64,000 nucleotides of DNA from Ilumatobacteraceae bacterium. Its GTDB lineage: Bacteria; Actinomycetota; Acidimicrobiia; Acidimicrobiales; Ilumatobacteraceae. The position numbers were made by a program, and so were the translations under genes. The notes beneath the pieces were generated by a model. It had not been told where the DNA came from. It was given only the letters and a program-made list of their open reading frames with translations, and did no database searches. Shown here one piece after another: positions 1-64,000 of the stretch; position 1 is the stretch's first letter, and each line of letters opens with the position of its first letter. The stretch lies in contig JAWPMO010000001.1 in NCBI GenBank assembly GCA_033344875.1, forward strand, positions 3,311,595 to 3,375,594, written 5' to 3'.

Positions 1-792
1 GAGCTTGTGCTCGATCGACACGCACGTGGCGGTGTTGCGGTCGCCGAGCGAGCCGTCCGCCTCGACCAGGTACTTCGGGACGACGAACATCGAGATGCCC
101 TTGGTCCCCGGAGGCGAGCCGGGGGTGCGCGCCAGGACGAGGTGCACGATGTTCTCGGCGACGTCGTGCTCACCCCACGTGATGAAGATCTTCTGGCCGG
201 TGATCGCCCACGAACCGTCGTCACGCGGCTGGGCCTTGGTCGCGACGGCGCCGACGTCGGACCCGGCTTGGGGCTCGGTGAGGTTCATCGTGCCGGTCCA
301 CTCGCCGGTCAGCATCTTCGGCAGGTACATCGCCTTCTGCTCGTCGGAGCCGTGGGCGTGGATCGCCTCGATCGCGCCCTGCGTGAGCAGTGGGCACAGC
401 GACAGCGCCATGTTCGCCGAGGTGAGCATCTCCTGGACGGCGATCGCCGTGATCCAGGGGAAGCCGGCGCCGCCGTAGTCGGGGTCGAACGGCATCGCCC
501 CGAAGCCCGATTCGACCCACTTCGCGTACGCGGGTGTGAAGCTGTCGGGGAGCGTCACGGTGCCGTCGTCGTGCCACGTGGCGCCGACCGTGTCGCCGTC
601 ACGGTTCGTCGGGGCGACGACCTCGGCCATCAGCCGGCCCACTTCGCCGAGCACGTCGTGGATCGTGTCGGGGTCGGCGTGACCGAACAGTTCGGTCGCC
701 GCGATCTCATCGAGATCCGCGATGTGTTCCATCACGAATCGGATGTCGCGCAGTGGTGGTGTGTAGTCGCTCACGCCGAAAGGCTTCCACAT
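1..792 (-). CDS. acyl-CoA dehydrogenase, C-terminus off the left edge
   Basis: FAD-dependent oxidation of an acyl-CoA to the enoyl-CoA (beta-oxidation or related catabolism), cytoplasmic. The reverse strand reads open from ATG at 792 to the window edge (264 codons). It begins [20 protein letters not shown], the N-terminal extension found in the larger acyl-CoA dehydrogenases, then shows the helical N domain and the mid-domain signature [13 protein letters not shown] followed by [14 protein letters not shown], which lines the flavin and substrate pocket. The catalytic Glu and C-terminal domain lie outside the window. It is divergent from fadD at 913 with about 120 bp between them, so the two may share a control region. 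Family assignment is firm; chain length of the substrate cannot be told. Confidence 0.9.
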
Positions 793-912
793 CGTGACCA
801 CCGACCGAAACTCGGGTTTGATCCTGCGCGGGGACCCCCTGCTATGTTGCCCGCAACACGATCTGGTCTTGGGGAAGACACACAGGTCGTCGATGCATCG
901 TAGGGGGATGAG

Positions 913-2781
913 ATGACGCTGACCGAGCAATCGCAGCCGACGGGATCGGGCACCACTGGCGTGACCACGGTCGCGTCGCTGGCCAGGGACTGGGCCCGAC
1001 GTGCCCCCGATCAGGTCGCCATGCGCGAGAAGGACTTCGGGATCTGGCGCGAGATCACGTGGGGCGCTCTGTGGGAGACGATCGAAGAGGTCGCGCACGG
1101 GCTGCTCGCCCTCGGGATCGAACCCGGCGACCGGGTCGCCATCCACTCGGAAGACCGGCCCGAGTGGGTGATCCTCGATCTCGCCACGGTCGCCGTCCGC
1201 GGCATCACGGTCGGCTTCTATCCCACCAACCCCGCCGCCGAGGTCAAGTACCTGCTCGACGACTGCGGTGCCGCCGTGCACTTCGCCGAAGACGAGGAAC
1301 AGTACGACAAGGTCGACGAGATCGATCCCGCCGAGCTGCCGGGGCTCCGAACGATCCTGTTCGTCGAACCCCGCGGCATGGTCGGCAAGGACGACGAGCG
1401 GCTGCTGTTCTGGGACAGTCTGATCGAACTGGGTCGCGAGCACCGGGCCGCGCACCCCACCGCCGTCGCCGACCGGATGGCTGCCGCCACCGACGACGAC
1501 GTGATGACGCTGGTGTACACGTCGGGCACGACCGGCCCGCCCAAGGGGGCGATGCTCACCAACAAGAACTCGGCATTCTGCATCGACAAGATCGTCAACG
1601 CCGACGAGCGTGTGCCGGGCGGTGCACCGACACCCAGCGACCAGATCGTCACCTACCTGCCGCTCTGTCACGTCGCCGAACGCATCTTCTCCACCTGGAC
1701 GATGGTCGGAGCCGGTCCGGTGCTCAACTTCGCCGAGTCGATCGAGACCGTCAACGAGAACCTGCGCGAGGTGCAGCCGACGATCTTCTTCGCCGTCCCA
1801 CGCATCTGGGAGAAGTTGCACGCGATGGCGCTCATCCGTGCGAACGACGCGACGTGGTTCAAGCGCAAGATGGTCGGGTTCGGGCTCAACCTGGCGTCAC
1901 GGATCGGCAAGATCAAGGTCGCGAACCAGGGTGAGCACACCGTGACGTCACGCTTGCTCGCCGCCGTCGGGTGGGTCCTCGTGTTCCGGCCCCTGCGCGA
2001 GCGGCTCGGGCTCCGCCGCTGCCGCTACGCGAGTTCGGGTGCCGCCGCGATCGCGCCCGAGGTGCTCGAGTTCTTCATCGGGCTCGGCGTGCCCGTGTAC
2101 GAGTTGTACGGCATGACCGAGAACTCGGCGATCGCGACCGCCAACTTCGTCGGCCGCATGAAGCTCGGCACCGTCGGCGAACCGTACCAGGGGATCGGGT
2201 TCCGGATCGCCGAGGACACCGGCGAGATCCAGACCCAGCACGACGGTGTCTTCAAGGGGTACTGGAACAAGCCCGACAAGACGGCCGAGACGTTCACGGC
2301 CGACGGCTGGTTGATGACCGGCGACGTCGGCGAGTGGGTCGACGGCACCCACGTGCGCATCGTCGATCGCATCAAACACATCATCATCACGAGCGGCGGC
2401 AAGAACATCTCGCCGTCCGAGATCGAGAACAGCCTCAAGACCTCGCCGTACGTCAACGAGGCGATGGTCGTCGGCGAAGGTCGCAAGTACCTGACCGCGT
2501 TGATCGGTATCGAGTTCGACACCGTCGGTGACTGGGCGCTGCGACGCGGCCTGCCGTACACCACCTACCGCGACCTCAGCGAGAAGCCCGAGGTGATCGA
2601 ACTGATCGAACAGGTCGTCGCCCAGACGAACGAGAAGTTCGCCCGCGTCGAGAACATCCGCAAGTTCGCCCTCCTCCCGAAGGAGCTCGACCACGAGGAC
2701 GGGGAATTGACCGCCACCCAGAAACTCAAGCGTTCGGCGATGATGGATTCGTTCGGCGACCTCGTGGAGTCGATGTACTGA
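913..2781 (+). CDS. fadD: long-chain fatty-acid--CoA ligase (AMP-forming), FadD15-like
   Basis: Activates a carboxylic acid with ATP and CoA through an acyl-adenylate. 622 aa, the usual length of the FACS subgroup. The P-loop YTSGTTGPPKG is at residues 202-212, the YGMTE adenylate motif at 399-403, the GD of the ATP-binding loop near 470, and the hinge/lysine region IIITSGGKNISPSEIEN follows. The ATG at 913 is preceded by AGGGGG (902-907) at good distance. The stop shares one base with the livH start (TGATG), so translation is coupled to the transporter genes. That arrangement suggests the imported substrate is activated on entry. The substrate is not predictable from sequence. Confidence 0.9.
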   Translation: MTLTEQSQPTGSGTTGVTTVASLARDWARRAPDQVAMREKDFGIWREITWGALWETIEEVAHGLLALGIEPGDRVAIHSEDRPEWVILDLATVAVRGITVGFYPTNPAAEVKYLLDDCGAAVHFAEDEEQYDKVDEIDPAELPGLRTILFVEPRGMVGKDDERLLFWDSLIELGREHRAAHPTAVADRMAAATDDDVMTLVYTSGTTGPPKGAMLTNKNSAFCIDKIVNADERVPGGAPTPSDQIVTYLPLCHVAERIFSTWTMVGAGPVLNFAESIETVNENLREVQPTIFFAVPRIWEKLHAMALIRANDATWFKRKMVGFGLNLASRIGKIKVANQGEHTVTSRLLAAVGWVLVFRPLRERLGLRRCRYASSGAAAIAPEVLEFFIGLGVPVYELYGMTENSAIATANFVGRMKLGTVGEPYQGIGFRIAEDTGEIQTQHDGVFKGYWNKPDKTAETFTADGWLMTGDVGEWVDGTHVRIVDRIKHIIITSGGKNISPSEIENSLKTSPYVNEAMVVGEGRKYLTALIGIEFDTVGDWALRRGLPYTTYRDLSEKPEVIELIEQVVAQTNEKFARVENIRKFALLPKELDHEDGELTATQKLKRSAMMDSFGDLVESMY

Positions 2782-3854
2782 TGGCAAGACTCAAGTTCGA
2801 CTCGACCGAGCCGAGTCACCTCGTCGGTCTGGCGCTGCTCGTCGGCGGCATCGTCTTCAGCGCCTACCAGCTCGCGACCGGCGCCGACATCTACTTCACG
2901 ACCCTGCTCAAGTCGCTCGCGCTGGGGTCGGTGTACGCACTGATCGCACTCGGCTTCGTCCTGATCTTCAAGGCGACCGAGGTCGTCAACTTCAGTCAGG
3001 GTGCGCTGGCCATGATCGGCGCGCTGTTCATCTCGTTCATGGTCGCCGACGAGAACCTGCCGATCATCGGGTTCTTCTGGGAGATCCCGAACCCGATCTA
3101 CCAGCTCGGCGGACCCGAGTGGATCCGATGGGGACTCAGCGTCATCGTGGCCCTGGGGTTCGCCGCACTGCTCGGCCTCGTGATCGAACGGGTGACGATC
3201 CGCCCGATGATCGGGCAGCCACTGTTCTCGGTGGCGGTGATCACGCTCGGGCTCGAGATCTCGCTGCGGGTGCTGGCCAACGATGCCGTCAAGATCAGCT
3301 TCCGCAGCGTCGACGCCCCGTGGGGCAATGGCGGCTTCAACATCGGCGCCGGGTTCGTCAACTGGTCGTACTTCGCGGCGATGATCACGGCCGCCGTCGC
3401 GTTCGTCGCGGTGTTCTTCTTCTACCGCTCACGGATGGGCATCTCGATGCGAGCCGTCGCCCGCGACCAGGAGGCCGCGATGGCCCAGGGCATCAACATC
3501 GGGCGCGTCTTCGCCATCGCGTGGGGTGCGGGTGCAGTGCTGGCGGCGCTCGGCGGTCTGTTCGCCACGCAGCAGCCGATCAAACAGACCGGTGCCATCG
3601 ACCAGGACACGTCGTTGATCGCGTTCCGCGCCCTGCCCGCCGTCATCCTCGGCGGCCTCGACTCGGTGCAGGGCGCTCTGATCGGTGGCCTGATGGTGGG
3701 CACCGCCGAGATCTACGCCGGCCAGTACCTGTCGGGCTACACGTCGGTGCTCGGCTCCGGCTACCCGCTGATCGTGCCCTACGTGGTGATGATCATCGGG
3801 TTGCTCGTCAAACCCTACGGCTTGTTCGGCACGCCCGAGATTCGGAGGGTCTGA
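2781..3854 (+). CDS. livH: branched-chain amino acid-type ABC transporter permease LivH
   Basis: Inner-membrane permease of a Liv/HAAT-type uptake system. 357 aa with about eight hydrophobic segments. The conserved LivH stretch reads LGSVYALIALGFVLIFKAT followed by EVVNFSQGAL near residues 50-75. Later VILGGLDSVQGALIGGLMVG is typical for the family. It starts one base inside the fadD stop and is followed three bases after its own stop by livM, so it is in one operon. In Actinobacteria such systems also import small carboxylic acids or aromatic compounds. The neighbouring CoA ligase makes that plausible here, but this is inference. Confidence 0.9.
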   Translation: MARLKFDSTEPSHLVGLALLVGGIVFSAYQLATGADIYFTTLLKSLALGSVYALIALGFVLIFKATEVVNFSQGALAMIGALFISFMVADENLPIIGFFWEIPNPIYQLGGPEWIRWGLSVIVALGFAALLGLVIERVTIRPMIGQPLFSVAVITLGLEISLRVLANDAVKISFRSVDAPWGNGGFNIGAGFVNWSYFAAMITAAVAFVAVFFFYRSRMGISMRAVARDQEAAMAQGINIGRVFAIAWGAGAVLAALGGLFATQQPIKQTGAIDQDTSLIAFRALPAVILGGLDSVQGALIGGLMVGTAEIYAGQYLSGYTSVLGSGYPLIVPYVVMIIGLLVKPYGLFGTPEIRRV

Positions 3855-3857
3855 GTC

Positions 3858-5165
3858 ATGTTCCTGCGACCGAATCTGTACACGTCGTATGAAGAAGAGA
3901 CGCAGATGTTGCCGACCTACACCAAGAAGGTGTTGGCCGGCATCGCGATCATCGTGCTCTTCCTGATTCCCTTCGACGTGCCCTTGATCACAGCCTCGAC
4001 CGATCTGCCGGTGTTGCGCAACATCCCGGTGATCTCCAACGGCATCCCGCCGCTGCGGTTCCTCGGCGACTCCTCGTGGCTCCGGGCGATGGACGAAGCG
4101 CTCATGTTCGCGATCGCCGCGCTGGGCCTCAACATCCTGACCGGCATGGCCGGACAGGTGTCGCTCGGCCATGCGTTCTTCATGGGGGTCGGTGCGTACA
4201 CCGGTGCCGTCCTCGGCGGCGTCGCCACGTCGAGCGTGTGGGGCTGGAGCCTCCCGATCTGGATCTGGCTGCCGGGCGCCGGCATCGGTGCGGCGATCGT
4301 CGGCATCATCGTGTCGCCCGTCGCGGTCAAGCTCCGCGGGCTGTACCTCGCGATCGTGACGCTCGGGCTCGTGTTCATCGGCATCCACATGTCGAACACG
4401 AACTGGGGCAAGAAGCTCGCCGGTGACCCCGGCCTCGGCCGCGACTTCCCGACCTACGACATCCGGCTCTGGAAGGAGGAGACCCCGCTCGTCTCGATCG
4501 ACGACGACGGCACGTGGTTCGGGTTCCTGGACGTGACCGACAACCAGAAGACGTACCTGTTCCTGGCGGTGCTGTTCCTGCTGTTCATCGTCCTGGCAAA
4601 GAACATCGCCCGCACCCGGACCGGTCGGGCGCTGCAGGCGATCCGCGACCGCGACATCGCCGCCGAGGTGATGGGCGTGCCCGAGTTCAAGTACAAGCTG
4701 ATCGCCTTCGCGACCAGTTCGTTCTTCGCCGGCGTCGCCGGTGCGCTGTTCGCGTCGTTCGCGGGCAAGCTGCCTGCCAGTCAGTTCAGCCTGGCACTGT
4801 CGGTCGAGTTCATCGCGATCCTGCTGATCGGCGGCGTCGGCACGGTGAGCGGGACCGTCATGGGCACCTTCTTCGTCGTGCTGACGCCCAAATTCGTCGA
4901 GTCGTTCACCGAGTGGCTCGCCGACAAGACCGAGGGCGACGGTATCGGTGCCAAGGTCGCCGACGTGGTCATCTCCAACGGATCCGACCAGGGTCCGGTG
5001 TCGGCGGCGACCCAGACACCCGGGTATCCACTCAACGTGTTCGACTGGAACCTCGTGCTCTACGGCGCGCTCATCATCGTGTTCTTGATCTTCGAACCGC
5101 TGGGCCTGTACGGCATCTGGATCCGGATCCGCAACTACTGGAAGCGGTGGCCGTTCAGTTACTGA
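3858..5165 (+). CDS. livM: branched-chain amino acid-type ABC transporter permease LivM
   Basis: Second membrane permease of the Liv system. 435 aa, longer than the common 320-360 aa because of an extra loop (around residues 190-225) and a C-terminal insertion before the last helix. The family core LNILTGMAGQVSLGHAFFMG lies near residues 93-112, followed by TSSFFAGVAGALFASFAGKL and the EFIAILLIGGVGTVSGTVMG motif. ATG 3858 is taken; an in-frame ATG at 3906, preceded by a GA-rich stretch, is a possible later start and would put the first helix at the very N-terminus. Partner of livH, livF and livG. Confidence 0.88.
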   Translation: MFLRPNLYTSYEEETQMLPTYTKKVLAGIAIIVLFLIPFDVPLITASTDLPVLRNIPVISNGIPPLRFLGDSSWLRAMDEALMFAIAALGLNILTGMAGQVSLGHAFFMGVGAYTGAVLGGVATSSVWGWSLPIWIWLPGAGIGAAIVGIIVSPVAVKLRGLYLAIVTLGLVFIGIHMSNTNWGKKLAGDPGLGRDFPTYDIRLWKEETPLVSIDDDGTWFGFLDVTDNQKTYLFLAVLFLLFIVLAKNIARTRTGRALQAIRDRDIAAEVMGVPEFKYKLIAFATSSFFAGVAGALFASFAGKLPASQFSLALSVEFIAILLIGGVGTVSGTVMGTFFVVLTPKFVESFTEWLADKTEGDGIGAKVADVVISNGSDQGPVSAATQTPGYPLNVFDWNLVLYGALIIVFLIFEPLGLYGIWIRIRNYWKRWPFSY

Positions 5166-5286
5166 ATCGTGACGTTCGGTCGACCGACCGGACGTCGACC
5201 CCTCACATGGGCCACCATGGGAGCGGGGACAACAGATGTGAGGCGACCAACCCGTCGCCTCCCAACCCAATACACAGGGGGAAATC
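5166..5286 (+). promoter_or_regulatory. livM-livK spacer with two inverted repeats
   Basis: No gene is seen in this 121-bp spacer. It carries CCTCACAT (5201-5208) facing ATGTGAGG (5236-5243), and a perfect 7-bp stem AGGCGAC/GTCGCCT (5241-5260, 6-nt loop). AGGGGG at 5275-5280 serves as ribosome binding site for livK. The hairpins could set the higher expression usually needed for a binding protein; this is inference. Confidence 0.4.
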
Positions 5287-6765
5287 ATGAGAAAAGTGAC
5301 CAAGGGGTTCGCCCCGCTGGTGGCGCTCGCACTCGTTGCAGCGGCATGCGGCGGCGACGACGACGCGGCCGACGAGCCATCAGAACCACCAGCAGAGGAC
5401 ACCGCCGACGAGCCCACCGGGGACACCGCCGACGAGCCGACCGAAGACACGGCCGACGAGCCGACCGAAGACACGGCCGACGAGCCGACCGAAGACACGG
5501 CCGACGAGCCGAGCGAGGACACCGGTGGGCAAGAGCCGGCCGAGGAGATCGTCACCGATTTCGGCGTGACCGAGGACACCATCAGGATCGGCCTCAACGC
5601 CGACCTCTCGGGTCTTTTCGCTCCGCTCGTTACCCAGATCACCGATGCTCAGCAGGTTTTCTGGGAGATCGTGAACGACAACGGAGGTATCGCCGGTCGC
5701 CAGGTCGAGCTGGTCATCATCGACAACGCGTACGACGTGCCGACGCACCTCGAGAACTATGCGGAGATGGCCGACGAGAGTGAGGAAGGCGTCATCTTCT
5801 TCAGCCAGTCGACCGGCTCGCCGCACACCGCGGCGACCGCCGAAGATCTCGTCGACGACGACCTCATCGCGATCCCGCTGTCGTGGTACTCCGGGTTCGC
5901 CGACCCGGGGATCGGCCAGAATGTCATGGAGCTCTACACCAACTACTGCATCGAAGCCATGAACGGCATCGAGTATCTGGCGGGCGAGAACGGTGCCACG
6001 ACACTCGGCATCGTCTCGTTCCCGGGCGAGTACGGCCAGGACGGTGCGCAGGGCGCCAAGATCGCCGCCGAGGCGCTCGGCCTCGAGATCGTGTACGACG
6101 GTGAAGGCGCCGTGGTGCCCGGCTCCGATCAGACCCCGGTCATCACCGAACTGGTCGCCGCCGATCCTGACCTGGTCTGGGCGACGCTGAACCCGACGAC
6201 GCTCGCCGAGGTGCTCGGCGGTGCGTACCAGCAGGGCCTCCGGGCCCTCTGGTCGGGCAACTCGCCGACCTGGAACTACCAGTTGCTGGCGACCGATCTC
6301 GGCCCGATTGCGGATGAGGTGTTTCACTACTCGACGTACACCGCGCTGTGGGGCGCCATCGATTCACCAGGCATGACCGAGATGATCGAGGGCATGCGGG
6401 CCAAGCGACCCGACGCCGTCCTCTCGGACACCTACATCGTCGGCTGGACCGAGGGTCTCGCCACGAAGGCAGTGCTCGAACAGGCCGCGGCCAACGGCGA
6501 CATGACCCGAGCCGGCGTCGTGAAGGCGTTCAACGAGGTCGAGGTCGACATGAAGGGCCTGGCCCCTGACCAGAGCTGGTTCGGTGAGCCGAACGACTTC
6601 ATCGTGCGTGAGTCGTACATCTACGACGTCGTGCTCGACGAGTTCGATGCCGGCGCCACCGTCAGCGACGACGACGTCGGAACCGGTCATGTTCTCGAGG
6701 TCGGCCCGTACTCGGGCAGCATCGCCGAGGGCTACGACTTCCAGGAAGCCTGCTTCAGCGGCTGA
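5287..6765 (+). CDS. livK: ABC transporter substrate-binding lipoprotein (LivK type)
   Basis: Extracytoplasmic solute receptor of the Liv system, lipid-anchored. Signal peptide with lipobox LVAAAC puts the acylated Cys at residue 21. A strongly acidic linker (about residues 22-90) made of ADEPTEDT octapeptide repeats follows, then a periplasmic-binding-protein type 1 (Peripla_BP_6) domain beginning at TIRIGLNADLSGLFAPLV and running to the C-terminus. 492 aa, longer than usual because of the linker. The linker probably spaces the receptor from the membrane or cell wall. It lies between livM and livF, separated from livF by a strong hairpin. Confidence 0.9.
   Translation: MRKVTKGFAPLVALALVAAACGGDDDAADEPSEPPAEDTADEPTGDTADEPTEDTADEPTEDTADEPTEDTADEPSEDTGGQEPAEEIVTDFGVTEDTIRIGLNADLSGLFAPLVTQITDAQQVFWEIVNDNGGIAGRQVELVIIDNAYDVPTHLENYAEMADESEEGVIFFSQSTGSPHTAATAEDLVDDDLIAIPLSWYSGFADPGIGQNVMELYTNYCIEAMNGIEYLAGENGATTLGIVSFPGEYGQDGAQGAKIAAEALGLEIVYDGEGAVVPGSDQTPVITELVAADPDLVWATLNPTTLAEVLGGAYQQGLRALWSGNSPTWNYQLLATDLGPIADEVFHYSTYTALWGAIDSPGMTEMIEGMRAKRPDAVLSDTYIVGWTEGLATKAVLEQAAANGDMTRAGVVKAFNEVEVDMKGLAPDQSWFGEPNDFIVRESYIYDVVLDEFDAGATVSDDDVGTGHVLEVGPYSGSIAEGYDFQEACFSG
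5428..5520 (+). repeat. 24-bp tandem repeat encoding acidic ADEPTEDT units
   Basis: The unit beginning GCCGACGAGCCGACCGAAGA recurs with a period of 24 bp from 5428, 5452, 5476 and 5500. Three copies are near identical and flanked by degenerate ones. It lies in the livK linker, in frame, so copy-number change would only alter linker length. Confidence 0.85.
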
Positions 6766-6792
6766 CCTGACCGGCACATCATCACTGAGTGA

Positions 6793-6828
6793 GTCGTCGG
6801 GGCGGGATGCCGATCCCGCCCCGACGAC
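6793..6828 (+). terminator. perfect 16-bp hairpin between livK and livF
   Basis: GTCGTCGGGGCGGGAT (6793-6808) is exactly complementary to 6813-6828 with a 4-nt loop GCCG. It begins 28 bp after the livK stop. There is no T-run, as is common in high-GC hosts. It probably terminates part of the transcription or protects the livK mRNA 3' end so that the binding protein is made in excess of the ATPases. Confidence 0.7.
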
Positions 6829-6870
6829 CACTCGTCACACGCACACCACCACCCGGACGGAGCAACCAAC

Positions 6871-7665
6871 GTGCTGGAACTCGCCAACGTCGAAGTCGTC
6901 TACAACGACGTGATCCTCGTGCTGCGCGGCCTGTCGATCGAGGTCCCCGACGGCCAGATCGTCGCGCTCCTCGGTGCCAACGGTGCCGGCAAGACCACGA
7001 CGTTGCGCGCCATCTCCGGCTTGCTCGACAATCACAACGGCGAGATCACCAAGGGCACCGTCTCGTACAACGGCGAGGTCATCAACGGCAAGAAGCCGTC
7101 CGACATCGTGCTGTCGGGCATCACGCAGGTGATGGAGGGTCGGCGGGTCTTCTCCGATCTCACCGTCGACGAGAACCTCGTCTGCGGTGGCATCACCGTC
7201 AAGGACAAGGCGCAGACCGACGCGGCGTACGAACGGGTCATGGACCTGTTCCCCCGCCTGGCCGAGCGCCGCAAACAAGTCTCCGGGTACCTCTCGGGTG
7301 GCGAGCAGCAGATGCTCGCCATCGGACGTGCCCTCATGGCCGGCCCGAAGCTGCTCGTGCTCGACGAGCCGTCGCTCGGCCTGGCCCCCAAACTGATCGA
7401 ACAGATCCGTGACATCATCGTCGACATCAACAAGCAGGGCACCAGCGTGCTGCTGATCGAGCAGAACGCCATGATGGCGCTCTCGATCGCGAACTACGGC
7501 TACATCATGGAGACCGGCAAGGTCGTCATGGACGGCGACGGTCAGAAGCTCCTGGCCGACGACGACGTCAAGGAGTTCTACCTCGGCCTCCACGGCGACG
7601 AAGGCGAGAAGAAGTCGTTCAAGGACGTCAAGCACTACCGGCGCCGGAAGCGGTGGGCATCGTGA
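6871..7665 (+). CDS. livF: ABC transporter ATP-binding protein LivF
   Basis: Cytoplasmic ATPase of the Liv importer. GTG start at 6871. Walker A GANGAGKTT near residues 34-42, the family-typical QVMEGRRVFSDLTVDENL, signature LSGGEQQML and Walker B LLVLDEPSLGL are all intact. 264 aa, about 25 residues longer than typical LivF, with a basic tail ending HYRRRKRWAS. It pairs with LivG; the gene order F before G is inverted compared with the enterobacterial operon. Confidence 0.9.
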   Translation: MLELANVEVVYNDVILVLRGLSIEVPDGQIVALLGANGAGKTTTLRAISGLLDNHNGEITKGTVSYNGEVINGKKPSDIVLSGITQVMEGRRVFSDLTVDENLVCGGITVKDKAQTDAAYERVMDLFPRLAERRKQVSGYLSGGEQQMLAIGRALMAGPKLLVLDEPSLGLAPKLIEQIRDIIVDINKQGTSVLLIEQNAMMALSIANYGYIMETGKVVMDGDGQKLLADDDVKEFYLGLHGDEGEKKSFKDVKHYRRRKRWAS

Positions 7666-7783
7666 TCGTCGACCTCACCACCCGTTCGGCGGCGCCTCGC
7701 CGTTCGGTTCGCGCTGGCAGCGTGCGGTGGTGCCGACACGGGGACCGGGCTGCGGTCGTCACTGGATTCGACTGGAGCATTTC

Positions 7784-8611
7784 ATGACCGATGACATTTC
7801 GATTTCGGGGATCCCGACGCGGTCGGCCGACGTGCCACCCGGAGTGCCGCTGCTCGACGTCAGCAACATCACGCTCCGCTTCGGCGGCGTCACGGCGATC
7901 AACGACGTGTCGTTCGACGTCCACCCCGAAGAGCTGTTCGCCATCATCGGTCCCAATGGCGCCGGCAAGACGTCGATCTTCAACACGATCAGTCAGGTGT
8001 ACCGACCGCAGGAAGGCACGATCACCTTCGAGGGCGAATCGATCATGGGCACCCGCCCCGACCGGATCGCCGAACTCGGCATCGCACGCACGTTCCAGAA
8101 CATCGAACTGTTCCCGCAGATGAACGTGATCGACAACCTGCTCACCGGACGCCACATCCGGATGAGCGGCTCGATCTTCGACGGCGCGCTCTGGTTCGGC
8201 AAGGCCAAGCGCGAGGAGATCGAGAACCGCCGCAAGGTCGAAGACATCATCGACTTCCTCGAGATCGAACAGTGGCGCAAGCACCCGGTCGCGCTGCTGC
8301 CCTACGGGTTCCAGAAGCGGGTCGAGCTCGGGCGAGCGCTCGCGATGGAACCCAAGCTGCTGCTGCTCGACGAGCCGGTCGCCGGCATGAACCTCGAAGA
8401 GACCGAGGACATGGCCCGCTTCATCCTCGACATCAAGCGCGAGCTGAACATCCCGATGGTCATGGTCGAGCACGACATGGGGCTCGTGATGGACATCGCC
8501 GACCGGGTGATGGTGCTCGACTTCGGGCAGCGGATCGCGATGGGTACCCCCGACGAGGTGCAGGCGAACCCCGACGTCATCGCCGCCTACCTCGGCTCCG
8601 AATTCGCCTGA
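7784..8611 (+). CDS. livG: ABC transporter ATP-binding protein LivG
   Basis: Second ATPase subunit of the Liv importer. Start chosen at ATG 7784, which has GGAG at 7774-7777; an upstream in-frame GTG at 7727 would add 19 residues unlike the family. Walker A GPNGAGKTS, the LivG-specific ARTFQNIELFPQMNVIDNLL region and Walker B LLLLDEPVAGMN are present. The signature is the variant PYGFQKRVELGRAL typical of LivG. 275 aa. It closes the fadD-liv gene cluster; a 118-bp spacer separates it from livF. Confidence 0.9.
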   Translation: MTDDISISGIPTRSADVPPGVPLLDVSNITLRFGGVTAINDVSFDVHPEELFAIIGPNGAGKTSIFNTISQVYRPQEGTITFEGESIMGTRPDRIAELGIARTFQNIELFPQMNVIDNLLTGRHIRMSGSIFDGALWFGKAKREEIENRRKVEDIIDFLEIEQWRKHPVALLPYGFQKRVELGRALAMEPKLLLLDEPVAGMNLEETEDMARFILDIKRELNIPMVMVEHDMGLVMDIADRVMVLDFGQRIAMGTPDEVQANPDVIAAYLGSEFA

Positions 8612-8651
8612 TTGCGGCCGGTTGCGGCGATCGCTTCGTTGCGGCTCGCCG

Positions 8652-8673
8652 CTCTCCATCCCAAGATGGAGAG
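8652..8673 (+). terminator. hairpin 40 bp after livG
   Basis: CTCTCCATC (8652-8660) pairs perfectly with GATGGAGAG (8665-8673) around a CCAA loop. Position just after the last liv gene fits an intrinsic terminator without U-tract. Confidence 0.55.
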
Positions 8674-8713
8674 GGCTCGTCGCGCCTTGCGCTCCCCACA
8701 ACCGATCCGCAAT

Positions 8714-8757
8714 CAGCGAGCTGAGATCGGTTGATTCGTGTGGCGTGTTGCGACGCC
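8714..8757 (+). repeat. 44-bp intergenic direct repeat, copy 1
   Basis: Begins CAGCGAGCTGAGATCGGTTG and matches 8899-8942 at 42 of 44 positions. It lies in the gene-free stretch 8612-8953 between livG and the thioesterase. Confidence 0.85.
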
Positions 8758-8898
8758 CTTGTTCGGGTTCGTCGCGCCTTGCCCTCGACCACCTCGATCA
8801 CCGCTCAGCGGGGTTGGGGTGGGCCGCTCGACGTGTGCTTCGTGAGGGTTTCGGGTTCGGGTCGTGGGGCCTTGACCGCGTCGACCTCGATCCCGAAC

Positions 8899-8942
8899 CA
8901 GCGAGCTGAGATCGGTTGATTCGTGTGGCGTTTCGCGACGCC
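8899..8942 (+). repeat. 44-bp intergenic direct repeat, copy 2
   Basis: Second copy, 185 bp from the first; the two differences are near the right end (GTGTTGCG versus GTTTCGCG). The intervening 141 bp hold GGGTTCGTCGCGCCTTGC, which partly resembles 8673-8693, so a larger unit may have duplicated and diverged. Apart from hairpins the whole region 8612-8953 shows no credible gene. Confidence 0.85.
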
Positions 8943-8953
8943 TTTGGTTCGAC

Positions 8954-8973
8954 GGAGGGGGCAGACCCCCTCC
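8954..8973 (-). terminator. hairpin directly after the thioesterase stop
   Basis: GGAGGGGG (8954-8961) pairs with CCCCCTCC (8966-8973) around CAGA. It is two bases beyond the stop of the minus-strand thioesterase gene. Confidence 0.65.
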
Positions 8974-8975
8974 GA

Positions 8976-9401
8976 TCACTCGGTGACGGGGCGGCCGACC
9001 TTTCTGGTGCGGCCTCGGAAGAGGGCGATGGGGGTGGCGTCGCCGTCGGGTTCGTCGGACGCCGACACCGTGACGTCCCAGACCGCCGAGCGCCCGCCGC
9101 CTGCCCGCCGTTCGGCGACCGCGGTGAGCCACTGACCAGCGGTGCCGGGTGCGAGCCAGTCGATCTCGGCCGAGGTCGCGAACGCCATGTCGTTCTCGGA
9201 GTTGCTCGCGAAGGCCATCGCACTGTCGGCCAGCAGGAACGTCATCCCACCGTGGACGACCGCGAGCCCGTTGCACATGTCGGGGCGGATCCGCATCCGG
9301 GTCACCGCACGTGTCGGCCCGGCCTCGAGCAACTCGATCCCGAACGCCGGTGCGGTCGCGTCGCGGTCGTACATCGCACGAGCGACGGCGTGATGATCCA
9401 T
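8976..9401 (-). CDS. PaaI-type hotdog thioesterase
   Basis: Predicted hydrolysis of acyl-CoA or aryl-CoA thioesters in the cytoplasm. 141 aa, the normal size of the PaaI family. It shows the conserved N-G-x-x-x-x-H-G-G core (N44 to G52) and Asp59 at the position of the catalytic acid of PaaI, in LADSAMAFASNS. The ATG at 9401 has no Shine-Dalgarno but lies 6 nt behind TACGAT, so the mRNA is probably leaderless. It could belong to phenylacetate or other CoA-ester clearance; substrate unknown. Confidence 0.88.
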   Translation of the reverse strand: MDHHAVARAMYDRDATAPAFGIELLEAGPTRAVTRMRIRPDMCNGLAVVHGGMTFLLADSAMAFASNSENDMAFATSAEIDWLAPGTAGQWLTAVAERRAGGGRSAVWDVTVSASDEPDGDATPIALFRGRTRKVGRPVTE

Positions 9402-9407
9402 GTCGGC

Positions 9408-9413
9408 ATCGTA
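9408..9413 (-). promoter_or_regulatory. -10 box for leaderless thioesterase gene
   Basis: TACGAT on the minus strand, 6 nt before the ATG at 9401. Confidence 0.5.
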
Positions 9414-9447
9414 GAACCTGACTCGCGGTCCGCCGACGGTGGCGGAC

Positions 9448-9453
9448 TACCGT
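9448..9453 (+). promoter_or_regulatory. -10 box for the CAP-domain gene
   Basis: TACCGT, 8 nt before the ATG at 9462; no ribosome binding site, so the transcript is probably leaderless or nearly so. Confidence 0.45.
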
Positions 9454-9461
9454 GGCGTCGC

Positions 9462-9989
9462 ATGCGGGCTCCGGGGTTGGTCATCGTCGTCACCGCGCTC
9501 GCGGTCGGATCGGTCGCCGCCGCGTCGGCAACGGCGATCGTCGCGCCCGCCGAGGTGGGCCGTGAGGCCTACCGCGTCGCCCCGCCGTTCCGCCCCGACC
9601 AGACCTCGGTCGAACGCGCCGTCGACGCGGTGATCGAACTCGTCAACGACGAACGGGCCCGTCGCGGCCTCCCGGTCATGCGGCCGCACGAACTCGTGAC
9701 CGCCGCCGCGATGGCGCACGCCGCCGACATGGCCGACCGGCGGGCCATGGTGCACGTCGGTGCCGACGGTTCCGACACCGGTGAGCGTCTCGACCGCGCA
9801 GGGTTCGTCTGGCGTTCGTGGGGCGAGGCGATCGGTGGGGGTTACGGAACGCCCGAGCCGCTGTTCGATGCGTGGATGGCGAGCGACGAGCACCGCCCTC
9901 ACATCATCGGCGAGCACTTCTACCTGGGTGTCGGCGTCGCGACGACGTCCGACGGCGTGCCCTACTGGGTGCTCGTCGTCGCCAGCTGA
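9462..9989 (+). CDS. secreted CAP (SCP/PR-1) domain protein
   Basis: 175 aa. An N-terminal hydrophobic segment (about residues 5-27, APGLVIVVTALAVGS) acts as signal peptide or anchor. A CAP domain follows, from residue 45 on: VIELVNDERARRGLPVM, AAAMAHAADMADRRAMVH, GEAIGGGY and the tail HFYLGVGVATT. Two candidate CAP-pocket histidines are seen (MAHA.., MVHVG). Bacterial CAP proteins are extracytoplasmic and their biochemical role is mostly unknown. ATG 9462 is chosen because further upstream the frame only runs antisense to the thioesterase gene. Single-gene unit divergent from the thioesterase. Confidence 0.85.
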   Translation: MRAPGLVIVVTALAVGSVAAASATAIVAPAEVGREAYRVAPPFRPDQTSVERAVDAVIELVNDERARRGLPVMRPHELVTAAAMAHAADMADRRAMVHVGADGSDTGERLDRAGFVWRSWGEAIGGGYGTPEPLFDAWMASDEHRPHIIGEHFYLGVGVATTSDGVPYWVLVVAS

Positions 9990-10039
9990 CGTCGGACTCC
10001 CGACCTCGCGCACCGCGGGTCGGCGCCACACCCCGTCGG

Positions 10040-10045
10040 TACCCT
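10040..10045 (+). promoter_or_regulatory. -10 box for the SNF2 gene
   Basis: TACCCT, 7 nt before the GTG start at 10053; fits leaderless initiation. Confidence 0.45.
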
Positions 10046-10052
10046 CGTAGGG

Positions 10053-13034
10053 GTGTCCCGTGATCGTGCGCCCTTCGTCGCCCAGGGCTCCTGGCGTTCG
10101 GGTGCGCTCCACGTGTGGGGCTGGAACGGCGAATCGCCGGCGTCGGCCGCGTGGCTGTACGGCGGCTTCGGTCGCAGCCGCTGGAGCGCCGACGCCGAAC
10201 AGGGCTGGCACGACTCCCCGATCAGCTACGGCGAACTCGGGCGCATCCAGCTCGAACTGCCCGAGGGCGGCGTGCGTTCCGTGCCCGCCGTGCAACTCGA
10301 CCCGTTCGGCGCGTCGGTCTGGCTGTCGGAGACGCCGACCGGCGACCAGCTGTCGCCGTCGCTGGCCTGGTTCGCCCGGTTGACCTCGTTCGCGGTCCGC
10401 CTGGTCGGTCAGCGACGGGTCGTCCCCGAGGTGCTCGACGAGGGCCCGTTCACCGTCGCCCGATGGCGACCGGTGCTGTCACCCGAGTACGACGACGCGT
10501 TGGCGTACGCCGCCGCCAGCGCACCGGCGATCTGCCGCAACGGCTCGTCGGCGTCGACCGTCGACATCCTGCGCGCGCTCGTCGACGGCCTGGCGCGTGC
10601 CGTCCTCCACCACGGTGGCTGGAAACCCGACCTCGGACGCCAGCGGTCCAGCGAGGTGCAGGCGCTCCGGGCGGTGTTCACGGCGCTCGCCAAGCACGAC
10701 CCGGTGATCCGTTCGGGGTCCGACGAGTTCCACCACGCGGTCGACGACCTGTCGCGGTCGCTCGATCGGCATCGGCTGCGGTTGGCGGGCGAGCCCGTCG
10801 TGCGCGGCCGCGTGCGACTGACGCTGCCCGACGATCCGGGCGACCCGTGGCTGGTCGAGCTCGAACTCGTCGACGACGCCGATCCGGGTCGGTGGTGCTC
10901 GGCCGACGACGTCTGGAACGGCTCGCCCCGAGCGGTCGACCTCGCCGGCGGCGAGCACCGCCTTCCGGTGCTCGTCGCCGAGGTCACCTCGCTGTGCGAC
11001 GTCGTCGCCCCCGCCGTCCCCGGGCTCGCCGACCTCGCCTCCCAGCACGAGCCCGGTGCGGTCGAGCTCGACCTCGAGGAGGCCGACGACTTCATCGACA
11101 TCGCGCCGGCGGTCCTCGAACGTCTCGGCATCGAACTGATCGGCCCCGAGCACCTCGTCACCGCCGGGGTCAGCGTGCGGGCGACGGCGACCGACTCGCC
11201 CAAAGACGATCGCAAGGCGCGGTTCGGCAAGGAGGCGCTCGTCGAGTGGGAGGCGATCATCGACGACACGCCCGTGTCCCAGGCCGACATGGAACGCGCC
11301 GAGGCGGCCGGTGCCACGTTGATGCGCGCCGGGCACCGCTGGGTCCGCATCGACCCGGCCGGGCTCCGGCGGGCCCGGGCGCTCATCGAGCAGCAGCGGT
11401 CGAGCAAACAGGCCGTCGGTGCGGTCGAACTCCTGCGGCTCGCGGCCGGGCACTCGCCCGACGGTGAGACGCCGGTCGAACTGGTCGCGGGCGGCGAACC
11501 CGGTGACGCACGCCCGCTCGATCCGCAGTCCGACGAGGCGATGGCGGCCGACCCGGGTTGGGTGCGGTCGCTGCTCGGCGGCCTGCCCGACGAGCGGCTC
11601 GAAGAGGTCGAGGAGTCCGATGCCTTCGTCGGCGAACTCCGCCACTACCAGCGGCGAGGACTCGGCTGGATGCAGTTCCTGGCTCGCGTCGGACTGGGCG
11701 GTTGCCTCGCCGACGACATGGGGCTCGGCAAGACCGCGACGACGCTGGCCCATCTGGTCGAGCGCCCCGGACCGCACCTCGTCGTGTGCCCGCTGAGCGT
11801 CGTGCACAACTGGGAGTCCGAGGCGCACCGGTTCACCCCGGGCCTGACCGTGCTCGTGCACCACGGGGCCGGTCGGCAGCAGGGCGCGCCGGCTCTGTTC
11901 GGCCTGGCCGATGCCGACATCGTGGTGACCACCTACGGGTTGCTGCCCCGCGACCTCGAAGCGCTCGGTGAGGTCGACTGGACCACGGTCGTCCTCGACG
12001 AGGCGCAGATGGTCAAGAACCCGAGCACCAAGGCGGCCAAGGCCGTCCGCCAGCTCCGGGCGGCCCAGAAGCTGGCGCTGACCGGCACGCCGGTCGAGAA
12101 CCGACTGTCCGAGCTCTGGGCGATCCTCGACGCCTGCAATCCGGGTCTGCTCGGCAGCCAAACCAAGTTCCGCGAACAGTACGCCGGGCCGATCGAGCGC
12201 AGCAACGACGCCGAGGCGGCCGAGCGCCTGCGCACGCTCACCCGACCGTTCGTGTTGCGCCGCACCAAGGCCGACCGCCGGCTGCTGCCCGATCTGCCCG
12301 ACAAGATCGAACAGATCGCGTACGCCCAGTTGACCAAGGAGCAGGCGACCCTGTACCAGCGAGTCGTCGATCAACTCCTGGTCGACGCGAAGGAGATGGA
12401 AGGCATGCAGCGCCGGGGCCGGGTGCTGTCGGCGCTCACCCGTCTGAAACAGATCTGCAACCATCCGGCACACGCGCTCAAGGACGGATCACGGCTGGCC
12501 GGACGCTCGGGCAAGCTCAACCGATTCGACGAGTTGGTCACCGAGCTCCTCGACGTCGACGAGCGAGCGCTCGTCTTCACCCAGTTCCGCGAGATGGGCG
12601 ACCTGTTGCAGATCCACCTCCGAGAACGGTTCGAGATGCCGGCCCCGTTCCTCCACGGTGGGGTGTCGCGCACCGGTCGCGACGCCATGGTTGCGGCGTT
12701 CCAGTCCGGCGAGGCACCGCCGCTGCTCCTCGTCTCGCTGAAGGCGGGCGGCACCGGGCTCAACCTCACCGCGGCCAGCCAGGTCATCCACTACGACCGA
12801 TGGTGGAACCCGGCGGTCGAAGACCAGGCAACCGACCGCGCCTGGCGCCTCGGCCAGCAGCGCACCGTCAACGTCCACAAGCTGGTCTGCCAGGGCACCG
12901 TCGAAGAACGCATCGGCCAGGTGATCGACGAGAAGCGTGCGATCGCCGACGCCGTGATCGGTACCGGTGAGGCGTGGCTCTCCGAGCTGTCGACCGACGA
13001 TCTGGCGGAGCTGGTGCTCCTGGAGGCCACATGA
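10053..13034 (+). CDS. SNF2-family DEAD/DEAH-like helicase (ATP-dependent translocase)
   Basis: 993 aa. The N-terminal 500 residues are the SNF2 helicase-associated region of bacterial HepA-like proteins. The motor follows: motif I DDMGLGKT (K560), motif II DEAQ (649-652), motif III LALTGTPVENRLSELWAILD, and the helicase C domain with VSLKAGGTGLNLTAAS and DRWWNPAVEDQATDRAWRLG. GTG 10053 is used. It overlaps the next gene by four bases (ATGA), and that gene encodes a SWIM zinc-finger protein. The pair is a common actinobacterial two-gene unit, presumably acting on nucleic acid or RNA polymerase complexes; the exact role is unknown. Confidence 0.92.
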   Translation: MSRDRAPFVAQGSWRSGALHVWGWNGESPASAAWLYGGFGRSRWSADAEQGWHDSPISYGELGRIQLELPEGGVRSVPAVQLDPFGASVWLSETPTGDQLSPSLAWFARLTSFAVRLVGQRRVVPEVLDEGPFTVARWRPVLSPEYDDALAYAAASAPAICRNGSSASTVDILRALVDGLARAVLHHGGWKPDLGRQRSSEVQALRAVFTALAKHDPVIRSGSDEFHHAVDDLSRSLDRHRLRLAGEPVVRGRVRLTLPDDPGDPWLVELELVDDADPGRWCSADDVWNGSPRAVDLAGGEHRLPVLVAEVTSLCDVVAPAVPGLADLASQHEPGAVELDLEEADDFIDIAPAVLERLGIELIGPEHLVTAGVSVRATATDSPKDDRKARFGKEALVEWEAIIDDTPVSQADMERAEAAGATLMRAGHRWVRIDPAGLRRARALIEQQRSSKQAVGAVELLRLAAGHSPDGETPVELVAGGEPGDARPLDPQSDEAMAADPGWVRSLLGGLPDERLEEVEESDAFVGELRHYQRRGLGWMQFLARVGLGGCLADDMGLGKTATTLAHLVERPGPHLVVCPLSVVHNWESEAHRFTPGLTVLVHHGAGRQQGAPALFGLADADIVVTTYGLLPRDLEALGEVDWTTVVLDEAQMVKNPSTKAAKAVRQLRAAQKLALTGTPVENRLSELWAILDACNPGLLGSQTKFREQYAGPIERSNDAEAAERLRTLTRPFVLRRTKADRRLLPDLPDKIEQIAYAQLTKEQATLYQRVVDQLLVDAKEMEGMQRRGRVLSALTRLKQICNHPAHALKDGSRLAGRSGKLNRFDELVTELLDVDERALVFTQFREMGDLLQIHLRERFEMPAPFLHGGVSRTGRDAMVAAFQSGEAPPLLLVSLKAGGTGLNLTAASQVIHYDRWWNPAVEDQATDRAWRLGQQRTVNVHKLVCQGTVEERIGQVIDEKRAIADAVIGTGEAWLSELSTDDLAELVLLEAT

Positions 13035-13732
13035 GCCGCCCCCGCAAGCCGTACGGGCCGAACCCTCCCGGCCGGTTGCTCGGCACGATGATCAAGGTGC
13101 TCGCCGCCGAGATGAGCGATCAGGGCCGACTCGCGCGTGGCAAGCGGTACTGGGCCGACGACGCGGTCATCGACATCGTCGTGGGTCACGGCGCGGTGAC
13201 CGCCGAGATCCAGGGCTCGCGTCCCGAGCCGTACGTGGTCACGATCGAGGCGTCGAGCGGATCGGGCGTTCCCGGCAAGCGCGACGTCTGGGCGCAATGC
13301 ACCTGTCCCGACGACACCGGCACCGGTGCCGATCTGTGCAAGCACGCGGTCGCCGCGTTCTTCACTCTCGCCGACGAGGTGTCGATCGACCCCGAACTCG
13401 TCGACCGGTGGCGTCGCAGCGCGCGGCGCGACCGTCCCGACGCCGAGGTCACCGAGCTCCGACCCGCCCGCCACGACGACGAGGATCACGACGACGAGGA
13501 TCTTGACGATCACGACGACGATCACGACGACGAGGGTGCCGAGGTGATCGAGCTGCGGCCTCGGATCGATCCCGACCTCGACGCGATCTCACATCTGCTC
13601 CGGTCACCTGCGGGGGCCTCGCCGCCCGAGTTCCCCGAGGTGACCGAGCTCGAGCACGGTCTGATCCGTGATCCACTGCTCGCCGACGTGCTCGCCGACG
13701 CGCTCGACCATCTCGCGATCCGCTGGGAGTGA
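13031..13732 (+). CDS. SWIM zinc-finger protein, partner of the SNF2 helicase
   Basis: 233 aa. ATG 13031 overlaps the helicase stop (ATGA); a longer frame upstream would lie inside the helicase gene. The SWIM motif C-x-C-x(n)-C-x-H is seen as QCTCPDDTGTGADLCKHAV (about residues 93-111). A run of Asp/His/Glu (DDEDHDDEDLDDHDDDHDDE) sits near 155-175 and may bind metal or only be flexible. SWIM domains bind DNA or protein partners. The strict coupling to the SNF2 gene suggests the two proteins form a complex. Confidence 0.88.
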   Translation: MSRPRKPYGPNPPGRLLGTMIKVLAAEMSDQGRLARGKRYWADDAVIDIVVGHGAVTAEIQGSRPEPYVVTIEASSGSGVPGKRDVWAQCTCPDDTGTGADLCKHAVAAFFTLADEVSIDPELVDRWRRSARRDRPDAEVTELRPARHDDEDHDDEDLDDHDDDHDDEGAEVIELRPRIDPDLDAISHLLRSPAGASPPEFPEVTELEHGLIRDPLLADVLADALDHLAIRWE

Positions 13733-13800
13733 GCCCGGAGGTCGACGTTGTGTGGCGGTCCGAGTTCGGGGTGTGGCAGGCGCAACGGTCGGTCGGGTCC

Positions 13801-13806
13801 TACACT
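13801..13806 (+). promoter_or_regulatory. -10 box for the moxR operon
   Basis: TACACT, 7 nt before the ATG at 13814; no Shine-Dalgarno is present. Confidence 0.5.
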
Positions 13807-13813
13807 CGGCCGC

Positions 13814-14764
13814 ATGTCGGGTGAGATCACAGCGGTCGTGCAGGCCTTGGTCAACAACGTCGATGCGGTGGTGCGCGGCAAGCACCACGAGATCCGCATG
13901 GCGGTCGCCTGCCTCCTGACCGAGGGACACCTGCTCCTCGACGATGTGCCGGGAACCGGCAAGACCTCGTTGGCCAAGGCGATCGCGGGCTCGATCGGCG
14001 GCACCTGGAAGCGGGTCCAGTTCACCCCTGACCTGCTGCCCAGCGACATCACCGGCGTCATGGTGTACGACCAGTCGACCAGCGTGTTCAACTTCCGCGA
14101 GGGGCCGGTCTTCGCCAACGTGCTGATCGGTGACGAGATCAACCGTGGCAGCCCCAAGACGCAGTCGGCCCTGCTCGAGGTGATGGAGGAGCGGCAGGTC
14201 ACCACCGACGGGGTCGCGCGCGCGGTGCCCAGACCGTTCTTCGTGGTCGCGACGCAGAACCCGCGCGACTTCCAGGGCACCTTTCCGCTGCCCGACGTGC
14301 AGCTCGACCGCTTCACGATGCGGATCAGCCTGGGCTACACCGACCACAACACCGAGGTCCGCGTCCTCGAGGACTACCGGCGCAGCTCGCGCGACGTCTC
14401 GGTCAGCGCCGTCACCGACGCCGAGACGCTGGAGTCGGTGATCGGCCAGGTCGACGAGCTCGAGGTCGCACCTGGGGTGCACGACTACATCGTCCGGATC
14501 GCCGAATCCACGCGCGGCCACCCCGACCTGCGGCTGGGTGTGTCGACCCGTGGCACGATCGCCCTGTTGCGGGCATCGCGGGCGTGGGCGGCGACCGCCG
14601 AGCGCGACTACGTGACGCCCGACGACGTCCAGGACGTGGCACCGTCGGTGTGCTCGCACCGGATCGCCCTGACCCCCGAAGCCGAGCTTCGAGGGTCCGA
14701 CACGGCGAGCATCCTGGCGAACCTGCTGGACGAGGTTCCGGTACCCCGCAGCCGAGAGGGCTGA
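13814..14764 (+). CDS. moxR: MoxR-family AAA+ ATPase
   Basis: 316 aa. Walker A DDVPGTGKTSLAKAI near residues 42-56, Walker B with VLIGDEINRGSPKTQSALLE, sensor 1 TQNPRDFQGTFPLP and the lid domain with STRGTIALLRASRAWA. MoxR ATPases act as chaperones for assembly or activation of partner proteins, often with DUF58 and transglutaminase partners, exactly the two genes that follow. The ATG at 13814 is chosen because it follows TACACT by 7 nt; its stop shares a base with the DUF58 start. Confidence 0.92.
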   Translation: MSGEITAVVQALVNNVDAVVRGKHHEIRMAVACLLTEGHLLLDDVPGTGKTSLAKAIAGSIGGTWKRVQFTPDLLPSDITGVMVYDQSTSVFNFREGPVFANVLIGDEINRGSPKTQSALLEVMEERQVTTDGVARAVPRPFFVVATQNPRDFQGTFPLPDVQLDRFTMRISLGYTDHNTEVRVLEDYRRSSRDVSVSAVTDAETLESVIGQVDELEVAPGVHDYIVRIAESTRGHPDLRLGVSTRGTIALLRASRAWAATAERDYVTPDDVQDVAPSVCSHRIALTPEAELRGSDTASILANLLDEVPVPRSREG

Positions 14765-15873
14765 TGCTCACTCGGTCGGGTCTCGGAGCGGCCGTCGCCA
14801 CGATCGTGCTGATCGTCTGCGGGACGTGGTGGCGCTACGAGGAGCTCGTCGTCGTCGGGGCCGCGCTCGCGGTAGCGCTGGTGATCGCGCTCTGGAGCGC
14901 GCGTGCGACGCAGCGCGCCGACGTCGTTCGAATTGTCACGTCACCGAGAGTCGCCCGCGGCGATCCGGTCAGGGCCATCTATCGCGTCACCAACCCGGGT
15001 CGGCGCCGTCTGGCACCGATGACGATCGTCGACGAGTGCGATGAGCAGGTCGCGCGGGTTCCCATCGGTGAGATCGGGCCGCTCGACCGGACGGAGGCGG
15101 TCGGTCTGATCCCGACCCGCCGACGTGGGCTGTTCCCGATCGGCCCGTGGGCGATCGAGCGCACCGACCCGTTCCGCCTCGCCGTCGGCCGCCGCCAGAG
15201 CGACGCGACCGGTCAGATCATCGTGCACCCACGGATCTACCCGCTCGCCGGTCCCTACGGGGCCATGCACACGGTCGAGGACGAGGCGATCGTCCGTACG
15301 GCCGCCTCCGACCCGTTGAGCGGGTTCGTGTCGCTGCGCGAGTACGTCGACGGCGACGACCCCCGGCTCATCCACTGGCCGACCTCGGCGCGTATGGGCA
15401 CCCTGATGCTGCGCGAGCACGTCGAACTCCGTCGGCCCGAGTTCACGGTGGTCCTCGACGCGGTCGACACCGCGGCGACGGCCGACGACTTCGAAGAGAT
15501 GGCCGATGTCGCCGCATCGGTCTCGGTGCACGCACTCGGGAGCGGCGTGACGGTACGGCTCCGCACCACGTCCCGGGAGTTCCCCGGCGCCGCTCGGCCG
15601 ATCGATCGCGACACGCAGGTGCTCGATCTGCTGACGCCGGTCCGACAGTGCGACGACTCGGCGTCGCTCGCGTTGGCGGAGATCTTCCAGGGTGGACTCG
15701 ACCACTCGACGATCGTGTTCATCACCGGGCCGTCGGGGCCGTCGACGACGCTCCGCAACGCCGATCGTCTGTCGGTGGTCCGGATCGGCGCCGGGGCCGA
15801 GGCCGGCATCGGCATCACGATGGCGGCCGATGACGCGGTGACCTTCGTCCAACGGTGGCGCCCGTGGATGTGA
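14764..15873 (+). CDS. DUF58 domain protein
   Basis: 369 aa membrane protein. Two hydrophobic helices at the N-terminus (about residues 7-23 and 28-44), a beta-rich linker, then the DUF58 domain with the conserved DPLSGFVSLREYVDGDDPRL then IHWPTSARMG near residue 185-215; it adopts a von Willebrand A-like fold in the family. Start ATG 14764 overlaps the moxR stop (TGATG). The C-terminus overlaps the next gene by 19 bases. Typical middle gene of MoxR-DUF58-TgpA operons, role in envelope-protein maturation inferred. Confidence 0.88.
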   Translation: MLTRSGLGAAVATIVLIVCGTWWRYEELVVVGAALAVALVIALWSARATQRADVVRIVTSPRVARGDPVRAIYRVTNPGRRRLAPMTIVDECDEQVARVPIGEIGPLDRTEAVGLIPTRRRGLFPIGPWAIERTDPFRLAVGRRQSDATGQIIVHPRIYPLAGPYGAMHTVEDEAIVRTAASDPLSGFVSLREYVDGDDPRLIHWPTSARMGTLMLREHVELRRPEFTVVLDAVDTAATADDFEEMADVAASVSVHALGSGVTVRLRTTSREFPGAARPIDRDTQVLDLLTPVRQCDDSASLALAEIFQGGLDHSTIVFITGPSGPSTTLRNADRLSVVRIGAGAEAGIGITMAADDAVTFVQRWRPWM

Positions 15874-17993
15874 CCCGACTCCGCCTAGTGCTCACCACGG
15901 CGCTCGGGGTGCTGCTCGCGCTCGTGGCGAGCAACGCCTTCGACTCGACCCAGTGGCCGCTGCTGCTGCCGGTGGGGATCGCGGCGGTCGGCGCCGTGCT
16001 CGTCGTCAACCGCCGTCTGGTGCTGCGACTGGCCGTCGGCACCGTGGCGGTCGTCGGGGGCGTGTTCGCCGCCACCCTCGCCGCCGATGGCGCACCGAGC
16101 GCAGCGTGGAACGCGCTGGTCGAGGGGCCGCGGCAGCTGCTCACGACCGAGTGGCCGAGCCCGGCGGTCCCGTCGGTCGTCGGCGCGGTGGCATTGCTCG
16201 TGGGTGTGACCGTGGCGATCGCGCTCGACCTGGCAGGCCGTGCGCGTTGGCACCTCGCACCGCTCGGGGTGATCGCGATCGGGTGGGTGGCAGCGCTGTC
16301 GATCGGTGCGCCGGTGCGCCCACCGATCTGGGTCTTCGCGCTGGGTGGTGTCTGCGCCGTCGTGTTCGCGCTCACCCGTCACGATCGGGGCGTCGCCGGA
16401 GCCTCCGGGGTCCTCGCTGCCGACCGCACGATCGCCATGTCGGTCGTCGCGATCGCGGCCGTCACACTCGGCACGGCGTCGGCGGTCGCGTGGGCCGACC
16501 GGGCCGATCCCCGTCGCACCGCCGATGCCGAGACCAACGCCGCGGTGCTCGACCCGATCGAGGCGATGGTCGCGCTCCGCCGTGCCGACCCGCCGTTCCC
16601 CCTGTTCTCGATCGTCGATCGGTCTCGTGTGGTCGGTCAGTCGTTCCCGGCCCGGTGGCGGATCGCAGCGCTCGACACGTACGACGGCCAGCGCTGGGTC
16701 CCGCGCGTCACGCTGCGCCCGATCGGCGGACGGTTGGGACTCCCGACCCCACCGAGCGTCGAACGTCCGCCGGCCGTCGACTACGAGTTGACCTACGAGT
16801 CCGACGACATCGCCCTGTTGCCGTACCCGGGTGCGCCGCTGTCGGCGTCGGTCGACGTCGAGACCGACCTCGGTCGCGTCGTCGTCCGCCCCCTCGAGGC
16901 GCCCCAGGTCGACGACGTCGTGATGATGTCGTCGGAGGTCGCGCCGACGTCGCGTTCGGCGCTCGACGGCACGGTCGGCAGGCGCCCGGTCGACGACATT
17001 GCCGAGGGTTTCGGCGACCGGGCGCGGGCCCTGGTCGACGAGGACACCACCGTCATCGAACAGTTGCGCCAAATCGAAGCGACGATGCGCGACGAGTGGC
17101 AGCTCGACCCGTCGGCCCCTGGAGGCGGGCAGCAGCTCGCGTTGATCGACCGGTTCCTGGGCGAGACGACCCGCGGGACCCGTGAGCAGTTCGTGACCGC
17201 GTTCGTGCTGTTGGCCAGGTCGCTCGGGGTCGATGCGCGGGTGGCGACCGGATTCATCGTGCCGCCCGAATCGATCGGACCGTCGCTCGTGCTCGAGTCG
17301 AGCATGGCATCGGTCTGGCCGGAGGTGCGGTTCGAGAACGTGGGATGGGTGCCCTTCGATCCGGTTCCGCAAGTGGTGTCGCCCGACGACGGCGACCCCG
17401 AGCCGCCCCCGGAGGCCCAGACCCCGGCGGCCGCTCAGCCGCCGATCGCGCCACCCAACGAGGACGTCGAGCCGACCGACGAAGAGGTCCCCGAGGTCGT
17501 GACCGCGACCGATCGATGGGACGGTGTCCGCCGATGGCTGCAGCGTGGTGCGGTGGTCTCCGCGATCGGGCTGCTCCCGATCCTGCTCGCCGTCGGCCTG
17601 ATCGTCGGCATCAAGTGGCGGCGCCGTCGCCGTCGCCGTCGTGCGCCCGATCCGGTCGCCCGCATCAGGGGTGTCTGGGCCAACGCGACCGACGCGCTCG
17701 TCGACGCCGGGATGACGATCGGTCCGAGCTGGACCGACGACACCATCGCGTCGTCGGCGGCGTCGTTGGCGCCGAGCGTCCCGCACGAACTGCGACGCCT
17801 CGCGGCGATGTCGACCCAGGTCACGTTCGGTGCCGCCCACGGTGCAGACGCGCTCGCGGACGACGCCGTGCTCACCTCGGCCGCGGTCGATCAGGCGGTC
17901 CGGGACGAACGAACCCGCTGGCAGCGCGTTCGTTGGCGCCTCAGCCTGCGGTCGTTGCGACGCTCGACCCGGTCGCCGGTGTCACCCGACTGA
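15855..17993 (+). CDS. TgpA-like transglutaminase-fold membrane protein, catalytic residues lost
   Basis: 712 aa. About seven N-terminal membrane helices (residues 5-215), an extracytoplasmic region, a transglutaminase-like core (about 425-510) and a C-terminal helix near 565-588 followed by a cytoplasmic tail. The core reads GTREQFVTAFVLLARSLGVD then ARVATGF, where active relatives have Cys in place of Arg443; the catalytic His of the HAWPEV motif is Ser486 (SVWPEV). Only Asp502 of the triad (GWVPFDP) remains. It is therefore probably a binding or structural pseudo-enzyme. Start GTG 15855 overlaps DUF58; GTG 15864 is an alternative. Confidence 0.85.
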   Translation: MAPVDVTRLRLVLTTALGVLLALVASNAFDSTQWPLLLPVGIAAVGAVLVVNRRLVLRLAVGTVAVVGGVFAATLAADGAPSAAWNALVEGPRQLLTTEWPSPAVPSVVGAVALLVGVTVAIALDLAGRARWHLAPLGVIAIGWVAALSIGAPVRPPIWVFALGGVCAVVFALTRHDRGVAGASGVLAADRTIAMSVVAIAAVTLGTASAVAWADRADPRRTADAETNAAVLDPIEAMVALRRADPPFPLFSIVDRSRVVGQSFPARWRIAALDTYDGQRWVPRVTLRPIGGRLGLPTPPSVERPPAVDYELTYESDDIALLPYPGAPLSASVDVETDLGRVVVRPLEAPQVDDVVMMSSEVAPTSRSALDGTVGRRPVDDIAEGFGDRARALVDEDTTVIEQLRQIEATMRDEWQLDPSAPGGGQQLALIDRFLGETTRGTREQFVTAFVLLARSLGVDARVATGFIVPPESIGPSLVLESSMASVWPEVRFENVGWVPFDPVPQVVSPDDGDPEPPPEAQTPAAAQPPIAPPNEDVEPTDEEVPEVVTATDRWDGVRRWLQRGAVVSAIGLLPILLAVGLIVGIKWRRRRRRRRAPDPVARIRGVWANATDALVDAGMTIGPSWTDDTIASSAASLAPSVPHELRRLAAMSTQVTFGAAHGADALADDAVLTSAAVDQAVRDERTRWQRVRWRLSLRSLRRSTRSPVSPD

Positions 17994-18000
17994 CGCCGTC

Positions 18001-19737
18001 TCAGCCACCGACGAGTTCATCGCGCAGCGTGCGCTTCACGAACTTGCCGTTGGCGTTGCGCGGGAGCTCCTGGGAGCGGAACCAGATCGAGGTGGGGACC
18101 TTGAACTTCGCGAGGCGCTCGGCCAGGAACTCGGTGAGCTCGTCGTCGGTCATCGAGCCCCCCGAACGGAGCACGACCGCGGCGCCGACGGCTTCGCCCA
18201 GCCGATCGTCGGGCACGCCGAACACCGCCGCCTCGGCGACGTCCGGATGCTCGTAGATCGCCGCCTCGACCTCGGCGCAGTACACGTTCTCGCCGCCACG
18301 CAGCACCATGTCCTTGACCCGGTCGACGATGAACACGAACCCGTCCTCGTCGATGCGGGCGATGTCGCCCGTCCGGAACCACCCGTCGACGATCGCGTCG
18401 GCGGTCGCATCGGGCCGGTTGAGATACCCCTTGATCACGATCGAACCGCGGACGCAGAGCTCGCCGAGCGCATCGGGACCCTCGACGACCTCGCCGTCGG
18501 CGTTCTCCAGTTTCGCGTCGAGCGTCGGGACCACTCGCCCGCACGACGCCGGTTTGGCCGTGTACAGCGTGGCCTGGTTCGCCGTGACGATCCCGTGTGT
18601 CTCGGTCAGGCCGTACCCGGTCGACGGTGCGCCACCGGCGAGCGACCGGTCGATCTTGGCGACCAGATCGGGCTGGATCGGCGCCCCGCCGCCGCCCATG
18701 CCCTTGACCGAGGAGGTGTCGCGGATCGCCCAGTCGGGATGCATCAGCATCTCGCGGCTCATCGTCGGTACGCCGGAGAAGTTCGTGACCCGCTCGCGCT
18801 CGATCAGTTCGAGCGCCCGAGCGGCGTCCCACTTGTACATGAAGACGATCGCGCCGCCCGCGAGGGTGCAGGGTTGGAGCAGGCAGTTGTTCGCGGTGAC
18901 GTGAAACAGCGGCGTCGGCGCCATGAACACGGGCGGGGTCGCGGCCGGGTCGGGCGGGGTGACCGGCGTTCCGGCGGCGGCCGCCGCCTTGGCCTCGGCC
19001 ATCGCCGACACCGTCGCCATGAACGCAAGGTTCATCACGTTGTGCACCGACCCGCGATGGGTGAGCTGTGCACCTTTCGGGAAGCCGGTGGTGCCGGACG
19101 TGTAGAAGATCGTGGCGTCGTCGTCGGGGTCGATCTCGGCAGGTGGCAGGGCGGCGGGCGCGTCGGTCGGATCGACGACGTCGTCCCAGCGGGCCGCGTC
19201 GTCGGGCAGTTCGCGTTCGCTCCGCACTGCGACGACGTGGAGGGGCAGTTCGGCCCGGAGACCGTCGAGGACCGGCAGCACCCCCTCGAGTCGTTCGTCG
19301 TCGGCGATCAGCACCTTCGGGCGTGAGTCGCGGAGGCCGAACTCCATTTCGGTACTGGTCCACCAGGCGTTCATGCCGACGACCGCAGCACCGATCGACA
19401 CCGTCGCCCAGTACCCGATGACCCATTCTGGGTAGTTCCGCATGGCGATCGCGACCCGGTCACCGGACCCGACACCGTGCTCGTCACGGAGCACTCCGGC
19501 GAGTGCACGAACCCGCGCGTCGACCTCGGCGTAGGTGAGCCGCTCGTCTTCGTAGACGATGTAGGTCTTGTCACCGTGGAATGTCGCCAACTCCCAGAGC
19601 GACCGCATCGAGGGCGGGGCATTGTCGTACACCCGCATCGGGTTGCCCCGTACCTCCAGGTCGGTCATGGCGAAGGCAGCGCCCGCAGCGGTCAGTTCGT
19701 CCCAGGCCTCGTTGAAGTGCTCGATCACCCGCCCCAT
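18001..19737 (-). CDS. AMP-dependent acyl-CoA synthetase
   Basis: 578 aa. P-loop FYTSGTTGFPKGAQLTH, adenylate motif YGLTETHG, the GWFRTGDIARIDEDGFVFIV segment, hinge RVKDMVLRGGENVYCAEVE and the catalytic Lys near the end in NANGKFVKRTL. Length and the LRDELVGG end match fatty-acyl-CoA ligases of the FadD/acyl-activating family. ATG 19737 is chosen; an open frame continues further upstream only because it runs over engB. It lies tail to tail with the transglutaminase gene (7 bp) and 43 bp from the engB stop, same strand. Confidence 0.9.
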   Translation of the reverse strand: MGRVIEHFNEAWDELTAAGAAFAMTDLEVRGNPMRVYDNAPPSMRSLWELATFHGDKTYIVYEDERLTYAEVDARVRALAGVLRDEHGVGSGDRVAIAMRNYPEWVIGYWATVSIGAAVVGMNAWWTSTEMEFGLRDSRPKVLIADDERLEGVLPVLDGLRAELPLHVVAVRSERELPDDAARWDDVVDPTDAPAALPPAEIDPDDDATIFYTSGTTGFPKGAQLTHRGSVHNVMNLAFMATVSAMAEAKAAAAAGTPVTPPDPAATPPVFMAPTPLFHVTANNCLLQPCTLAGGAIVFMYKWDAARALELIERERVTNFSGVPTMSREMLMHPDWAIRDTSSVKGMGGGGAPIQPDLVAKIDRSLAGGAPSTGYGLTETHGIVTANQATLYTAKPASCGRVVPTLDAKLENADGEVVEGPDALGELCVRGSIVIKGYLNRPDATADAIVDGWFRTGDIARIDEDGFVFIVDRVKDMVLRGGENVYCAEVEAAIYEHPDVAEAAVFGVPDDRLGEAVGAAVVLRSGGSMTDDELTEFLAERLAKFKVPTSIWFRSQELPRNANGKFVKRTLRDELVGG

Positions 19738-19780
19738 GATGCCCGACCCCTCGTCGGTCGGGCGACCGGGGGGTCGCCGT

Positions 19781-20365
19781 TCAGGCGAGGTGGCCGACGA
19801 CGAGGCCGCGGAGCTGGTCGATGTTGACGCCCTTGGCCGCACTGACCCAGACGATGTCGCCGGTCTCGAGCATGCAGCCCTGCGCCAGCTCGCGTTTGCG
19901 GGTGGGTCGCTTGGACGACTTGACCTTGTCCATCTTGGTCGCCACGATCGTGTGCGGCACCTCGTTCTCGCGCAGCCAGGCGAGCATCTGCTGGTCGAGC
20001 GGGGTGGGACCGATCGCACCGTCGACGAGCACGAACACCATCTCGAGCCCGTCGCGTCCGAGCAGGTACCCCTCGATCATCTCGGGCCATTCGCGCCGCA
20101 CGTGGCCGGGCACCTTGGCATACCCGTAGCCCGGCAGGTCGACGACGGTGCCGCCGTCGCGGTGCTCGAACAGGTTGATGAGTTGCGTGCGGCCCGGCGT
20201 GTTGGACACCCGGGCGAGCTGCTTCTGGTTGGCCAGGGCGTTGATCAGCGACGACTTGCCGACGTTGGATCGACCGACGAAGGCGACCTCGGCGTCGCTC
20301 TCGGGCAACTGGCCGGTGTGCTTGGCCGACGACACGAACTTGATCTGCAGCGGTCGTCCGGACAT
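19781..20365 (-). CDS. engB: ribosome-biogenesis GTPase EngB (YsxC)
   Basis: 194 aa, standard size. G1 GRSNVGKSS at 31-39, G2 with TPGRTQ at 57-61, G3 DLPGYGY at 76-82, G4 ATKMDKVKSSKR and G5 VSAAKG. Family members bind the 50S subunit precursor and are often essential. ATG 20365 has no ribosome binding site and sits 6 nt after TACACT, indicating a leaderless transcript. The acyl-CoA synthetase downstream may be cotranscribed. Confidence 0.95.
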   Translation of the reverse strand: MSGRPLQIKFVSSAKHTGQLPESDAEVAFVGRSNVGKSSLINALANQKQLARVSNTPGRTQLINLFEHRDGGTVVDLPGYGYAKVPGHVRREWPEMIEGYLLGRDGLEMVFVLVDGAIGPTPLDQQMLAWLRENEVPHTIVATKMDKVKSSKRPTRKRELAQGCMLETGDIVWVSAAKGVNIDQLRGLVVGHLA

Positions 20366-20371
20366 CCCGGC

Positions 20372-20377
20372 AGTGTA
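20372..20377 (-). promoter_or_regulatory. -10 box for engB
   Basis: TACACT on the minus strand, 6 nt before ATG 20365. It is the same hexamer as in front of moxR. Confidence 0.5.
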
Positions 20378-20447
20378 CGGGCGACAAATCCCCGGCGTCG
20401 TGGGATCGGATCTGCCACGATCGGGGGAGCGGACAGGAGGTACCGAC

Positions 20448-21080
20448 GTGCAGCAACGTCACGGATACATGTTGATCGGACTCGCCCTGGTGGCGACGTC
20501 GTGTGGCGGCGAGCAGATCGCCGAACGGATCGCCGAGAACCGGATCGAGGCCGAAGGTGGTGGCGACGTCGACATCGATCTCGACGGCGGCAACTTCTCG
20601 GTGAAGACCGAGGACGGCGAATTCTCGATCAAGACCGACGACGACGGCAACGTCTCGATCCAGGGCGGCGGTGAGAACGGTGACGAGTCGTTCACGATCG
20701 ATTCCGAGAACGGTGAGACCGTCGTCGAGAGCGACGGTGGCACGGCGGTGTTCACCCAGGGCGGCGATCTGCCCGACGGCTTCCCGTCCGACATCCCGGT
20801 GCCCTCCGACATGGCGATCATCTACGCGCAGGCGGCCAACTCCGAGGACGGCCAGGCCTTCTCGATCGCCGGGTCGTCGTCGATGTCGTTGGACGACGTG
20901 ATCGCCGACACGCAGGCCGGGCTCGAGTCGGCCGGCTATGACGAGATGCAGGTCACGACGACACCTGATGGTGCGCTGCTGACCTACCGCGGCGATACGC
21001 ACGACGTGATGGTGGTGATCGGCACCGGTGGCGACGGCGAGACCTCGGTCACGATGAACGTCACGCCGACCGACGGCTGA
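20448..21080 (+). CDS. putative lipoprotein, acidic, function unknown
   Basis: 210 aa. Start GTG 20448 follows GGACAGGAGG at 20431-20440. A short signal sequence ends with lipobox LVATSC (Cys19). The next part is unusual: repeated Gly/Asp-rich short strands (IDLDGGNFSVKTEDGEFSIK, TDDDGNVSIQGG, ENGDESFTIDSENGETVVES) that look like a beta-solenoid or beta-sheet repeat. A C-terminal globular part includes PDGFPSDIPVPSD. Such Asp-Gly repeats may bind calcium; that is speculation. No family recognised. Confidence 0.75.
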   Translation: MQQRHGYMLIGLALVATSCGGEQIAERIAENRIEAEGGGDVDIDLDGGNFSVKTEDGEFSIKTDDDGNVSIQGGGENGDESFTIDSENGETVVESDGGTAVFTQGGDLPDGFPSDIPVPSDMAIIYAQAANSEDGQAFSIAGSSSMSLDDVIADTQAGLESAGYDEMQVTTTPDGALLTYRGDTHDVMVVIGTGGDGETSVTMNVTPTDG

Positions 21081-21111
21081 CGGCGCGCTCGCGCTCCGGC
21101 GCCCCGCCCGG

Positions 21112-21321
21112 TCAACCGGCGATCAGGGTCGCGAGCGCCCAGACGGCCACGACGAACCCGAGCCCGGCGTACAGCAGACTGCGTCCGACGGGCGCTCGTT
21201 CGAGGTTGCCCTCTTCGCGCTGGACGGCCGGCGGCCGGATGATCGCGGCCAGGTTGCCGGCGAACAGTGCGCCGCCGAGCGCGAGCGCCAGGAAGGCGAG
21301 GAGGTCGTCGCCGAGGAACAT
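21112..21321 (-). CDS. small membrane protein (69 aa), unknown
   Basis: Two hydrophobic helices (residues 8-28 and 49-68) joined by a charged loop PPAVQREEGNLERAP. It resembles the small two-helix membrane proteins found beside many actinobacterial genes, but no family is recognised. Start ATG 21321 lies back to back with the acyl-CoA synthetase at 21331, leaving only 9 bp between the two start codons; the promoters must therefore overlap the opposite coding regions. Coding is supported by codon bias and a clear two-helix pattern. Confidence 0.65.
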   Translation of the reverse strand: MFLGDDLLAFLALALGGALFAGNLAAIIRPPAVQREEGNLERAPVGRSLLYAGLGFVVAVWALATLIAG

Positions 21322-21330
21322 CCCGTCATC

Positions 21331-22749
21331 ATGGCGCAGAATCCGGCGTGCGACACTGGCCGGATGGGGGCCGCGACCATCGTCGAGCTGTTCGGTCGGT
21401 CGAGGTCGACCCTGCACTTCGAGGACGGGACGCACCGGACCGCCCGCGACCTCCTCGCCGACGGCCGGCAGATCGCCGCTCGTCTGAGCGAGGCGGGCGT
21501 GCGGCGCGGCGATCGGCTGGCGCTCCACCTGCCGAACGGTCCCGAGTACGTTCGGCGCCTGCTCGCCTGCGCGGTCGGCGGGTTCGTCGCCGTCTCGGTC
21601 AACACCCGCTACTCCGACGACGAGGTCGACTCGCTGGTCGAGCGGTCGGGCGCCATCGACGTCGCGTGGCCCGAGGACCGGCCGGCCGCTCGACCCGATC
21701 CGAGCACGGGTCACGCCGACGACCCGTTCGTCGTGTTCACCACCTCGGGCACGACGAGCCGCCCGAAGATGGTGATCCACGCGCAACGGTCGATCGCCGT
21801 GCACGCCGGCGACGCAGCGACGGGTTTCGGGTACACGGTGGCCGACGTCGTGATGGTGGCGATGCCGCTGTGCGGGACGTTCGGCCTCACCTCGCTCACC
21901 GCGGCGGTGGCGGCTGACGCGACGATCGTGCTGTCCGACTTCGAACTCCGGCGGACGGCCGACCTGATCGGTCGCCATCGTGTCACCGCGATCAACGGCA
22001 GCGACGACATGTTCCACCGCCTGATCGCCCACGGCACGCCGATGGGCACGATCGACCTCGGTGGCTACGCGCGGTTCAACAGCAGCCTCGACCGGGTCGT
22101 CGCCGATGCGGAATCGGTCGGCGCGCGCCTCACGGGCCTCTACGGCATGAGCGAGGTGCAGGCGCTGTTCAGCGTGCGCGACCTCGCTGCCGACTCCTTC
22201 GATCGAGCGCGTCCGGGCGGCACGCTCGTGTCGCCGGCGGCCGCCTACCGGTTGGTCGATGACGAACTGCAGGTCAGGGGACCGAGTCTGATGGTGGGCT
22301 ACCTCGCCGAGGGTGGGGCGGAAGTCGACGGCGAACTGACCGCCGCCCATTTCGACGACGGGTGGTTCCGTACCGGCGACCTGGCGCGCGCCGACGACGA
22401 GCGGACCTTCGAGTACCTGACCCGCCGTGGCGACGCGATGCGACTCGGTGGGTTCCTGGTCGATCCGACCGAGGTCGAGGCCGTGATCACCGAGGTCGCC
22501 GGCGTCGCCGCGGCGCAGGTCGTCGCGGTCGACCGGCCTGGAGGCGCGCGACCCGTCGCGTTCGTGATCGGCACGTTCGACGAGGCCGAGGTGATCGCGC
22601 GATGCCGCGACCGAATGGCGAGGTTCAAGGTGCCGATCCGCGTGATCGGGATCGACGCATTCCCGGCCATCCCCGGCGCCAACGGCACGAAGATCCAGCG
22701 CGGCAAGCTGCGCGAGCTCGCAACATCGCTGCTGACCGACGAGGTCTGA
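21331..22749 (+). CDS. AMP-dependent synthetase/ligase
   Basis: 472 aa, short for the family (usual 500-560). P-loop variant FTTSGTTSRPKMVIHA, adenylate motif YGMSEVQALF, GWFRTGDLARADDE, hinge RRGDAMRLGGFLVDPTEVE and the catalytic Lys region ANGTKIQRGKL. It resembles short acyl-CoA ligases with a reduced N-terminal domain. An internal ATG at 21364 (MGAATIVELFG) could be the true start. Substrate unknown. It ends just before the first promoter of the secretion locus. Confidence 0.88.
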   Translation: MAQNPACDTGRMGAATIVELFGRSRSTLHFEDGTHRTARDLLADGRQIAARLSEAGVRRGDRLALHLPNGPEYVRRLLACAVGGFVAVSVNTRYSDDEVDSLVERSGAIDVAWPEDRPAARPDPSTGHADDPFVVFTTSGTTSRPKMVIHAQRSIAVHAGDAATGFGYTVADVVMVAMPLCGTFGLTSLTAAVAADATIVLSDFELRRTADLIGRHRVTAINGSDDMFHRLIAHGTPMGTIDLGGYARFNSSLDRVVADAESVGARLTGLYGMSEVQALFSVRDLAADSFDRARPGGTLVSPAAAYRLVDDELQVRGPSLMVGYLAEGGAEVDGELTAAHFDDGWFRTGDLARADDERTFEYLTRRGDAMRLGGFLVDPTEVEAVITEVAGVAAAQVVAVDRPGGARPVAFVIGTFDEAEVIARCRDRMARFKVPIRVIGIDAFPAIPGANGTKIQRGKLRELATSLLTDEV

Positions 22750-22754
22750 CCGAC

Positions 22755-22798
22755 GGGGACTCCTCCCCATTCCCTGGGTCCGCCCGCTTCCTTACCGT
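22755..22798 (+). promoter_or_regulatory. operator/promoter P1 of the secretion locus (GGGGA-N4-TCCCC)
   Basis: GGGGA (22755-22759), CTCC, TCCCC (22764-22768), then 24 nt, then TACCGT (22793-22798). The layout is identical at 25865 and 34216. The inverted repeat ends right at the -35 region and probably binds a dimeric regulator. The first gene starts 49 nt further with an AAGGA ribosome site. Confidence 0.75.
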
Positions 22799-22846
22799 GA
22801 TCCGTGTCGACCGATCGGGGTCGACCCGACCCACAAAGGAACGATC

Positions 22847-23116
22847 ATGGCCAACTTCACGGGGATGGACATCCCCGCCGTTCGCACCCTCTCGAAGCAG
22901 CTCAAGAGCCGGGCCGATGAGATCCAGACCATCAGCCAGCAGCTGACGTCGCAGCTCGACTCCACTCCCTGGAACGGACCCGACCGGCAGCAGTTCCACG
23001 GCGAGTGGAACGGCCGCTACCGCCAGGCGCTCAACACCGTGGTCCAGGGGCTCGAGCAGGCGTCACAGACGGCGCAACGCAACGCCAACGAGCAAGAGCA
23101 GGCCTCGAGCCGCTGA
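22847..23116 (+). CDS. WXG100 family protein (ESAT-6-like)
   Basis: 89 aa, the classic size. Helix-turn-helix hairpin with the W-N-G turn at residues 42-44 (a second W-N-G at 54-56). It ends with RNANEQEQAS (78-87), a motif shared by the other three WXG proteins of the locus and a candidate secretion signal; no YxxxD/E motif is present. Such proteins are exported by FtsK/SpoIIIE-type ATPases as dimers. ATG 22847 follows AAAGGAACG. It is followed 12 bp later by a second WXG gene, so a heterodimer with that protein is likely. Confidence 0.9.
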   Translation: MANFTGMDIPAVRTLSKQLKSRADEIQTISQQLTSQLDSTPWNGPDRQQFHGEWNGRYRQALNTVVQGLEQASQTAQRNANEQEQASSR

Positions 23117-23128
23117 GGCTGATCCGTC

Positions 23129-23401
23129 ATGCCGATGTTCGGTGCCGACATCGCCGCCCTGCGCGGTCTCGCGTGGTCGCTGCGACGCAAGCGGCAGGAG
23201 ATCGACGAGAGCCGCCGGAGGTTGGCCGCGATCGTCGACAGCCTGCCGTGGACCGGCGTCGACCACGACCGGTTCGTCGACGAGTGGCGATGGGTGCACG
23301 GCCCGGCCCTGATGGCGATCGCCACCGAGTTGTCGCAGGCGTCGAGCCAGGCGACGTATCACGCCGACCGCCAGGAGCAGGCGTCGCGTCGTCGCGCCTG
23401 A
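23129..23401 (+). CDS. second WXG100-like protein
   Basis: 90 aa. W-T-G turn at residues 41-43, strongly basic first helix (SLRRKRQEIDESRRRLAAIV) and C-terminal YHADRQEQASRRRA, which shares the A-x-x-Q-x-Q-A-S motif with its neighbour. Size and tandem placement fit the second half of an EsxA/EsxB-type pair. It sits 12 bp behind the first WXG gene and 16 bp before the long WXG protein, all in one operon. Confidence 0.88.
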   Translation: MPMFGADIAALRGLAWSLRRKRQEIDESRRRLAAIVDSLPWTGVDHDRFVDEWRWVHGPALMAIATELSQASSQATYHADRQEQASRRRA

Positions 23402-23417
23402 CCGCACGAGGAACCCC

Positions 23418-24488
23418 ATGCCCGCCACCATGCCCGCCACCATGATCGGCGCCGACGCCGATGAACTGGAACGCATCGCCGGAACACTGCGCTCGGTTGC
23501 CGATGAGCTCGACAGCCATGCCGGGTCGGTCACGACGACCTTGAGATCGGTGGCGTGGGTCGGTGGTGTCGCCGCCCGGTTCGGGTCGAACTGGCACGGC
23601 GGTCACCGCCCTCGGATCGCAGCGACGGCGGAGTACGTACGCGACGCCGCGCGCCAACTCGACCGCAACGCCGCCGAGCAACGCCAGGCCAGCCGTGGCG
23701 GCGGTCAGGCCGGCGGACGAGGTGGCCCTGGGCCGACGATCGGCCCACCGGTACCGGACCCGGCAGGGTCCGGTGGCTCGTCGTCGTCGATCGGCGACGC
23801 GCCCGGCAATCCGACCCTCGATCGGATCGGCGACTTGCTCACGACGTTCGGTGCCGGCCGCGATGCCGTCGAAGCACTGGCGGAGCACGCTCACCTCCTC
23901 GAAGGTGCCGGCGTCGACCGGTTGCTCGACATCCTGACCGACGACGACTTCGTGGCGTTGCTCGCCGGACTCGACAAGGTGCTCGAGGTCGGCGACGTGG
24001 TCGTCGATCTCGTCAGCGACTTCGTCGAACACCCGACCCTGCCGTTCGACGAACGGATCGTGCACGCCCTCGCCGACGCGGCGACGCTGTTCGGCATCGA
24101 TCAGGGCGTCGAGTACGCCGCGAACTTCCTCGCCCAGGCGGCCACGACGGCACTGCTCCCCGGGCTGGGTGCCGCGCTCGCGCCCTTCGCCGGACAGGCG
24201 GCCGGGGCGATCGCCGACGCCGTGATCGGCGAGATCGTCGACGCGGTCGACGGCGCGACCGACGTCGTCGACATCGCCGCCGACGGGGCCGTCGACGCGT
24301 ATCGGGCGTTCAAGGAGGCGTTCGGGCTGGTCCTCGATGCGGCGGGCGCCGTCATCGACGTCGCCGGCGACGCGGTCGACCTCGCCGGTGATGTGGCGGG
24401 CGCCGTCGTGGATGCCGGCGGCACGGTGATCGGCGCCGGAGCCGACGCGGTCGGCGGCGTCGTCGGATCACTCAACCCCTTCGACTAG
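23418..24488 (+). CDS. long WXG-headed protein, candidate type VII substrate
   Basis: 356 aa. Residues 1-95 form a WXG-like hairpin (W-V-G at 47-49) ending RNAAEQRQAS (83-92), the same tail motif as in the small WXG proteins. A Gly-rich linker follows (about 94-125), then a long Ala/Val/Asp-rich region with hydrophobic stretches (about 245-262 and 300-350) such as AGAVIDVAGDAVDLAGDVAG, repeated with GDxVD/GxxVDxAG periodicity. This looks like an LXG/PPE-like substrate or a membrane-inserting protein. No toxin domain is recognised and no immunity gene is evident. Start ATG 23418; the repeated MPATMPATM offers a second ATG at 23430. Confidence 0.75.
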   Translation: MPATMPATMIGADADELERIAGTLRSVADELDSHAGSVTTTLRSVAWVGGVAARFGSNWHGGHRPRIAATAEYVRDAARQLDRNAAEQRQASRGGGQAGGRGGPGPTIGPPVPDPAGSGGSSSSIGDAPGNPTLDRIGDLLTTFGAGRDAVEALAEHAHLLEGAGVDRLLDILTDDDFVALLAGLDKVLEVGDVVVDLVSDFVEHPTLPFDERIVHALADAATLFGIDQGVEYAANFLAQAATTALLPGLGAALAPFAGQAAGAIADAVIGEIVDAVDGATDVVDIAADGAVDAYRAFKEAFGLVLDAAGAVIDVAGDAVDLAGDVAGAVVDAGGTVIGAGADAVGGVVGSLNPFD

Positions 24489-24500
24489 GCAGGACACCGT

Positions 24501-25094
24501 ATGGACACCACCCACCCGGCGGCCACGTTCACGGCCACCCGTCACGAACTGCTCGGCGCCGAGCCCCTGCTCGCCGCTGCCGAGATCGCACGGGGTGTCT
24601 GTCGATCCGCCGATCGGACGGTCAGCGTGTTGGCGATCACGCCGACGAGGATGCGCCGGATCGACGGCTGGCTCGGCGCGGTCGGGTTCGTCACCCACGC
24701 TGCGGCGCCCGATCCGGGGCGGCCACTTCTCGGTTCGGTGTGCGATCGCGCCGAGGCCCCAGCGCTGCTGCGCCGGATCCTCGAGTCGCTCGTCGGTGCG
24801 GTTCCCGACCACGCGGCCGACGCGCCGATCGAGCTACCGGCGCTGACCGGGTTCGCCCCGGTCTCGGTCCCCGACGGCGTCGTCTGGGTCGTCGTGGTGT
24901 CCGCGACATCGATCCACGACGACCCGGAACACGTGATGTTCGCCGATTTCGACGGCTTGCTCGTGGGCGATGTGACGGCGTTCGATCGTCCGGTCCGTCT
25001 CGAACCCGTCGACGTCGACCGCGTCGACAGCCGGCTGGCCGAGCTCGCGGGCGCCTCGCCGCGGTCGGTGCGCGACCTCCTGCTCGACGACTGA
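24501..25094 (+). CDS. unknown protein of the secretion locus
   Basis: 197 aa, alpha/beta composition with no signal peptide or membrane helix. No family recognised. It contains a stretch SVPDGVVWVVVVSATSIHDD (about 128-147) that looks like a central beta-strand pair and ends in an acidic tail SVRDLLLDD. The gene lies 12 bp after the long WXG protein with AGGCAGGA before ATG 24501. Its position between substrates and machinery would suit a chaperone of the EspG type, but no sequence evidence for that is seen. Confidence 0.7.
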   Translation: MDTTHPAATFTATRHELLGAEPLLAAAEIARGVCRSADRTVSVLAITPTRMRRIDGWLGAVGFVTHAAAPDPGRPLLGSVCDRAEAPALLRRILESLVGAVPDHAADAPIELPALTGFAPVSVPDGVVWVVVVSATSIHDDPEHVMFADFDGLLVGDVTAFDRPVRLEPVDVDRVDSRLAELAGASPRSVRDLLLDD

Positions 25095-25122
25095 CCGCGG
25101 CCACCCCACCGCGCGGTGCTGC

Positions 25123-25128
25123 CAGACT
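25123..25128 (+). promoter_or_regulatory. possible -10 box for gene 25135
   Basis: CAGACT, 6 nt before ATG 25135; deviates from TANNNT at the first base, and no ribosome site is present. Confidence 0.3.
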
Positions 25129-25134
25129 GGACGG

Positions 25135-25833
25135 ATGCAACCGACTCCACCGCCGAGCGGTGAACGATGGAACGTGAACATGCCGGCCGTGATCGGTGTG
25201 GTGTTCGTGTTCCTGGTCGGTGTCGTGATCTGGGTGATCGCATCCTCCGACGGCGACGGCGACGGCGACGATGCTGCGCCCGTCGACGATCCGGCCACGT
25301 CGGGTGTCGTCACGAGCGACCAGCCGGCCACCTCCGATGGCGGGCCCACCTCCTCCACGACAGCGCCCACCACGTCACCCACCCCGCTGCCGAACACGAG
25401 CGTGGCGCCGAGCACCGCACCGACGACGGCACCCCCGACCACCCCGACCACCGCACCGCCCGTCACCGCCGCCCCCGGTGCCGGCGACGACGCGGTGCCC
25501 GGCGATCTCGGCATCCCGGGACGCGCCATGTTGCGCCCATCGTGCGACGACAGCTTCATCACCGTGCTCGCCTCGCCGATCGGTAGTCAGGCGACGGCAG
25601 ACGGCGTGGCGGCGGTGCTCGACCGATATCCCGGCTCGAGCTATCTCCGGACCGACCAGACGTGTCCGTCCCTGACCCAGTCGTCGGACGGCCAGCCGAT
25701 CTACGTGATCTTCCTCGGGCCCTTCGCGTTCGACACCGATGCGTGCGCCGCCCGCGCCGAGGGCCCCGACGGTGCGTACGCCCGCCGGCTGAGCGACGAC
25801 GTCGGCCCCGACCACACCGTCAACTGCGCCTGA
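25135..25833 (+). CDS. membrane-anchored protein with Thr/Pro-rich stalk and Cys-rich domain
   Basis: 232 aa. Short cytoplasmic N-terminus, one membrane helix (about residues 16-37, MPAVIGVVFVFLVGVVIWVI), an acidic then Thr/Pro-rich stalk (38-120) and a compact C-terminal domain with four Cys (SCDDSF, TCPSL, DACAAR, NCA), probably two disulfides. The domain reads ITVLASPIGS ... IYVIFLGPFAFDTDACAARA, which is SPOR-like in pattern and resembles sensor regions found at the end of some actinobacterial Ser/Thr kinases. It may sense the wall or assist the secretion complex; inference only. Confidence 0.7.
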   Translation: MQPTPPPSGERWNVNMPAVIGVVFVFLVGVVIWVIASSDGDGDGDDAAPVDDPATSGVVTSDQPATSDGGPTSSTTAPTTSPTPLPNTSVAPSTAPTTAPPTTPTTAPPVTAAPGAGDDAVPGDLGIPGRAMLRPSCDDSFITVLASPIGSQATADGVAAVLDRYPGSSYLRTDQTCPSLTQSSDGQPIYVIFLGPFAFDTDACAARAEGPDGAYARRLSDDVGPDHTVNCA

Positions 25834-25864
25834 ACGGCATCACCTGCTGACGCATCCAGCGGGT

Positions 25865-25908
25865 GGGGAGTTCTCCCCATGTCGCTCCGGGCCGCCGCTC
25901 GCGACGAT
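25865..25908 (+). promoter_or_regulatory. operator/promoter P2 of the secretion locus
   Basis: GGGGA (25865-25869), GTTC, TCCCC (25874-25878), 24 nt, then GACGAT (25903-25908) as a weak -10. The ATG of the phosphatase gene is 6 nt further, so this transcript is leaderless. Same spacing as P1 and P3. Confidence 0.7.
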
Positions 25909-25914
25909 GGGCCC

Positions 25915-26640
25915 ATGGAATCGATCGCCGTCACGGCCGCCACCACGGTGCACGCAGGTGCCTGCAGCGCCGTCGGGCGAGACCGCGACGCGGACGTCGT
26001 CGTGTGCGGGCCGACCTGGTTCGCGATCGCCGACGGGGTGGGCGGCCACGACGACGGTGACGTCGCCGGACGGGTCGTCGCCGACGCGCTCGCATCGGAG
26101 GCCGCGCCGCGTTCGCTCGACGACGTGGCGGCATCGATCGGGCGAGTGGACGACGCCGTTCGCTCGGCCGCTCGGCGCAACGGTGACGTCGCCATGGGCG
26201 CCACGCTCGTCGCAGCCGTGCCCCTTGCGGGTGGCATGGCGGTCGCGCACGTGGGCGACGCGCGCTGCTACAGGTTGACCGGCGGCGCGCTCACCCTGCT
26301 GACCCACGACCACTCGTACGTGCAGGAACTCGTCGATCTCGGCCGGTTGACGCCGGACGAGGCCCGCCATCACCGCCTCCGGCACCTCGTCACGCGCGCC
26401 CTCGGCGTCGACGGAGCGGCGCAGCCAGAGGTCGCGTTCGTCCCCCATGCCGTCGGACGCCTCCTGCTGTGTACCGACGGGCTGGCGAGCACCGTCTCCC
26501 CGCGCTCCATCGGCCGGGTCCTGTCGGGGATCGACGATCCGCGAGCCGCCGCCGATCGGCTCGTCGCCCTGTCGACACGAGCCGGCTCGGTCGACAGCGT
26601 CACGGCACTCGTCGTCGACGACCGAGGCGAGCGGTCGTGA
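25915..26640 (+). CDS. PP2C-family Ser/Thr protein phosphatase
   Basis: 241 aa, a bare PP2C domain. Metal-binding motifs: DGVGGH at 40-45 after FAIA, then VAHVGDARCYRL, LLTHDHSYVQELVDLG, LCTDGLAS and the final DSVTALVVDD. Removes phosphate from Ser/Thr; the kinase at the end of the same operon is the obvious counterpart. Start ATG 25915 is preferred to the in-frame ATG 25879, because the latter lies between the operator and the -10 box. Overlaps the FHA gene by four bases (GTGA). Confidence 0.9.
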   Translation: MESIAVTAATTVHAGACSAVGRDRDADVVVCGPTWFAIADGVGGHDDGDVAGRVVADALASEAAPRSLDDVAASIGRVDDAVRSAARRNGDVAMGATLVAAVPLAGGMAVAHVGDARCYRLTGGALTLLTHDHSYVQELVDLGRLTPDEARHHRLRHLVTRALGVDGAAQPEVAFVPHAVGRLLLCTDGLASTVSPRSIGRVLSGIDDPRAAADRLVALSTRAGSVDSVTALVVDDRGERS

Positions 26641-27491
26641 CCGACACTCGCTTCGCTCCGGGCCCGGCGACGGCCTACGTCACCAGCTGCGTGCTCGCGC
26701 TGAGCCGCGCCCCGGGCATCGACGACGAGTTGATGCAGCGGTGCTCCACGGCGACCGAGTGGGAGGACCTGGCCGACGTCGCCCGTGAGCGTCACGTCAC
26801 CGCGCTGGTGATGCACGACGCCGACCGGTTGCGGCTGGCGGTCGGCGGTGACGCCTCGATCGTCGTCGAGACGCCCGACGGCGACCGGCGCTTCGACGGC
26901 AACGCCAGCTGGACGCTCGACACGGTCGACGACGCCCGCTTCGTCACGCTCACCGCCACCCGTGATCAGGGCGACGGCGCGATCTATCGAACCGACGGTG
27001 GCGTCGTGCCGGCCTCGCGGGTGTCGCGCCGGCTGGCCGCCGCCGCGATCGCACCGACCGATCCGTTCGAGCTGCTGTTCGGCCACACGGTCGCACGGTC
27101 GGTCGAGTCGGCCGCAGTTCGACCGTCGGTCGACGAACGCGAGCGACACACCGCACTCGCGGTGCTGGTGTTCTCCACCGGCCAACGGGTCGTCGTCGAC
27201 CGCACGATCGTGATCGGTCGCAACCCGGGTCCGCTCGACGCGTCGGCGCACACGGCGCGACCCCGTCTGGTGAAGCTCCCGCAGGCGGGCGTGTCACGCC
27301 GCCATGCTGCGGTGCGTCTCGACCGTTGGACGGCGACCATCGAAGACCTCGGGTCGGCCAACGGCACGACGGTGACATCGCCCGGTCGGACCGCCGTCGA
27401 CCTCCGGCCGGGTCACCCGTTCGAACTCGCCGTCGGCGCGGTCGTCGACCTGGGTGGCGACGTGTCGTTCGCCGTGGAGGAGGCCGCATGA
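26637..27491 (+). CDS. FHA-domain protein
   Basis: 284 aa. The C-terminal 95 residues form a forkhead-associated phosphothreonine-binding domain: TIVIGRNPG, VSRRHAAVRLD, and DLGSANGTTV contain the conserved GR, SxxH and NG residues. The N-terminal part (1-180) has an uncharacterised beta-rich domain with RLAVGGDASIVVETPDGDRR, similar in style to N-terminal regions of FHA proteins in type VI/VII-like clusters. GTG 26637 overlaps the phosphatase stop. It is expected to dock kinase-phosphorylated partners such as the EssC-like ATPase; inference. Confidence 0.85.
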   Translation: MTDTRFAPGPATAYVTSCVLALSRAPGIDDELMQRCSTATEWEDLADVARERHVTALVMHDADRLRLAVGGDASIVVETPDGDRRFDGNASWTLDTVDDARFVTLTATRDQGDGAIYRTDGGVVPASRVSRRLAAAAIAPTDPFELLFGHTVARSVESAAVRPSVDERERHTALAVLVFSTGQRVVVDRTIVIGRNPGPLDASAHTARPRLVKLPQAGVSRRHAAVRLDRWTATIEDLGSANGTTVTSPGRTAVDLRPGHPFELAVGAVVDLGGDVSFAVEEAA

Positions 27492-28312
27492 CACAGTTGC
27501 TCGAACGACACCGGACGCGGGGCCTCCGGCGGGGAGACGAGGAGACATCGATGAGCACGACGGGCGACCGGCGACCGGAAATCCACTTCTGCGGCGAGGT
27601 CGCCGTGGTCGGCCACGAACCGTTCACGATCGGGCGCGACGCCGACTTCGTGATCGACGACGACAACCGGTTCCTGCACCGCCAGTTCCTGGGCCTGTCC
27701 ACAGCGCAGGGAGTGTGGCTCCTCGCCAACGTCGGCTCGCAGCTGACCGCCACCGTCTCCGACCCCGAAGGGCGGCTCGAGGCATTCGTGTCGCCTGGTG
27801 CGGTGCTTCCGCTCGTGTTCGACCGGACACTGGTCCGGTTCACCGCCGGTCCCACCTCGTACGAGTTCTCGATTGTGCTGTCCGAGCCGGCATTCGTCGC
27901 GAGCCAGATCGACGAGAACGACACCGGCGACACGACGGTCGGACGCACGGTGATGACCCCCGACCAGCTGCGGCTGATCCTGGCGCTGGCCGAACCGGCC
28001 CTGCTCGGGCAGGCGCGGGGTGGCACGGCGATGCCGTCGTCGGGCGAAGCGGCACAGCGACTCGGCTGGACCACGACGAAGTTCAACCGCAAGCTCGACA
28101 ACGTCTGCCAGAAGCTGGCGGCGCAGGGTGTGCGGGGACTCCACGGGGAGCCCGGCCGGTTGGCGTCGAATCGCCGTGCCCGGCTGGTCGAGTACTCGCT
28201 CGCCGTCCGCCTGGTGACCCGCGACGACCTCGCGCTGATCTCGGCGGCATCCCTCGGTCTCGACGGTGTCGATGACGTCGATGAGGGTGACGACGGCATC
28301 GCCGGGGACTGA
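27488..28312 (+). CDS. FHA-like protein with C-terminal winged helix-turn-helix
   Basis: 274 aa. Residues about 35-140 resemble an FHA fold (FTIGRDADFVIDDDNRFLHR then QFLGL) but the canonical S-x-x-H is FLHRQF and the NG loop is weak. Residues about 155-250 are a helix-turn-helix of winged type: MTPDQLRLILALAEP, then SGEAAQRLGWTTTKFNRKL with DNVCQKL as recognition region. It is the only obvious DNA-binding protein of the locus, so it is the best candidate for binding the GGGGA-N4-TCCCC operators under control of phosphorylation. ATG 27488 overlaps the previous stop; ATG 27551 is an alternative start. Confidence 0.8.
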   Translation: MTQLLERHRTRGLRRGDEETSMSTTGDRRPEIHFCGEVAVVGHEPFTIGRDADFVIDDDNRFLHRQFLGLSTAQGVWLLANVGSQLTATVSDPEGRLEAFVSPGAVLPLVFDRTLVRFTAGPTSYEFSIVLSEPAFVASQIDENDTGDTTVGRTVMTPDQLRLILALAEPALLGQARGGTAMPSSGEAAQRLGWTTTKFNRKLDNVCQKLAAQGVRGLHGEPGRLASNRRARLVEYSLAVRLVTRDDLALISAASLGLDGVDDVDEGDDGIAGD

Positions 28313-28318
28313 CCCGAC

Positions 28319-31300
28319 GTGCAGCTGAAGCTCCGTCTGCTGTCCGACGGGCGCGCCGACGACGTCGTCGTCGATGTGGCCCCGCACACGACCGTCGGAG
28401 CGTTGGCGGTCGCCCTCTTCCCCGAGGCGGTCCCGTCCGGCATGTCGGCGACCGAGCTCGGTCTCGTCGTCGACGTCGACCGTCCGGGTCGTCGCGTGGT
28501 GGCACCCGACGCGACGATCGACGGCTCGGGCATCCGGTCGGGCAGTTCGATCGGTCCCAGCACCGCCCGGCTCGCGAGCGCGCCCACCGGCCCCGCTGCG
28601 ACTTTGACCGTGCACGACGGCCCGGACGCCCCGGCGACGTTCCCGTTGCCCGTCGGTCGGACGTCGGTCGGCCGGGGCGACGACCGAGACCTGCGTTTCA
28701 CCGATCGGCTGATGAGCAAACGGCACGCGCACGTCGTCGTCGGCGACGTCGTCGAGATCATCGACGATGCATCGGCCAACGGTGTCCTGTTGAACGGCCG
28801 CCCGGTCGATCGGGCGGTGCTGCACACCGGCGACCGGTTGACGTTGGGTGGTACGACGATCTCGGTGGCGCACCGGGCCCGGCGCGGTGGGCACACGTCG
28901 GTCCATGCCAACGACGTGCCGTTCAACCGGTCGCCACGGCTCGATCCGCGGTACGAGGGCATCACGCTGCTCGCTCCCGAACCGCCGCAACCACCGGCGC
29001 CTCAGCGGTTCCCGGTGGCGATGGTGATCGCCCCGGTCGGGCTCGCCGTCGCCCTCTACCTGTTCACGCAGAACATCCTGTCGATCCTGTTCTTCGCACT
29101 CAGCCCCGTGCTGATCGTCGGCAGCTGGTTCGAGACCCGCTCGGCCAACCGCAAGCAGATCGCGACCGAGACGGCTCGCTTCCGCAGCTCACTCGCCGAC
29201 CTCGCGGATCAGCTCGAGTACGCACAGCGACTCGAACGGAGCGGCCGACGGCACGAGCACCCGAGCGTCGTCGAACTGATCGAGGCGGTCGAGGACCGGG
29301 GGCCGCTGGTCTGGACACGCCGCCCCGAGCACGACTCCTTCGGCCGGATCCGTCTCGGACTGGGGACCCAGCCATCGCGCAATGCGGTCGAGCTTCCCGC
29401 GTCCAACAAGACGCTGCCGGGCCTGTGGCGGGAGCTGACCGACACCGTCGCACGCTTCGTCGACGTCGCCGGCGTGCCGGTCGTCGCCGACCTGCGAGCG
29501 TGCGGCAACGTCGGTGTCGGCGGACCGGGCATCGCCGCAGAGCCGGTGCTCCGCGGCCTGCTCGCACAGTGCGTCGCCCTGCATTCCCCCGCCGAGTTCG
29601 AGCTCGCCGCGTTCGCTCCGGGCGACGGCTGGGACTGGCTGAAGTGGCTGCCACACACGTCCGGTTCGCGGCTGGCCGGCGACGCCGCCGAGGCGGCGAC
29701 GCTCGCCACGTGGGTCGAGTCGCTCCTCGACGACCGGCTCGCGGCCTGCCCGGCCGACGACGCGTCTCCGCCGCTGCCGCTCGTGCTCGTCGTCGCCCAC
29801 GACGACGCCCCGATCGCACGATCGCGTCTGGTCCAGATCGCCGAGCGTGGGCCGGCGGCCGGCGTACATGTCGTCTGGTTCGCGGCCGATGTCGAACGTC
29901 TGCCGGCGGCGTGCCGGACGTTCGTCGACATCGACGCCAACACGGGTCGCGGCCGGGCCGGGTTCGTCCAGGGTGGCGTGTCGGTGACGGACCTCGCGGT
30001 CGAGCCGGCCGGTGATGCGGCCACCACACGCCTCGCCAGGACCCTCTCGCCGATGATCGACAGCGGGGCGCCGATCGACACGTCGTCCGACCTGCCGCGA
30101 TCGGTCGCCTTCGTCGATCTCGCCGGACACGAGATCGCGTCGGCGCCCGACGCGGTGGCCGATCGGTGGCGTGAGAACGAGTCGGTGTCCGGTGCGCCCC
30201 CGCCTGGTGGGCGCGATCGCGGGTTGCGAGCACTGGTCGGCCGAACGGTCGACGGGCCGCTCCACCTCGACCTGCGCACGCAGGGGCCACACGCGCTCGT
30301 CGGTGGCACGACCGGATCGGGCAAGAGCGAGTTCCTCCAGAGCTGGATCCTCGGGATGGCGACCGACAACAGCCCGTCGCGTGTCACGTTCCTGCTGGTC
30401 GACTACAAGGGCGGGGCGGCGTTCGCCGACTGTGTCGAACTGCCGCACTGCGTCGGTCTGGTCACCGACCTCAGCCCTCACTTGGTGCGCCGCGCGCTCG
30501 CGTCGCTCGACGCCGAACTGCGGCATCGAGAACAGCTGCTGCACGACAAACGAGCCAAGGACCTCCTCGAACTCGAGCGTCGCAACGACCCCGACTGCCC
30601 ACCGAGCCTCGTGATCGTCGTCGACGAGTTCGCCGCACTCGTCTCCGAGGTGCCCGAGTTCGTCGACGGCGTGGTCAACATCGCCCAACGCGGGCGTTCG
30701 CTCGGGTTGCATCTCGTGCTCGCGACGCAGCGACCGGCCGGCGTCATCAAGGACAACCTGCGAGCCAACACCAACCTGCGCATCGCGCTGCGAATGGCCG
30801 ACGAGGGCGACTCCGACGACGTGATCGGGACCACCCGGGCGGCCCTGTTCGACCCGGATGTGCCCGGACGGGCGATCGTCAAGGCCGGTCCGGGCCGCGT
30901 GACCGGGTTCCAGGCCGCGTACTCGGGCGGCCGCCACGCCGGGCGGACCGCCCCCACGCCGATCGAGGTCGCATCGCTGCGGTTCGGCGTCGGCACACCG
31001 CGACCCGTCGCCGCTGCTCCGCGCGAGGACAGCGCCGTAGGAGGCGAGGGTCCGACCGACATCGAGCGCATCGTCCACACCATCGGCGTGGCGACCTCGC
31101 ACCTCGGGATCGGCCGTCCACGGCGCCCGTGGCTGCCCGAGCTCGCCGATCGGTACTGTCTCGAAGCGCTGCCGACCGATCGCACCGACACTGCGCTCGT
31201 GTTCGGCGTCGCCGACGACCCCGGGTCGCAACAGCAGCCGGTGGTGGCGTTCCACCCGGACGTCGACGGCAACATGGCGATCTTCGGTACGGGCGGCACC

Positions 31301-32656
31301 GGCAAGTCCGGAGCGCTGCGTGCGATCGGCGTCGCCGCCGGGTTCGGTGCAGCACGCGGGGGTCCGACATGGGTCCACGGACTCGACTTCGGTTCGCGGG
31401 GGCTCCAACCGCTGAGTCGGCTGCCACACGTGGGCAGCGTGATCCCGGGCGACGACGGTGAGCGAGTCCAGCGACTCCTCCGTCGGCTGGAGTCGATGAT
31501 GGACGAACGCAGCGATCGCTACGCGCGGGCGGAGGCGACGACGATCACCGAGTTCCGGCGTCGCAGCGGCCACGCCACCGAGCCCCGTGTGCTGGTCCTC
31601 GTCGACGGGGTCGGCGCGTTCCGGACCGAATACGAGGGCGGTCTGCTGACGCGGTGGTGGGAGCTGTTCCTGCGGATCGTCGCCGAGGGCCGTGCCTTGG
31701 GGATCCACGTCGTGATGTCGGCCGACCGTCCGTCGTCGGTGCCGTCGAACCTCGCGTCGGCGGTCCAGCGAGAACTCGTCCTGCGCCTCGCCGGCGAGAT
31801 GGACTACGCGATGGTCGACGTGCCGGTCGACGCCTACGGGCCGGGTACCCCCGCCGGCCGCGGGTTCCTCGACGGTCGCGAGGTGCAGGTCGCCGTGGTC
31901 GGCGGCTCCGGCGACCTTGCCGAACAGGGTGTGGCGATGCAGCGTTGTGCGGTGGTGATGGAACGCAACGGCGTCACACCGGCACCGCCCGTCGGGTCGC
32001 TTCCCGCGCGAGTCGTGCTGTCCGAACTGCCCACCGACGCTCGCCGCCCGACGATCGGCATCGGCGATGACACGCTCGGCGCGATCGGGTTCGTGCCGGA
32101 GGGTGTGTTCCTCGTCGCCGGTGCACCGCAGAGCGGGACGAGCACCGCGGCGGCGACGATGATTCGGAGTCTCGCGGCCGTTCGGTCCGACACCGACTTC
32201 GTGCTGTTCGGTCGGCGTCGATCGCCGCTCACGACGGTCACGACCTGGGCTGCGGCGGCGCACGGTCCCGTCGAGAACGACCGGCTGGCGTCCAAGCTCG
32301 CCGGTCGGCTCGGAGAGGCGGCGGGCAGGTCGATCGTCGTCGTGATCGAGGCAGTCGGCGAACTGCTCGACACCGAGGCCGACATGCCGTTGCAGGAGCT
32401 GCTTCGCGTCTGCCGCGACCAGGGGATCTTCGTCATCGCCGAGGGTGAGACCAGCAGCCTGACCGGTTCGTGGCCGTTGCTCCAGGCGGTGAAGTCGTAT
32501 CGATGTGGCATCGTGTTGCAGCCGGACCAGATGGACGGCGACACGCTGTTCAAGACGCCGTTCCCGAGGACGACCCGTCCCGAGTTCCCCGCCGGGCGCG
32601 GCCTGATGGTGCAAGGTGGCCAGGTGACCAAGGTGCAGGTGGCGGTGCCCGAATGA
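28319..32656 (+). CDS. EssC/EccC-like FtsK-SpoIIIE secretion ATPase with fused FHA domain
   Basis: 1445 aa, the motor of a type VII-like system. Order: a ubiquitin-like N-terminal region (1-80), an FHA domain (about 94-185: SVGRGDDRDLRF, MSKRHAHVV, SANGVLLNG), two membrane helices (about 233-270) and three FtsK/SpoIIIE modules. Module 1 has Walker A GGTTGSGKS (K669) and Walker B VIVVDEFAALV; module 2 has GTGGTGKS (K996) and a Walker-B-like VLVLVDGVGAF lacking Glu; module 3 has GAPQSGTS, in which the Walker A Lys is Thr1274. The FHA-TM-TM-3xFtsK order is that of Firmicutes EssC rather than mycobacterial EccC. GTG 28319 start, 7 bp after the previous stop. Confidence 0.92.
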   Translation: MQLKLRLLSDGRADDVVVDVAPHTTVGALAVALFPEAVPSGMSATELGLVVDVDRPGRRVVAPDATIDGSGIRSGSSIGPSTARLASAPTGPAATLTVHDGPDAPATFPLPVGRTSVGRGDDRDLRFTDRLMSKRHAHVVVGDVVEIIDDASANGVLLNGRPVDRAVLHTGDRLTLGGTTISVAHRARRGGHTSVHANDVPFNRSPRLDPRYEGITLLAPEPPQPPAPQRFPVAMVIAPVGLAVALYLFTQNILSILFFALSPVLIVGSWFETRSANRKQIATETARFRSSLADLADQLEYAQRLERSGRRHEHPSVVELIEAVEDRGPLVWTRRPEHDSFGRIRLGLGTQPSRNAVELPASNKTLPGLWRELTDTVARFVDVAGVPVVADLRACGNVGVGGPGIAAEPVLRGLLAQCVALHSPAEFELAAFAPGDGWDWLKWLPHTSGSRLAGDAAEAATLATWVESLLDDRLAACPADDASPPLPLVLVVAHDDAPIARSRLVQIAERGPAAGVHVVWFAADVERLPAACRTFVDIDANTGRGRAGFVQGGVSVTDLAVEPAGDAATTRLARTLSPMIDSGAPIDTSSDLPRSVAFVDLAGHEIASAPDAVADRWRENESVSGAPPPGGRDRGLRALVGRTVDGPLHLDLRTQGPHALVGGTTGSGKSEFLQSWILGMATDNSPSRVTFLLVDYKGGAAFADCVELPHCVGLVTDLSPHLVRRALASLDAELRHREQLLHDKRAKDLLELERRNDPDCPPSLVIVVDEFAALVSEVPEFVDGVVNIAQRGRSLGLHLVLATQRPAGVIKDNLRANTNLRIALRMADEGDSDDVIGTTRAALFDPDVPGRAIVKAGPGRVTGFQAAYSGGRHAGRTAPTPIEVASLRFGVGTPRPVAAAPREDSAVGGEGPTDIERIVHTIGVATSHLGIGRPRRPWLPELADRYCLEALPTDRTDTALVFGVADDPGSQQQPVVAFHPDVDGNMAIFGTGGTGKSGALRAIGVAAGFGAARGGPTWVHGLDFGSRGLQPLSRLPHVGSVIPGDDGERVQRLLRRLESMMDERSDRYARAEATTITEFRRRSGHATEPRVLVLVDGVGAFRTEYEGGLLTRWWELFLRIVAEGRALGIHVVMSADRPSSVPSNLASAVQRELVLRLAGEMDYAMVDVPVDAYGPGTPAGRGFLDGREVQVAVVGGSGDLAEQGVAMQRCAVVMERNGVTPAPPVGSLPARVVLSELPTDARRPTIGIGDDTLGAIGFVPEGVFLVAGAPQSGTSTAAATMIRSLAAVRSDTDFVLFGRRRSPLTTVTTWAAAAHGPVENDRLASKLAGRLGEAAGRSIVVVIEAVGELLDTEADMPLQELLRVCRDQGIFVIAEGETSSLTGSWPLLQAVKSYRCGIVLQPDQMDGDTLFKTPFPRTTRPEFPAGRGLMVQGGQVTKVQVAVPE

Positions 32657-34188
32657 TCTCGATCGACGGCTACACCGACATCGAGCGGATCGGGCGTGGC
32701 GGACTCGGCGACGTGTACCGGGCCGTCCGGACCTCGACCGGCGGCACGGTGGCGATCAAGGTGCTCCGCGACGTGTCCGACGAGTCGGTCGCATGGCATC
32801 GCACCCGCCGCGAGCTGACGGCGCTCGTGTCGCTCGCCGGACACGCCAACGTGATCCAGCTGCTCGAGGTGCTCGACCTGCCGGAGGGGCCGGTGCTGGT
32901 GATGGAGTACGCGCCCGGTGGTTCGGTCGCCGACCTGATGCTCCGCCGTGACCGCCCGCTCAGCGTCGGCGAGACGGTGCTGGTCGGACGCCAGACCGCC
33001 ACCGCGCTGGTCGCGGCTCACGAACGCGGCATCGTGCATCGCGACGTCAAGCCGCAGAACCTGCTGATCGATGCCTACGGCCAGGTCAAACTCTGTGACT
33101 TCGGCATCGCGGCGATGGCCCGTTCGGAGGAGTTCCAGTCGCGTACGAGTGCGATCTCGATGCGGTACGCCAGTCCGGAAGATCTCGACGACGACATCGA
33201 CGTGGGTCCTCCTTCCGACGTGTACTCGCTCGGCGCGACGATGCTGCATCTCGCCCGCGGGGCGCCGCCGACGCTGAAGGAGCGGCTCGCGCCGTGGATG
33301 CCGCCCGCGACCGACGACGAGGAGTTGGCGGCGCTCGACGCGATCGTCGCGTCGTGTCTGCAGCCCCAACCCGGAGCGCGGCCGTCGGCGTCGGAGGTCG
33401 CCGACGAACTCGAACGGCTCGGCTGGTCGATCGACGAACGCAACCGGGCGATCGCGTTCGAGTCGGTCGATCTCGACGTCGACCTCGACGACGCACCCAC
33501 CGATCCGCGCACCGGCCGCCCGTCGTCGCCCGACGAATCCGTCGGACGGGACGACGGCGGCTCGGGCACCGACGACGCGCCGACCGTGCCGCGCGCCTCG
33601 GCGTCGCCGGAGCCGTTCGACCGCGACCGTGATCCGGGCGCGCACGACGACACGGTGTATCGACCCGACCGCCTGCCGGCGCGACCGGCGCCGACACCGA
33701 CACGGCGACGCCGTCCGTTCGTGATCGGCGCGCTCCTGGTCGTCGCGGCGGTCGCGCTCGTCGTCCTGTGGCCGAACGGGGACGGCGTGGGCGTGACGTT
33801 CGTCGAACGTCCGGCCGGGCTCACCGACGTCCGAGCCCTCGACTGGCCGTTCGGCGATGTCGGTGAGTGCCTGGTGCAGCGCGACGAGAGGCTCGACCCG
33901 GTCGGTTGCGACGCGCCACACGATCTCCAGCGGATCGCCGTCGGCACGCTCGACGCCGCAGCCGACGCCGCGTTCGACCAGGCGGCGGTGCGAGCGGAGG
34001 TCGGTGCCGCGTGCGAAGCCGCATTCCTCACCTTCGTGGGTGCGTCGCCCGCCGACAGCGACCTCGACGCACCCTTCACGGCGCCGTCCGCCGCGAGCTG
34101 GACGCAGGACGGCGACCGGCGGTTCCAGTGTCTCGTCGGTGCCGCCGATCGTCGGATCGTCGGCGATGCCGAGGGCGCCGGCCGCTGA
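32653..34188 (+). CDS. transmembrane Ser/Thr protein kinase (PknB-like) with septum-formation-type outer domain
   Basis: 511 aa. Kinase domain 7-260: Gly loop IGRGGLGDVYRAV, K36, E54, HRDVKPQN with D131, DFG D149, APE-like MRYASPED. An acidic juxtamembrane region (about 275-350) is followed by one membrane helix (about 356-376) and an outer domain with GECLVQRDERLDPVGCDAPH, which matches the pattern of Septum_form-type domains (G-x-C ... V-x-C-x-x-P-H). ATG 32653 overlaps the ATPase stop (ATGA). Likely phosphorylates the FHA partners in this operon; the phosphatase at 25915 would reverse it. Confidence 0.92.
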   Translation: MISIDGYTDIERIGRGGLGDVYRAVRTSTGGTVAIKVLRDVSDESVAWHRTRRELTALVSLAGHANVIQLLEVLDLPEGPVLVMEYAPGGSVADLMLRRDRPLSVGETVLVGRQTATALVAAHERGIVHRDVKPQNLLIDAYGQVKLCDFGIAAMARSEEFQSRTSAISMRYASPEDLDDDIDVGPPSDVYSLGATMLHLARGAPPTLKERLAPWMPPATDDEELAALDAIVASCLQPQPGARPSASEVADELERLGWSIDERNRAIAFESVDLDVDLDDAPTDPRTGRPSSPDESVGRDDGGSGTDDAPTVPRASASPEPFDRDRDPGAHDDTVYRPDRLPARPAPTPTRRRRPFVIGALLVVAAVALVVLWPNGDGVGVTFVERPAGLTDVRALDWPFGDVGECLVQRDERLDPVGCDAPHDLQRIAVGTLDAAADAAFDQAAVRAEVGAACEAAFLTFVGASPADSDLDAPFTAPSAASWTQDGDRRFQCLVGAADRRIVGDAEGAGR

Positions 34189-34215
34189 CTCGACGCTCGC
34201 CCATCGCCCGCTGCC

Positions 34216-34259
34216 GGGGAGTCGTCCCCATTCCTTGACGTCGCCCGGTTCCGTACCGT
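34216..34259 (+). promoter_or_regulatory. operator/promoter P3 of the secretion locus
   Basis: GGGGA (34216-34220), GTCG, TCCCC (34225-34229), 24 nt, TACCGT (34254-34259). Both the flanks (CCCCATTCC) and the -10 match P1. The hydrolase start is 44 nt further with AGGAGGAGG. Confidence 0.75.
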
Positions 34260-34303
34260 CGTCGTCGACGGGGCGAACGGTCGCCCGGGGAGGAGGAGGC
34301 ACG

Positions 34304-35539
34304 ATGGGAGGCGATCTGGTCGGCGCCGATGCCGACGTGCTCACGACCACCGCCCGCCGCTTCGGTCGATGCTCGGTGCTGCTCGAACAACACCGGGCGC
34401 ATCTGACGTCGCTGTACGTCGGCGCCGGGTGGGTGGGCGACGACGCCGAGCGCAACCGTCGCGAGTGGACGGCGGTCGGCGCACCAGCATTGCTGCAGAC
34501 GAGCGAGTTTCTCGCCGAGATCGAGGCCCGGCTCCTCAGGCACGCCGACGAGCAACGACGTGCGAGCGCCGCGACCGCCACGCCGACGGCCGGACCGGTC
34601 GGCTTCGGCGGCGGCTGGATCGACGACCTGCTCGACGACTGGTTCGGAGGCGACGACCGACCGGCGGTCCCCACGGTGCCGCCCGTCGGCGAACCGGGCG
34701 CGATCGTCGGCTTGCGCCCGAGCGGGTTCGACGCACCGTCGGACGGGCGGGGCGCGGTGCTCGCCGCGATGGAGGGTTTGGCCGACGAGAGCCGGATCGG
34801 ACGCGACGAGATCGAGATCCGCGCCCTCGACAACGGCCGCTACGTCGTCGTGCTGCCCGGGGTCACCGACCTCTCCGCCGGGATCGACCAGTTCGTCGAC
34901 CGGGTGCGGGACGACCCGTTCGGCGTCGGGGATGCCGGCCGGGACGCGATCGACACGTGGGCCGACAGCGACGCACCGACCGTGCGCAAGATGCGATACG
35001 CGTACGAAGCGGCCGTGCGCGACGACACGACGGTCAACGAGTACTCGGTCGTGACGATCGCGGCACTCGAGGCCGCCGGCGTGCCGGCAGGCGCCGAGGT
35101 CATGATCATCGGGCACAGCTTCGGCGCGTACACGGCGATGGATCTCGCGGCCGACCCGGCATTCAACGCCGCGCACGGCCTCGACCCGCTCGGCTACCAC
35201 GTGCAGGTCACGCACGTGGTCGCCGTGGGCGCCGAGACCGACTGGCGGTTCGACGAGGTACCCGCCGATACCGACACGCTGGTGCTGAACAACCGCTTCG
35301 ATCTCGTCTACCGCACCGAAGACCTGCTGCACCGCGACGGCGACGCCGAGCATCCCGGTCACCTCGAACAGAACTTCTGGGGAGGATGGCGGGGCAGCGG
35401 CCACGACGAGCACAACTACATCGACTGGCTCGCCGACACGGGGAACAACGGGGTCGAGGACTGGCTGGACGGCGCCGGTGCGAGGTACACGGCGGGCGGC
35501 ACGAGGGTGAGCGCCCAGGTGCCCGACCCGAACCTGTGA
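34304..35539 (+). CDS. WXG-headed alpha/beta hydrolase, probable secreted effector
   Basis: 411 aa. Residues 1-90 are a WXG hairpin (W-V-G at 43-45) ending RHADEQRRAS (79-88), the tail motif shared with the other WXG proteins. After a Gly/Pro linker comes an alpha/beta-hydrolase domain (about 130-390) with nucleophile elbow GHSFG (S272), candidate acid D333 in NNRFDLVYR and candidate His H367 or H370 in GSGHDEHNYIDWL. The fold and motif suit a lipase or esterase. Strong ribosome site AGGAGGAGG at 34291-34299. The long open frame upstream of 34304 is inside the kinase gene. It has its own P3 promoter, so it can be expressed with the locus or alone. Confidence 0.85.
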   Translation: MGGDLVGADADVLTTTARRFGRCSVLLEQHRAHLTSLYVGAGWVGDDAERNRREWTAVGAPALLQTSEFLAEIEARLLRHADEQRRASAATATPTAGPVGFGGGWIDDLLDDWFGGDDRPAVPTVPPVGEPGAIVGLRPSGFDAPSDGRGAVLAAMEGLADESRIGRDEIEIRALDNGRYVVVLPGVTDLSAGIDQFVDRVRDDPFGVGDAGRDAIDTWADSDAPTVRKMRYAYEAAVRDDTTVNEYSVVTIAALEAAGVPAGAEVMIIGHSFGAYTAMDLAADPAFNAAHGLDPLGYHVQVTHVVAVGAETDWRFDEVPADTDTLVLNNRFDLVYRTEDLLHRDGDAEHPGHLEQNFWGGWRGSGHDEHNYIDWLADTGNNGVEDWLDGAGARYTAGGTRVSAQVPDPNL

Positions 35540-35596
35540 CGACCGGGGCGCACCTCACCGCGACGCCTGACCGCGACACCTGTCCCGAGCACGAAA

Positions 35597-35622
35597 GAAG
35601 GCCCCGCCTGGGCGGAGCCTTC
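35597..35622 (+). terminator. terminator after the hydrolase gene
   Basis: GAAGGCCCCGCC (35597-35608) pairs with GGCGGAGCCTTC (35611-35622), one mismatch, followed by GTT. It lies 57 bp after the stop. Confidence 0.7.
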
Positions 35623-35626
35623 GTTC

Positions 35627-35671
35627 CGGTGGTCGAGACCGGCGTCGATCCGGTGACCCCACGCTTTTCAG
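35627..35671 (-). other. 3' half of a tRNA-Phe (GAA), putative att site and left edge of a genomic island
   Basis: Read on the minus strand: anticodon loop CTGAAAA (35671-35665, anticodon GAA), 3' anticodon strand GCGTG, a 5-nt variable loop, T-stem ACCGG/CCGGT with a 7-nt loop (35638-35654), 3' acceptor strand CTCGACC (35637-35631) and discriminator A at 35630. All spacings are canonical. The T-loop has A instead of T at its first position. The 5' half is absent: the next bases on the right cannot form the anticodon stem. Such a fragment is what a tyrosine integrase leaves at the distal end of an element that has entered a tRNA gene. Confidence 0.65.
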
Positions 35672-36083
35672 GTCGAAGCGAGGGGATTTCGGCGGAATCC
35701 GGTGGAATCACGCGGAGACGGTTGGAGACGAAACACCAGGTAGACGGCCTACTACGGTCTCATGCGCTCTTGCCCGGAAGGCTGTGGAAAATTCCGGATG
35801 CGGACAAAAAGCGGACAAGTAGCGCGCGTTGCGTCCCTCGGCTTCAGCACTCGACCGCCGTCCTCGCCAGTCTCGTCACCGGACCAACTACCGAACCGCC
35901 AGCTGTCGCCCGCCAGCGTGGTGGGACCACTCGAGCGTCAGTGTGATGGGACCAGTTGCCCTGACCGGCATATCCTCGGAACGATGCCGCGATCGGGTTC
36001 CGGCCCTCGAGAAGCAGCACTACTTCGTCCACGGTGCAGGCCACGAGAACTTCGTCATCGATCCGGGTCAGTTTCGCGGGGGG
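35672..36083. other. gene-free stretch at the island edge
   Basis: 412 bp without a credible gene. It holds GCGGACAA twice, 10-11 bp apart (within 35799-35818), close to the tRNA fragment; short direct repeats of this kind are sometimes integrase arm sites. Otherwise nothing recognisable. Confidence 0.4.
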
Positions 36084-36527
36084 TTATGTTGGGGGAGGGA
36101 TGATCAGCAGCGGGTGCCGGGCGTGGTGGAGGAGTCGTTGGCTGACGGAACCGGCGAGGAGCCGGGCGAGGCCGTGGTGGCCGTGGCGTCCGACCACGAG
36201 GTAGGTAGCGGTATGTTCTGCTGCTGCGTCGGCGAGTTCGTCGGCTGGGTTGCCACGTCGGATTTCGAATGTCCAGTGGACACCCGCGGCGTCGAGGATG
36301 TCGGCGCAGTTGGTGCGACAGACCTCGGCAAATGAGTCCTCGGCTTCGATCATCGCGCCGGCGCCGAATCCCATCGCGGTGCCGGCTGCGGCGATCGGCT
36401 GGTTGTGCTCGACATGCACGACGACAACCGGTCGGTTGGTGGCAAGAGCGAGGTTGATGGCGGCGAACAGCGCTGCGTGCGACCCAACGGTCCCGTCGAC
36501 GCCGACCACGATCGCACCATCGGGCAT
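36084..36527 (-). CDS. universal stress protein (UspA family)
   Basis: 147 aa, one Usp domain. Starts GAIVVGVDGTVGSHAAL and contains the ATP-binding motif G-x-x-G-(x)9-G-S as VGRHGHHGLARLLAGS, followed by VSQRLLHHARHPLLIIP. GGAGAGG precedes ATG 36527. It lies 6 bp after the MFS gene, as the last gene of a MarR-MFS-Usp operon on the minus strand. Role in stress resistance inferred from the family. Confidence 0.9.
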   Translation of the reverse strand: MPDGAIVVGVDGTVGSHAALFAAINLALATNRPVVVVHVEHNQPIAAAGTAMGFGAGAMIEAEDSFAEVCRTNCADILDAAGVHWTFEIRRGNPADELADAAAEHTATYLVVGRHGHHGLARLLAGSVSQRLLHHARHPLLIIPPPT

Positions 36528-36533
36528 CGCGAA

Positions 36534-38650
<2,117 letters not shown>

Positions 38651-38665
38651 ATCAGCAACATAGAT

Positions 38666-38688
38666 GGTTGCAGCACCCAACTACAACC
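38666..38688 (-). promoter_or_regulatory. candidate MarR operator
   Basis: GGTTGCAG (38666-38673), 7 nt, CTACAACC (38681-38688): 8-bp arms with one mismatch. It covers the -35 region of the proposed leaderless MarR promoter. Confidence 0.5.
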
Positions 38689-38715
38689 GGGTTTGATCCA
38701 TCATCGAGTCGCGTG

Positions 38716-40126
38716 AGGACTGTCAGATCCGCGGTGTAACTGGTCTGGCCTGAAACGCTGAACCGACATGGTTCGGCCGGAAGGACAGACAATGACAGAC
38801 CATGATGTGACGGTGGCGACACCGTCGAACGAGACGAACGAGGAGCGGCCGGACAGGTCACTCGCGGAGCAGCTCGTCGACCAAGCACGAGCGGACGGGG
38901 TTGACCTGGTCGGCCCCGGCGGCCTGTTGTCGGATCTCACCAAGCAGGTCCTCGAGACCGGGTTGGAGGTCGAGATGGAAGACCATCTCGGCTACCCGAA
39001 ACACGCAGCCGAGGGCCGCAACCACGGCAACTCACGCAACGGCTCGAGAGCCAAGACGGTGATCACCGAGGTCGGCCCAGTCGACATCGACGTGCCGCGT
39101 GATCGTGACGGCAGTTTCGAACCCAAGACGGTCCGCAAGAACCAACGCCGGCTCGACGGTGTCGACTCGATGGTGATCTCGTTGACGGCGAAGGGGTTGA
39201 CGACTGGTGAGATCGAGGCCCACCTGGCCGAGGTGTACTCGACGAACATCTCCCGCGAGACGATCTCGAAGATCACCGACCGGGTCCTCGACGACCTCGG
39301 CGACTGGTTGAACCGGCCGCTCGACCGCGTGTTTCCGGTGATCTTCATCGATGCGATCGTGGTGAAGATCCGCGACGGCCAAGTCGCGAACCGACCCGTC
39401 TACACCGCCATTGGGGTCACCGTGGACGGCAAACGCGAGATCCTCGGGCTCTGGATTGGTTCAGGCGGCGAAGGCGCCAAGTATTGGTTGCAGGTGTTGA
39501 CCGAGATCAAGAACCGTGGCGTCGACGACGCCTGCATCGTCGTCTGCGACGGCCTCAAAGGCCTGCCGGAATCGATCGAAGCGACGTGGCCGCTGGCAGT
39601 GATCCAAACCTGCGTGCTGCACCTGATCCGCAACACCTTCCGCCTCGCGAGCCGGGCCGACTGGGACAAGATGGCCCGCGATCTCCGCCCGATCTACACC
39701 GCCGTCAACGAAGCCGACGCGGCAGCCCGACTCGATGAGTTCCACACGATCTGGGGCAACCGCTACCCGGCGATCCGGTCGCTGTGGACGAACGCCTGGG
39801 CCGAGTTCGTGCCGTTCTTGGACTACTCACCCGAGATCCGCCGGGTCATCTACTCGACCAACGCCATCGAGTCCTTGAACGCCAGATTCCGCCGGGCGAC
39901 GAGAGCGAGGGGACACTTCCCCAACGAGCAAGCAGCGCTGAAATGCCTCTACCTCGTCGTCAGATCACTCGACCCGAAAGGCACCGGCCAGGAACGATGG
40001 ATGAACCGCTGGAAGCCCGCCCTCAACGCCTTCGCCATCACCTTCGAAGGCCGCCTCTTCTGAGGCCCTAACATCACCAATGACAATGACCAGCCAGACC
40101 AGTTACACCAACTTCCTGACAGACCC
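38716..40126 (+). mobile_element. complete IS256-family insertion sequence with 8-bp target duplication
   Basis: 1411 bp. Ends are imperfect inverted repeats (38716-38749 and 40093-40126) sharing CTGTCAG and GGTGTAACTGGTCTGGC. The 8 bases GTCGCGTG occur directly outside both ends (38708-38715 and 40127-40134), the target duplication size expected for IS256. One transposase gene fills the element. Intact ends and gene suggest recent insertion, upstream of the MarR efflux operon. Confidence 0.9.
38768..40063 (+). CDS. IS256-family transposase
   Basis: 431 aa, a full-length DDE Mutator-type transposase. Conserved blocks: MEDHLGYPKHAAEGRNHGNS, the RDRDGSFEP block, FIDAIVVKIRDG with the first catalytic Asp, VVCDGLKGLPESI with the second, and YSTNAIESLNARFRRAT with the catalytic Glu. 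ATG 38768 follows a weak ribosome site; a second ATG (MTDHDV, 38792) follows AAGGACAGAC. No frameshift. Confidence 0.93.
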   Translation: MVRPEGQTMTDHDVTVATPSNETNEERPDRSLAEQLVDQARADGVDLVGPGGLLSDLTKQVLETGLEVEMEDHLGYPKHAAEGRNHGNSRNGSRAKTVITEVGPVDIDVPRDRDGSFEPKTVRKNQRRLDGVDSMVISLTAKGLTTGEIEAHLAEVYSTNISRETISKITDRVLDDLGDWLNRPLDRVFPVIFIDAIVVKIRDGQVANRPVYTAIGVTVDGKREILGLWIGSGGEGAKYWLQVLTEIKNRGVDDACIVVCDGLKGLPESIEATWPLAVIQTCVLHLIRNTFRLASRADWDKMARDLRPIYTAVNEADAAARLDEFHTIWGNRYPAIRSLWTNAWAEFVPFLDYSPEIRRVIYSTNAIESLNARFRRATRARGHFPNEQAALKCLYLVVRSLDPKGTGQERWMNRWKPALNAFAITFEGRLF

Positions 40127-40318
40127 GTCGCGTGCATGTGCAGCCGCCCATGCAGACGTCGATGCGTCGCCCGCTTGGATCGTCGGATTGGAAGATGATT
40201 ACAGTGTGGTGATCCAACAACTTGATGGGTGCGTGCGGTTTGGTGCGGTTCTTCAACGATCGATTTGAGTGCTCGTGGCCGGACATCTCGCGCTCGGACA
40301 GATATGGAGTATTCCGGC

Positions 40319-41017
40319 ATGGTCGATGAACATCCGGACCTGCCGGCGCGGATCGACGCTGCGACGGTCGTGCGCCAGCTCGCACATGGTCTGGTGTCGC
40401 GTCGGGTCGAGGTATCGATGCTGCGTCGCATCGCCGCGGATGTCGAGGCGTTGGCGAACGGGGTCGAGGCTTCGCCGACCCGAAGCCGGCTGGCGGAGAT
40501 GGCGGCGAACCCCCGCTTTGCTGCCGCGTTGAAGTCGGGGACGATGAGCGACGTCGTCGAAGACGGCGCGTTCGTCGATCTCTTCCACGACTCGCCGGTC
40601 TCGGGCTCGGCGAACCCGTTGAGCATCGGACTGCGGATCCGGCGTGACAACGATCAGTCCGTTGGCACGGTCACGTTGGCACCGGGTTGGGAGGGCGCAC
40701 CGGGACGCAGCCATGGCGGTGTCGTGGCGGCATGTGTCGACGAGACGATCGGCGGCTTGCTTCCGATCTTGGGGACCATGGCATTCACCGGTGAGTTGAC
40801 GCTGCGGTATCGGGCACCGTGCCCGTTGGGTGTTCCACTCGAGTTTCGAGCCTGGCTCGTCGAACGCGACGGCCGCCGTTTGCATATCGCGGCGTCCGGC
40901 GCCGGACCCGACGGCGTGTTCGTCGAGTCGACGGCCTTGTTCATCGCCGTCGACATTGCCCATCTCGCAGAAATGAACACGCCACGCGACGGAGACGTCG
41001 ACCATGCACCAATCTGA
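40319..41017 (+). CDS. hotdog-fold thioesterase (PaaI/THEM4-like)
   Basis: 232 aa, longer than a bare hotdog domain because of an N-terminal helical region (1-100). The hotdog core has WEGAPGRSHGGVVAACVDET near residues 121-140 with HGG and the acidic DE at the active-site helix, then LTLRYRAPCPLGVPLEFRAW. ATG 40319 has GGAG nine bases upstream; ATG 40304 is the alternative. Followed 33 bp later by a TetR gene and a cluster of hydrolase and damaged P450/MFS genes, possibly a former catabolic operon. Confidence 0.8.
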   Translation: MVDEHPDLPARIDAATVVRQLAHGLVSRRVEVSMLRRIAADVEALANGVEASPTRSRLAEMAANPRFAAALKSGTMSDVVEDGAFVDLFHDSPVSGSANPLSIGLRIRRDNDQSVGTVTLAPGWEGAPGRSHGGVVAACVDETIGGLLPILGTMAFTGELTLRYRAPCPLGVPLEFRAWLVERDGRRLHIAASGAGPDGVFVESTALFIAVDIAHLAEMNTPRDGDVDHAPI

Positions 41018-41050
41018 TACCGACATCCACACCCAGCAGAGGGGGCACTG

Positions 41051-41641
41051 ATGCGTACGATTTCGGTTGATCTTGCGGCGAAGTTGCGCCTCGGCGCCGC
41101 CGTCTTTGCCGAGCGCGGGTACGACGCTGCAACGATCGAAGCGTTGAGTGAGGCGACGGCGGTGCCATCGTCGACGCTGTACTACAACTTTGCTGGCAAG
41201 CAGGAGATCTTGGCGTTCTTGCTCCAGGACTGGCTTGATCGCACATCGGTCGTGGTCGCAACGGCTATCGAGGGGCCCAGCAATGCGGCGGTCCGGTTGG
41301 AGGCGGTGATTCGAGCGCAGTTGGGGGCGATGGCGGAGGATCCGTCGACGTGTCAGATGCTGCTCGCCGAACTTGGTCGTATCGATCGCCTGCCCCATAT
41401 TGCCGCAGCGGTGCAGCAGGCTTTTCATCGACCGGTCGCGAAGCTGCTCGTCGAGGGTGCTGCCGATGGTTCGTTGGCCGAGGTGTCGATCGAGAACGCG
41501 ACAGCGGTGATCTATGGCGCGGTCACTCTGACGGGTCTGCGCCACGTGGTGGCCGGGGACGGCCAGACCCCGGCATTCGATGTCGACGAGGTGGCCGGCG
41601 ATGTCGTCGGGCTCGTCATGAACGGGCTCGGCGCCCGATGA
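41051..41641 (+). CDS. TetR-family regulator
   Basis: 196 aa. N-terminal HTH: AAVFAERGYDAATIEALSEA then TAVPSSTLYYNFAGKQEILA, the typical helix 2-3 signature. The C-terminal ligand domain ends LVMNGLGAR. Ribosome site GAGGGGG before ATG 41051. It is in the same direction as the thioesterase and the broken P450/MFS genes, so it probably regulated that set. Confidence 0.9.
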   Translation: MRTISVDLAAKLRLGAAVFAERGYDAATIEALSEATAVPSSTLYYNFAGKQEILAFLLQDWLDRTSVVVATAIEGPSNAAVRLEAVIRAQLGAMAEDPSTCQMLLAELGRIDRLPHIAAAVQQAFHRPVAKLLVEGAADGSLAEVSIENATAVIYGAVTLTGLRHVVAGDGQTPAFDVDEVAGDVVGLVMNGLGAR

Positions 41642-41667
41642 CCACCTATGACGACGGGAGCTGACCG

Positions 41668-41895
41668 ATGACCGATCTGGCCGAGGGCACGGCCTTAGCT
41701 GACCCAGAGTTGCTGGCGTTTTCCGCAACCTCGACACTCGGGCGAATCGGTGCTCCACTCGCCCGACTCGAAGACGAAATCGTATTCAACGAACTGCTGC
41801 GACGCCTCCCCAACGTGGACGGCAACAACGACGCTACGTGGCAGCCAAGCCCGACGCTGCGGGGCCTCGAATGCTCCGATTGCTCCGTGTCATGA
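41668..41895 (+). pseudogene. cytochrome P450 remnant (internal deletion)
   Basis: 75 codons. The last 45 residues match the end of a bacterial P450: GAPLARLEDEIVFNELLRRL followed by P and a WQPSPTLRGL block, normally found after the heme-binding loop. In front of it LLAFSATSTLGRIGAPL replaces the F-x-x-G-x-H-x-C-L-G heme loop and the ligand Cys is missing. The first 15 residues (MTDLAEGTALADPEL) look like a P450 N-terminus. About 300 central codons are gone, with the frame kept. It cannot bind heme. Confidence 0.7.
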
Positions 41896-42203
41896 CCACA
41901 CCGCACACCGACGCAGCGCCGGCGGCCGATCTCACCCACCGGCAACGAACGATCATCATCGTCGGATTGATGACCGGGCTGATGCTCGCCGCGCTCGACA
42001 CTGCAACTTCGCAGCTCGGCGAACCACCCAAGAGTGCGGTCACCGCAGCGCTGTTCGACTCGATCACGACCACGTTCCTCCTCGCCACCTTCGTGATGAT
42101 AGCGGCGTTCATCGTGACCGTGTTCATGCGCGAGATCGCGCTCCGGACAACGACCACCGCCCAGTCGGCAACGGCGCCTACACCCACCCAGGAACCCGCA
42201 TGA
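41892..42203 (+). pseudogene. MFS (DHA2) transporter remnant, first and last helices fused
   Basis: 103 codons from ATG 41892, overlapping the P450 remnant by four bases. The start LTHRQRTIIIVGLMTGLMLA followed by ALDTA is the first helix of a DHA2 transporter, like the intact one at 36534. It then jumps to FLLATFVMIAAFIVTVFMRE, the last helix and tail. About 400 codons between are missing, in frame. A functional carrier is not possible. Confidence 0.7.
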
Positions 42204-43102
42204 ACAACACATCGGTCCGCACCCTGCGCGGACACGAATCGATCAAGATCACCGCTGAGGTCTTCGACGGAGACCCCCACAACCAACGTCCGTCGGTGTT
42301 CATGCTCCATGGCGGTGGCCAGAACCGACACGCCTGGACCAACACGGCGCGAGCTCTCAGCGACCACGGGAACACTGTGGTCACCATCGACACCCGCGGC
42401 CACGGCGACAGCGAATGGGACCCGACGGGCAACTACGAAACCGACGACCTCACCCACGACCTGCTCGCCATCCACACCCAGATGTCGAGAGGGCGCCCGG
42501 TCGTCGCGGTCGGTGCCTCCATGGGCGGGATGACCATCCTCAACGCCCACCGTCACGCCCCACCAGATCTGTGGGCCGGCGTCGTACTCGTCGACGTGAC
42601 CCCACGCATGGAGATCGCTGGCGCCCAACGCGTCGTGGCGTTCATGGCCGCCCATCCCGACGGCTTCGCGAGCCTCCAAGAAGCCTCCGACGTCATCGCG
42701 GCGTACAACCCTCACCGGCCCCGACCAACCAACCTCGACGGGCTCCTCAAAGTGCTGCGCCGACGCGACGACGACCGATACGTCTGGCGCTGGGATCCTG
42801 CGTTCATCACGTCCAAGACCGACGCAATGAACCAACACACCAACGGCAGCACGCACCGCTACGAAGAGATCGCGAACCAACTCCTCGAAGGCGCCGCCTG
42901 CATCACCGCACCCACCCTGCTGGTCCGCGGCGCGATGTCCGACCTCGTGAGCCCCGACACCGTCGAGGAGTTCCTCGCCACCGTCCCACACGCAACCGCC
43001 ATCGACGTCTCCAACACCGGCCACATGGTCGCCGGCGACGACAACGACGCCTTCACCACCGCCGTCCTCGACTTCTTGAACCAGCTCGACCCGATCAACT
43101 GA
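42200..43102 (+). CDS. alpha/beta-hydrolase
   Basis: 300 aa. Oxyanion motif HGGGQ near residue 38, RGHGDSEWD, nucleophile elbow GASMGG (Ser about 106), acid in GAMSDLV and His in NTGHMVAGDD. Fits the esterase/epoxide-hydrolase-like superfamily. ATG 42200 overlaps the MFS remnant stop (ATGA); the open frame upstream of it is inside the remnants. Its intact state contrasts with the two deleted genes in front. Confidence 0.88.
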   Translation: MNNTSVRTLRGHESIKITAEVFDGDPHNQRPSVFMLHGGGQNRHAWTNTARALSDHGNTVVTIDTRGHGDSEWDPTGNYETDDLTHDLLAIHTQMSRGRPVVAVGASMGGMTILNAHRHAPPDLWAGVVLVDVTPRMEIAGAQRVVAFMAAHPDGFASLQEASDVIAAYNPHRPRPTNLDGLLKVLRRRDDDRYVWRWDPAFITSKTDAMNQHTNGSTHRYEEIANQLLEGAACITAPTLLVRGAMSDLVSPDTVEEFLATVPHATAIDVSNTGHMVAGDDNDAFTTAVLDFLNQLDPIN

Positions 43103-43118
43103 ACGAAAGGCTCGCACC

Positions 43119-43631
43119 ATGTACGACCATGGGCTGACAACAAATCAGACGGCGACGTCCGGTGCCGACGAAGTCACGGTACGGGTCGCTCAGAGTTGGC
43201 GGAACCTTCGTCGAGGAGCCGCCGCACGCCAACTCCGCACACTGTTCTGGGAAACCGGCCCACCGCGGCTCACCATGGGACAAGTCGACAGCCTCGACCT
43301 CCTCGTTACCCGCCCGAGGTGGAGGATGGTCGAGTTCGCGGCGGGACTCGACCTCTCGCCATCGTCTGCCACCCGAGCGATCGACAAGCTCGTCGACGAC
43401 GGACTCGCCAAGCGAACAGTCTGCGTCGAAGACCAACGAGTTCATATCGCGAGTGCTACGCGTAAAGGCCGCAGAATCCAACGCACCGTCATGCGATCGC
43501 ACCTCAACATCGTCAGCCAGGCGCTCTCAGGTTTCGATCACACAGAACGGGCCGCACTCGCCGATCTCACCGAACGATTCATCACACAACTCGACGCCGC
43601 CGTCAAGGCCAAGGCAATTGGGCAGGGCTGA
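43119..43631 (+). CDS. MarR-family regulator
   Basis: 170 aa. Winged helix: MGQVDSLDLLVTRPRWRMVE, FAAGLDLSPSSATRAIDKLV as HTH, and VEDQRVHIASATRKGRR as wing. It follows the hydrolase by 16 bp with GAAAGG before the start, so they form one operon. Downstream 43632-43879 holds no gene before the IS1182-type element. Confidence 0.85.
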   Translation: MYDHGLTTNQTATSGADEVTVRVAQSWRNLRRGAAARQLRTLFWETGPPRLTMGQVDSLDLLVTRPRWRMVEFAAGLDLSPSSATRAIDKLVDDGLAKRTVCVEDQRVHIASATRKGRRIQRTVMRSHLNIVSQALSGFDHTERAALADLTERFITQLDAAVKAKAIGQG

Positions 43632-43879
43632 CGGTCCGAGCTCGGCGCGAGGCGACTCGCCAGGGCTTGGTCGATGGGTCAGCTTGCACGGGCTGCGGCG
43701 CAGACTCGGACGGGATTCGACCTCACTGTTCGACGACGAGTGGAGGAACAGGTCGAGTGGCCGACTGTCGGGCGGAGCGGGGGTCTCGTTGACACCGGGC
43801 GTTTTGTCACGTCACGCGCACGGTTGGACGAGTGGCGTTTGAGGGTCGTGGCGGTCGTGGTTACGATAGGTGTCACCAG

Positions 43880-45606
43880 CTAGGAGACTGCTGAGCAATC
43901 GTTGTTGGTCTGGTGATGAGGAGGGTGCGATCGCGCCGAGTTGGTCGGGCTGGGATCTGTTGGCAGGGGCTGGTGGTTGGCCTCGGCTGAACTGGTCAGC
44001 TCGGGGCGAGGTTCCAGGTGGTGCCGTTGTGGTCGAGGCCGAGGTTGATGAGTCGTTTGAGGTTGATGACGGCTGCTCGGGTGGAGAACCCGATGCGGTT
44101 GCGGTCGACGCCGCGGTAGCGGCAGCGTCGGTGGCCGTTGGTGACGAGCCAGGCAATGGTGCGTTCGACCATGGGTCGGTGTTGGCGGTAGTCGTCGACG
44201 AGGTCGGTGTCGGTTCGCCAGCGGGCCCGGTTCGCGGCGAGGTGCTGGTCGTGTTGTGAGACGAGGAACGTCTTGCCGGCCGCTGCTGAGGTGCAACGCG
44301 ATCTGACAGGACAGCTGCGGCACTTTGCTTTGAAGGTGGCTGTTCCGCTGTTGGTGATGTGAGTGGTGACGCCGTTGGGGCAGGTGACGGTGCGGGCGGT
44401 GTAGTCGATGGTGAAGTCGTCGCGGCTGAACTGGTCGTCACCGAGGTTCGGGTTGCGGGCGAGCGGCCAGGGTTTGATCAGAATCCGATGCTGAGCGTCG
44501 TCGAGTCTGGCGAGGGAATCGCCAGATCCGTAGGCGGAATCGGCGAGCACGTCGAGTCCGGCGGGTTCGTCGGCGAGGAGCGCAATGCCGGTCGGGCCGT
44601 CGCCGGTGTTCGCTGGTGTGAGATCACATGCGGTGATCAGCCCGGTCGAGGGTTCGACTGCGATGTGGGCTTTGTAGCCGTCGCGATACGACGACCTCGA
44701 CTTGTGCATGTGGCGCGTCTCGGGATCGACCGTGGAGATCACGCGATGCTTCGCGACGTTGCGTTCGATGCGCCAGGTGCCTTCTTCGTCGCCGGGTTCG
44801 ACGTCTTGGCCGGCAACCAACGCGAGCAGACCGACCAGTTGCTGCTGGTTGTTGTCGAGGTCAACACCGTCGAGCGCGTCGAGCACGCTGAGTGCGTCGT
44901 TGACGAGGCGAGACACGAGTTCGTCGCGAGCAATCGGGTCGTTCCACGCGCACGATGGCTTGCCGGAGCCAGCCTGATAGTCGTCACCGACCACCTCGGC
45001 GGCGGCGGCTTCGGGAATCGCGGTGCGGACTCGGCGGATCATCGACACCAACTGCGTCACCGTGTCCTGGGTTGCGACAGCGTCATCCAACAGCGTCGAG
45101 TCCAAAGCTCGCCGGGTCTTGTTTGCCAGCACGTTCGTCGAGCTGATCACGTCACGCACCGCGTCGAAGATTCGTTCCGGTCGATCCGACCGGCGCAGCT
45201 TGTTGCGCCACAGGGTCAACACCGTTGGATGGAAACCAGGATCGGTGATCGCCAGACCAGCTGCGACCTTCCACCGCAGATCGGTCGCCAACGCCTGCAA
45301 CGCGTCACGATCCGACAGCCCCTCGAGTGACTGCAACACCAGCACCGTCGCGACCAGATCGGCCGGCTGCGACGGGCGACCCCGACCCGAGGGAAACAGA
45401 TCGGCGAACATGTCGTCGGGGAACAGCCGGTGACGGTGCTCGGCCAAGAACGCGTACACCGAACCCTCCGGGATCAAATGCGACACGAACGCTGCCGCAT
45501 CCAGCAGCTCGCGGTCAGGACCAGACGTTCCCTGCATCCCCCAATTCTCATCCATCCCACCGACGAACGCGAGCCTTTCCAGGCGATTTGCTCAGCAGTC
45601 TCCTAG
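43880..45606 (-). mobile_element. IS1182-family insertion sequence
   Basis: 1727 bp bounded by the perfect 19-bp inverted repeat CTAGGAGACTGCTGAGCAA (43880-43898 and 45588-45606). CTAG at the two outer ends may be a 4-bp target duplication or part of the repeat. Contains one intact transposase gene on the minus strand. No other gene is interrupted visibly. Confidence 0.88.
43996..45555 (-). CDS. IS1182-family transposase
   Basis: 519 aa. N-terminal DUF772-type domain (FPDDMFADLFPSGRGRPSQP, LEGLSDRDALQAL) and DDE domain with DSTLLDDAV, DGYKAHIAVEPSTGL, VLADSAYGSGDSLARLD and RPMVERTIAWLVTNGHRR. A Cys cluster (CRSCPVRSRCTSA) sits near residue 425, as in the family. Full length without interruption, so potentially active. 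ATG 45555 start; an internal ATG at codon 7 is possible. Confidence 0.92.
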   Translation of the reverse strand: MDENWGMQGTSGPDRELLDAAAFVSHLIPEGSVYAFLAEHRHRLFPDDMFADLFPSGRGRPSQPADLVATVLVLQSLEGLSDRDALQALATDLRWKVAAGLAITDPGFHPTVLTLWRNKLRRSDRPERIFDAVRDVISSTNVLANKTRRALDSTLLDDAVATQDTVTQLVSMIRRVRTAIPEAAAAEVVGDDYQAGSGKPSCAWNDPIARDELVSRLVNDALSVLDALDGVDLDNNQQQLVGLLALVAGQDVEPGDEEGTWRIERNVAKHRVISTVDPETRHMHKSRSSYRDGYKAHIAVEPSTGLITACDLTPANTGDGPTGIALLADEPAGLDVLADSAYGSGDSLARLDDAQHRILIKPWPLARNPNLGDDQFSRDDFTIDYTARTVTCPNGVTTHITNSGTATFKAKCRSCPVRSRCTSAAAGKTFLVSQHDQHLAANRARWRTDTDLVDDYRQHRPMVERTIAWLVTNGHRRCRYRGVDRNRIGFSTRAAVINLKRLINLGLDHNGTTWNLAPS

Positions 45607-45630
45607 TCCCGGTGCACCGAGGGGGGTGTG

Positions 45631-46329
45631 ATGGACGACGAGGAAGTCGCTTTGGCGATCGCGGAGATCGAGCGTGGCTTGTGCGACGAGGATCCGAATG
45701 CCGCTCGGCGGATGCGCCGGATTCATCATCTCTTTGTCGCCAGGTTTGCCGCGGTCGTGGGCGCTTTGATCGCGGCGCCGATCTTGTTGACGGTTGGGTT
45801 GGCGACTGCGTCAGGGGGCACTTGGCTGGCAGGAGTGGTGGTGTTTCTCTTGGCGTTTGCCGTCGACCCGGATCGCGCTTCGAAGGATGCTGATCGCGTG
45901 ACCGTGGTTGAGCAGCGTGTGGATCGATGGGATGAGTGTGTCTCGGTGAGGGGGACCTGGTCATCGACTGTCCGTGAGTTGCGGGCCGCGGGTGGTTTGG
46001 ATCGATGGTGTCCCAACGTTCGCCGGGTCGCAGACGGTGGCCGTGGCGCGTCAACGGTTTCGATCGGGCGTTGGCGTCCACTCCGACTGGAGGTTCAGCG
46101 CCGATGGTTCGCAGAGGGAATCCGATGGCGTGCCGGAGGTCGTGGACCGATCGTGACCGGCGAACTTCGATGTCAACCGGGGCCGATTGCTGATGAGGTT
46201 CTGATCTGGGTGCATGCAGAGGCTCGGCGCTGCCGACACTCGCGCAGCGCGCTTCGAGCGATCCGGCAGGAAACGAGAACCGGTTTGCGACGCTTGGCCA
46301 CGGCGCAGGGCACTCCGACGCAGGCATAG
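45631..46329 (+). CDS. DUF3040-like membrane protein with unusual C-terminal extension
   Basis: 232 aa. The first 85 residues follow the DUF3040 pattern of Actinobacteria: MDDEEVALAIAEIERGLCDE, DPNAARRMRR and two membrane helices (about 35-55 and 60-77). The rest, rich in Arg and Trp, matches nothing recognised and could be a fused or frameshifted remainder. ATG 45631 directly follows an alternative GTG (45628), with GAGGGG upstream. It starts 25 bp after the IS1182 end, so part of its promoter may have been replaced. Confidence 0.6.
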   Translation: MDDEEVALAIAEIERGLCDEDPNAARRMRRIHHLFVARFAAVVGALIAAPILLTVGLATASGGTWLAGVVVFLLAFAVDPDRASKDADRVTVVEQRVDRWDECVSVRGTWSSTVRELRAAGGLDRWCPNVRRVADGGRGASTVSIGRWRPLRLEVQRRWFAEGIRWRAGGRGPIVTGELRCQPGPIADEVLIWVHAEARRCRHSRSALRAIRQETRTGLRRLATAQGTPTQA

Positions 46330-46391
46330 ACTCAAGGTCGAATTCGGCAGTCTTGAAGCGGAGATATCGCTGCGACAGACGTGTTCGGCTG

Positions 46392-46985
46392 TCAGTCGTG
46401 ATCGGGCCGGTGGGCGTGTAGTACGCCGTCAATGACTGATGCGATGAATGCGGCGTTTGTGCGTGTCGATTCGACGTAGGCGTAGAGGAATGGGCCGACG
46501 AGTTGTGCTGTCACGGTGTTGGAGTCGGTTCGAGGGGCGATCCGGCCGTGTGTGATGCCGTGCTGGACGAGCGCGTCGACGGCTGCGACGATGGTTTCGT
46601 GGGCTCGTTGGTGGAGTTCGGCGAAGGTGGGATGATGGCGACTGAGGATCAGGAGTGCTTCGTGGGCGGCGGCTCGGTACGGGTCGCTGAATGCGTCGAT
46701 GAGGTCGGAAATGAAGACGGAGATCGCGTCGTCGAATGGAAGGTCGGTTCGAGGGGTTGGGTACTGGGAGGTGTGGGCGTTGATGGCGTCAACGAGGATG
46801 TTGTCGCGTGACGGCCAGTGTCGATAGATGGTGGCCTTGGACACCCGGGACTTGGCCGCTATTGCTTCGATGGTGACGTTGGTGGGTTGGGTCGTGACGA
46901 GGAGATCGATCGTGGCGTCGAGCACCTTGCGGCGACTCTGTTCGATGCGGGGATCGGGCCTGGTTTCGTGGCGGGGTGCGGCCAT
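46392..46985 (-). CDS. TetR-family regulator
   Basis: 197 aa. HTH in SRRKVLDATIDLLVTTQPTN and VTIEAIAAKSRVSKATIYRH then WPSRDNILVDAI; C-terminal domain with ELHQRAHETIVAAVDALVQH. Last gene of a minus-strand series MMPL - small ORF - MFS - SRPBCC - TetR and separated by two bases from the SRPBCC stop. Likely a local repressor of this efflux set. Confidence 0.88.
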   Translation of the reverse strand: MAAPRHETRPDPRIEQSRRKVLDATIDLLVTTQPTNVTIEAIAAKSRVSKATIYRHWPSRDNILVDAINAHTSQYPTPRTDLPFDDAISVFISDLIDAFSDPYRAAAHEALLILSRHHPTFAELHQRAHETIVAAVDALVQHGITHGRIAPRTDSNTVTAQLVGPFLYAYVESTRTNAAFIASVIDGVLHAHRPDHD

Positions 46986-46987
46986 GT

Positions 46988-47395
46988 TCAATCCGAGTCG
47001 AGGTTGGAGGTCGTGTCGAGTTCGTGACGGAGGTGGCTCAGGCCACGCTCGATGACGTCGCGTAGCACGGGTTCGACCTTGGCTGAATCGGTTGATTTCT
47101 CGAGTTCGACGTGCACCCAGATCTCGGTACCGGCATGGATACCGCCGTCGTTGATCGTTCGGACGACTGCCCGGACGGTGAGGTGGCCGTTGATGCGTGC
47201 GGTTCCGATACGCCCATCCGCGATGAACGCCTTGGCGGTGGGGAGCCATTGCTCGTCGACGTGGTCGATCGTCACGGTCGCGGACGGTGTCGTTGCGGTC
47301 ACCGATGCGGCGCTGCGTTGTGCTGAGAACCAGCCGTGGACCGCTTCGACGCTGTCGAGGTGTTGGATCGCGTCGTCGATGTCGCAGGCAAGCAA
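46988..47395 (-). CDS. SRPBCC-like protein with N-terminus out of frame
   Basis: At least 135 aa. Pattern of a START/polyketide-cyclase (SRPBCC) fold: TVTIDHVDEQWLPTAKAFIA, GTARINGHLTVRAVVR, AGTEIWVHVELEKS and a long C-terminal helix. The only start in frame is TTG within a TTGC tetranucleotide run. A better N-terminus, MSRHELLHIDGSCLLAC, begins at ATG 47438 but is one frame off; removing a single TTGC copy joins it perfectly. The gene is either broken, phase-variable, or translated weakly from TTG. SRPBCC proteins bind hydrophobic ligands. Confidence 0.55.
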   Translation of the reverse strand: MLACDIDDAIQHLDSVEAVHGWFSAQRSAASVTATTPSATVTIDHVDEQWLPTAKAFIADGRIGTARINGHLTVRAVVRTINDGGIHAGTEIWVHVELEKSTDSAKVEPVLRDVIERGLSHLRHELDTTSNLDSD

Positions 47396-47403
47396 GCAAG
47401 CAA
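47388..47403 (-). repeat. TTGC x4 tetranucleotide repeat at the SRPBCC start
   Basis: Four exact copies (GCAA on the plus strand). Each change of one unit shifts the frame; three copies would join the ATG at 47438 to the SRPBCC frame. Confidence 0.85.
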
Positions 47404-47499
47404 CTCCCGTCGATGTGGAGAAGTTCGTGACGCGACATCGGGGTAACGGCTGTGGGCTCTACCGGAGTGGATGGACAGCGTTGTCGAGGGTCGGTGTGT

Positions 47500-49077
47500 T
47501 CATGGTGTCTGGCGTCGTTTGTCTTGTATTCCGGTCCAGGTGGTGTACGCGGCCGCGAGGACCGCGACTGCTGCGCCGAGGAGCAGCGCTGGTTGCATCC
47601 CATCGACGTAGGCGTTGCGGGCGGCGGCGACGAGTTGTTGGCCGTCGGGTCCGAGTTGTGCTGCCGAGCTGAGCGCGCCGCCGATCCCCTTCTTGATGCG
47701 ATCTGCGGTGTCGGCCGGGAAGGTGTTGGCGGTGTCGGTGATGTTGGCCCGGTATTGCGCGTTGAGGATCGATCCGATGAGCGCGAGCCCGACGGCGGCG
47801 CCGATCTCTCGGACGGTGTCGTTGAGAGCGGACGCGACGCCTTGTTTGTCCTCGGGGAGCGACGCGGTGATCGCAGTCGTCGATGGGCTCATCGCCAGGC
47901 CGACGCCGGCACCAACGGCGAGGAGGCCGGGAAGCACGGAGAGGTAGCCGCCGGCAGGGTCGGCGAGCAGTGCGAGCAGCGTGAGCCCGACGGCGAGGAT
48001 GATCATCCCGGACGTGACGGTGCGTCGGTAGCCGACACGGTGGGCGATGGTCGGCGCGATGGTTGACAGCGGCATCATCATCACCGCCATCGGCAGCAGT
48101 CCGGAGGCGGCTCGGAGCGCGGTGTAGCCGAGGATTGCCTGGAGGAACTGCACGAGCACCAAGAACAGCGCGAACATCACCGCGAACACGACGAACAGGT
48201 TCAGCGAGCCGGTGGTCAGGCCGCGGTTGGCGAACAGGCGGACGTCGAGCAGTGGGTGGTCGCGGCGCAGCTCGGTTCGCACGAACGCGACCGAGGCGGC
48301 CAGTCCGATCACGAATGCGACGATCGTGAGCGGGCTGGCCCAGCCGCGTTCGGGGCCTTCCTGGATGGCGAGCACGAGTCCCCCAACAGCAACAACCGAA
48401 AGGATCGCACCGTGGACGTCGAAACCGGTTTCGACGTGTTCACGAGAGTGGGGGACGACGAACACGGTCGCTGCGAGTGACACGACGGCGAGGATGACCG
48501 GAATCGAGAACACCCACGGCCACGTGGCGTTGTCGATGATCGCGGCTGAGGCAAACAACCCGATGATGCCGCCGGCACCGGCGACGCCGGCCCAGGTTCC
48601 GATCGCTTTGGCTCGTTCGGCGGCGGGAAAGCTGGTGGTGATCACCGACAGGGTGACCGGCATGATCATCGCCGCCGCAATCCCGGCGATGACACGCAGC
48701 GCGATGAGCGGCTCGGGACTGTTCACGAACGCGGAGGCGAGGTTGGCGGCGGCGAACACCAACAACCCGATGATCAGGATCGGTTTTCGTCCCCACCGAT
48801 CCCCGATCGCGCCGATCGGCATCAGCAACGCGGCCAAAGCGAGCGTGTATCCGTTGATGATCCACAACAGCTGACCCTGGGATGCTCCGATGTCGGCGGC
48901 GAGGGCTTGTTGGGCGACGTTGAGTCCCGATGACGACGCGATCACCGCGATCAGCGACACGCACATCGTGATCAGGATCAGCCGGCGTTGCCTGGCGTCT
49001 GCGACCGCTTCGTCGTCAGTGTGCGGATCGACGGGATCGAGCAGCGCTGCGTCAACGGGTCCGCGGGGAGGTGTCAC
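47500..49077 (-). CDS. MFS transporter, DHA2 family (14 helices)
   Basis: 525 aa. Motif A as MPIGAIGDRWGRKPILIIGL, DHA2-type start VSLIAVIASSSGLNVAQQAL and a long C-terminal loop before the last helix (PADTADRIKKGIGGALSSAA). Probably exports drugs or organic compounds. The GTG start at 49077 overlaps the stop of a 53-codon frame (GTGA), which itself begins one base after the MMPL stop, so the three are likely translated as a coupled set. Confidence 0.92.
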   Translation of the reverse strand: MTPPRGPVDAALLDPVDPHTDDEAVADARQRRLILITMCVSLIAVIASSSGLNVAQQALAADIGASQGQLLWIINGYTLALAALLMPIGAIGDRWGRKPILIIGLLVFAAANLASAFVNSPEPLIALRVIAGIAAAMIMPVTLSVITTSFPAAERAKAIGTWAGVAGAGGIIGLFASAAIIDNATWPWVFSIPVILAVVSLAATVFVVPHSREHVETGFDVHGAILSVVAVGGLVLAIQEGPERGWASPLTIVAFVIGLAASVAFVRTELRRDHPLLDVRLFANRGLTTGSLNLFVVFAVMFALFLVLVQFLQAILGYTALRAASGLLPMAVMMMPLSTIAPTIAHRVGYRRTVTSGMIILAVGLTLLALLADPAGGYLSVLPGLLAVGAGVGLAMSPSTTAITASLPEDKQGVASALNDTVREIGAAVGLALIGSILNAQYRANITDTANTFPADTADRIKKGIGGALSSAAQLGPDGQQLVAAARNAYVDGMQPALLLGAAVAVLAAAYTTWTGIQDKRRQTP

Positions 49078-49235
49078 GAGAGTTTCCTGTCTGGTCGAGG
49101 TCGGAGAGGTTTGTTCTCGACGATCACGTGTGGGGTGGGTTCGCGTACTCGATCATCGACGAATTGCACAACGGTCTTGACAACACGGTGGGACGCGACG
49201 GTTCCCGGGTACGGGCCGATGGTTGACCGGGTCAT
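49074..49235 (-). CDS. small protein (53 aa) between MMPL and MFS genes
   Basis: Begins at ATG 49235, one base after the MMPL stop, and ends in GTGA overlapping the MFS start. Sequence contains HRVVKTVVQFVDDRVREPTP and a basic tail PRPDRKLS; soluble, no family known. The overlapping junctions on both sides argue that it is translated, at least as a coupling leader. It could be a truncated remnant. Confidence 0.5.
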   Translation of the reverse strand: MTRSTIGPYPGTVASHRVVKTVVQFVDDRVREPTPHVIVENKPLRPRPDRKLS

Positions 49236-49236
49236 G

Positions 49237-51570
49237 TCAATGGGCCGGTTCGTGGTCGGCTGGTGCCAGATCGGGTTCGTGGTCGGCTGGTGCCGGGTCA
49301 GGCTGGTCGGTGGGTCCTTCGACGTTGAGGCTGGGCAGGATTCGATCGAGCCATCCGGGCAGCCACCAGTTCTTGTCGCCGAGGAGTTCCATGGCGGCGG
49401 GGACGAGCAGCATCCGGACCAGCGTGGCGTCGAGCAGCACGGCCGCCGCAAGGCCGACTCCGAAGAGTTTGATGATCCGATTGTCCTCGAGTAGAAAGGC
49501 GCCGAACACAACGATCATGATCGCTGCCGCAGCGGTGATGACGTGGGCGGTGGAGGCGAGCCCGTCGGCAACCGACGTACGCGAGTCTCGGGTCCGGTCG
49601 TATTCCTCTCGGATGCGTGACAACAAGAAGACCTCATAGTCCATCGACAGCCCGAACACGATCGCGAACATCATCATCGGCACGAACGGTTCGATCGGTG
49701 CCGGTTCGACACCGAACACCGGTTTCAGCCAGCCCCACTGGAACACAGCGACGACCACCCCGTATGCGGCGGCGATCGACAACAGATTCATGATCACCGC
49801 CTTGATCGGCACCAGCAGCGACCGGAACACCATCATCAGCAACACGAACGACAACAACAACACGACACCGATGAAGACGAACAAACGGTCGGCGAGATAG
49901 TCGGTGAAATCGATCGCCGCCGCCGTGCTACCGGTCACGTACACCTCGAGGTCGGTGCCGTCGATCACTGCGGGGATGATCTCGGAACGCAGGCGTTCGA
50001 TCGTGTCGGTCGTCGCATCGTCTTGTGGTGACGTCGTCAAGATGATCTGCAGCAGCGCCGCCTGCGGCGACGACGGATCATCAGTGGTCGCCGGCGAGAC
50101 GAACTGCACCCCTGGGTCGTTTCCGATCGCAGCGTTCAAACTCGACACGGCTTCGGCGTCGGTCGGGTCGCCGATAGTCACTGCGGCGACGAGTGGACCG
50201 TTGAAACCGGGCCCGAACCCGTCGGCCAACATTTCGTAGGCACGGCGGGTCGTCGTGTCCTCGCTGTAGTTCCCCTCGTCGGAGAACCCGAGGCGGAGCG
50301 ACAACACCGGAGCGGCCAGGGCCAGCAGCACGATCGTGCCGCCGACCAGGGCCCTCCATGGGTGAGCTTGAACGACACGACTCCACCGGAACGGCAACGT
50401 CTGACGCGTCGGCTTGTCCTTCCGGGGCGGCAACTCACGACGCAACGGCGCGATCGCGAACCCGGCGAGCAGCGTGACGACAGCGAGCGGTGCCCCGATC
50501 AGCAGCGGGTTGATCGACAAGCCGAGCCCGAACAACGCGACCGCCACGAAGCCGGCGGCGACGATCCCGCGCCATCGGGTGACCTCGATCCGGTGTCCGG
50601 CGAAGCCGAGCAACGCCGGCAAGAGGGTGATTGACGCGATCATCGTGACCGCCACCGTCGTTGCGGCGCCGATCCCGAGACCCGAGATGAATTCGAGACC
50701 GATCAACAACATGCCGAGCAACGAGATCACCACCGTCACCCCAGCGAACACCACCGCCCGGCCGGCGGTGTCCATCGCGTTGACCGTCGCTTCCTCGAAC
50801 GACTGACCCTTCTTCAAGTTCTCCCGATAGCGGGTCACGATGAACAACGCGTAATCAATCCCGACCGCGATCCCGATCATCGCCCCGAGCGTGGTCGCGA
50901 AGTCGGGAATCGTGACCAGGTTGCTGAACAGCGCCACGACACTGGCGCCGATCCCGACACCGAACAAGGCGACACCGATCGGCAACCCCATCGCCAGGAC
51001 CGACCCGAACGCCAGGATCAACACGATGATCGCGAACCCCAACCCGATCAACTCCGACTCCGGCGGTTCGAACTCGGCCAACGCCTGGCCGCCGATCTCG
51101 ACGGTCAACCCGTCAACGACCGGGATCCGTTCTTCCATCGAGGCGCCGATATCGCTCAGTTCGATCTGGTCCAGAGAGTCAGCGAGGTTCACCGTCGCGT
51201 AGGCGATCGATCCCGACGGGTCGATCTGGCGTTCACCCCCATCTTCGTAGGGGCTGAGCACGGTGACACCCTCGATCGTGTCGACCTCAGCGAAGTAGTC
51301 GGTCATCGTTGCCTGTACGTCCGCGTCGGTGACGCCTTGCTCGGCGCGAAACACGATCGACCCGGACTGCCGGCTCGCACCCTGTTGCGGGAAGAACTCC
51401 GACATCACCTCGAACCCGGTCGCGCTCTCCGACGCCGGGATCTCGAACGCGCTCGAATACGACGGGCCGACGATCACGTTCCCGAGCGCGGCGAAACCGA
51501 CCAGCGCCACCAACCACGAGATCACCGTCGTACGCCGGTGTTGAAAGGTCCATCGACCAAGTCGAGCCAT
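49237..51570 (-). CDS. MMPL/RND-superfamily membrane transporter
   Basis: 777 aa. Twelve-helix MMPL layout: helix 1 followed by a large extracytoplasmic loop, helices 2-6 with IGIAVGIDYALFIVTRYREN (the Asp/Tyr proton relay), second loop, then VFGLSMDYEVFLLSRIREEY in the second half. The C-terminal tail repeats APADHEPDL. Actinobacterial relatives export lipids or siderophores; the substrate here is unknown. ATG 51570 (MARLGRWTFQHRRT) is chosen because the farther ATG at 51657 would lie beyond the palindrome at 51614-51629. Divergent from a TetR gene. Confidence 0.88.
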   Translation of the reverse strand: MARLGRWTFQHRRTTVISWLVALVGFAALGNVIVGPSYSSAFEIPASESATGFEVMSEFFPQQGASRQSGSIVFRAEQGVTDADVQATMTDYFAEVDTIEGVTVLSPYEDGGERQIDPSGSIAYATVNLADSLDQIELSDIGASMEERIPVVDGLTVEIGGQALAEFEPPESELIGLGFAIIVLILAFGSVLAMGLPIGVALFGVGIGASVVALFSNLVTIPDFATTLGAMIGIAVGIDYALFIVTRYRENLKKGQSFEEATVNAMDTAGRAVVFAGVTVVISLLGMLLIGLEFISGLGIGAATTVAVTMIASITLLPALLGFAGHRIEVTRWRGIVAAGFVAVALFGLGLSINPLLIGAPLAVVTLLAGFAIAPLRRELPPRKDKPTRQTLPFRWSRVVQAHPWRALVGGTIVLLALAAPVLSLRLGFSDEGNYSEDTTTRRAYEMLADGFGPGFNGPLVAAVTIGDPTDAEAVSSLNAAIGNDPGVQFVSPATTDDPSSPQAALLQIILTTSPQDDATTDTIERLRSEIIPAVIDGTDLEVYVTGSTAAAIDFTDYLADRLFVFIGVVLLLSFVLLMMVFRSLLVPIKAVIMNLLSIAAAYGVVVAVFQWGWLKPVFGVEPAPIEPFVPMMMFAIVFGLSMDYEVFLLSRIREEYDRTRDSRTSVADGLASTAHVITAAAAIMIVVFGAFLLEDNRIIKLFGVGLAAAVLLDATLVRMLLVPAAMELLGDKNWWLPGWLDRILPSLNVEGPTDQPDPAPADHEPDLAPADHEPAH

Positions 51571-51613
51571 CACGTCAGCAAATCCAATCGTCCGCAGGGG
51601 AAGTTCGCGCAAC

Positions 51614-51629
51614 GCTACGGTACCGTAGC
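51614..51629. promoter_or_regulatory. perfect 16-bp palindrome, TetR operator candidate
   Basis: GCTACGGTACCGTAGC, fully self-complementary, in the 97-bp gap between the divergent MMPL and TetR starts. The position fits repression of both directions by the TetR protein at 51668. Confidence 0.75.
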
Positions 51630-51667
51630 ATTCTCCGCGGTGACGAGAATTGAGCAAAGGTGGTCAA

Positions 51668-52216
51668 GTGACACGTGGCACACAACGAACGGTCCGTGAC
51701 ACCGCTCTCGAACTCCTCATCGCCCAAGGCGTGGCTGGATTCAGCATCGAGGAGATCCACCGCCGATGCGGAGTCGCGAAAACCACCATCTACCGCTACT
51801 GGCCAAGCGTCCACGACCTCCTCATCGACACCGTCGACAGCCAGATCCAACACCTACCGACACCTGACACCGGCACACTCCGATCCGACCTCGGCGCTCT
51901 CTTCGGACAAGTGATGTCCATGCCCGAACTCGCCTCCAAGCGACGCATGATGCTCGGACTCTTCCAAGCCGCCACCGACGACCCGCCGCTGCGTGACGCT
52001 CTCAACGCACTCACCACGAAACGATCCGAACCGGTCCGCAACGTGCTCCGCCAGGCCCGACAACGCGGCGAACTCCGCGACGAGATCGACATCGATCACG
52101 CCGTGAACATCATCGAAGGACCAATCATCTACCGCTACATGGTCCGCGGCGACACCTTCCACCCAGACGACCTCGACGCCATCCTCGACCTCGTCACCGC
52201 CGCCGTCACCAAGTGA
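51668..52216 (+). CDS. TetR-family regulator of the MMPL pump
   Basis: 182 aa. HTH: ALELLIAQGVAGFSIEEIHR then RCGVAKTTIYRYWPS. C-terminal domain related to the TetR_C type with IIEGPIIYRYMVRGDTFHPD. GTG 51668 is chosen, with AAAGG six bases upstream; a TTG 18 bases earlier is the longer option. Divergent from MMPL across the palindrome, hence its likely repressor. Confidence 0.88.
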   Translation: MTRGTQRTVRDTALELLIAQGVAGFSIEEIHRRCGVAKTTIYRYWPSVHDLLIDTVDSQIQHLPTPDTGTLRSDLGALFGQVMSMPELASKRRMMLGLFQAATDDPPLRDALNALTTKRSEPVRNVLRQARQRGELRDEIDIDHAVNIIEGPIIYRYMVRGDTFHPDDLDAILDLVTAAVTK

Positions 52217-52501
52217 CGCAGTCGCAGAGCAAGCCACGCAGGATCGTTCGCCACGTCCAGCTGGTATCCGGGAGGTCGCACACGTCGTGCTCGCCGGGGC
52301 GCTGACAATCTGCGACCACAATCACGAAGCGACCCACGAACTGCTCAGGCCCGTATCAGGCCATCGCCTTCGACCACGCCGACGAGATCGCCACCGCCCT
52401 GCGACATTGCTATCCAACCCTGATCAAATGCCAGCAATCATCTCGTGCACCGCAGGAACACTGCAGGGACGGTACCGACCGACCGAACAAACCGGTACGT
52501 G

Positions 52502-53119
52502 TTATCGCAGCGTGGTGGATGCTCGCCATGCGGCAGGGAGCAAGACGCCGGCAAGGATTGCTTTCGCGAGGTCGCCGACCAGGAACGGGGCAACGCCATA
52601 GGCGATCGCGCTCGGCTCACCGACCGCCGCGGTGAGCGGAACATCGATCGATGCCGCGAGCCATACCGATCCGCACACGTAGATCACGGCCGTGCCGGCG
52701 AGGAACGCCGGCACTGCGGTGAACAGGTGTCGGTCCTGACCGTGCTCCGACATGAACCCGATCACACCGGCCGCGATGACGAACCCGACGAAGTACCCGG
52801 CGGTCGATCCGGTCGCGACGTCCCAGCCGCCTTGTCCGTCCGCGTAGAACGGAAGTCCGAGCGCACCGAGCGCGACGTAGAGCAGTTGTGACGATGCCCC
52901 CCGGGCGGCGCCGAGCGTTCCGCCGGCCAGGAGCACCGCGAAGGTCTGTCCGGTGACCGGCACGGGCGTGAAACCGAGCGGGATCGAGATCTGGGCTGCG
53001 ACCGCGGTCAACAACGCGAACCCGGCCACCAACGCAACGTCGACGACTCGACGGCGCGGCATGAGGTCGACAAGCGTCGGTTGTCGGGTCGTGGTATGGA
53101 GCGCTGCGGTGGAAGCCAT
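52502..53119 (-). CDS. bioY: biotin transporter substrate-binding protein BioY
   Basis: 205 aa. S component of an ECF-type biotin importer, six helices. Family motifs: SIPLGFTPVPVTGQTFAVLL, GTLGAARGASSQLLYVALGA and LGLPFYADGQGGW. No bioM/bioN ATPase or EcfT gene is beside it, so it works alone or with a shared module elsewhere. ATG 53119. Between the previous TetR gene and its stop (52217-52501) nothing is recognised. Confidence 0.9.
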   Translation of the reverse strand: MASTAALHTTTRQPTLVDLMPRRRVVDVALVAGFALLTAVAAQISIPLGFTPVPVTGQTFAVLLAGGTLGAARGASSQLLYVALGALGLPFYADGQGGWDVATGSTAGYFVGFVIAAGVIGFMSEHGQDRHLFTAVPAFLAGTAVIYVCGSVWLAASIDVPLTAAVGEPSAIAYGVAPFLVGDLAKAILAGVLLPAAWRASTTLR

Positions 53120-53246
53120 GATGAATCATTCTTGACCAAGTCGGAGGCGCAGCTCAATTCGCGCGCTCGGCGGATTGTTGTTGGTCGTAGATCTTCAGAC
53201 GGCACGGCGGGACTCCCGCCCAACCACCGTCTCACAATGCGGTATG

Positions 53247-53264
53247 TTCACTACGATAGTTGAA
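53247..53264. promoter_or_regulatory. candidate MarR operator upstream of yceI
   Basis: TTCACTACGATAGTTGAA, imperfect dyad (TTCACTA against TTCAACTA), 29 bp before the YceI start. The MarR gene of the same operon may use it. Confidence 0.4.
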
Positions 53265-53292
53265 GGCTCAAACAAATCAAGGGAGACAAACT

Positions 53293-53814
53293 ATGCACGA
53301 CGAATCCTCCGCTTCTCGACTCGAGCCCGGTCTTTGGCTCGTCGACCCGTCCAGGTCGACCATCGCATTTCGGACCCGAAACGTCATCGGCATGAAGGTC
53401 GATGGACGCTTCACCGATGTCGACGGCGCCGTCGAGATCGCCGATGCCGCCGCCAAACCCATGGTCCGAGTGTCGATTCCGGTGAAGGGGGTCGACTCCG
53501 GGAGCCGGATGCGTGATCGGGATCTGTTGAAGAAGTCGGTGTTCGATGCCGACCAGTGGCGGGACATCCGCTTCGAGAGCACCGACATCGTTCCCGGTGA
53601 TCACGGCCGGTTCGCGATGAATGGCACGCTGCGTGTTCGCGACCGGGCCAAGTCCATCGAGCTGGCGGCGACGCAAGCCGAGTCCGGCCCCGGCGAGCAC
53701 CGCTACGCGGCCACATGCACCGTCAACCCCCGCGACTTCGGCATCACCCACCCGTTCATCCGTCGCGATGTCGAGATCAACGTCGACGTCTGGCTCGAAC
53801 GGGCCGGCGGGTGA
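53293..53814 (+). CDS. YceI-family protein
   Basis: 173 aa, one lipocalin-like YceI domain binding isoprenoid-type ligands in known members. Motifs: WLVDPSRSTIAFRTRNVIGM, KVDGRFTDVDGAVEI, DLLKKSVFDADQWRDIRFES and a final NPRDFGITHPFIRRDVEI. No signal peptide, so cytoplasmic. ATG 53293 follows GGGAGA. It overlaps the MarR start (GTGA), so the two are cotranscribed. Confidence 0.9.
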   Translation: MHDESSASRLEPGLWLVDPSRSTIAFRTRNVIGMKVDGRFTDVDGAVEIADAAAKPMVRVSIPVKGVDSGSRMRDRDLLKKSVFDADQWRDIRFESTDIVPGDHGRFAMNGTLRVRDRAKSIELAATQAESGPGEHRYAATCTVNPRDFGITHPFIRRDVEINVDVWLERAGG

Positions 53815-54302
53815 GCGCGGACCGCACCAACGGTCCCAGTAGCGCCCACGGCGACGTCCGATGGCTCGACGCCGACGAGCAGGCCACGTGGCGGGCACTG
53901 CTGCTGTGCTCCCAGCTATTGGACGAGGCCCTCGACCGCCAGCTCCAACGCGACTCGGGACTGGCCCACAGCCACTACGCCATCCTCGCCGCGCTCTCGG
54001 AGGCCGCCCACTCCGCGATGCGAATGAACGAGCTGGCCTCGGTGCTTCGCTTCTCCTCCAGCCGGATGACCCACGCCATCACCAGCCTCGAACGCAAGGG
54101 ATGGGTCACCCGCACCCGCTGCCCCGAAGACGGCCGCGGTCAACACGCGGCCCTCACCGACCGGGGCAGGCTGGTGCTCGAACAGACCGCGCCCGGACAC
54201 GTCACCGAAGTCCGTCGCTGTGTCTTCGACCGCCTGACCCCGACCCGGCAACACCAACTGCGCGACATCTGTACCGCCATCCTCGACGGCCTCGACCCAT
54301 AG
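53811..54302 (+). CDS. MarR-family regulator
   Basis: 163 aa. Winged helix with LAHSHYAILAALSEAAHSAM, RMNELASVLRFSSSRMTHAI as HTH and RTRCPEDGRGQHAALTDRGR as wing. GTG 53811 overlaps the YceI stop; frames upstream are inside yceI. Likely autoregulator of the yceI operon through the dyad at 53247. Confidence 0.9.
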   Translation: MSADRTNGPSSAHGDVRWLDADEQATWRALLLCSQLLDEALDRQLQRDSGLAHSHYAILAALSEAAHSAMRMNELASVLRFSSSRMTHAITSLERKGWVTRTRCPEDGRGQHAALTDRGRLVLEQTAPGHVTEVRRCVFDRLTPTRQHQLRDICTAILDGLDP

Positions 54303-54308
54303 CTCATC

Positions 54309-54584
54309 GTGCCGAAGTCGTATCGGCCGCGTCGGCGGGGCGGCGACCTCTACCGGGTGCGCCGCGCCGACCTGGCACCCGACGAGGTCGACGGGGTGCC
54401 GGTCGTCGCGCCAGCGGTGGCAATCCGCGACGCGATCGGGGATGATGCCGGTGCCGACTTCGTCGAACAGACGATCCGACGCGCCGAGGCACGCGAGCTG
54501 ATCGGACGCCAGACCACCGCACGTCTGGCGGTTGCGCTCTACGACCGCGGCGCAACGCCCACGAAGCGGCCGACGACGAGATGA
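54309..54584 (+). pseudogene. C-terminal fragment of an AbiEi-like (type IV) antitoxin
   Basis: 91 codons from GTG 54309. The sequence YRVRRADLAPDEVDGVPVVA followed by PAVAIRDAIGDDAG and the Arg/Ala-rich final helices match the second half of AbiEi-type antitoxins. The usual N-terminal winged HTH (about 90 residues) is missing. It starts 6 bp after the MarR stop, so a deletion or rearrangement has removed the first half. No nucleotidyltransferase toxin of normal size follows. Confidence 0.5.
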
Positions 54585-54736
54585 GCGAGCAACGCCGCCC
54601 CGGCGACCTGTCACACCTCGAACGGCTGATCGACCGCTGGTCGAACGCCGACTTGGAGGACCGCTCATCGGCCGGGCGGGGCATGCTCGGGGGTCTACAG
54701 GGTCGGCGAGTAGTAGACTTGCACACATGTCGGTGA
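54581..54736 (+). CDS. small open frame (51 aa), possibly a toxin-gene remnant
   Basis: ATG 54581 overlaps the antitoxin fragment stop (ATGA), the coupling expected for an antitoxin-toxin pair. MSEQRRPGDLSHLERLIDRW is plausible coding; the last third then runs over the promoter of the next gene. If AbiEii was here, nearly all of it has gone. Weakly supported. Confidence 0.3.
   Translation: MSEQRRPGDLSHLERLIDRWSNADLEDRSSAGRGMLGGLQGRRVVDLHTCR
54714..54719 (+). promoter_or_regulatory. -10 box for gene 54727
   Basis: TAGACT, 7 nt before ATG 54727; leaderless layout. Confidence 0.45.
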
Positions 54737-55041
54737 CGACGCTCGATGCCCGCGACGAGTTGCTCGGTTACGTCCACGACTACCTGAGCGCGGCCGCCAA
54801 ATCCGGCGCCGGTGATCTTGGTCGGCTCGACTTCGTGTCGTCGTGGGAGCCGGCGCTTCGTAGCCGGTTCCTGGAAGGGATGGCCGAGGCCCTCAAGGCG
54901 AGTATCGAGGCGGACGACCTGGCTCCGGTCGAGGCCTACGTCCGCCTGATGCGGCGCGGGGGCGACCCAATCGCGCCGCAGTTCGATCCGTCGTTCGTCG
55001 ATCGGGTGGGAAGCGAACTGCGAGCTCGAACCAGGCGGTGA
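54727..55041 (+). CDS. unknown 104-aa protein paired with a GNAT acetyltransferase
   Basis: Helical, soluble, rather acidic; contains ELLGYVHDYLSAAAKSGAGD and MAEALKASIEADDLAPVEAY. No family recognised. Leaderless start at ATG 54727. It overlaps the acetyltransferase gene by four bases (GTGA). A two-gene unit of small unknown plus GNAT could be a toxin-antitoxin pair, but the first protein lacks the ribbon-helix-helix fold of such antitoxins. Confidence 0.65.
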   Translation: MSVTTLDARDELLGYVHDYLSAAAKSGAGDLGRLDFVSSWEPALRSRFLEGMAEALKASIEADDLAPVEAYVRLMRRGGDPIAPQFDPSFVDRVGSELRARTRR

Positions 55042-55493
55042 CTCTCGAGCTGGTCGAGCTCGGGCCGACCAACTTTGACTTGCTCGACGCCATCGAAAGA
55101 ACTCCCGAGCCGACCGATGAGTGGGTTCGCGAGGTCGAGGACTTCATCCTCGGCCCGGCCGTGCGCACCCACCTGGACGAACCGGCGAGCTTCATCGTGG
55201 CGGTGAAGATCGACGGCGATGTGCGCGGCGCAGTCGTGCACCACCAGCTGGTCGAGTACCCGGGCTCGGAGTACATCAGCGCCGTGCTGATCGACCACCG
55301 CAGCCGTGGGCGGGGACACGGAAGATCGCTCGTCGAGGCCGTCGTGCAGCATGCAACCGGCGCGAGCGGACGTTCCTACGCCGTTTGGGCAGTGCATCCG
55401 GGCAACGCCGTCATGCTCGAACTGTCAGCTGCTGTCGGCGAGGAGTTCGCCGTCGACGGGCAAACGGGATATCGCTTCCTTGTTGCACCGTGA
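55038..55493 (+). CDS. GNAT-family N-acetyltransferase
   Basis: 151 aa. Acetyl-CoA binding motif A as RSRGRGHGRSLVEAVVQHA (R/Q-x-x-G-x-G/A pattern) after the strand EYISAVLIDH, and a C-terminal AVWAVHPGNAVMLELSAAVG typical of motif B. GTG 55038 start. Acceptor unknown. A bidirectional-looking hairpin follows at 55497. Confidence 0.82.
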   Translation: MTLELVELGPTNFDLLDAIERTPEPTDEWVREVEDFILGPAVRTHLDEPASFIVAVKIDGDVRGAVVHHQLVEYPGSEYISAVLIDHRSRGRGHGRSLVEAVVQHATGASGRSYAVWAVHPGNAVMLELSAAVGEEFAVDGQTGYRFLVAP

Positions 55494-55496
55494 CGC

Positions 55497-55514
55497 GGCC
55501 ACCATCCGGTGGCC
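55497..55514. terminator. hairpin between convergent GNAT and integrase genes
   Basis: GGCCACC-ATCC-GGTGGCC, perfect 7-bp stem, three bases after the GNAT stop and six before the integrase stop; may terminate both directions. Confidence 0.6.
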
Positions 55515-55520
55515 CGAGGT

Positions 55521-56708
55521 TTAGGCGGTGCCGCGGTGGAGGGCGTCGAGGCGGTCGGCGACTTGCTCACTGCGTCCGGGCATCAGCTTGCCGTACTGAT
55601 CGAGTGTCATGGCCGCCGATGCGTGGCCGAGCATGTCTTGAAGAACCTTCACGTCGGCTCCGGCCGCTATCGCGAGTGACGCGCAGGTGTGTCGCAGGTC
55701 GTGCACGCGAAGACCAGTGAACCCGGCCTTGCGCACAGCCGGCTGCCAGACCCGGTGCCGGAAGTTGTGGATCTGCAATGGCGTGCTCCCGGGCGAAGCG
55801 AACACGAATGCGCCGCGCTCGCTCGGTGACTGCGTCGCGCCGAACCGTGCGTGCACCCCGAGCACGTCGGCGACGAACCGGGGCATGACGATCGTCCGAT
55901 AGCTCGCCGTGGTCTTGAGCGGTGCGAGCTGCTGCTCGTCGGTGCCGAGTTGGTTCTCGACGGTGATGCGGCGTTGCAGCATGTCGACGTCGCTCCACCG
56001 CAGCCCGGCGAGTTCTCCGAGGCGAAGACCGCAGTACGCGCCGACCAACACGAACGCGCGGTAGCTCGGGTTGATGGTGTCAGCGAGGTCCTCGACTTCA
56101 GCCTGGGTGAGGAACCGCATCGGAACCCTCAACGGCTTGGGCGGCTTGATCGGGCCGAGCGGATTCTTCGCCAACCGCTCGTCCTCGACCGCGGCTCGCA
56201 GCAACGCGTTGAGCGTCCGGTACACCTGGTTCACCGTCGTTGGCGAAAGGTTGCGCTGCTCATCGGCCGACAGCTCGGCGATCCAGTGTCGCAGCGCCTC
56301 GGTCGTGATGGCTCCGAGCGCCATCGGGCCGAGTTCGATGTCGCCGACCTTCGCCAGGATGTGGAGACGGAGGTTGCCTTCGTAAATGCGCCGAGTGCTC
56401 TTGCGGAGGTCGACGCGCGTGCGCAGCCAGTGGTGCGCGTACTCGGCCAACGTGACGCGACCGGCCGACGGGTCGAACCACTGCCCTTTCGATCGGTCGG
56501 CGAGTTGGTTGGTGCGCCAGTTCTTCGCGGCTGTCAGGGTCGGGAAGTACTTGGCGTGCTCCTTGCCGTCGGCTCCGTAGCAGCGCGCCTTGTATGTGAC
56601 CTTCGGCGCACCACGAGGTTCGCCGTGCTCGTCGAAGCGCACGACGGTGCGCTTCCAGATGCCTGGGTGCGCCGTGGTGTCCAGCGACGTCTCAGCCGGC
56701 TTCGCCAT
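55521..56708 (-). CDS. int: tyrosine recombinase (phage-type integrase)
   Basis: 395 aa. Arm-binding N-terminal part, SAM-like core-binding domain (EYAHHWLRTRVDLRKSTRRI) and catalytic domain with Arg in CGLRLGELAGLRWSD, H-x-x-R in HDLRHTCASLAI, His in LGHASAAMTLDQY and the nucleophile Tyr in the same motif. ATG 56708 has GGAGGAGG upstream; an ATG 36 bases earlier lacks one. It overlaps the XRE gene by 17 bases and reads in the same direction. Likely the enzyme that inserted this island or a part of it. Confidence 0.93.
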   Translation of the reverse strand: MAKPAETSLDTTAHPGIWKRTVVRFDEHGEPRGAPKVTYKARCYGADGKEHAKYFPTLTAAKNWRTNQLADRSKGQWFDPSAGRVTLAEYAHHWLRTRVDLRKSTRRIYEGNLRLHILAKVGDIELGPMALGAITTEALRHWIAELSADEQRNLSPTTVNQVYRTLNALLRAAVEDERLAKNPLGPIKPPKPLRVPMRFLTQAEVEDLADTINPSYRAFVLVGAYCGLRLGELAGLRWSDVDMLQRRITVENQLGTDEQQLAPLKTTASYRTIVMPRFVADVLGVHARFGATQSPSERGAFVFASPGSTPLQIHNFRHRVWQPAVRKAGFTGLRVHDLRHTCASLAIAAGADVKVLQDMLGHASAAMTLDQYGKLMPGRSEQVADRLDALHRGTA

Positions 56709-57390
56709 CACCAACCTCCTCCAAATCGATGGGGAACTCGTCATTGGTGGGGAACTCGTCGCCCTCGGTTCGGGCTCGCGACGTCAGGAACCCGCGGGCA
56801 CCGAACTCGAGGATGTCGTTGCCCAGCTCTTGGAGTAGTCGTGCGAGCGGGTTGAGCTGGTCGTCGTACTTCGACTCGAGTTGGTAGAGACGTTGCAGCC
56901 GCCACTCGCGGAATCGTCGGAACCAGCCCGGGGGCCCGGCGATGAACCCGGGCGCGAGATCGCCGTCTTCGGCGCCGGTCAACTCGCCGATCGCCTCGTC
57001 GAACGCCGCAACCTGATCGTTGGTGCCGATCAAGCTGAGTGGCAGTGCATTGACTTCGTACCGGCTATCACGCATGAGCTCCGACTGCATGCCCGGCGGT
57101 GGGATGAAGAAGTAGGCGATCGGCACGTCGAGCACGAGGGACAGCAGGTAGAGCTCTTGAGCGTCGAACATCCGCTGCTTGTCGCCGTCCCAACGCTCCA
57201 TCGCGCCGATCGACGACTGCGGCAGGATGTGGCCGGTGAGCTGGCCGAGTTCCCGGGCGAACTCCTGCTGTGTGTACCCCTTGCGCTCGCGCGCAGACCG
57301 GATGCGATACGACACGACCGAGTTGGCATTCAGCCCCTTGTCGGCGTCCGGGTGCCGGTCGACGGTGTTCGACTTGCGAGATCTGGCCAT
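56692..57390 (-). CDS. XRE-type helix-turn-helix regulator
   Basis: 232 aa. N-terminal HTH: RIRSARERKGYTQQEFAREL then GHILPQSSIGAMERWDG. The middle has VLDVPIAYFFIPPPGM and the C-terminus a coiled region with LQRLYQLESKYDDQ, then DEFPTNDEFP, a short duplication. Likely controls integrase, which it overlaps, and the divergent excisionase-like gene across 57391-57496. Confidence 0.85.
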   Translation of the reverse strand: MARSRKSNTVDRHPDADKGLNANSVVSYRIRSARERKGYTQQEFARELGQLTGHILPQSSIGAMERWDGDKQRMFDAQELYLLSLVLDVPIAYFFIPPPGMQSELMRDSRYEVNALPLSLIGTNDQVAAFDEAIGELTGAEDGDLAPGFIAGPPGWFRRFREWRLQRLYQLESKYDDQLNPLARLLQELGNDILEFGARGFLTSRARTEGDEFPTNDEFPIDLEEVGDGEAG

Positions 57391-57417
57391 CTAGCGATCA
57401 TCTCCACAGAAGTATGG

Positions 57418-57447
57418 TTGACATCAATACGACGATATACGTAACAT
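57418..57447 (+). promoter_or_regulatory. promoter toward the excisionase-like gene
   Basis: TTGACA (57418-57423), 18-nt spacer, TAACAT (57442-57447), a near-consensus housekeeping promoter. TACG ... CGTA symmetry (57429-57444) within it could bind the XRE repressor. The sequence is clearly more AT-rich than the surroundings. Confidence 0.6.
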
Positions 57448-57496
57448 CTTCCCTGTGTTGGGTAACCCTCTCGGAATAGTATCAGACTGGAACGAG

Positions 57497-57688
57497 ATGC
57501 CGGTCACGATGTCCGTTGCTCAGGCGGGCAAGCTCCTGTTCGGCTACGAGAAGTCCAAGTCGTACGCACTCGCGAAGACCGGCGAGATCCCCACTCGCCG
57601 ACTCGCGGGCAGCAGCAAGCAGATCGTGTTCCGAGACGACCTGCGCGCCAAGCACGACCCGAACTTCCCCGGCGTCGCTGCGGCGTAG
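57497..57688 (+). CDS. excisionase-like small DNA-binding protein
   Basis: 63 aa from ATG 57497. MSVAQAGKLLFGYEKSKSYA then LAKTGEIPTRRLAGSSKQIV is the MerR-like/HTH_17 fold of Xis proteins. A start at 57455 would add 14 residues. Position opposite the XRE and integrase genes fits a recombination directionality factor, acting with the integrase in excision. Confidence 0.75.
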   Translation: MPVTMSVAQAGKLLFGYEKSKSYALAKTGEIPTRRLAGSSKQIVFRDDLRAKHDPNFPGVAAA

Positions 57689-57700
57689 GGAAGTGCTCCG

Positions 57701-58105
57701 ATGATTCGGCGTCACCTGCCGTCGTCCCGCATGCGCCGTCGGCGTCGCCCGTCGTGCTTGTTGTCGGCAGCCGAGCAGAGCGGCGCCACGCCCGACTACT
57801 CGATCGACGAGCTGGCGCGGATTTACCCGGACGTGATCTTCCAGACGGCGGCAGCGGCGGCCGCCGACGCGGACATGCACTTCTACGACGCCGCAGTCGT
57901 GTGGCGTCTGCCGTGTGCCGCGTACGTCTGGACGCCCGCCGACGACTCGCGGGTCGTGTCGGTTGCCGGTCTCATCCCGCTCTCGCAGCTGTGGTTCGCC
58001 GAGGCGTACGACCGTCTCGACCGTGAGTTCGCCGTGGACGCGATCGGCCCCCAGGAAGTGCTGTGGCGCGACTGCGGCGGCGGGGAGTGGCAACGTGCGG
58101 AGTGA
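57701..58105 (+). CDS. unknown protein of the mobility module
   Basis: 134 aa. Basic N-terminus (HLPSSRMRRRRRPSCL) then an acidic, aromatic-rich remainder with IDELARIYPDVIFQTAAAAA and a tail GPQEVLWRDCGGGEWQRAE. No family recognised. It follows the Xis-like gene by 12 bp. Could be an accessory transfer or replication factor. Confidence 0.6.
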   Translation: MIRRHLPSSRMRRRRRPSCLLSAAEQSGATPDYSIDELARIYPDVIFQTAAAAAADADMHFYDAAVVWRLPCAAYVWTPADDSRVVSVAGLIPLSQLWFAEAYDRLDREFAVDAIGPQEVLWRDCGGGEWQRAE

Positions 58106-58259
58106 CGTGACCGTCGTCGAACCGGCGCTTGGTGTCGTTGATCCCGCCGCCGTTGCGGGTACTCGTCGACCCGTCCGTCTGGGCGTGCCGCGTGCATCGG
58201 CCATCGTCGCTACGCCTCCCCGGTTCGGCCCCGCCTCGATTCGACTCCGGGCGCTGTAG
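58095..58259 (+). CDS. small open frame (54 aa), unknown
   Basis: GTG 58095 overlaps the end of the preceding gene. It reads VRSDVTVVEPALGVVDPAAV and ends with a basic IRLRAL. Weak evidence: position and frame only. Confidence 0.35.
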   Translation: MRSDVTVVEPALGVVDPAAVAGTRRPVRLGVPRASAIVATPPRFGPASIRLRAL

Positions 58260-58400
58260 GTCGGCCATCATGTGCAGTCAGGCTCGTGATCACCGCCCGT
58301 TTTTTGGTCACACACTGGCACTATCAGTGCAGAGGCGGCGGTTGCGCCGCCGTTCGGTGCGGTCGCCCCGCACTGGTGCTGGCTCCCGAGAGGCTCCGAC
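58260..58400 (+). other. gene-free region upstream of the relaxase, oriT candidate
   Basis: 141 bp containing a T-run (GTTTTTTGG near 58300), the imperfect dyad CACTGGCACTATCAGTGCAG (58313-58332) and a perfect 7-bp GC hairpin GGCGGCG-GTTG-CGCCGCC (58334-58351). MobF elements often carry oriT directly before the relaxase gene. Confidence 0.4.
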
Positions 58401-61322
58401 GTGGTCGCCTCGGTAGGCCGGATCACGGCCGGGACGGGCTACGAGTACCTCACTCGTGAGGTAGCCACGTCGAAGCACGACTACTACACCGGCGCCGGCG
58501 AGACGCCGGGTAAATGGGCGGGGCGAGGCGCCGCGCTGCTCGGGCTCGCGGGTGAGGTGGACGCCGACGACATGGCTGCGCTGTACGGACGGTTCGTGGT
58601 GCCGTCGACCGCCGGCGGGACGCGGCTGTCATCGGGACGATGGCTGCACGAGCAGATTCTTGGCCGCAAGGTATCGCCGCGCGTCCGTCCTGACGGAACC
58701 GTTGCCGAGCCGATCGCCGCGTTCGACGTGACGTTCTCGCCGTCGAAGTCGGTGTCGTTGCTCTGGGCGCTCACGTCGCGTCCCGAAGTGCAAGCAGCCG
58801 TTCTCGCCGCCCACGACGAGGCCGTGACGGTCGCGCTGGAGTACCTCGACCACCACGCAGGGCACACCCGTTCGGGTTCGGGCGGAGTGCGCAAGGTGCA
58901 CGGGGACGGGTTCGTCATCACCCACTTCCGTCATCGCACGGCGCGCTCGACAACGCCCGGCGAGCGCGTCGGCGATCCTCAACTGCACTCGCACTGCGCG
59001 ATCTTGAATCGGGTTCGCGGCGTCGACGGGAAGTGGCGCACGCTCGACTCCAAGGCGATCTACCGGCACGCTCACGCAGCGGGTGCGGTGTACGGCGCGC
59101 ACCTCGAACGGCTCCTGACCGAACGGCTCGGCGTGGCCTGGGAGACCCCGGACGGACGCGTTCCGATGCGCGAGATCGCGGGGATACCCTCCGCGTTGCG
59201 AGCCCGGTTCTCGACCCGCCGCGCCGATGTGCTCGCCACCTACGACCGGCTCGAAGCGCAGTGGCGTGACGTCCACGGACGTAGCCCGACCACCGCCGAA
59301 CGGGCCGAGCTGCACCAGCAGGCGACGCTGCGGTCGCGCAACCCCAAGGCCGGAGGCGTCTCCGACCTGCATACCCGATGGCGCGCCGAGTGCACCGGTG
59401 CCGAGTTGGCAGACGTGGACGCCACCGTCGCGCGAGGACGAATGGCCGAGCGGATGGCGGCGGATGGAGGTCGCATCCCATCGGCGAGCAACGAGTTGAC
59501 TGGCGCGGTGTTCGACCGCCTCCATCAGCAGCGTTCATGGTGGACGCGAGCTCACATCGCCCATGAGGTCGCGGACCTGATCGCCGAACCGACGCTCGAA
59601 GCGATCGAGGTCGAGACGGAGCGGATCGCCCAACTCTGTGTCCCGCTCGAGCGCGACGATGACGTCGAGTACGCCGACCACGACGCCTCCAAGCTCACCT
59701 CGACGACGATCTTCGACGCCGAGCACAGGGTGCTGACCGCCGCCGGCAACACCACGACCATTGTGGTCCCCGCCAAGCCTGCGGCCGAACTCGGCGACGA
59801 CCAGGCCGCCGCCGTGCGCGCACTGTGCGCCGGCGACCGCCAGGTGCAGACTGTGGTCGGCCCGGCCGGCGCCGGCAAGACGACCATGCTGCGTTCCGTC
59901 GCCGACTCGTGGGCGGCCGTCGATCGCGAGGTGACCGTGCTCGCGTTGTCGGCCGCGGCGGGCCGCGTGGTCACGAACGAAACCGGCCTGCCTGCCCACA
60001 CAATCGCCTCATGGCGAATCGGCCAGGTCGTCCTGCCTCGCGGTGGCTTGGTGATCGTCGACGAAGCATCGATGGTGCCGACCCTGACGCTCGACCAACT
60101 CGTCCGAGTCGCGAGCGCCCACAACACCCGCGTGGCGTTGCTCGGCGACTACGCCCAGATGGGCTCGCCCGAATCGGGGGGTTTGCTGCGCGACTTGGCC
60201 GCCAAGCCGAGCGCGGTCGAACTCGTCGCCGTGCGCCGCTTCCGGGAGGAGTGGGAGCGAACGGCATCGAAGCGACTCCGGGCTCACGATCCCAAGGTCG
60301 CAGCCGAGTACGAGGAGCGTGGGCGGATCGTCGGAACGCTCGCCACGCAGGCCACCGTGTCCGTATGTGACGCCTGGTTCGCCGACAACGTCGACGGCCT
60401 CGACAGCGTGATCGTCGTCGAAACCGAAGCTGCCGCGGCAGCACTGTCCGGCCGCTGCCAGGAGCTGCTGCGGGTCGGTGATCGGCTCGGCGAACGCGTC
60501 GCCGACGCGTGCGGCGACGGCAACCCGCTCCATCTCGGCGACATGATCCAGACCCGCCGCAACACCCGCGAACTCGCCACCAGCGACCGCACCCGTGTCC
60601 TGAACCGCGACGTGTGGCGCATCACCGGACGCTCCGCCAACGGCGAGATCCAGGCGGTCAGTCTGACCCGCCGGGCCACTGTGACGCTCACTCGTGAGTA
60701 CGTCACCGCCGACGTGGTGCTGGCCTACGCCACCACGATCGCTGGCGCCCAGGGCCGAACCACCGACACCGGTCACGTTGTCGTGACGCCGCGCACGTCG
60801 AGCGCTGCCGTCTACGTCGGTATGACCCGAGGACGACGCCGCAACACCGCCCACGTCATCACCGACGGCCACGACCACGCCGAACTCGATCTCGGCGATC
60901 GCACCGCGACTCAGGCGTTCGCCGACGCGATCACGCGGACCGGCGACGGTCAACGCTCCGCCCACAGCGTCCGCGCCGACTGGAAGATTGGCACGCCAGC
61001 ACGCCAAGCCGGTCGCGCTGACGACCGTCGCACCCGAGCAGCGGAAGACTGGTGGGAGCGAATCCGACCCCAACTTCCACCCGCCGTCGCGACCGCTCTC
61101 AACGGCCACGACCACGAAGTGATCGCCGCCCTCGCTCACAGCACCAGCGATCACTACCGCCGCCAGTCGGTACGCGTTGCGATTCGCTCAACCCGTTGGG
61201 ACCACCCCAACGCTGGGGGGAACTTCGTCCGTAGGCTCGCTGCGATAACACGCCCCGCGACACAGAATCCGTCGCCGGGCTTGTCGTACCACCGGCCTAT
61301 CGGCCCTGAATACGGCCGATAG
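58401..61322 (+). CDS. MobF-family relaxase with RecD-like helicase domain (TraA/TrwC type)
   Basis: 973 aa. Relaxase domain (1-310): tandem Tyr Y28 Y29 in KHDYYTGAGE, FDVTFSPSKSVSLLWAL, and the HUH motif in PQLHSHCAILN (H196, H198). Helicase part: Walker A GPAGAGKTTM (K493), VIVDEASMVP as motif II, LLGDYAQMGSPESGG, and late motifs VVLAYATTIAGAQGRTTDTG and AVYVGMTRGR. Nicks oriT, remains bound to the 5' end and unwinds the strand for conjugation. GTG 58401 start. No coupling protein or mating-channel genes are in the window, so the element may only be mobilizable. Confidence 0.92.
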   Translation: MVASVGRITAGTGYEYLTREVATSKHDYYTGAGETPGKWAGRGAALLGLAGEVDADDMAALYGRFVVPSTAGGTRLSSGRWLHEQILGRKVSPRVRPDGTVAEPIAAFDVTFSPSKSVSLLWALTSRPEVQAAVLAAHDEAVTVALEYLDHHAGHTRSGSGGVRKVHGDGFVITHFRHRTARSTTPGERVGDPQLHSHCAILNRVRGVDGKWRTLDSKAIYRHAHAAGAVYGAHLERLLTERLGVAWETPDGRVPMREIAGIPSALRARFSTRRADVLATYDRLEAQWRDVHGRSPTTAERAELHQQATLRSRNPKAGGVSDLHTRWRAECTGAELADVDATVARGRMAERMAADGGRIPSASNELTGAVFDRLHQQRSWWTRAHIAHEVADLIAEPTLEAIEVETERIAQLCVPLERDDDVEYADHDASKLTSTTIFDAEHRVLTAAGNTTTIVVPAKPAAELGDDQAAAVRALCAGDRQVQTVVGPAGAGKTTMLRSVADSWAAVDREVTVLALSAAAGRVVTNETGLPAHTIASWRIGQVVLPRGGLVIVDEASMVPTLTLDQLVRVASAHNTRVALLGDYAQMGSPESGGLLRDLAAKPSAVELVAVRRFREEWERTASKRLRAHDPKVAAEYEERGRIVGTLATQATVSVCDAWFADNVDGLDSVIVVETEAAAAALSGRCQELLRVGDRLGERVADACGDGNPLHLGDMIQTRRNTRELATSDRTRVLNRDVWRITGRSANGEIQAVSLTRRATVTLTREYVTADVVLAYATTIAGAQGRTTDTGHVVVTPRTSSAAVYVGMTRGRRRNTAHVITDGHDHAELDLGDRTATQAFADAITRTGDGQRSAHSVRADWKIGTPARQAGRADDRRTRAAEDWWERIRPQLPPAVATALNGHDHEVIAALAHSTSDHYRRQSVRVAIRSTRWDHPNAGGNFVRRLAAITRPATQNPSPGLSYHRPIGPEYGR

Positions 61323-61325
61323 GCC
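61294..61325 (+). terminator. 12-bp perfect hairpin at the relaxase stop
   Basis: GGCCTATCGGCC (61294-61305), 8-nt loop, GGCCGATAGGCC (61314-61325). The relaxase TAG lies inside the right arm. Confidence 0.65.
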
Positions 61326-61352
61326 ACCGACGGTCCTCCTGCACCCGCTCCG

Positions 61353-61358
61353 TAGGCT
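61353..61358 (+). promoter_or_regulatory. -10 box for gene 61366
   Basis: TAGGCT, 7 nt before the GTG start; leaderless layout. Confidence 0.45.
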
Positions 61359-61365
61359 GATCAGC

Positions 61366-62316
61366 GTGGTCGGCCCGACGCGCACCGTTGACAACGACGA
61401 GTTCCGTGCCATGTTGCGTCCGTTCACGAGCGCCTTGTCCGACTATGCCGTCGCCATGTCGCGTCACCCTGACGGTCACGGTCACCTCCCGGCCGCAACG
61501 TCCACGGCAATGCGCGAACTCGCAGCCGAGCAGCGCTGGGGAACTCCCGAATGGAGCGAGCCGGCACGCAATGCCCACAACTACGGCATGATGCTCGCCT
61601 ATGTGACTGCTGAGCACCTGGCCGCGATCGCCGCCATCATCGACGCCAGCCAGGTCGGACCGCGGTTCGCGTATCTCCCACCCGTGCGGGCGATCATGGA
61701 GACCGCGCCGATCGCCCGCTGGCTCCTCGAGCCCTCCGTCGGAGTCGACACGAGAATCCGGCGGAGCATCGCCTACCGCCTCGAGTCAGCGAACCAGCAG
61801 GGTCGTCTGCGCGAGGTTCCCGACGCCGCCGACGCCAAGGAGCGAACCCGCGCCGCCTGCCACGCCTACGCCACCCGGCACGGCTGGGCGGTCACCGGCA
61901 CATCGACCGGAAAGCCCGTGATCGACGGCGAAGCGCTTCCCCATCCGGCCGACGGCTTCTCGCAGGTCGCTTTCGGCAACGACGGCGACGGACTCGACCC
62001 GACCCTGTGGGGCGTCCTGTCGGCGACCAGCCACGGAACCTGGTACGCCGTCAGCGCAGGAATGCTCGAGCGCATGCAGCGCACCGATCCATTCGACCCG
62101 AACGGAGGCATGGCCCCGATCGTTGTTGAGTCGCAGCAGCTCTACCTCTACGGACTGATGGCCTACTACGCGTGCGACGCGGTGACGATCGCCCGGGCAG
62201 ACCTGATGGGGTGGCCCGACACCGACGAACTCGCCGACGCCCGGCGACGGCTGCGCGACATCAGTCGCAGCTTCGCCGACCAGCTCAGGGACGCCGGATT
62301 CGACGATCCACAATGA
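61366..62316 (+). CDS. unknown 316-aa protein
   Basis: Mostly helical, soluble, with R-S-I-A-Y-R and SATSHGTWYAVSAGMLERMQ. Helical core YVTAEHLAAIAAIIDASQVG then AIMETAPIARWLLEP. The style recalls HEPN-like or DUF families of all-alpha proteins, but no signature (such as R-x4-6-H) is clear. It is monocistronic with its own leaderless promoter, in the cargo after the relaxase, so a defence or accessory role is possible but unsupported. Confidence 0.7.
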   Translation: MVGPTRTVDNDEFRAMLRPFTSALSDYAVAMSRHPDGHGHLPAATSTAMRELAAEQRWGTPEWSEPARNAHNYGMMLAYVTAEHLAAIAAIIDASQVGPRFAYLPPVRAIMETAPIARWLLEPSVGVDTRIRRSIAYRLESANQQGRLREVPDAADAKERTRAACHAYATRHGWAVTGTSTGKPVIDGEALPHPADGFSQVAFGNDGDGLDPTLWGVLSATSHGTWYAVSAGMLERMQRTDPFDPNGGMAPIVVESQQLYLYGLMAYYACDAVTIARADLMGWPDTDELADARRRLRDISRSFADQLRDAGFDDPQ

Positions 62317-62392
62317 TGCCTGGTTGACCGGACAGCACGAAGCCCGGCTCGAAACCGAATGCGAGCAAATCAGACAACGAGGCTTGCGTCGG

Positions 62393-62653
62393 TCAGTCGT
62401 CGGGCTCGGTGATTGATCGAAGGTGTTCGTTGAAGTCCTCGACGATCTGGTCCGTCTTGTAGTCCGCCCAGCGGTGGAGGCCTTCGTTAAACGCGGCGGG
62501 GGCGAGTAGTAAGACAGCGAGCAGCACGGCACCTGCGCCGTTGCTCACCAGCTGAGTGATTCGAAGTCTCGGGGGTAGAAGTTCAAGTTGGTCAAGGAGC
62601 CACAGAGCGACAAGCACCGCTCCAGCGGCTACGGAGAGTGTGATGGCGATCAT
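62393..62653 (-). CDS. small two-helix membrane protein
   Basis: 86 aa. Helix 1 at residues 2-22 (IAITLSVAAGAVLVALWLLD) and helix 2 at about 35-54 (SNGAGAVLLAVLLLAPAAF), with a charged C-terminal tail ending RSITEPDD. No family recognised. Hydrophobicity pattern supports real coding. Confidence 0.6.
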   Translation of the reverse strand: MIAITLSVAAGAVLVALWLLDQLELLPPRLRITQLVSNGAGAVLLAVLLLAPAAFNEGLHRWADYKTDQIVEDFNEHLRSITEPDD

Positions 62654-62709
62654 GATCGATGCGATCCCCTGAGGGGTGAGGCCGAAGCCCCACCCCTCAT
62701 CGGGTCAGC

Positions 62710-62889
62710 TCACGCGTGCTGCGTAAGCTTCCACGTGACCGCCTGGTTGTTGTACGGGGGCATGGTGTTGCCCTTGGCGATCGGGGCCGTCGTTGACGGC
62801 GTGCCGACCACCTTCCAGACACCACTCTCAGGGCAGGTCTGGCCCGTTCGGGCGGTGGTTCCAATGGGGTGTTTGGTGCGCATGTTCAC
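62710..62889 (-). CDS. small conserved-type protein (59 aa) with TGQTCPESGVW motif
   Basis: Start GTG 62889 is nine bases behind AAGGAGG (minus strand 62905-62899), the strongest ribosome site of the region; ATG 62883 is the inner option. The protein contains TTARTGQTCPESGVWKVVGT and ends NNQAVTWKLTQHA, like small bacterial proteins of unknown function found near mobile DNA. A single Cys follows a Gly-Gln. Too short for most gene callers. Confidence 0.65.
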   Translation of the reverse strand: MNMRTKHPIGTTARTGQTCPESGVWKVVGTPSTTAPIAKGNTMPPYNNQAVTWKLTQHA

Positions 62890-63236
62890 GCTGATGAACC
62901 TCCTTGGGTTCGTTTGTGTGCGGCACGCACCGAATCAGGAGGCCGACCAAACCCATCAGCGCTACATCAAGTAGCGTCTGACTTGCAAGTGGTCGTGAGC
63001 CAGTCTCTCGATCCAGCCATGCCCCGGTCCCGGCAAGGATCGGGGCATGTTGCGTGAGGAGGGAGTTGCTTGCCTCCTGGCCGTCAGATTATTCGATGGG
63101 TGTCACGGGATCGGGTGATCCACAACGACTTCATTTAGCACCACGCGCGCAGCACGCTGGATCATCGCGCGCCGTTGTGCTCGCATCGCGCGCAAGATGA
63201 TTGCACTACGCTCGCGTAGTTACTACGATGTAGTTC
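62890..63236. other. gene-free region with hairpins
   Basis: 347 bp. It holds the ribosome site above, GCTAC-ATCAA-GTAGC (62962-62976), and an 8-bp stem ATGCCCCG/CGGGGCAT (63019-63026, 63041-63048) that could be a terminator. At 63206-63235, repeated CTACG/CGTAG and CTAC/GTAG dyads lie over the promoter of the next gene. Confidence 0.5.
63224..63229 (+). promoter_or_regulatory. -10 box and dyad operator of the ribbon-helix-helix gene
   Basis: TACGAT, 7 nt before ATG 63237. CTACGCTCGCGTAG (63206-63219) and CTACGATGTAG (63223-63233) are dyads overlapping it, as expected for autorepression. Confidence 0.55.
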
Positions 63237-63419
63237 ATGGCCCACGAGAAGAAGCGCACAGCGACCGCAATCCGCTTTCCACAGCAGCTGCATGACGATC
63301 TCGTCAAGGCTGCGGACGAGCGCGGGCTGTCGGTGAACTTCCTCGTCACTGAGGCCGTAAAGGAGTTCCTGCCTCGGTTGACGCCCGTCGAGGAGTTCTC
63401 GCTGACGCGTTCGGCATAG
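63237..63419 (+). CDS. ribbon-helix-helix (Arc/CopG-like) protein, orphan antitoxin candidate
   Basis: 60 aa. TATAIRFPQQLHDDLVKAAD then ERGLSVNFLVTEAVKEFL is a full RHH fold: the beta strand, helix A and helix B. Such proteins are typical antitoxins or plasmid copy regulators. No toxin follows: 15-20 bp after its stop the left end of an IS256-type element seems to begin, so a partner gene may have been displaced. Leaderless start with dyads over the promoter. Confidence 0.8.
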   Translation: MAHEKKRTATAIRFPQQLHDDLVKAADERGLSVNFLVTEAVKEFLPRLTPVEEFSLTRSA

Positions 63420-63533
63420 CCAAGAAAGATAGAGCCCCGTGGCGTGGTGGGGATTCGTAGGTCCACCAGCCGGTGAGCCATCGGCGTGATCCTTGGTGTG
63501 TTCCGCAAGAACCCACCGAAGGAGAACACACCG

Positions 63534-64000
63534 ATGGCTCTGTCTGAGTCTGCCCTGTCCGAACTTCTTGTCGCGCTCACCGATCGAGAACGCGGCGTCG
63601 ACCTGGTCCGTGAGTTGGCCGAGTACCTGGCACAAGAACTGATCGAGGTCCAAGCCACCCAGGCGATCGGCGCCGGCCGCTACGAACGATCCGATGAGCG
63701 GGTGACCGAACGCAACGGACACCGCGACCGCGTCTTGACGACGAAGGCCGGCGATCTCGAGTTGGCGATCCCGAAGCTGCGCAAGGGCAGCTTCTTCCCG
63801 TCGATCCTCGAACCACGCCGTCGGATCGACCAGGCCCTGTACGCGGTCGTGATGGAGGCGTACGTGTCGGGGGTGTCGACCCGCTCGGTCGACGCGTTGG
63901 TCGAGTCGATGGGCGCCGCGTCGGGGATCTCCAAGTCGGAGGTCTCCCGGATCTGTGCCGGGCTCGACGAACGTGTCACGGCGTTCCGCAACCGCACGCT
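63534..64000 (+). CDS. IS256-family transposase, N-terminal part, cut by the window edge
   Basis: 155 codons visible. MALSESALSELLVALTDRER, then EVQATQAIGAGRYERSDERV, the ERNGHRDRV block, IPKLRKGSFFPSILEPRRR and VMEAYVSGVSTRSVDALVES: all hallmarks of IS256 (Mutator) transposases, though a different subgroup from the element at 38716. ATG 63534 follows GAAGGAG. The left end of the element probably lies near 63430; the right end is outside. Confidence 0.92.
   Translation, partial: MALSESALSELLVALTDRERGVDLVRELAEYLAQELIEVQATQAIGAGRYERSDERVTERNGHRDRVLTTKAGDLELAIPKLRKGSFFPSILEPRRRIDQALYAVVMEAYVSGVSTRSVDALVESMGAASGISKSEVSRICAGLDERVTAFRNRT

Follow-up and report, generated by a model that had tools for sequence, protein, structure and literature searches.

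The window analyzed here, i.e., a whole 64,000-nucleotide stretch of an Ilumatobacteraceae genome within which positions are counted unless stated otherwise, carries on its + strand a locus that combines an EccC/EssC-type ATPase with a WXG100 protein (recognized by Pfam FtsK_SpoIIIE and WXG100, respectively), the pair of components by which type VII secretion is diagnosed. The WXG100 gene comes first (22847..23116; Pfam WXG100 4e-8) and is followed by a second small WXG-like gene (23129-23401), a WXG-like gene of 356 aa (23418-24488), a 197-aa gene (24501-25094), and a 232-aa gene with a Thr-rich stretch (25135-25833). The latter four were called from their reading frames and codon-position GC and have tblastn relatives in genome G007; the genes in 23129..25833 gave no Pfam match above the cut-off. 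A second group of genes on the same strand begins with a PP2C phosphatase (25915..26640; Pfam PP2C_2 1.8e-9), for which we preferred the ATG at 25915, 7 nt past a -10 box, over the start at 25879 proposed by the frame caller, in agreement with the relatives of this gene. It continues with FHA1, a protein with a C-terminal FHA domain (26637..27491; Pfam FHA 5.3e-9), a putative operator-binding regulator that we call FHA-HTH (27551..28312; proposed from its predicted fold and its co-occurrence with the motif described below), the secretion ATPase with its N-terminal FHA domain (28319..32656; Pfam FtsK_SpoIIIE 1.1e-52, FHA 1.9e-10), and a Ser/Thr protein kinase (32653..34188; Pfam Pkinase 5e-46). 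The matches of this ATPase to the NCBIfam EssC and EccC models lie below the cut-offs of those models. Further downstream lies a likely substrate gene (34304..35539, +), which was called from its frame and codon-position GC and has relatives behind other sites of the same kind. Its name, "WXG-hydrolase", comes from the original prediction and from its sequence as judged by eye, and its product has no Pfam match.

The WXG genes, the PP2C-to-kinase operon, and the WXG-hydrolase gene are each preceded by an exact GGGGA-N4-TCCCC dyad (at 22755, 25865, and 34216) whose TCCCC arm is separated from a -10 box by exactly 24 nt, and in all these respects the original prediction, which had been made from the sequence of the locus, proved accurate. 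Operator 1 (GGGGACTCCTCCCCAT; 22755..22770, +) stands before the WXG genes and has a counterpart before the WXG1 orthologue in G007; its -10 box TACCGT (22793..22798, +) places the predicted transcription start at ca. 22805, by comparison with similar leaderless promoters. Operator 2 (GGGGAGTTCTCCCCAT; 25865..25880, +) stands before the PP2C operon and is invariant in seven aligned upstream regions; with its -10 box GACGAT (25903..25908, +), the mRNA is predicted to start at the start codon at 25915. Operator 3 (GGGGAGTCGTCCCCAT; 34216..34231, +), before the WXG-hydrolase gene and again with a counterpart before the G007 orthologue, has the -10 box TACCGT (34254..34259, +) and would direct transcription from ca. 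34266. Dinucleotide shuffles of the window contained 0.11 dyads on average and 1 at most, and none of 100 shuffles reached 4. The original prediction had seen no comparable site elsewhere in the window, whereas we found a fourth exact dyad at 39909, within a gene for a Mutator-family transposase. Since AA takes the place of AT behind this dyad and a -10 box is lacking 24 nt further on, it is probably a chance copy.

Across the whole genome of 4,968,626 bases, the plain dyad occurs at 8 places, a count that is not decisive because the two expectations differ (ca. 8.5 by scaling the shuffle figure of the window, 1 in a single 5-Mb third-order Markov sequence). Four of these dyads are followed by AT, i.e., the three window sites and one at genome position 4927681, while the other 4 lack AT on either strand. 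The AT-extended dyad thus has 4 forward hits and 0 reverse hits, with 0 hits for the reversed-pattern control. The dyad at 4927681 belongs to a fourth promoter that is built in the same way, GGGGAGTTCTCCCCAT-N22-GATGGT, and precedes a lipoprotein-like gene 1.6 Mb away. When one mismatch was allowed, 15 hits were found in the genome over the two strands, compared to 2 for the control, with no clear further promoter among the flanks read.

The AT after the downstream arm is part of the element, as becomes apparent across the genus. GGGGAN4TCCCCAT has 52 hits (at 50 places, two of which count on both strands) in ten of ten genomes of Ilumatobacter relatives, compared to 0 for the reversed control in each of them, so the motif is not randomly scattered. 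Its N4 centre, previously described as variable, turned out to be constrained with G or C at position 6 in all 52 hits and T at position 7 in 39 of them. Downstream of the dyad only the columns of the -10 box clearly stand out (A in 40/52, T in 41/52). NANNNT is found at exactly 24 nt behind 39 of the 52 hits and is absent at this distance from the remaining 13, and TANNNT is found there in 23/52 hits, compared to a mean of 0.60 per position. The full directional element reads GGGGA[G/C]TNNTCCCCAT-N22-TACGGT.

For 21 of the 39 promoters with a -10 box at 24 nt, an ATG or GTG at offset 50 or 51 opens a frame of at least 100 aa. The start codon of these genes lies merely 6-7 nt past the -10 box, and leaderless mRNAs are therefore expected. 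Four loci (L047, L049, L073, and L078) have an ATC where a leaderless start codon would be expected or close to it; we dropped ATC as a possible start because L073 and L078 have an in-frame GTG or ATG just behind. Counted from the leaderless starts, the centre of the dyad lies at ca. -43.5; many LuxR-type activators bind near -42, close to the position near -43 seen here. The best match to TTGACA with spacers of 15-19 reached 2-3 of six bases in 30 of the 39 promoters, 4 in eight, and 5 in one (duplicate sequence windows had been removed before the spacing and -35 counts). A site that abuts the -35 region, a fixed distance to the -10 box, and a poor -35 sequence together make up the geometry of class II activators.

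Conservation upstream of orthologous genes, which had been suggested as a check, was found in two ways. In G007, with orthologues 42-78% identical to the window proteins and distributed over two contigs (L070; L071/L118), a site precedes WXG1, PP2C, and the WXG-hydrolase, and a -10 box follows each of these sites after 24 nt. Moreover, an alignment of seven PP2C-operon upstream regions (window, G002, G003, G004, G005, G007, and G008) has 19 invariant columns, composed of 13 in the dyad with its AT, 4 in the -10 box, and the TG of the start codon. FHA-HTH is encoded in the same stretch as PP2C in six of these seven operons and on another contig in G007; the stretches read of L048, L054, L060, and L076 yielded no relative of EccC. 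In G006 (L141) and G009 (L140), the FHA-HTH gene follows a relative of the gene at 25135, with no site and no PP2C relative near it in the stretch read, and in G070 and G102 no site was likewise found near FHA-HTH beside a PP2C/FHA1/kinase module (two-mismatch sites at these loci were listed only with GGGG and the -10 box intact).

Behind the hits in the genus lie genes for type VII secretion, for likely substrates, and for lipoproteins as well as the PP2C/kinase operon that encodes FHA-HTH. When the first frames behind all 52 hits were clustered with BLAST at 1e-4, they fell into Thr-rich lipoproteins (12), relatives of WXG and WXG-hydrolase genes (9), PP2C (7), WXG-like genes beginning with MTLIRVNPES (5), FHA/FtsK relatives (3), frames behind or beside small MPTASEYR-type genes (3), and 13 singles; several of these frames are miscalled, and low-complexity linkers may join the lipoproteins. 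Relatives of the WXG-hydrolase also lie behind sites in L047, L049, L069, L078, and L080, and EccC-type genes of 32-34% identity adjoin sites in L045, L056, L057, L068, and L081. Pfam searches with ten products encoded behind sites yielded WXG100 for one of them (below the cut-off) and otherwise weak hits only.

Beyond the genus, a scan of named genomes uncovered 71 FHA-HTH loci with mostly 50-60% identity, many of them in Intrasporangiaceae such as Knoellia, Janibacter, Terrabacter, and Phycicoccus. These loci hold 63 dyads, compared to 1 for the reversed control. Five Ilumatobacteraceae loci (L144-L148) were excluded from the non-genus counts, leaving 66. For the 64 strand-specific hits of the AT form at these loci, TANNNT lies at 24 nt in 25 cases and at 25 nt in 19, compared to 0.92 per position, and the 24-nt set leans to a fuller palindrome, ATGGGGAGTNCTCCCCAT. 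Among the hits without AT, four carry TACNNT at 34 nt, i.e., about one helical turn further. We regarded 53 loci as testable after excluding those with less than 6 kb upstream, an FHA-HTH identity below 44%, or a hit shorter than 150 aa. In 39 of them, the AT form lies on the same strand as FHA-HTH and no more than 9 kb before it (control: 0); any dyad is present upstream in 43, and none in 10. Relatives of the kinase were found in 61 of the 66 loci, of FHA1 in 57, of PP2C in 53, and of EccC in 12. Sites precede WXG genes behind EccC in L185, L200, and L203, and other non-genus sites precede a VanY, an NlpC/P60, and Ig/fn3 proteins.

The candidate regulator had originally been described as an "FHA-wHTH" protein, and this holds for the FHA fold and a predicted DNA-binding domain, while the HTH appears to be LuxR/NarL-like rather than plainly winged. 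FHA-HTH is 66-73% identical in five loci in which PP2C is only 44-50% identical. It has no Pfam match, and its HTH domain found no name in sequence searches against Pfam, NCBIfam, and the PDB. Structures were predicted on the basis of two alignments, A1 (the window protein and those of 36 of the 71 loci) and A2 (the window protein and 28 others). AlphaFold prediction from 37 sequences gave an N-terminal FHA fold that best matches the FHA domain of EmbR (Z 11.9, rmsd 2.0, 94 residues). G29, R30, H44, and N61 are invariant in this domain across the 37 sequences; the serine of the SxxH motif, which phosphothreonine-binding FHA domains usually carry, is absent.

The C-terminal part, predicted alone from 29 sequences, reached a pLDDT of 81. 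The 50 matches listed for it by VIA-align are, judged by name, LuxR/NarL/GerE-type domains at Z 9.2 to 6.6, where values below 8 may mean merely a common arrangement; the best match listed is DegU (Z 9.2, rmsd 1.8, 67 residues), and LasR, LiaR, VraR, TraR, GerE, and DosR are also among them. Foldseek returned a mixture of LysR and VraR/LiaR for the HTH, none at E 0.001 or better; we gave no weight to families missing from these fold comparisons. In hhalign comparisons, a set of 17 GerE domains (29.8%, E 5.6e-4) was weakly favored over 15 Trans_reg_C domains (1.4%), and we rejected an OmpR-type winged helix as the type of this HTH on account of the poorer profile match. By sequence, FHA-HTH is nevertheless not assigned to the LuxR/NarL (GerE) family because neither the window protein nor any of the 29 members of A2 has a Pfam GerE match at E up to 1. 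In a qualitative comparison, the predicted recognition helix reads T[KR]FNRKLDNVC in most loci with a typical motif and KKFEKKIDNVC in G034 and G051, with several relatives of 27-40% identity also differing there. G021 (TKYNRKLDNVC), G057, and G406 have altered helices yet some sites.

The same candidate co-occurs with the motif. Of the 121 family genomes, 21 contain the motif and 14 encode FHA-HTH, with both in 12, and in a sample of 296 genomes from the phylum the respective numbers are 72, 12, and 10. Fisher tests, which ignore shared ancestry, gave 1.9e-9 for the family, 1.1e-3 for the family without the genus, and 1.9e-5 for the phylum sample. The genomes with FHA-HTH and without the AT form of the motif are G034 and G051 in the family and G250 and G400 in the phylum sample. 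In G051, a small WXG-like gene is preceded by a one-mismatch site that has TACGGT at a distance of 24 nt; in G250, the dyad before a WXG gene lacks the AT; and in G400 no dyad was found in 20 kb. Conversely, the motif is found without FHA-HTH in nine genomes of the family (G001, which is 74% complete, G022, G050, G058, G060, G068, G072, G073, and G105) and in 62 of the 296 of the phylum sample. Most of these motif-only genomes have one or two hits each; in one of them, G072 (96% complete), a WXG gene is preceded by a full promoter. In genus g13, with eight genomes sampled, the four with FHA-HTH are the four with the motif, and hits followed by a -10 box after 24 nt are limited to G021 and G070; the dyad in G021 lies immediately upstream of the FHA-HTH gene. 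Seven of the nine genomes with at least 4 hits in the phylum sample encode FHA-HTH, the exceptions being G225 and G214 (8 of the 9 hits in the latter are AATTTT/AAAATT copies on one contig). A profile of FHA-HTH matched one of eight genomes of one other family. EccC relatives were found in 18 of 21 genomes tested, including G019 with neither FHA-HTH nor the motif. FHA-HTH is itself accompanied by PP2C, the kinase, and FHA1, and co-occurrence with the motif therefore does not point to FHA-HTH in particular.

The calculated conservation, fixed spacing, and co-occurrence with FHA-HTH make a dimeric regulator at the -35 region, as originally proposed, the best reading of these sites, and we infer that FHA-HTH is the protein that binds, that it activates, and that it responds to a phospho-signal. 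We consider it probable, judging from the sequence data, that the three elements are operators of one factor, most likely FHA-HTH, in a genus-wide regulon, and that this factor is an activator of class II type. A dimer would bind the near-palindrome (AT)GGGGAGTNCTCCCCAT centred ca. 43.5 bp before the transcription start, where the bound dyad would abut a degenerate -35 region with the -10 box 24-25 nt further on; it is the fixed spacing together with the poor -35 that points to the class II type. As the gene of FHA-HTH lies inside the operon behind operator 2, FHA-HTH would control its own operon as well as the WXG genes, the EccC-type genes, and the substrate genes. Through its FHA domain, it probably senses the phosphorylation of threonine, which the kinase of the same operon would set and the PP2C would remove. 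More tentatively, and as a reading that we would place just short of even, a LuxR/NarL-type HTH may sit on an FHA domain that replaces the receiver, with activity set by the kinase and PP2C of the same operon. The targets of this switch would be type VII secretion with its substrates and, among other Actinomycetes, also wall hydrolases and surface proteins of the Ig/fn3 type, all reached via one operator kept between Acidimicrobiia and Actinomycetes.

Alternatively, the elements could be real operators of another factor, e.g., one of the proteins behind the 17 GerE matches in this genome, with FHA-HTH as a passenger of the module. LuxR-type factors elsewhere do bind similar palindromes (PMC9774167), and the promoter in G072 has the full motif in a genome without FHA-HTH. 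However, the motif accompanies FHA-HTH and its operon into the Intrasporangiaceae and in genera of the family, and the helix T[KR]FNRKLDNVC is, qualitatively, kept where the motif is typical and changed in several motif-less relatives, so that we regard another binding factor as unlikely. We give somewhat less weight still to the idea that FHA-HTH binds and represses by covering the -35 region until phosphorylation relieves this block. It would fit with a dyad that abuts the -35 region and with the FHA-HTH factor EspM, which represses whiB6 (PMC7002343). However, repression does not require the dyad to keep a constant distance from the -10 box, whereas the observed spacing has its maximum at 24 or 24-25 nt, and 30 of the 39 promoters match the -35 consensus poorly.

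GGGGA-N4-TCCCC could also fold as a 5-bp stem with a 4-nt loop and work as RNA in the form of a hairpin, attenuator, or terminator. We rejected this very improbable reading because the dyad lies upstream of the -10 box, ca. 50 nt before the leaderless starts, and would thus be absent from the mRNA that it would have to control; there is also no T-run behind it. That the three palindromes are a chance coincidence could be argued from the plain 14-mer, which is not in clear genome-wide excess by the scaled shuffle figure, but this is hardly conceivable given 52 hits in the genus versus 0 for the reversed control, the sharp spacing peak, and the footprint over seven genomes.

The preferred reading, FHA-HTH as an activator at these operators, has partial parallels in known systems. 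EspM of the ESX-1 system in Mycobacterium similarly has an N-terminal FHA domain and a C-terminal HTH, regulates a type VII system, and is encoded beside its locus, and oligomerization via its FHA domain has been suggested (PMC7002343). By description, EspM of M. marinum differs from FHA-HTH in being longer (halves of 1-133 and 127-363), and the portion of that source considered here describes no palindrome. PAS-LuxR regulators such as PimM have a LuxR-type HTH, which the fold prediction suggests for FHA-HTH as well, and they also bind within the -35 region, at a palindrome of the form GGGA-WW-TCCC (PMC9774167, in the part considered). Their operator consensus CTVGGGAWWTCCCBAG does not fit the window element because it has 2 bases between GGGA and TCCC instead of 4, and these regulators carry a PAS domain instead of FHA and target antibiotic clusters. 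NarL/LuxR response regulators such as DegU, LiaR, VraR, and DosR share the HTH fold predicted for FHA-HTH but have a receiver where FHA-HTH has its FHA domain, and FHA-HTH lacks the Pfam GerE match. In the literature searched, with most subscription papers outside its scope, we found no earlier report of the 14-mer GGGGAGTTCTCCCC or of the site.

In our judgement, little is known about how type VII secretion is switched on outside mycobacteria and Bacillota. Here the sequences of two bacterial classes point to a probable regulator-operator pair, which provides a testable regulon, and genes behind GGGGA[G/C]TNNTCCCCAT-N22-TANNNT in genomes with FHA-HTH are candidates when searching for substrates. 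If the proposed switch is real, the kinase and phosphatase of such loci would have an effect on transcription in addition to anything that they do to the secretion machine itself. With regard to gene content, the locus resembles the T7SSd and T7SSe types in its ATPase with N-terminal FHA domain, WXG100 protein, and kinase, and T7SSe also in its phosphatase and separate FHA protein, while T7SSd has five core parts and no phosphatase; the part of the source considered mentions neither an FHA-HTH factor nor a shared promoter for T7SSd/T7SSe (PMC11217815). The bifidobacterial PFNA operon encodes a kinase, an fn3 protein, an AAA ATPase, a DUF58 protein, a transglutaminase, a phosphatase, and a terminal fha gene, for which the portion of the source at hand describes no DNA-binding role, unlike that proposed for FHA-HTH (PMC8430577). 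The two arrangements have the kinase, the phosphatase, and an fha gene in common, and the fn3 protein of the PFNA operon has its counterpart in the Ig/fn3 proteins that adjoin the FHA-HTH loci of other Actinomycetes.

Behind the motif in Ilumatobacter relatives, the largest class of first genes encodes Thr-rich lipoproteins, found at locus L082 and 11 other loci of the genus. In the window itself, operator 2 (25865..25880, + strand), the GGGGA-N4-TCCCC dyad preceding the PP2C operon, overlaps the PP2C start at 25879 that is obtained by mechanical gene calling, with the AT directly behind the dyad forming an ATG together with the following G; the true start is probably 25915 rather than 25879.

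At five loci (L160, L162, L169, L172, and L212), dyads without this AT lie directly behind the gene of the FHA-HTH protein, the proposed binder of the dyad, and the distance to the -10-like box that follows is 33-35 nt rather than 24 nt; these may be a second promoter class in which the dyad sits one helical turn further upstream. More distant FHA-HTH relatives (L119, L123, L142, L143, L133, and L242; 27-38% identical) include several that adjoin kinase genes with the motif absent nearby, and these are possibly parallel switches with different operators. In genome G214, which lacks FHA-HTH, four positions on contig C7 are occupied by GGGGAAAATTCCCCAT or the reverse of it, perhaps as a repeat or as the site of another factor.

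Upstream of the secretion locus, the window encodes a MoxR-type ATPase, a DUF58 protein, and a transglutaminase (13748-17993), the same kinds of genes as in the bifidobacterial PFNA operon (PMC8430577), and no exact dyad occurs within this segment.

Immediately past the secretion locus, a Mutator-family transposase gene (38768-40063) contains the fourth dyad of the window, which is probably accidental there. A single plain dyad is present at L001 (G000:C1:651998), within a stretch that, judged by eye, looks like the terminal part of a 5S rRNA gene.
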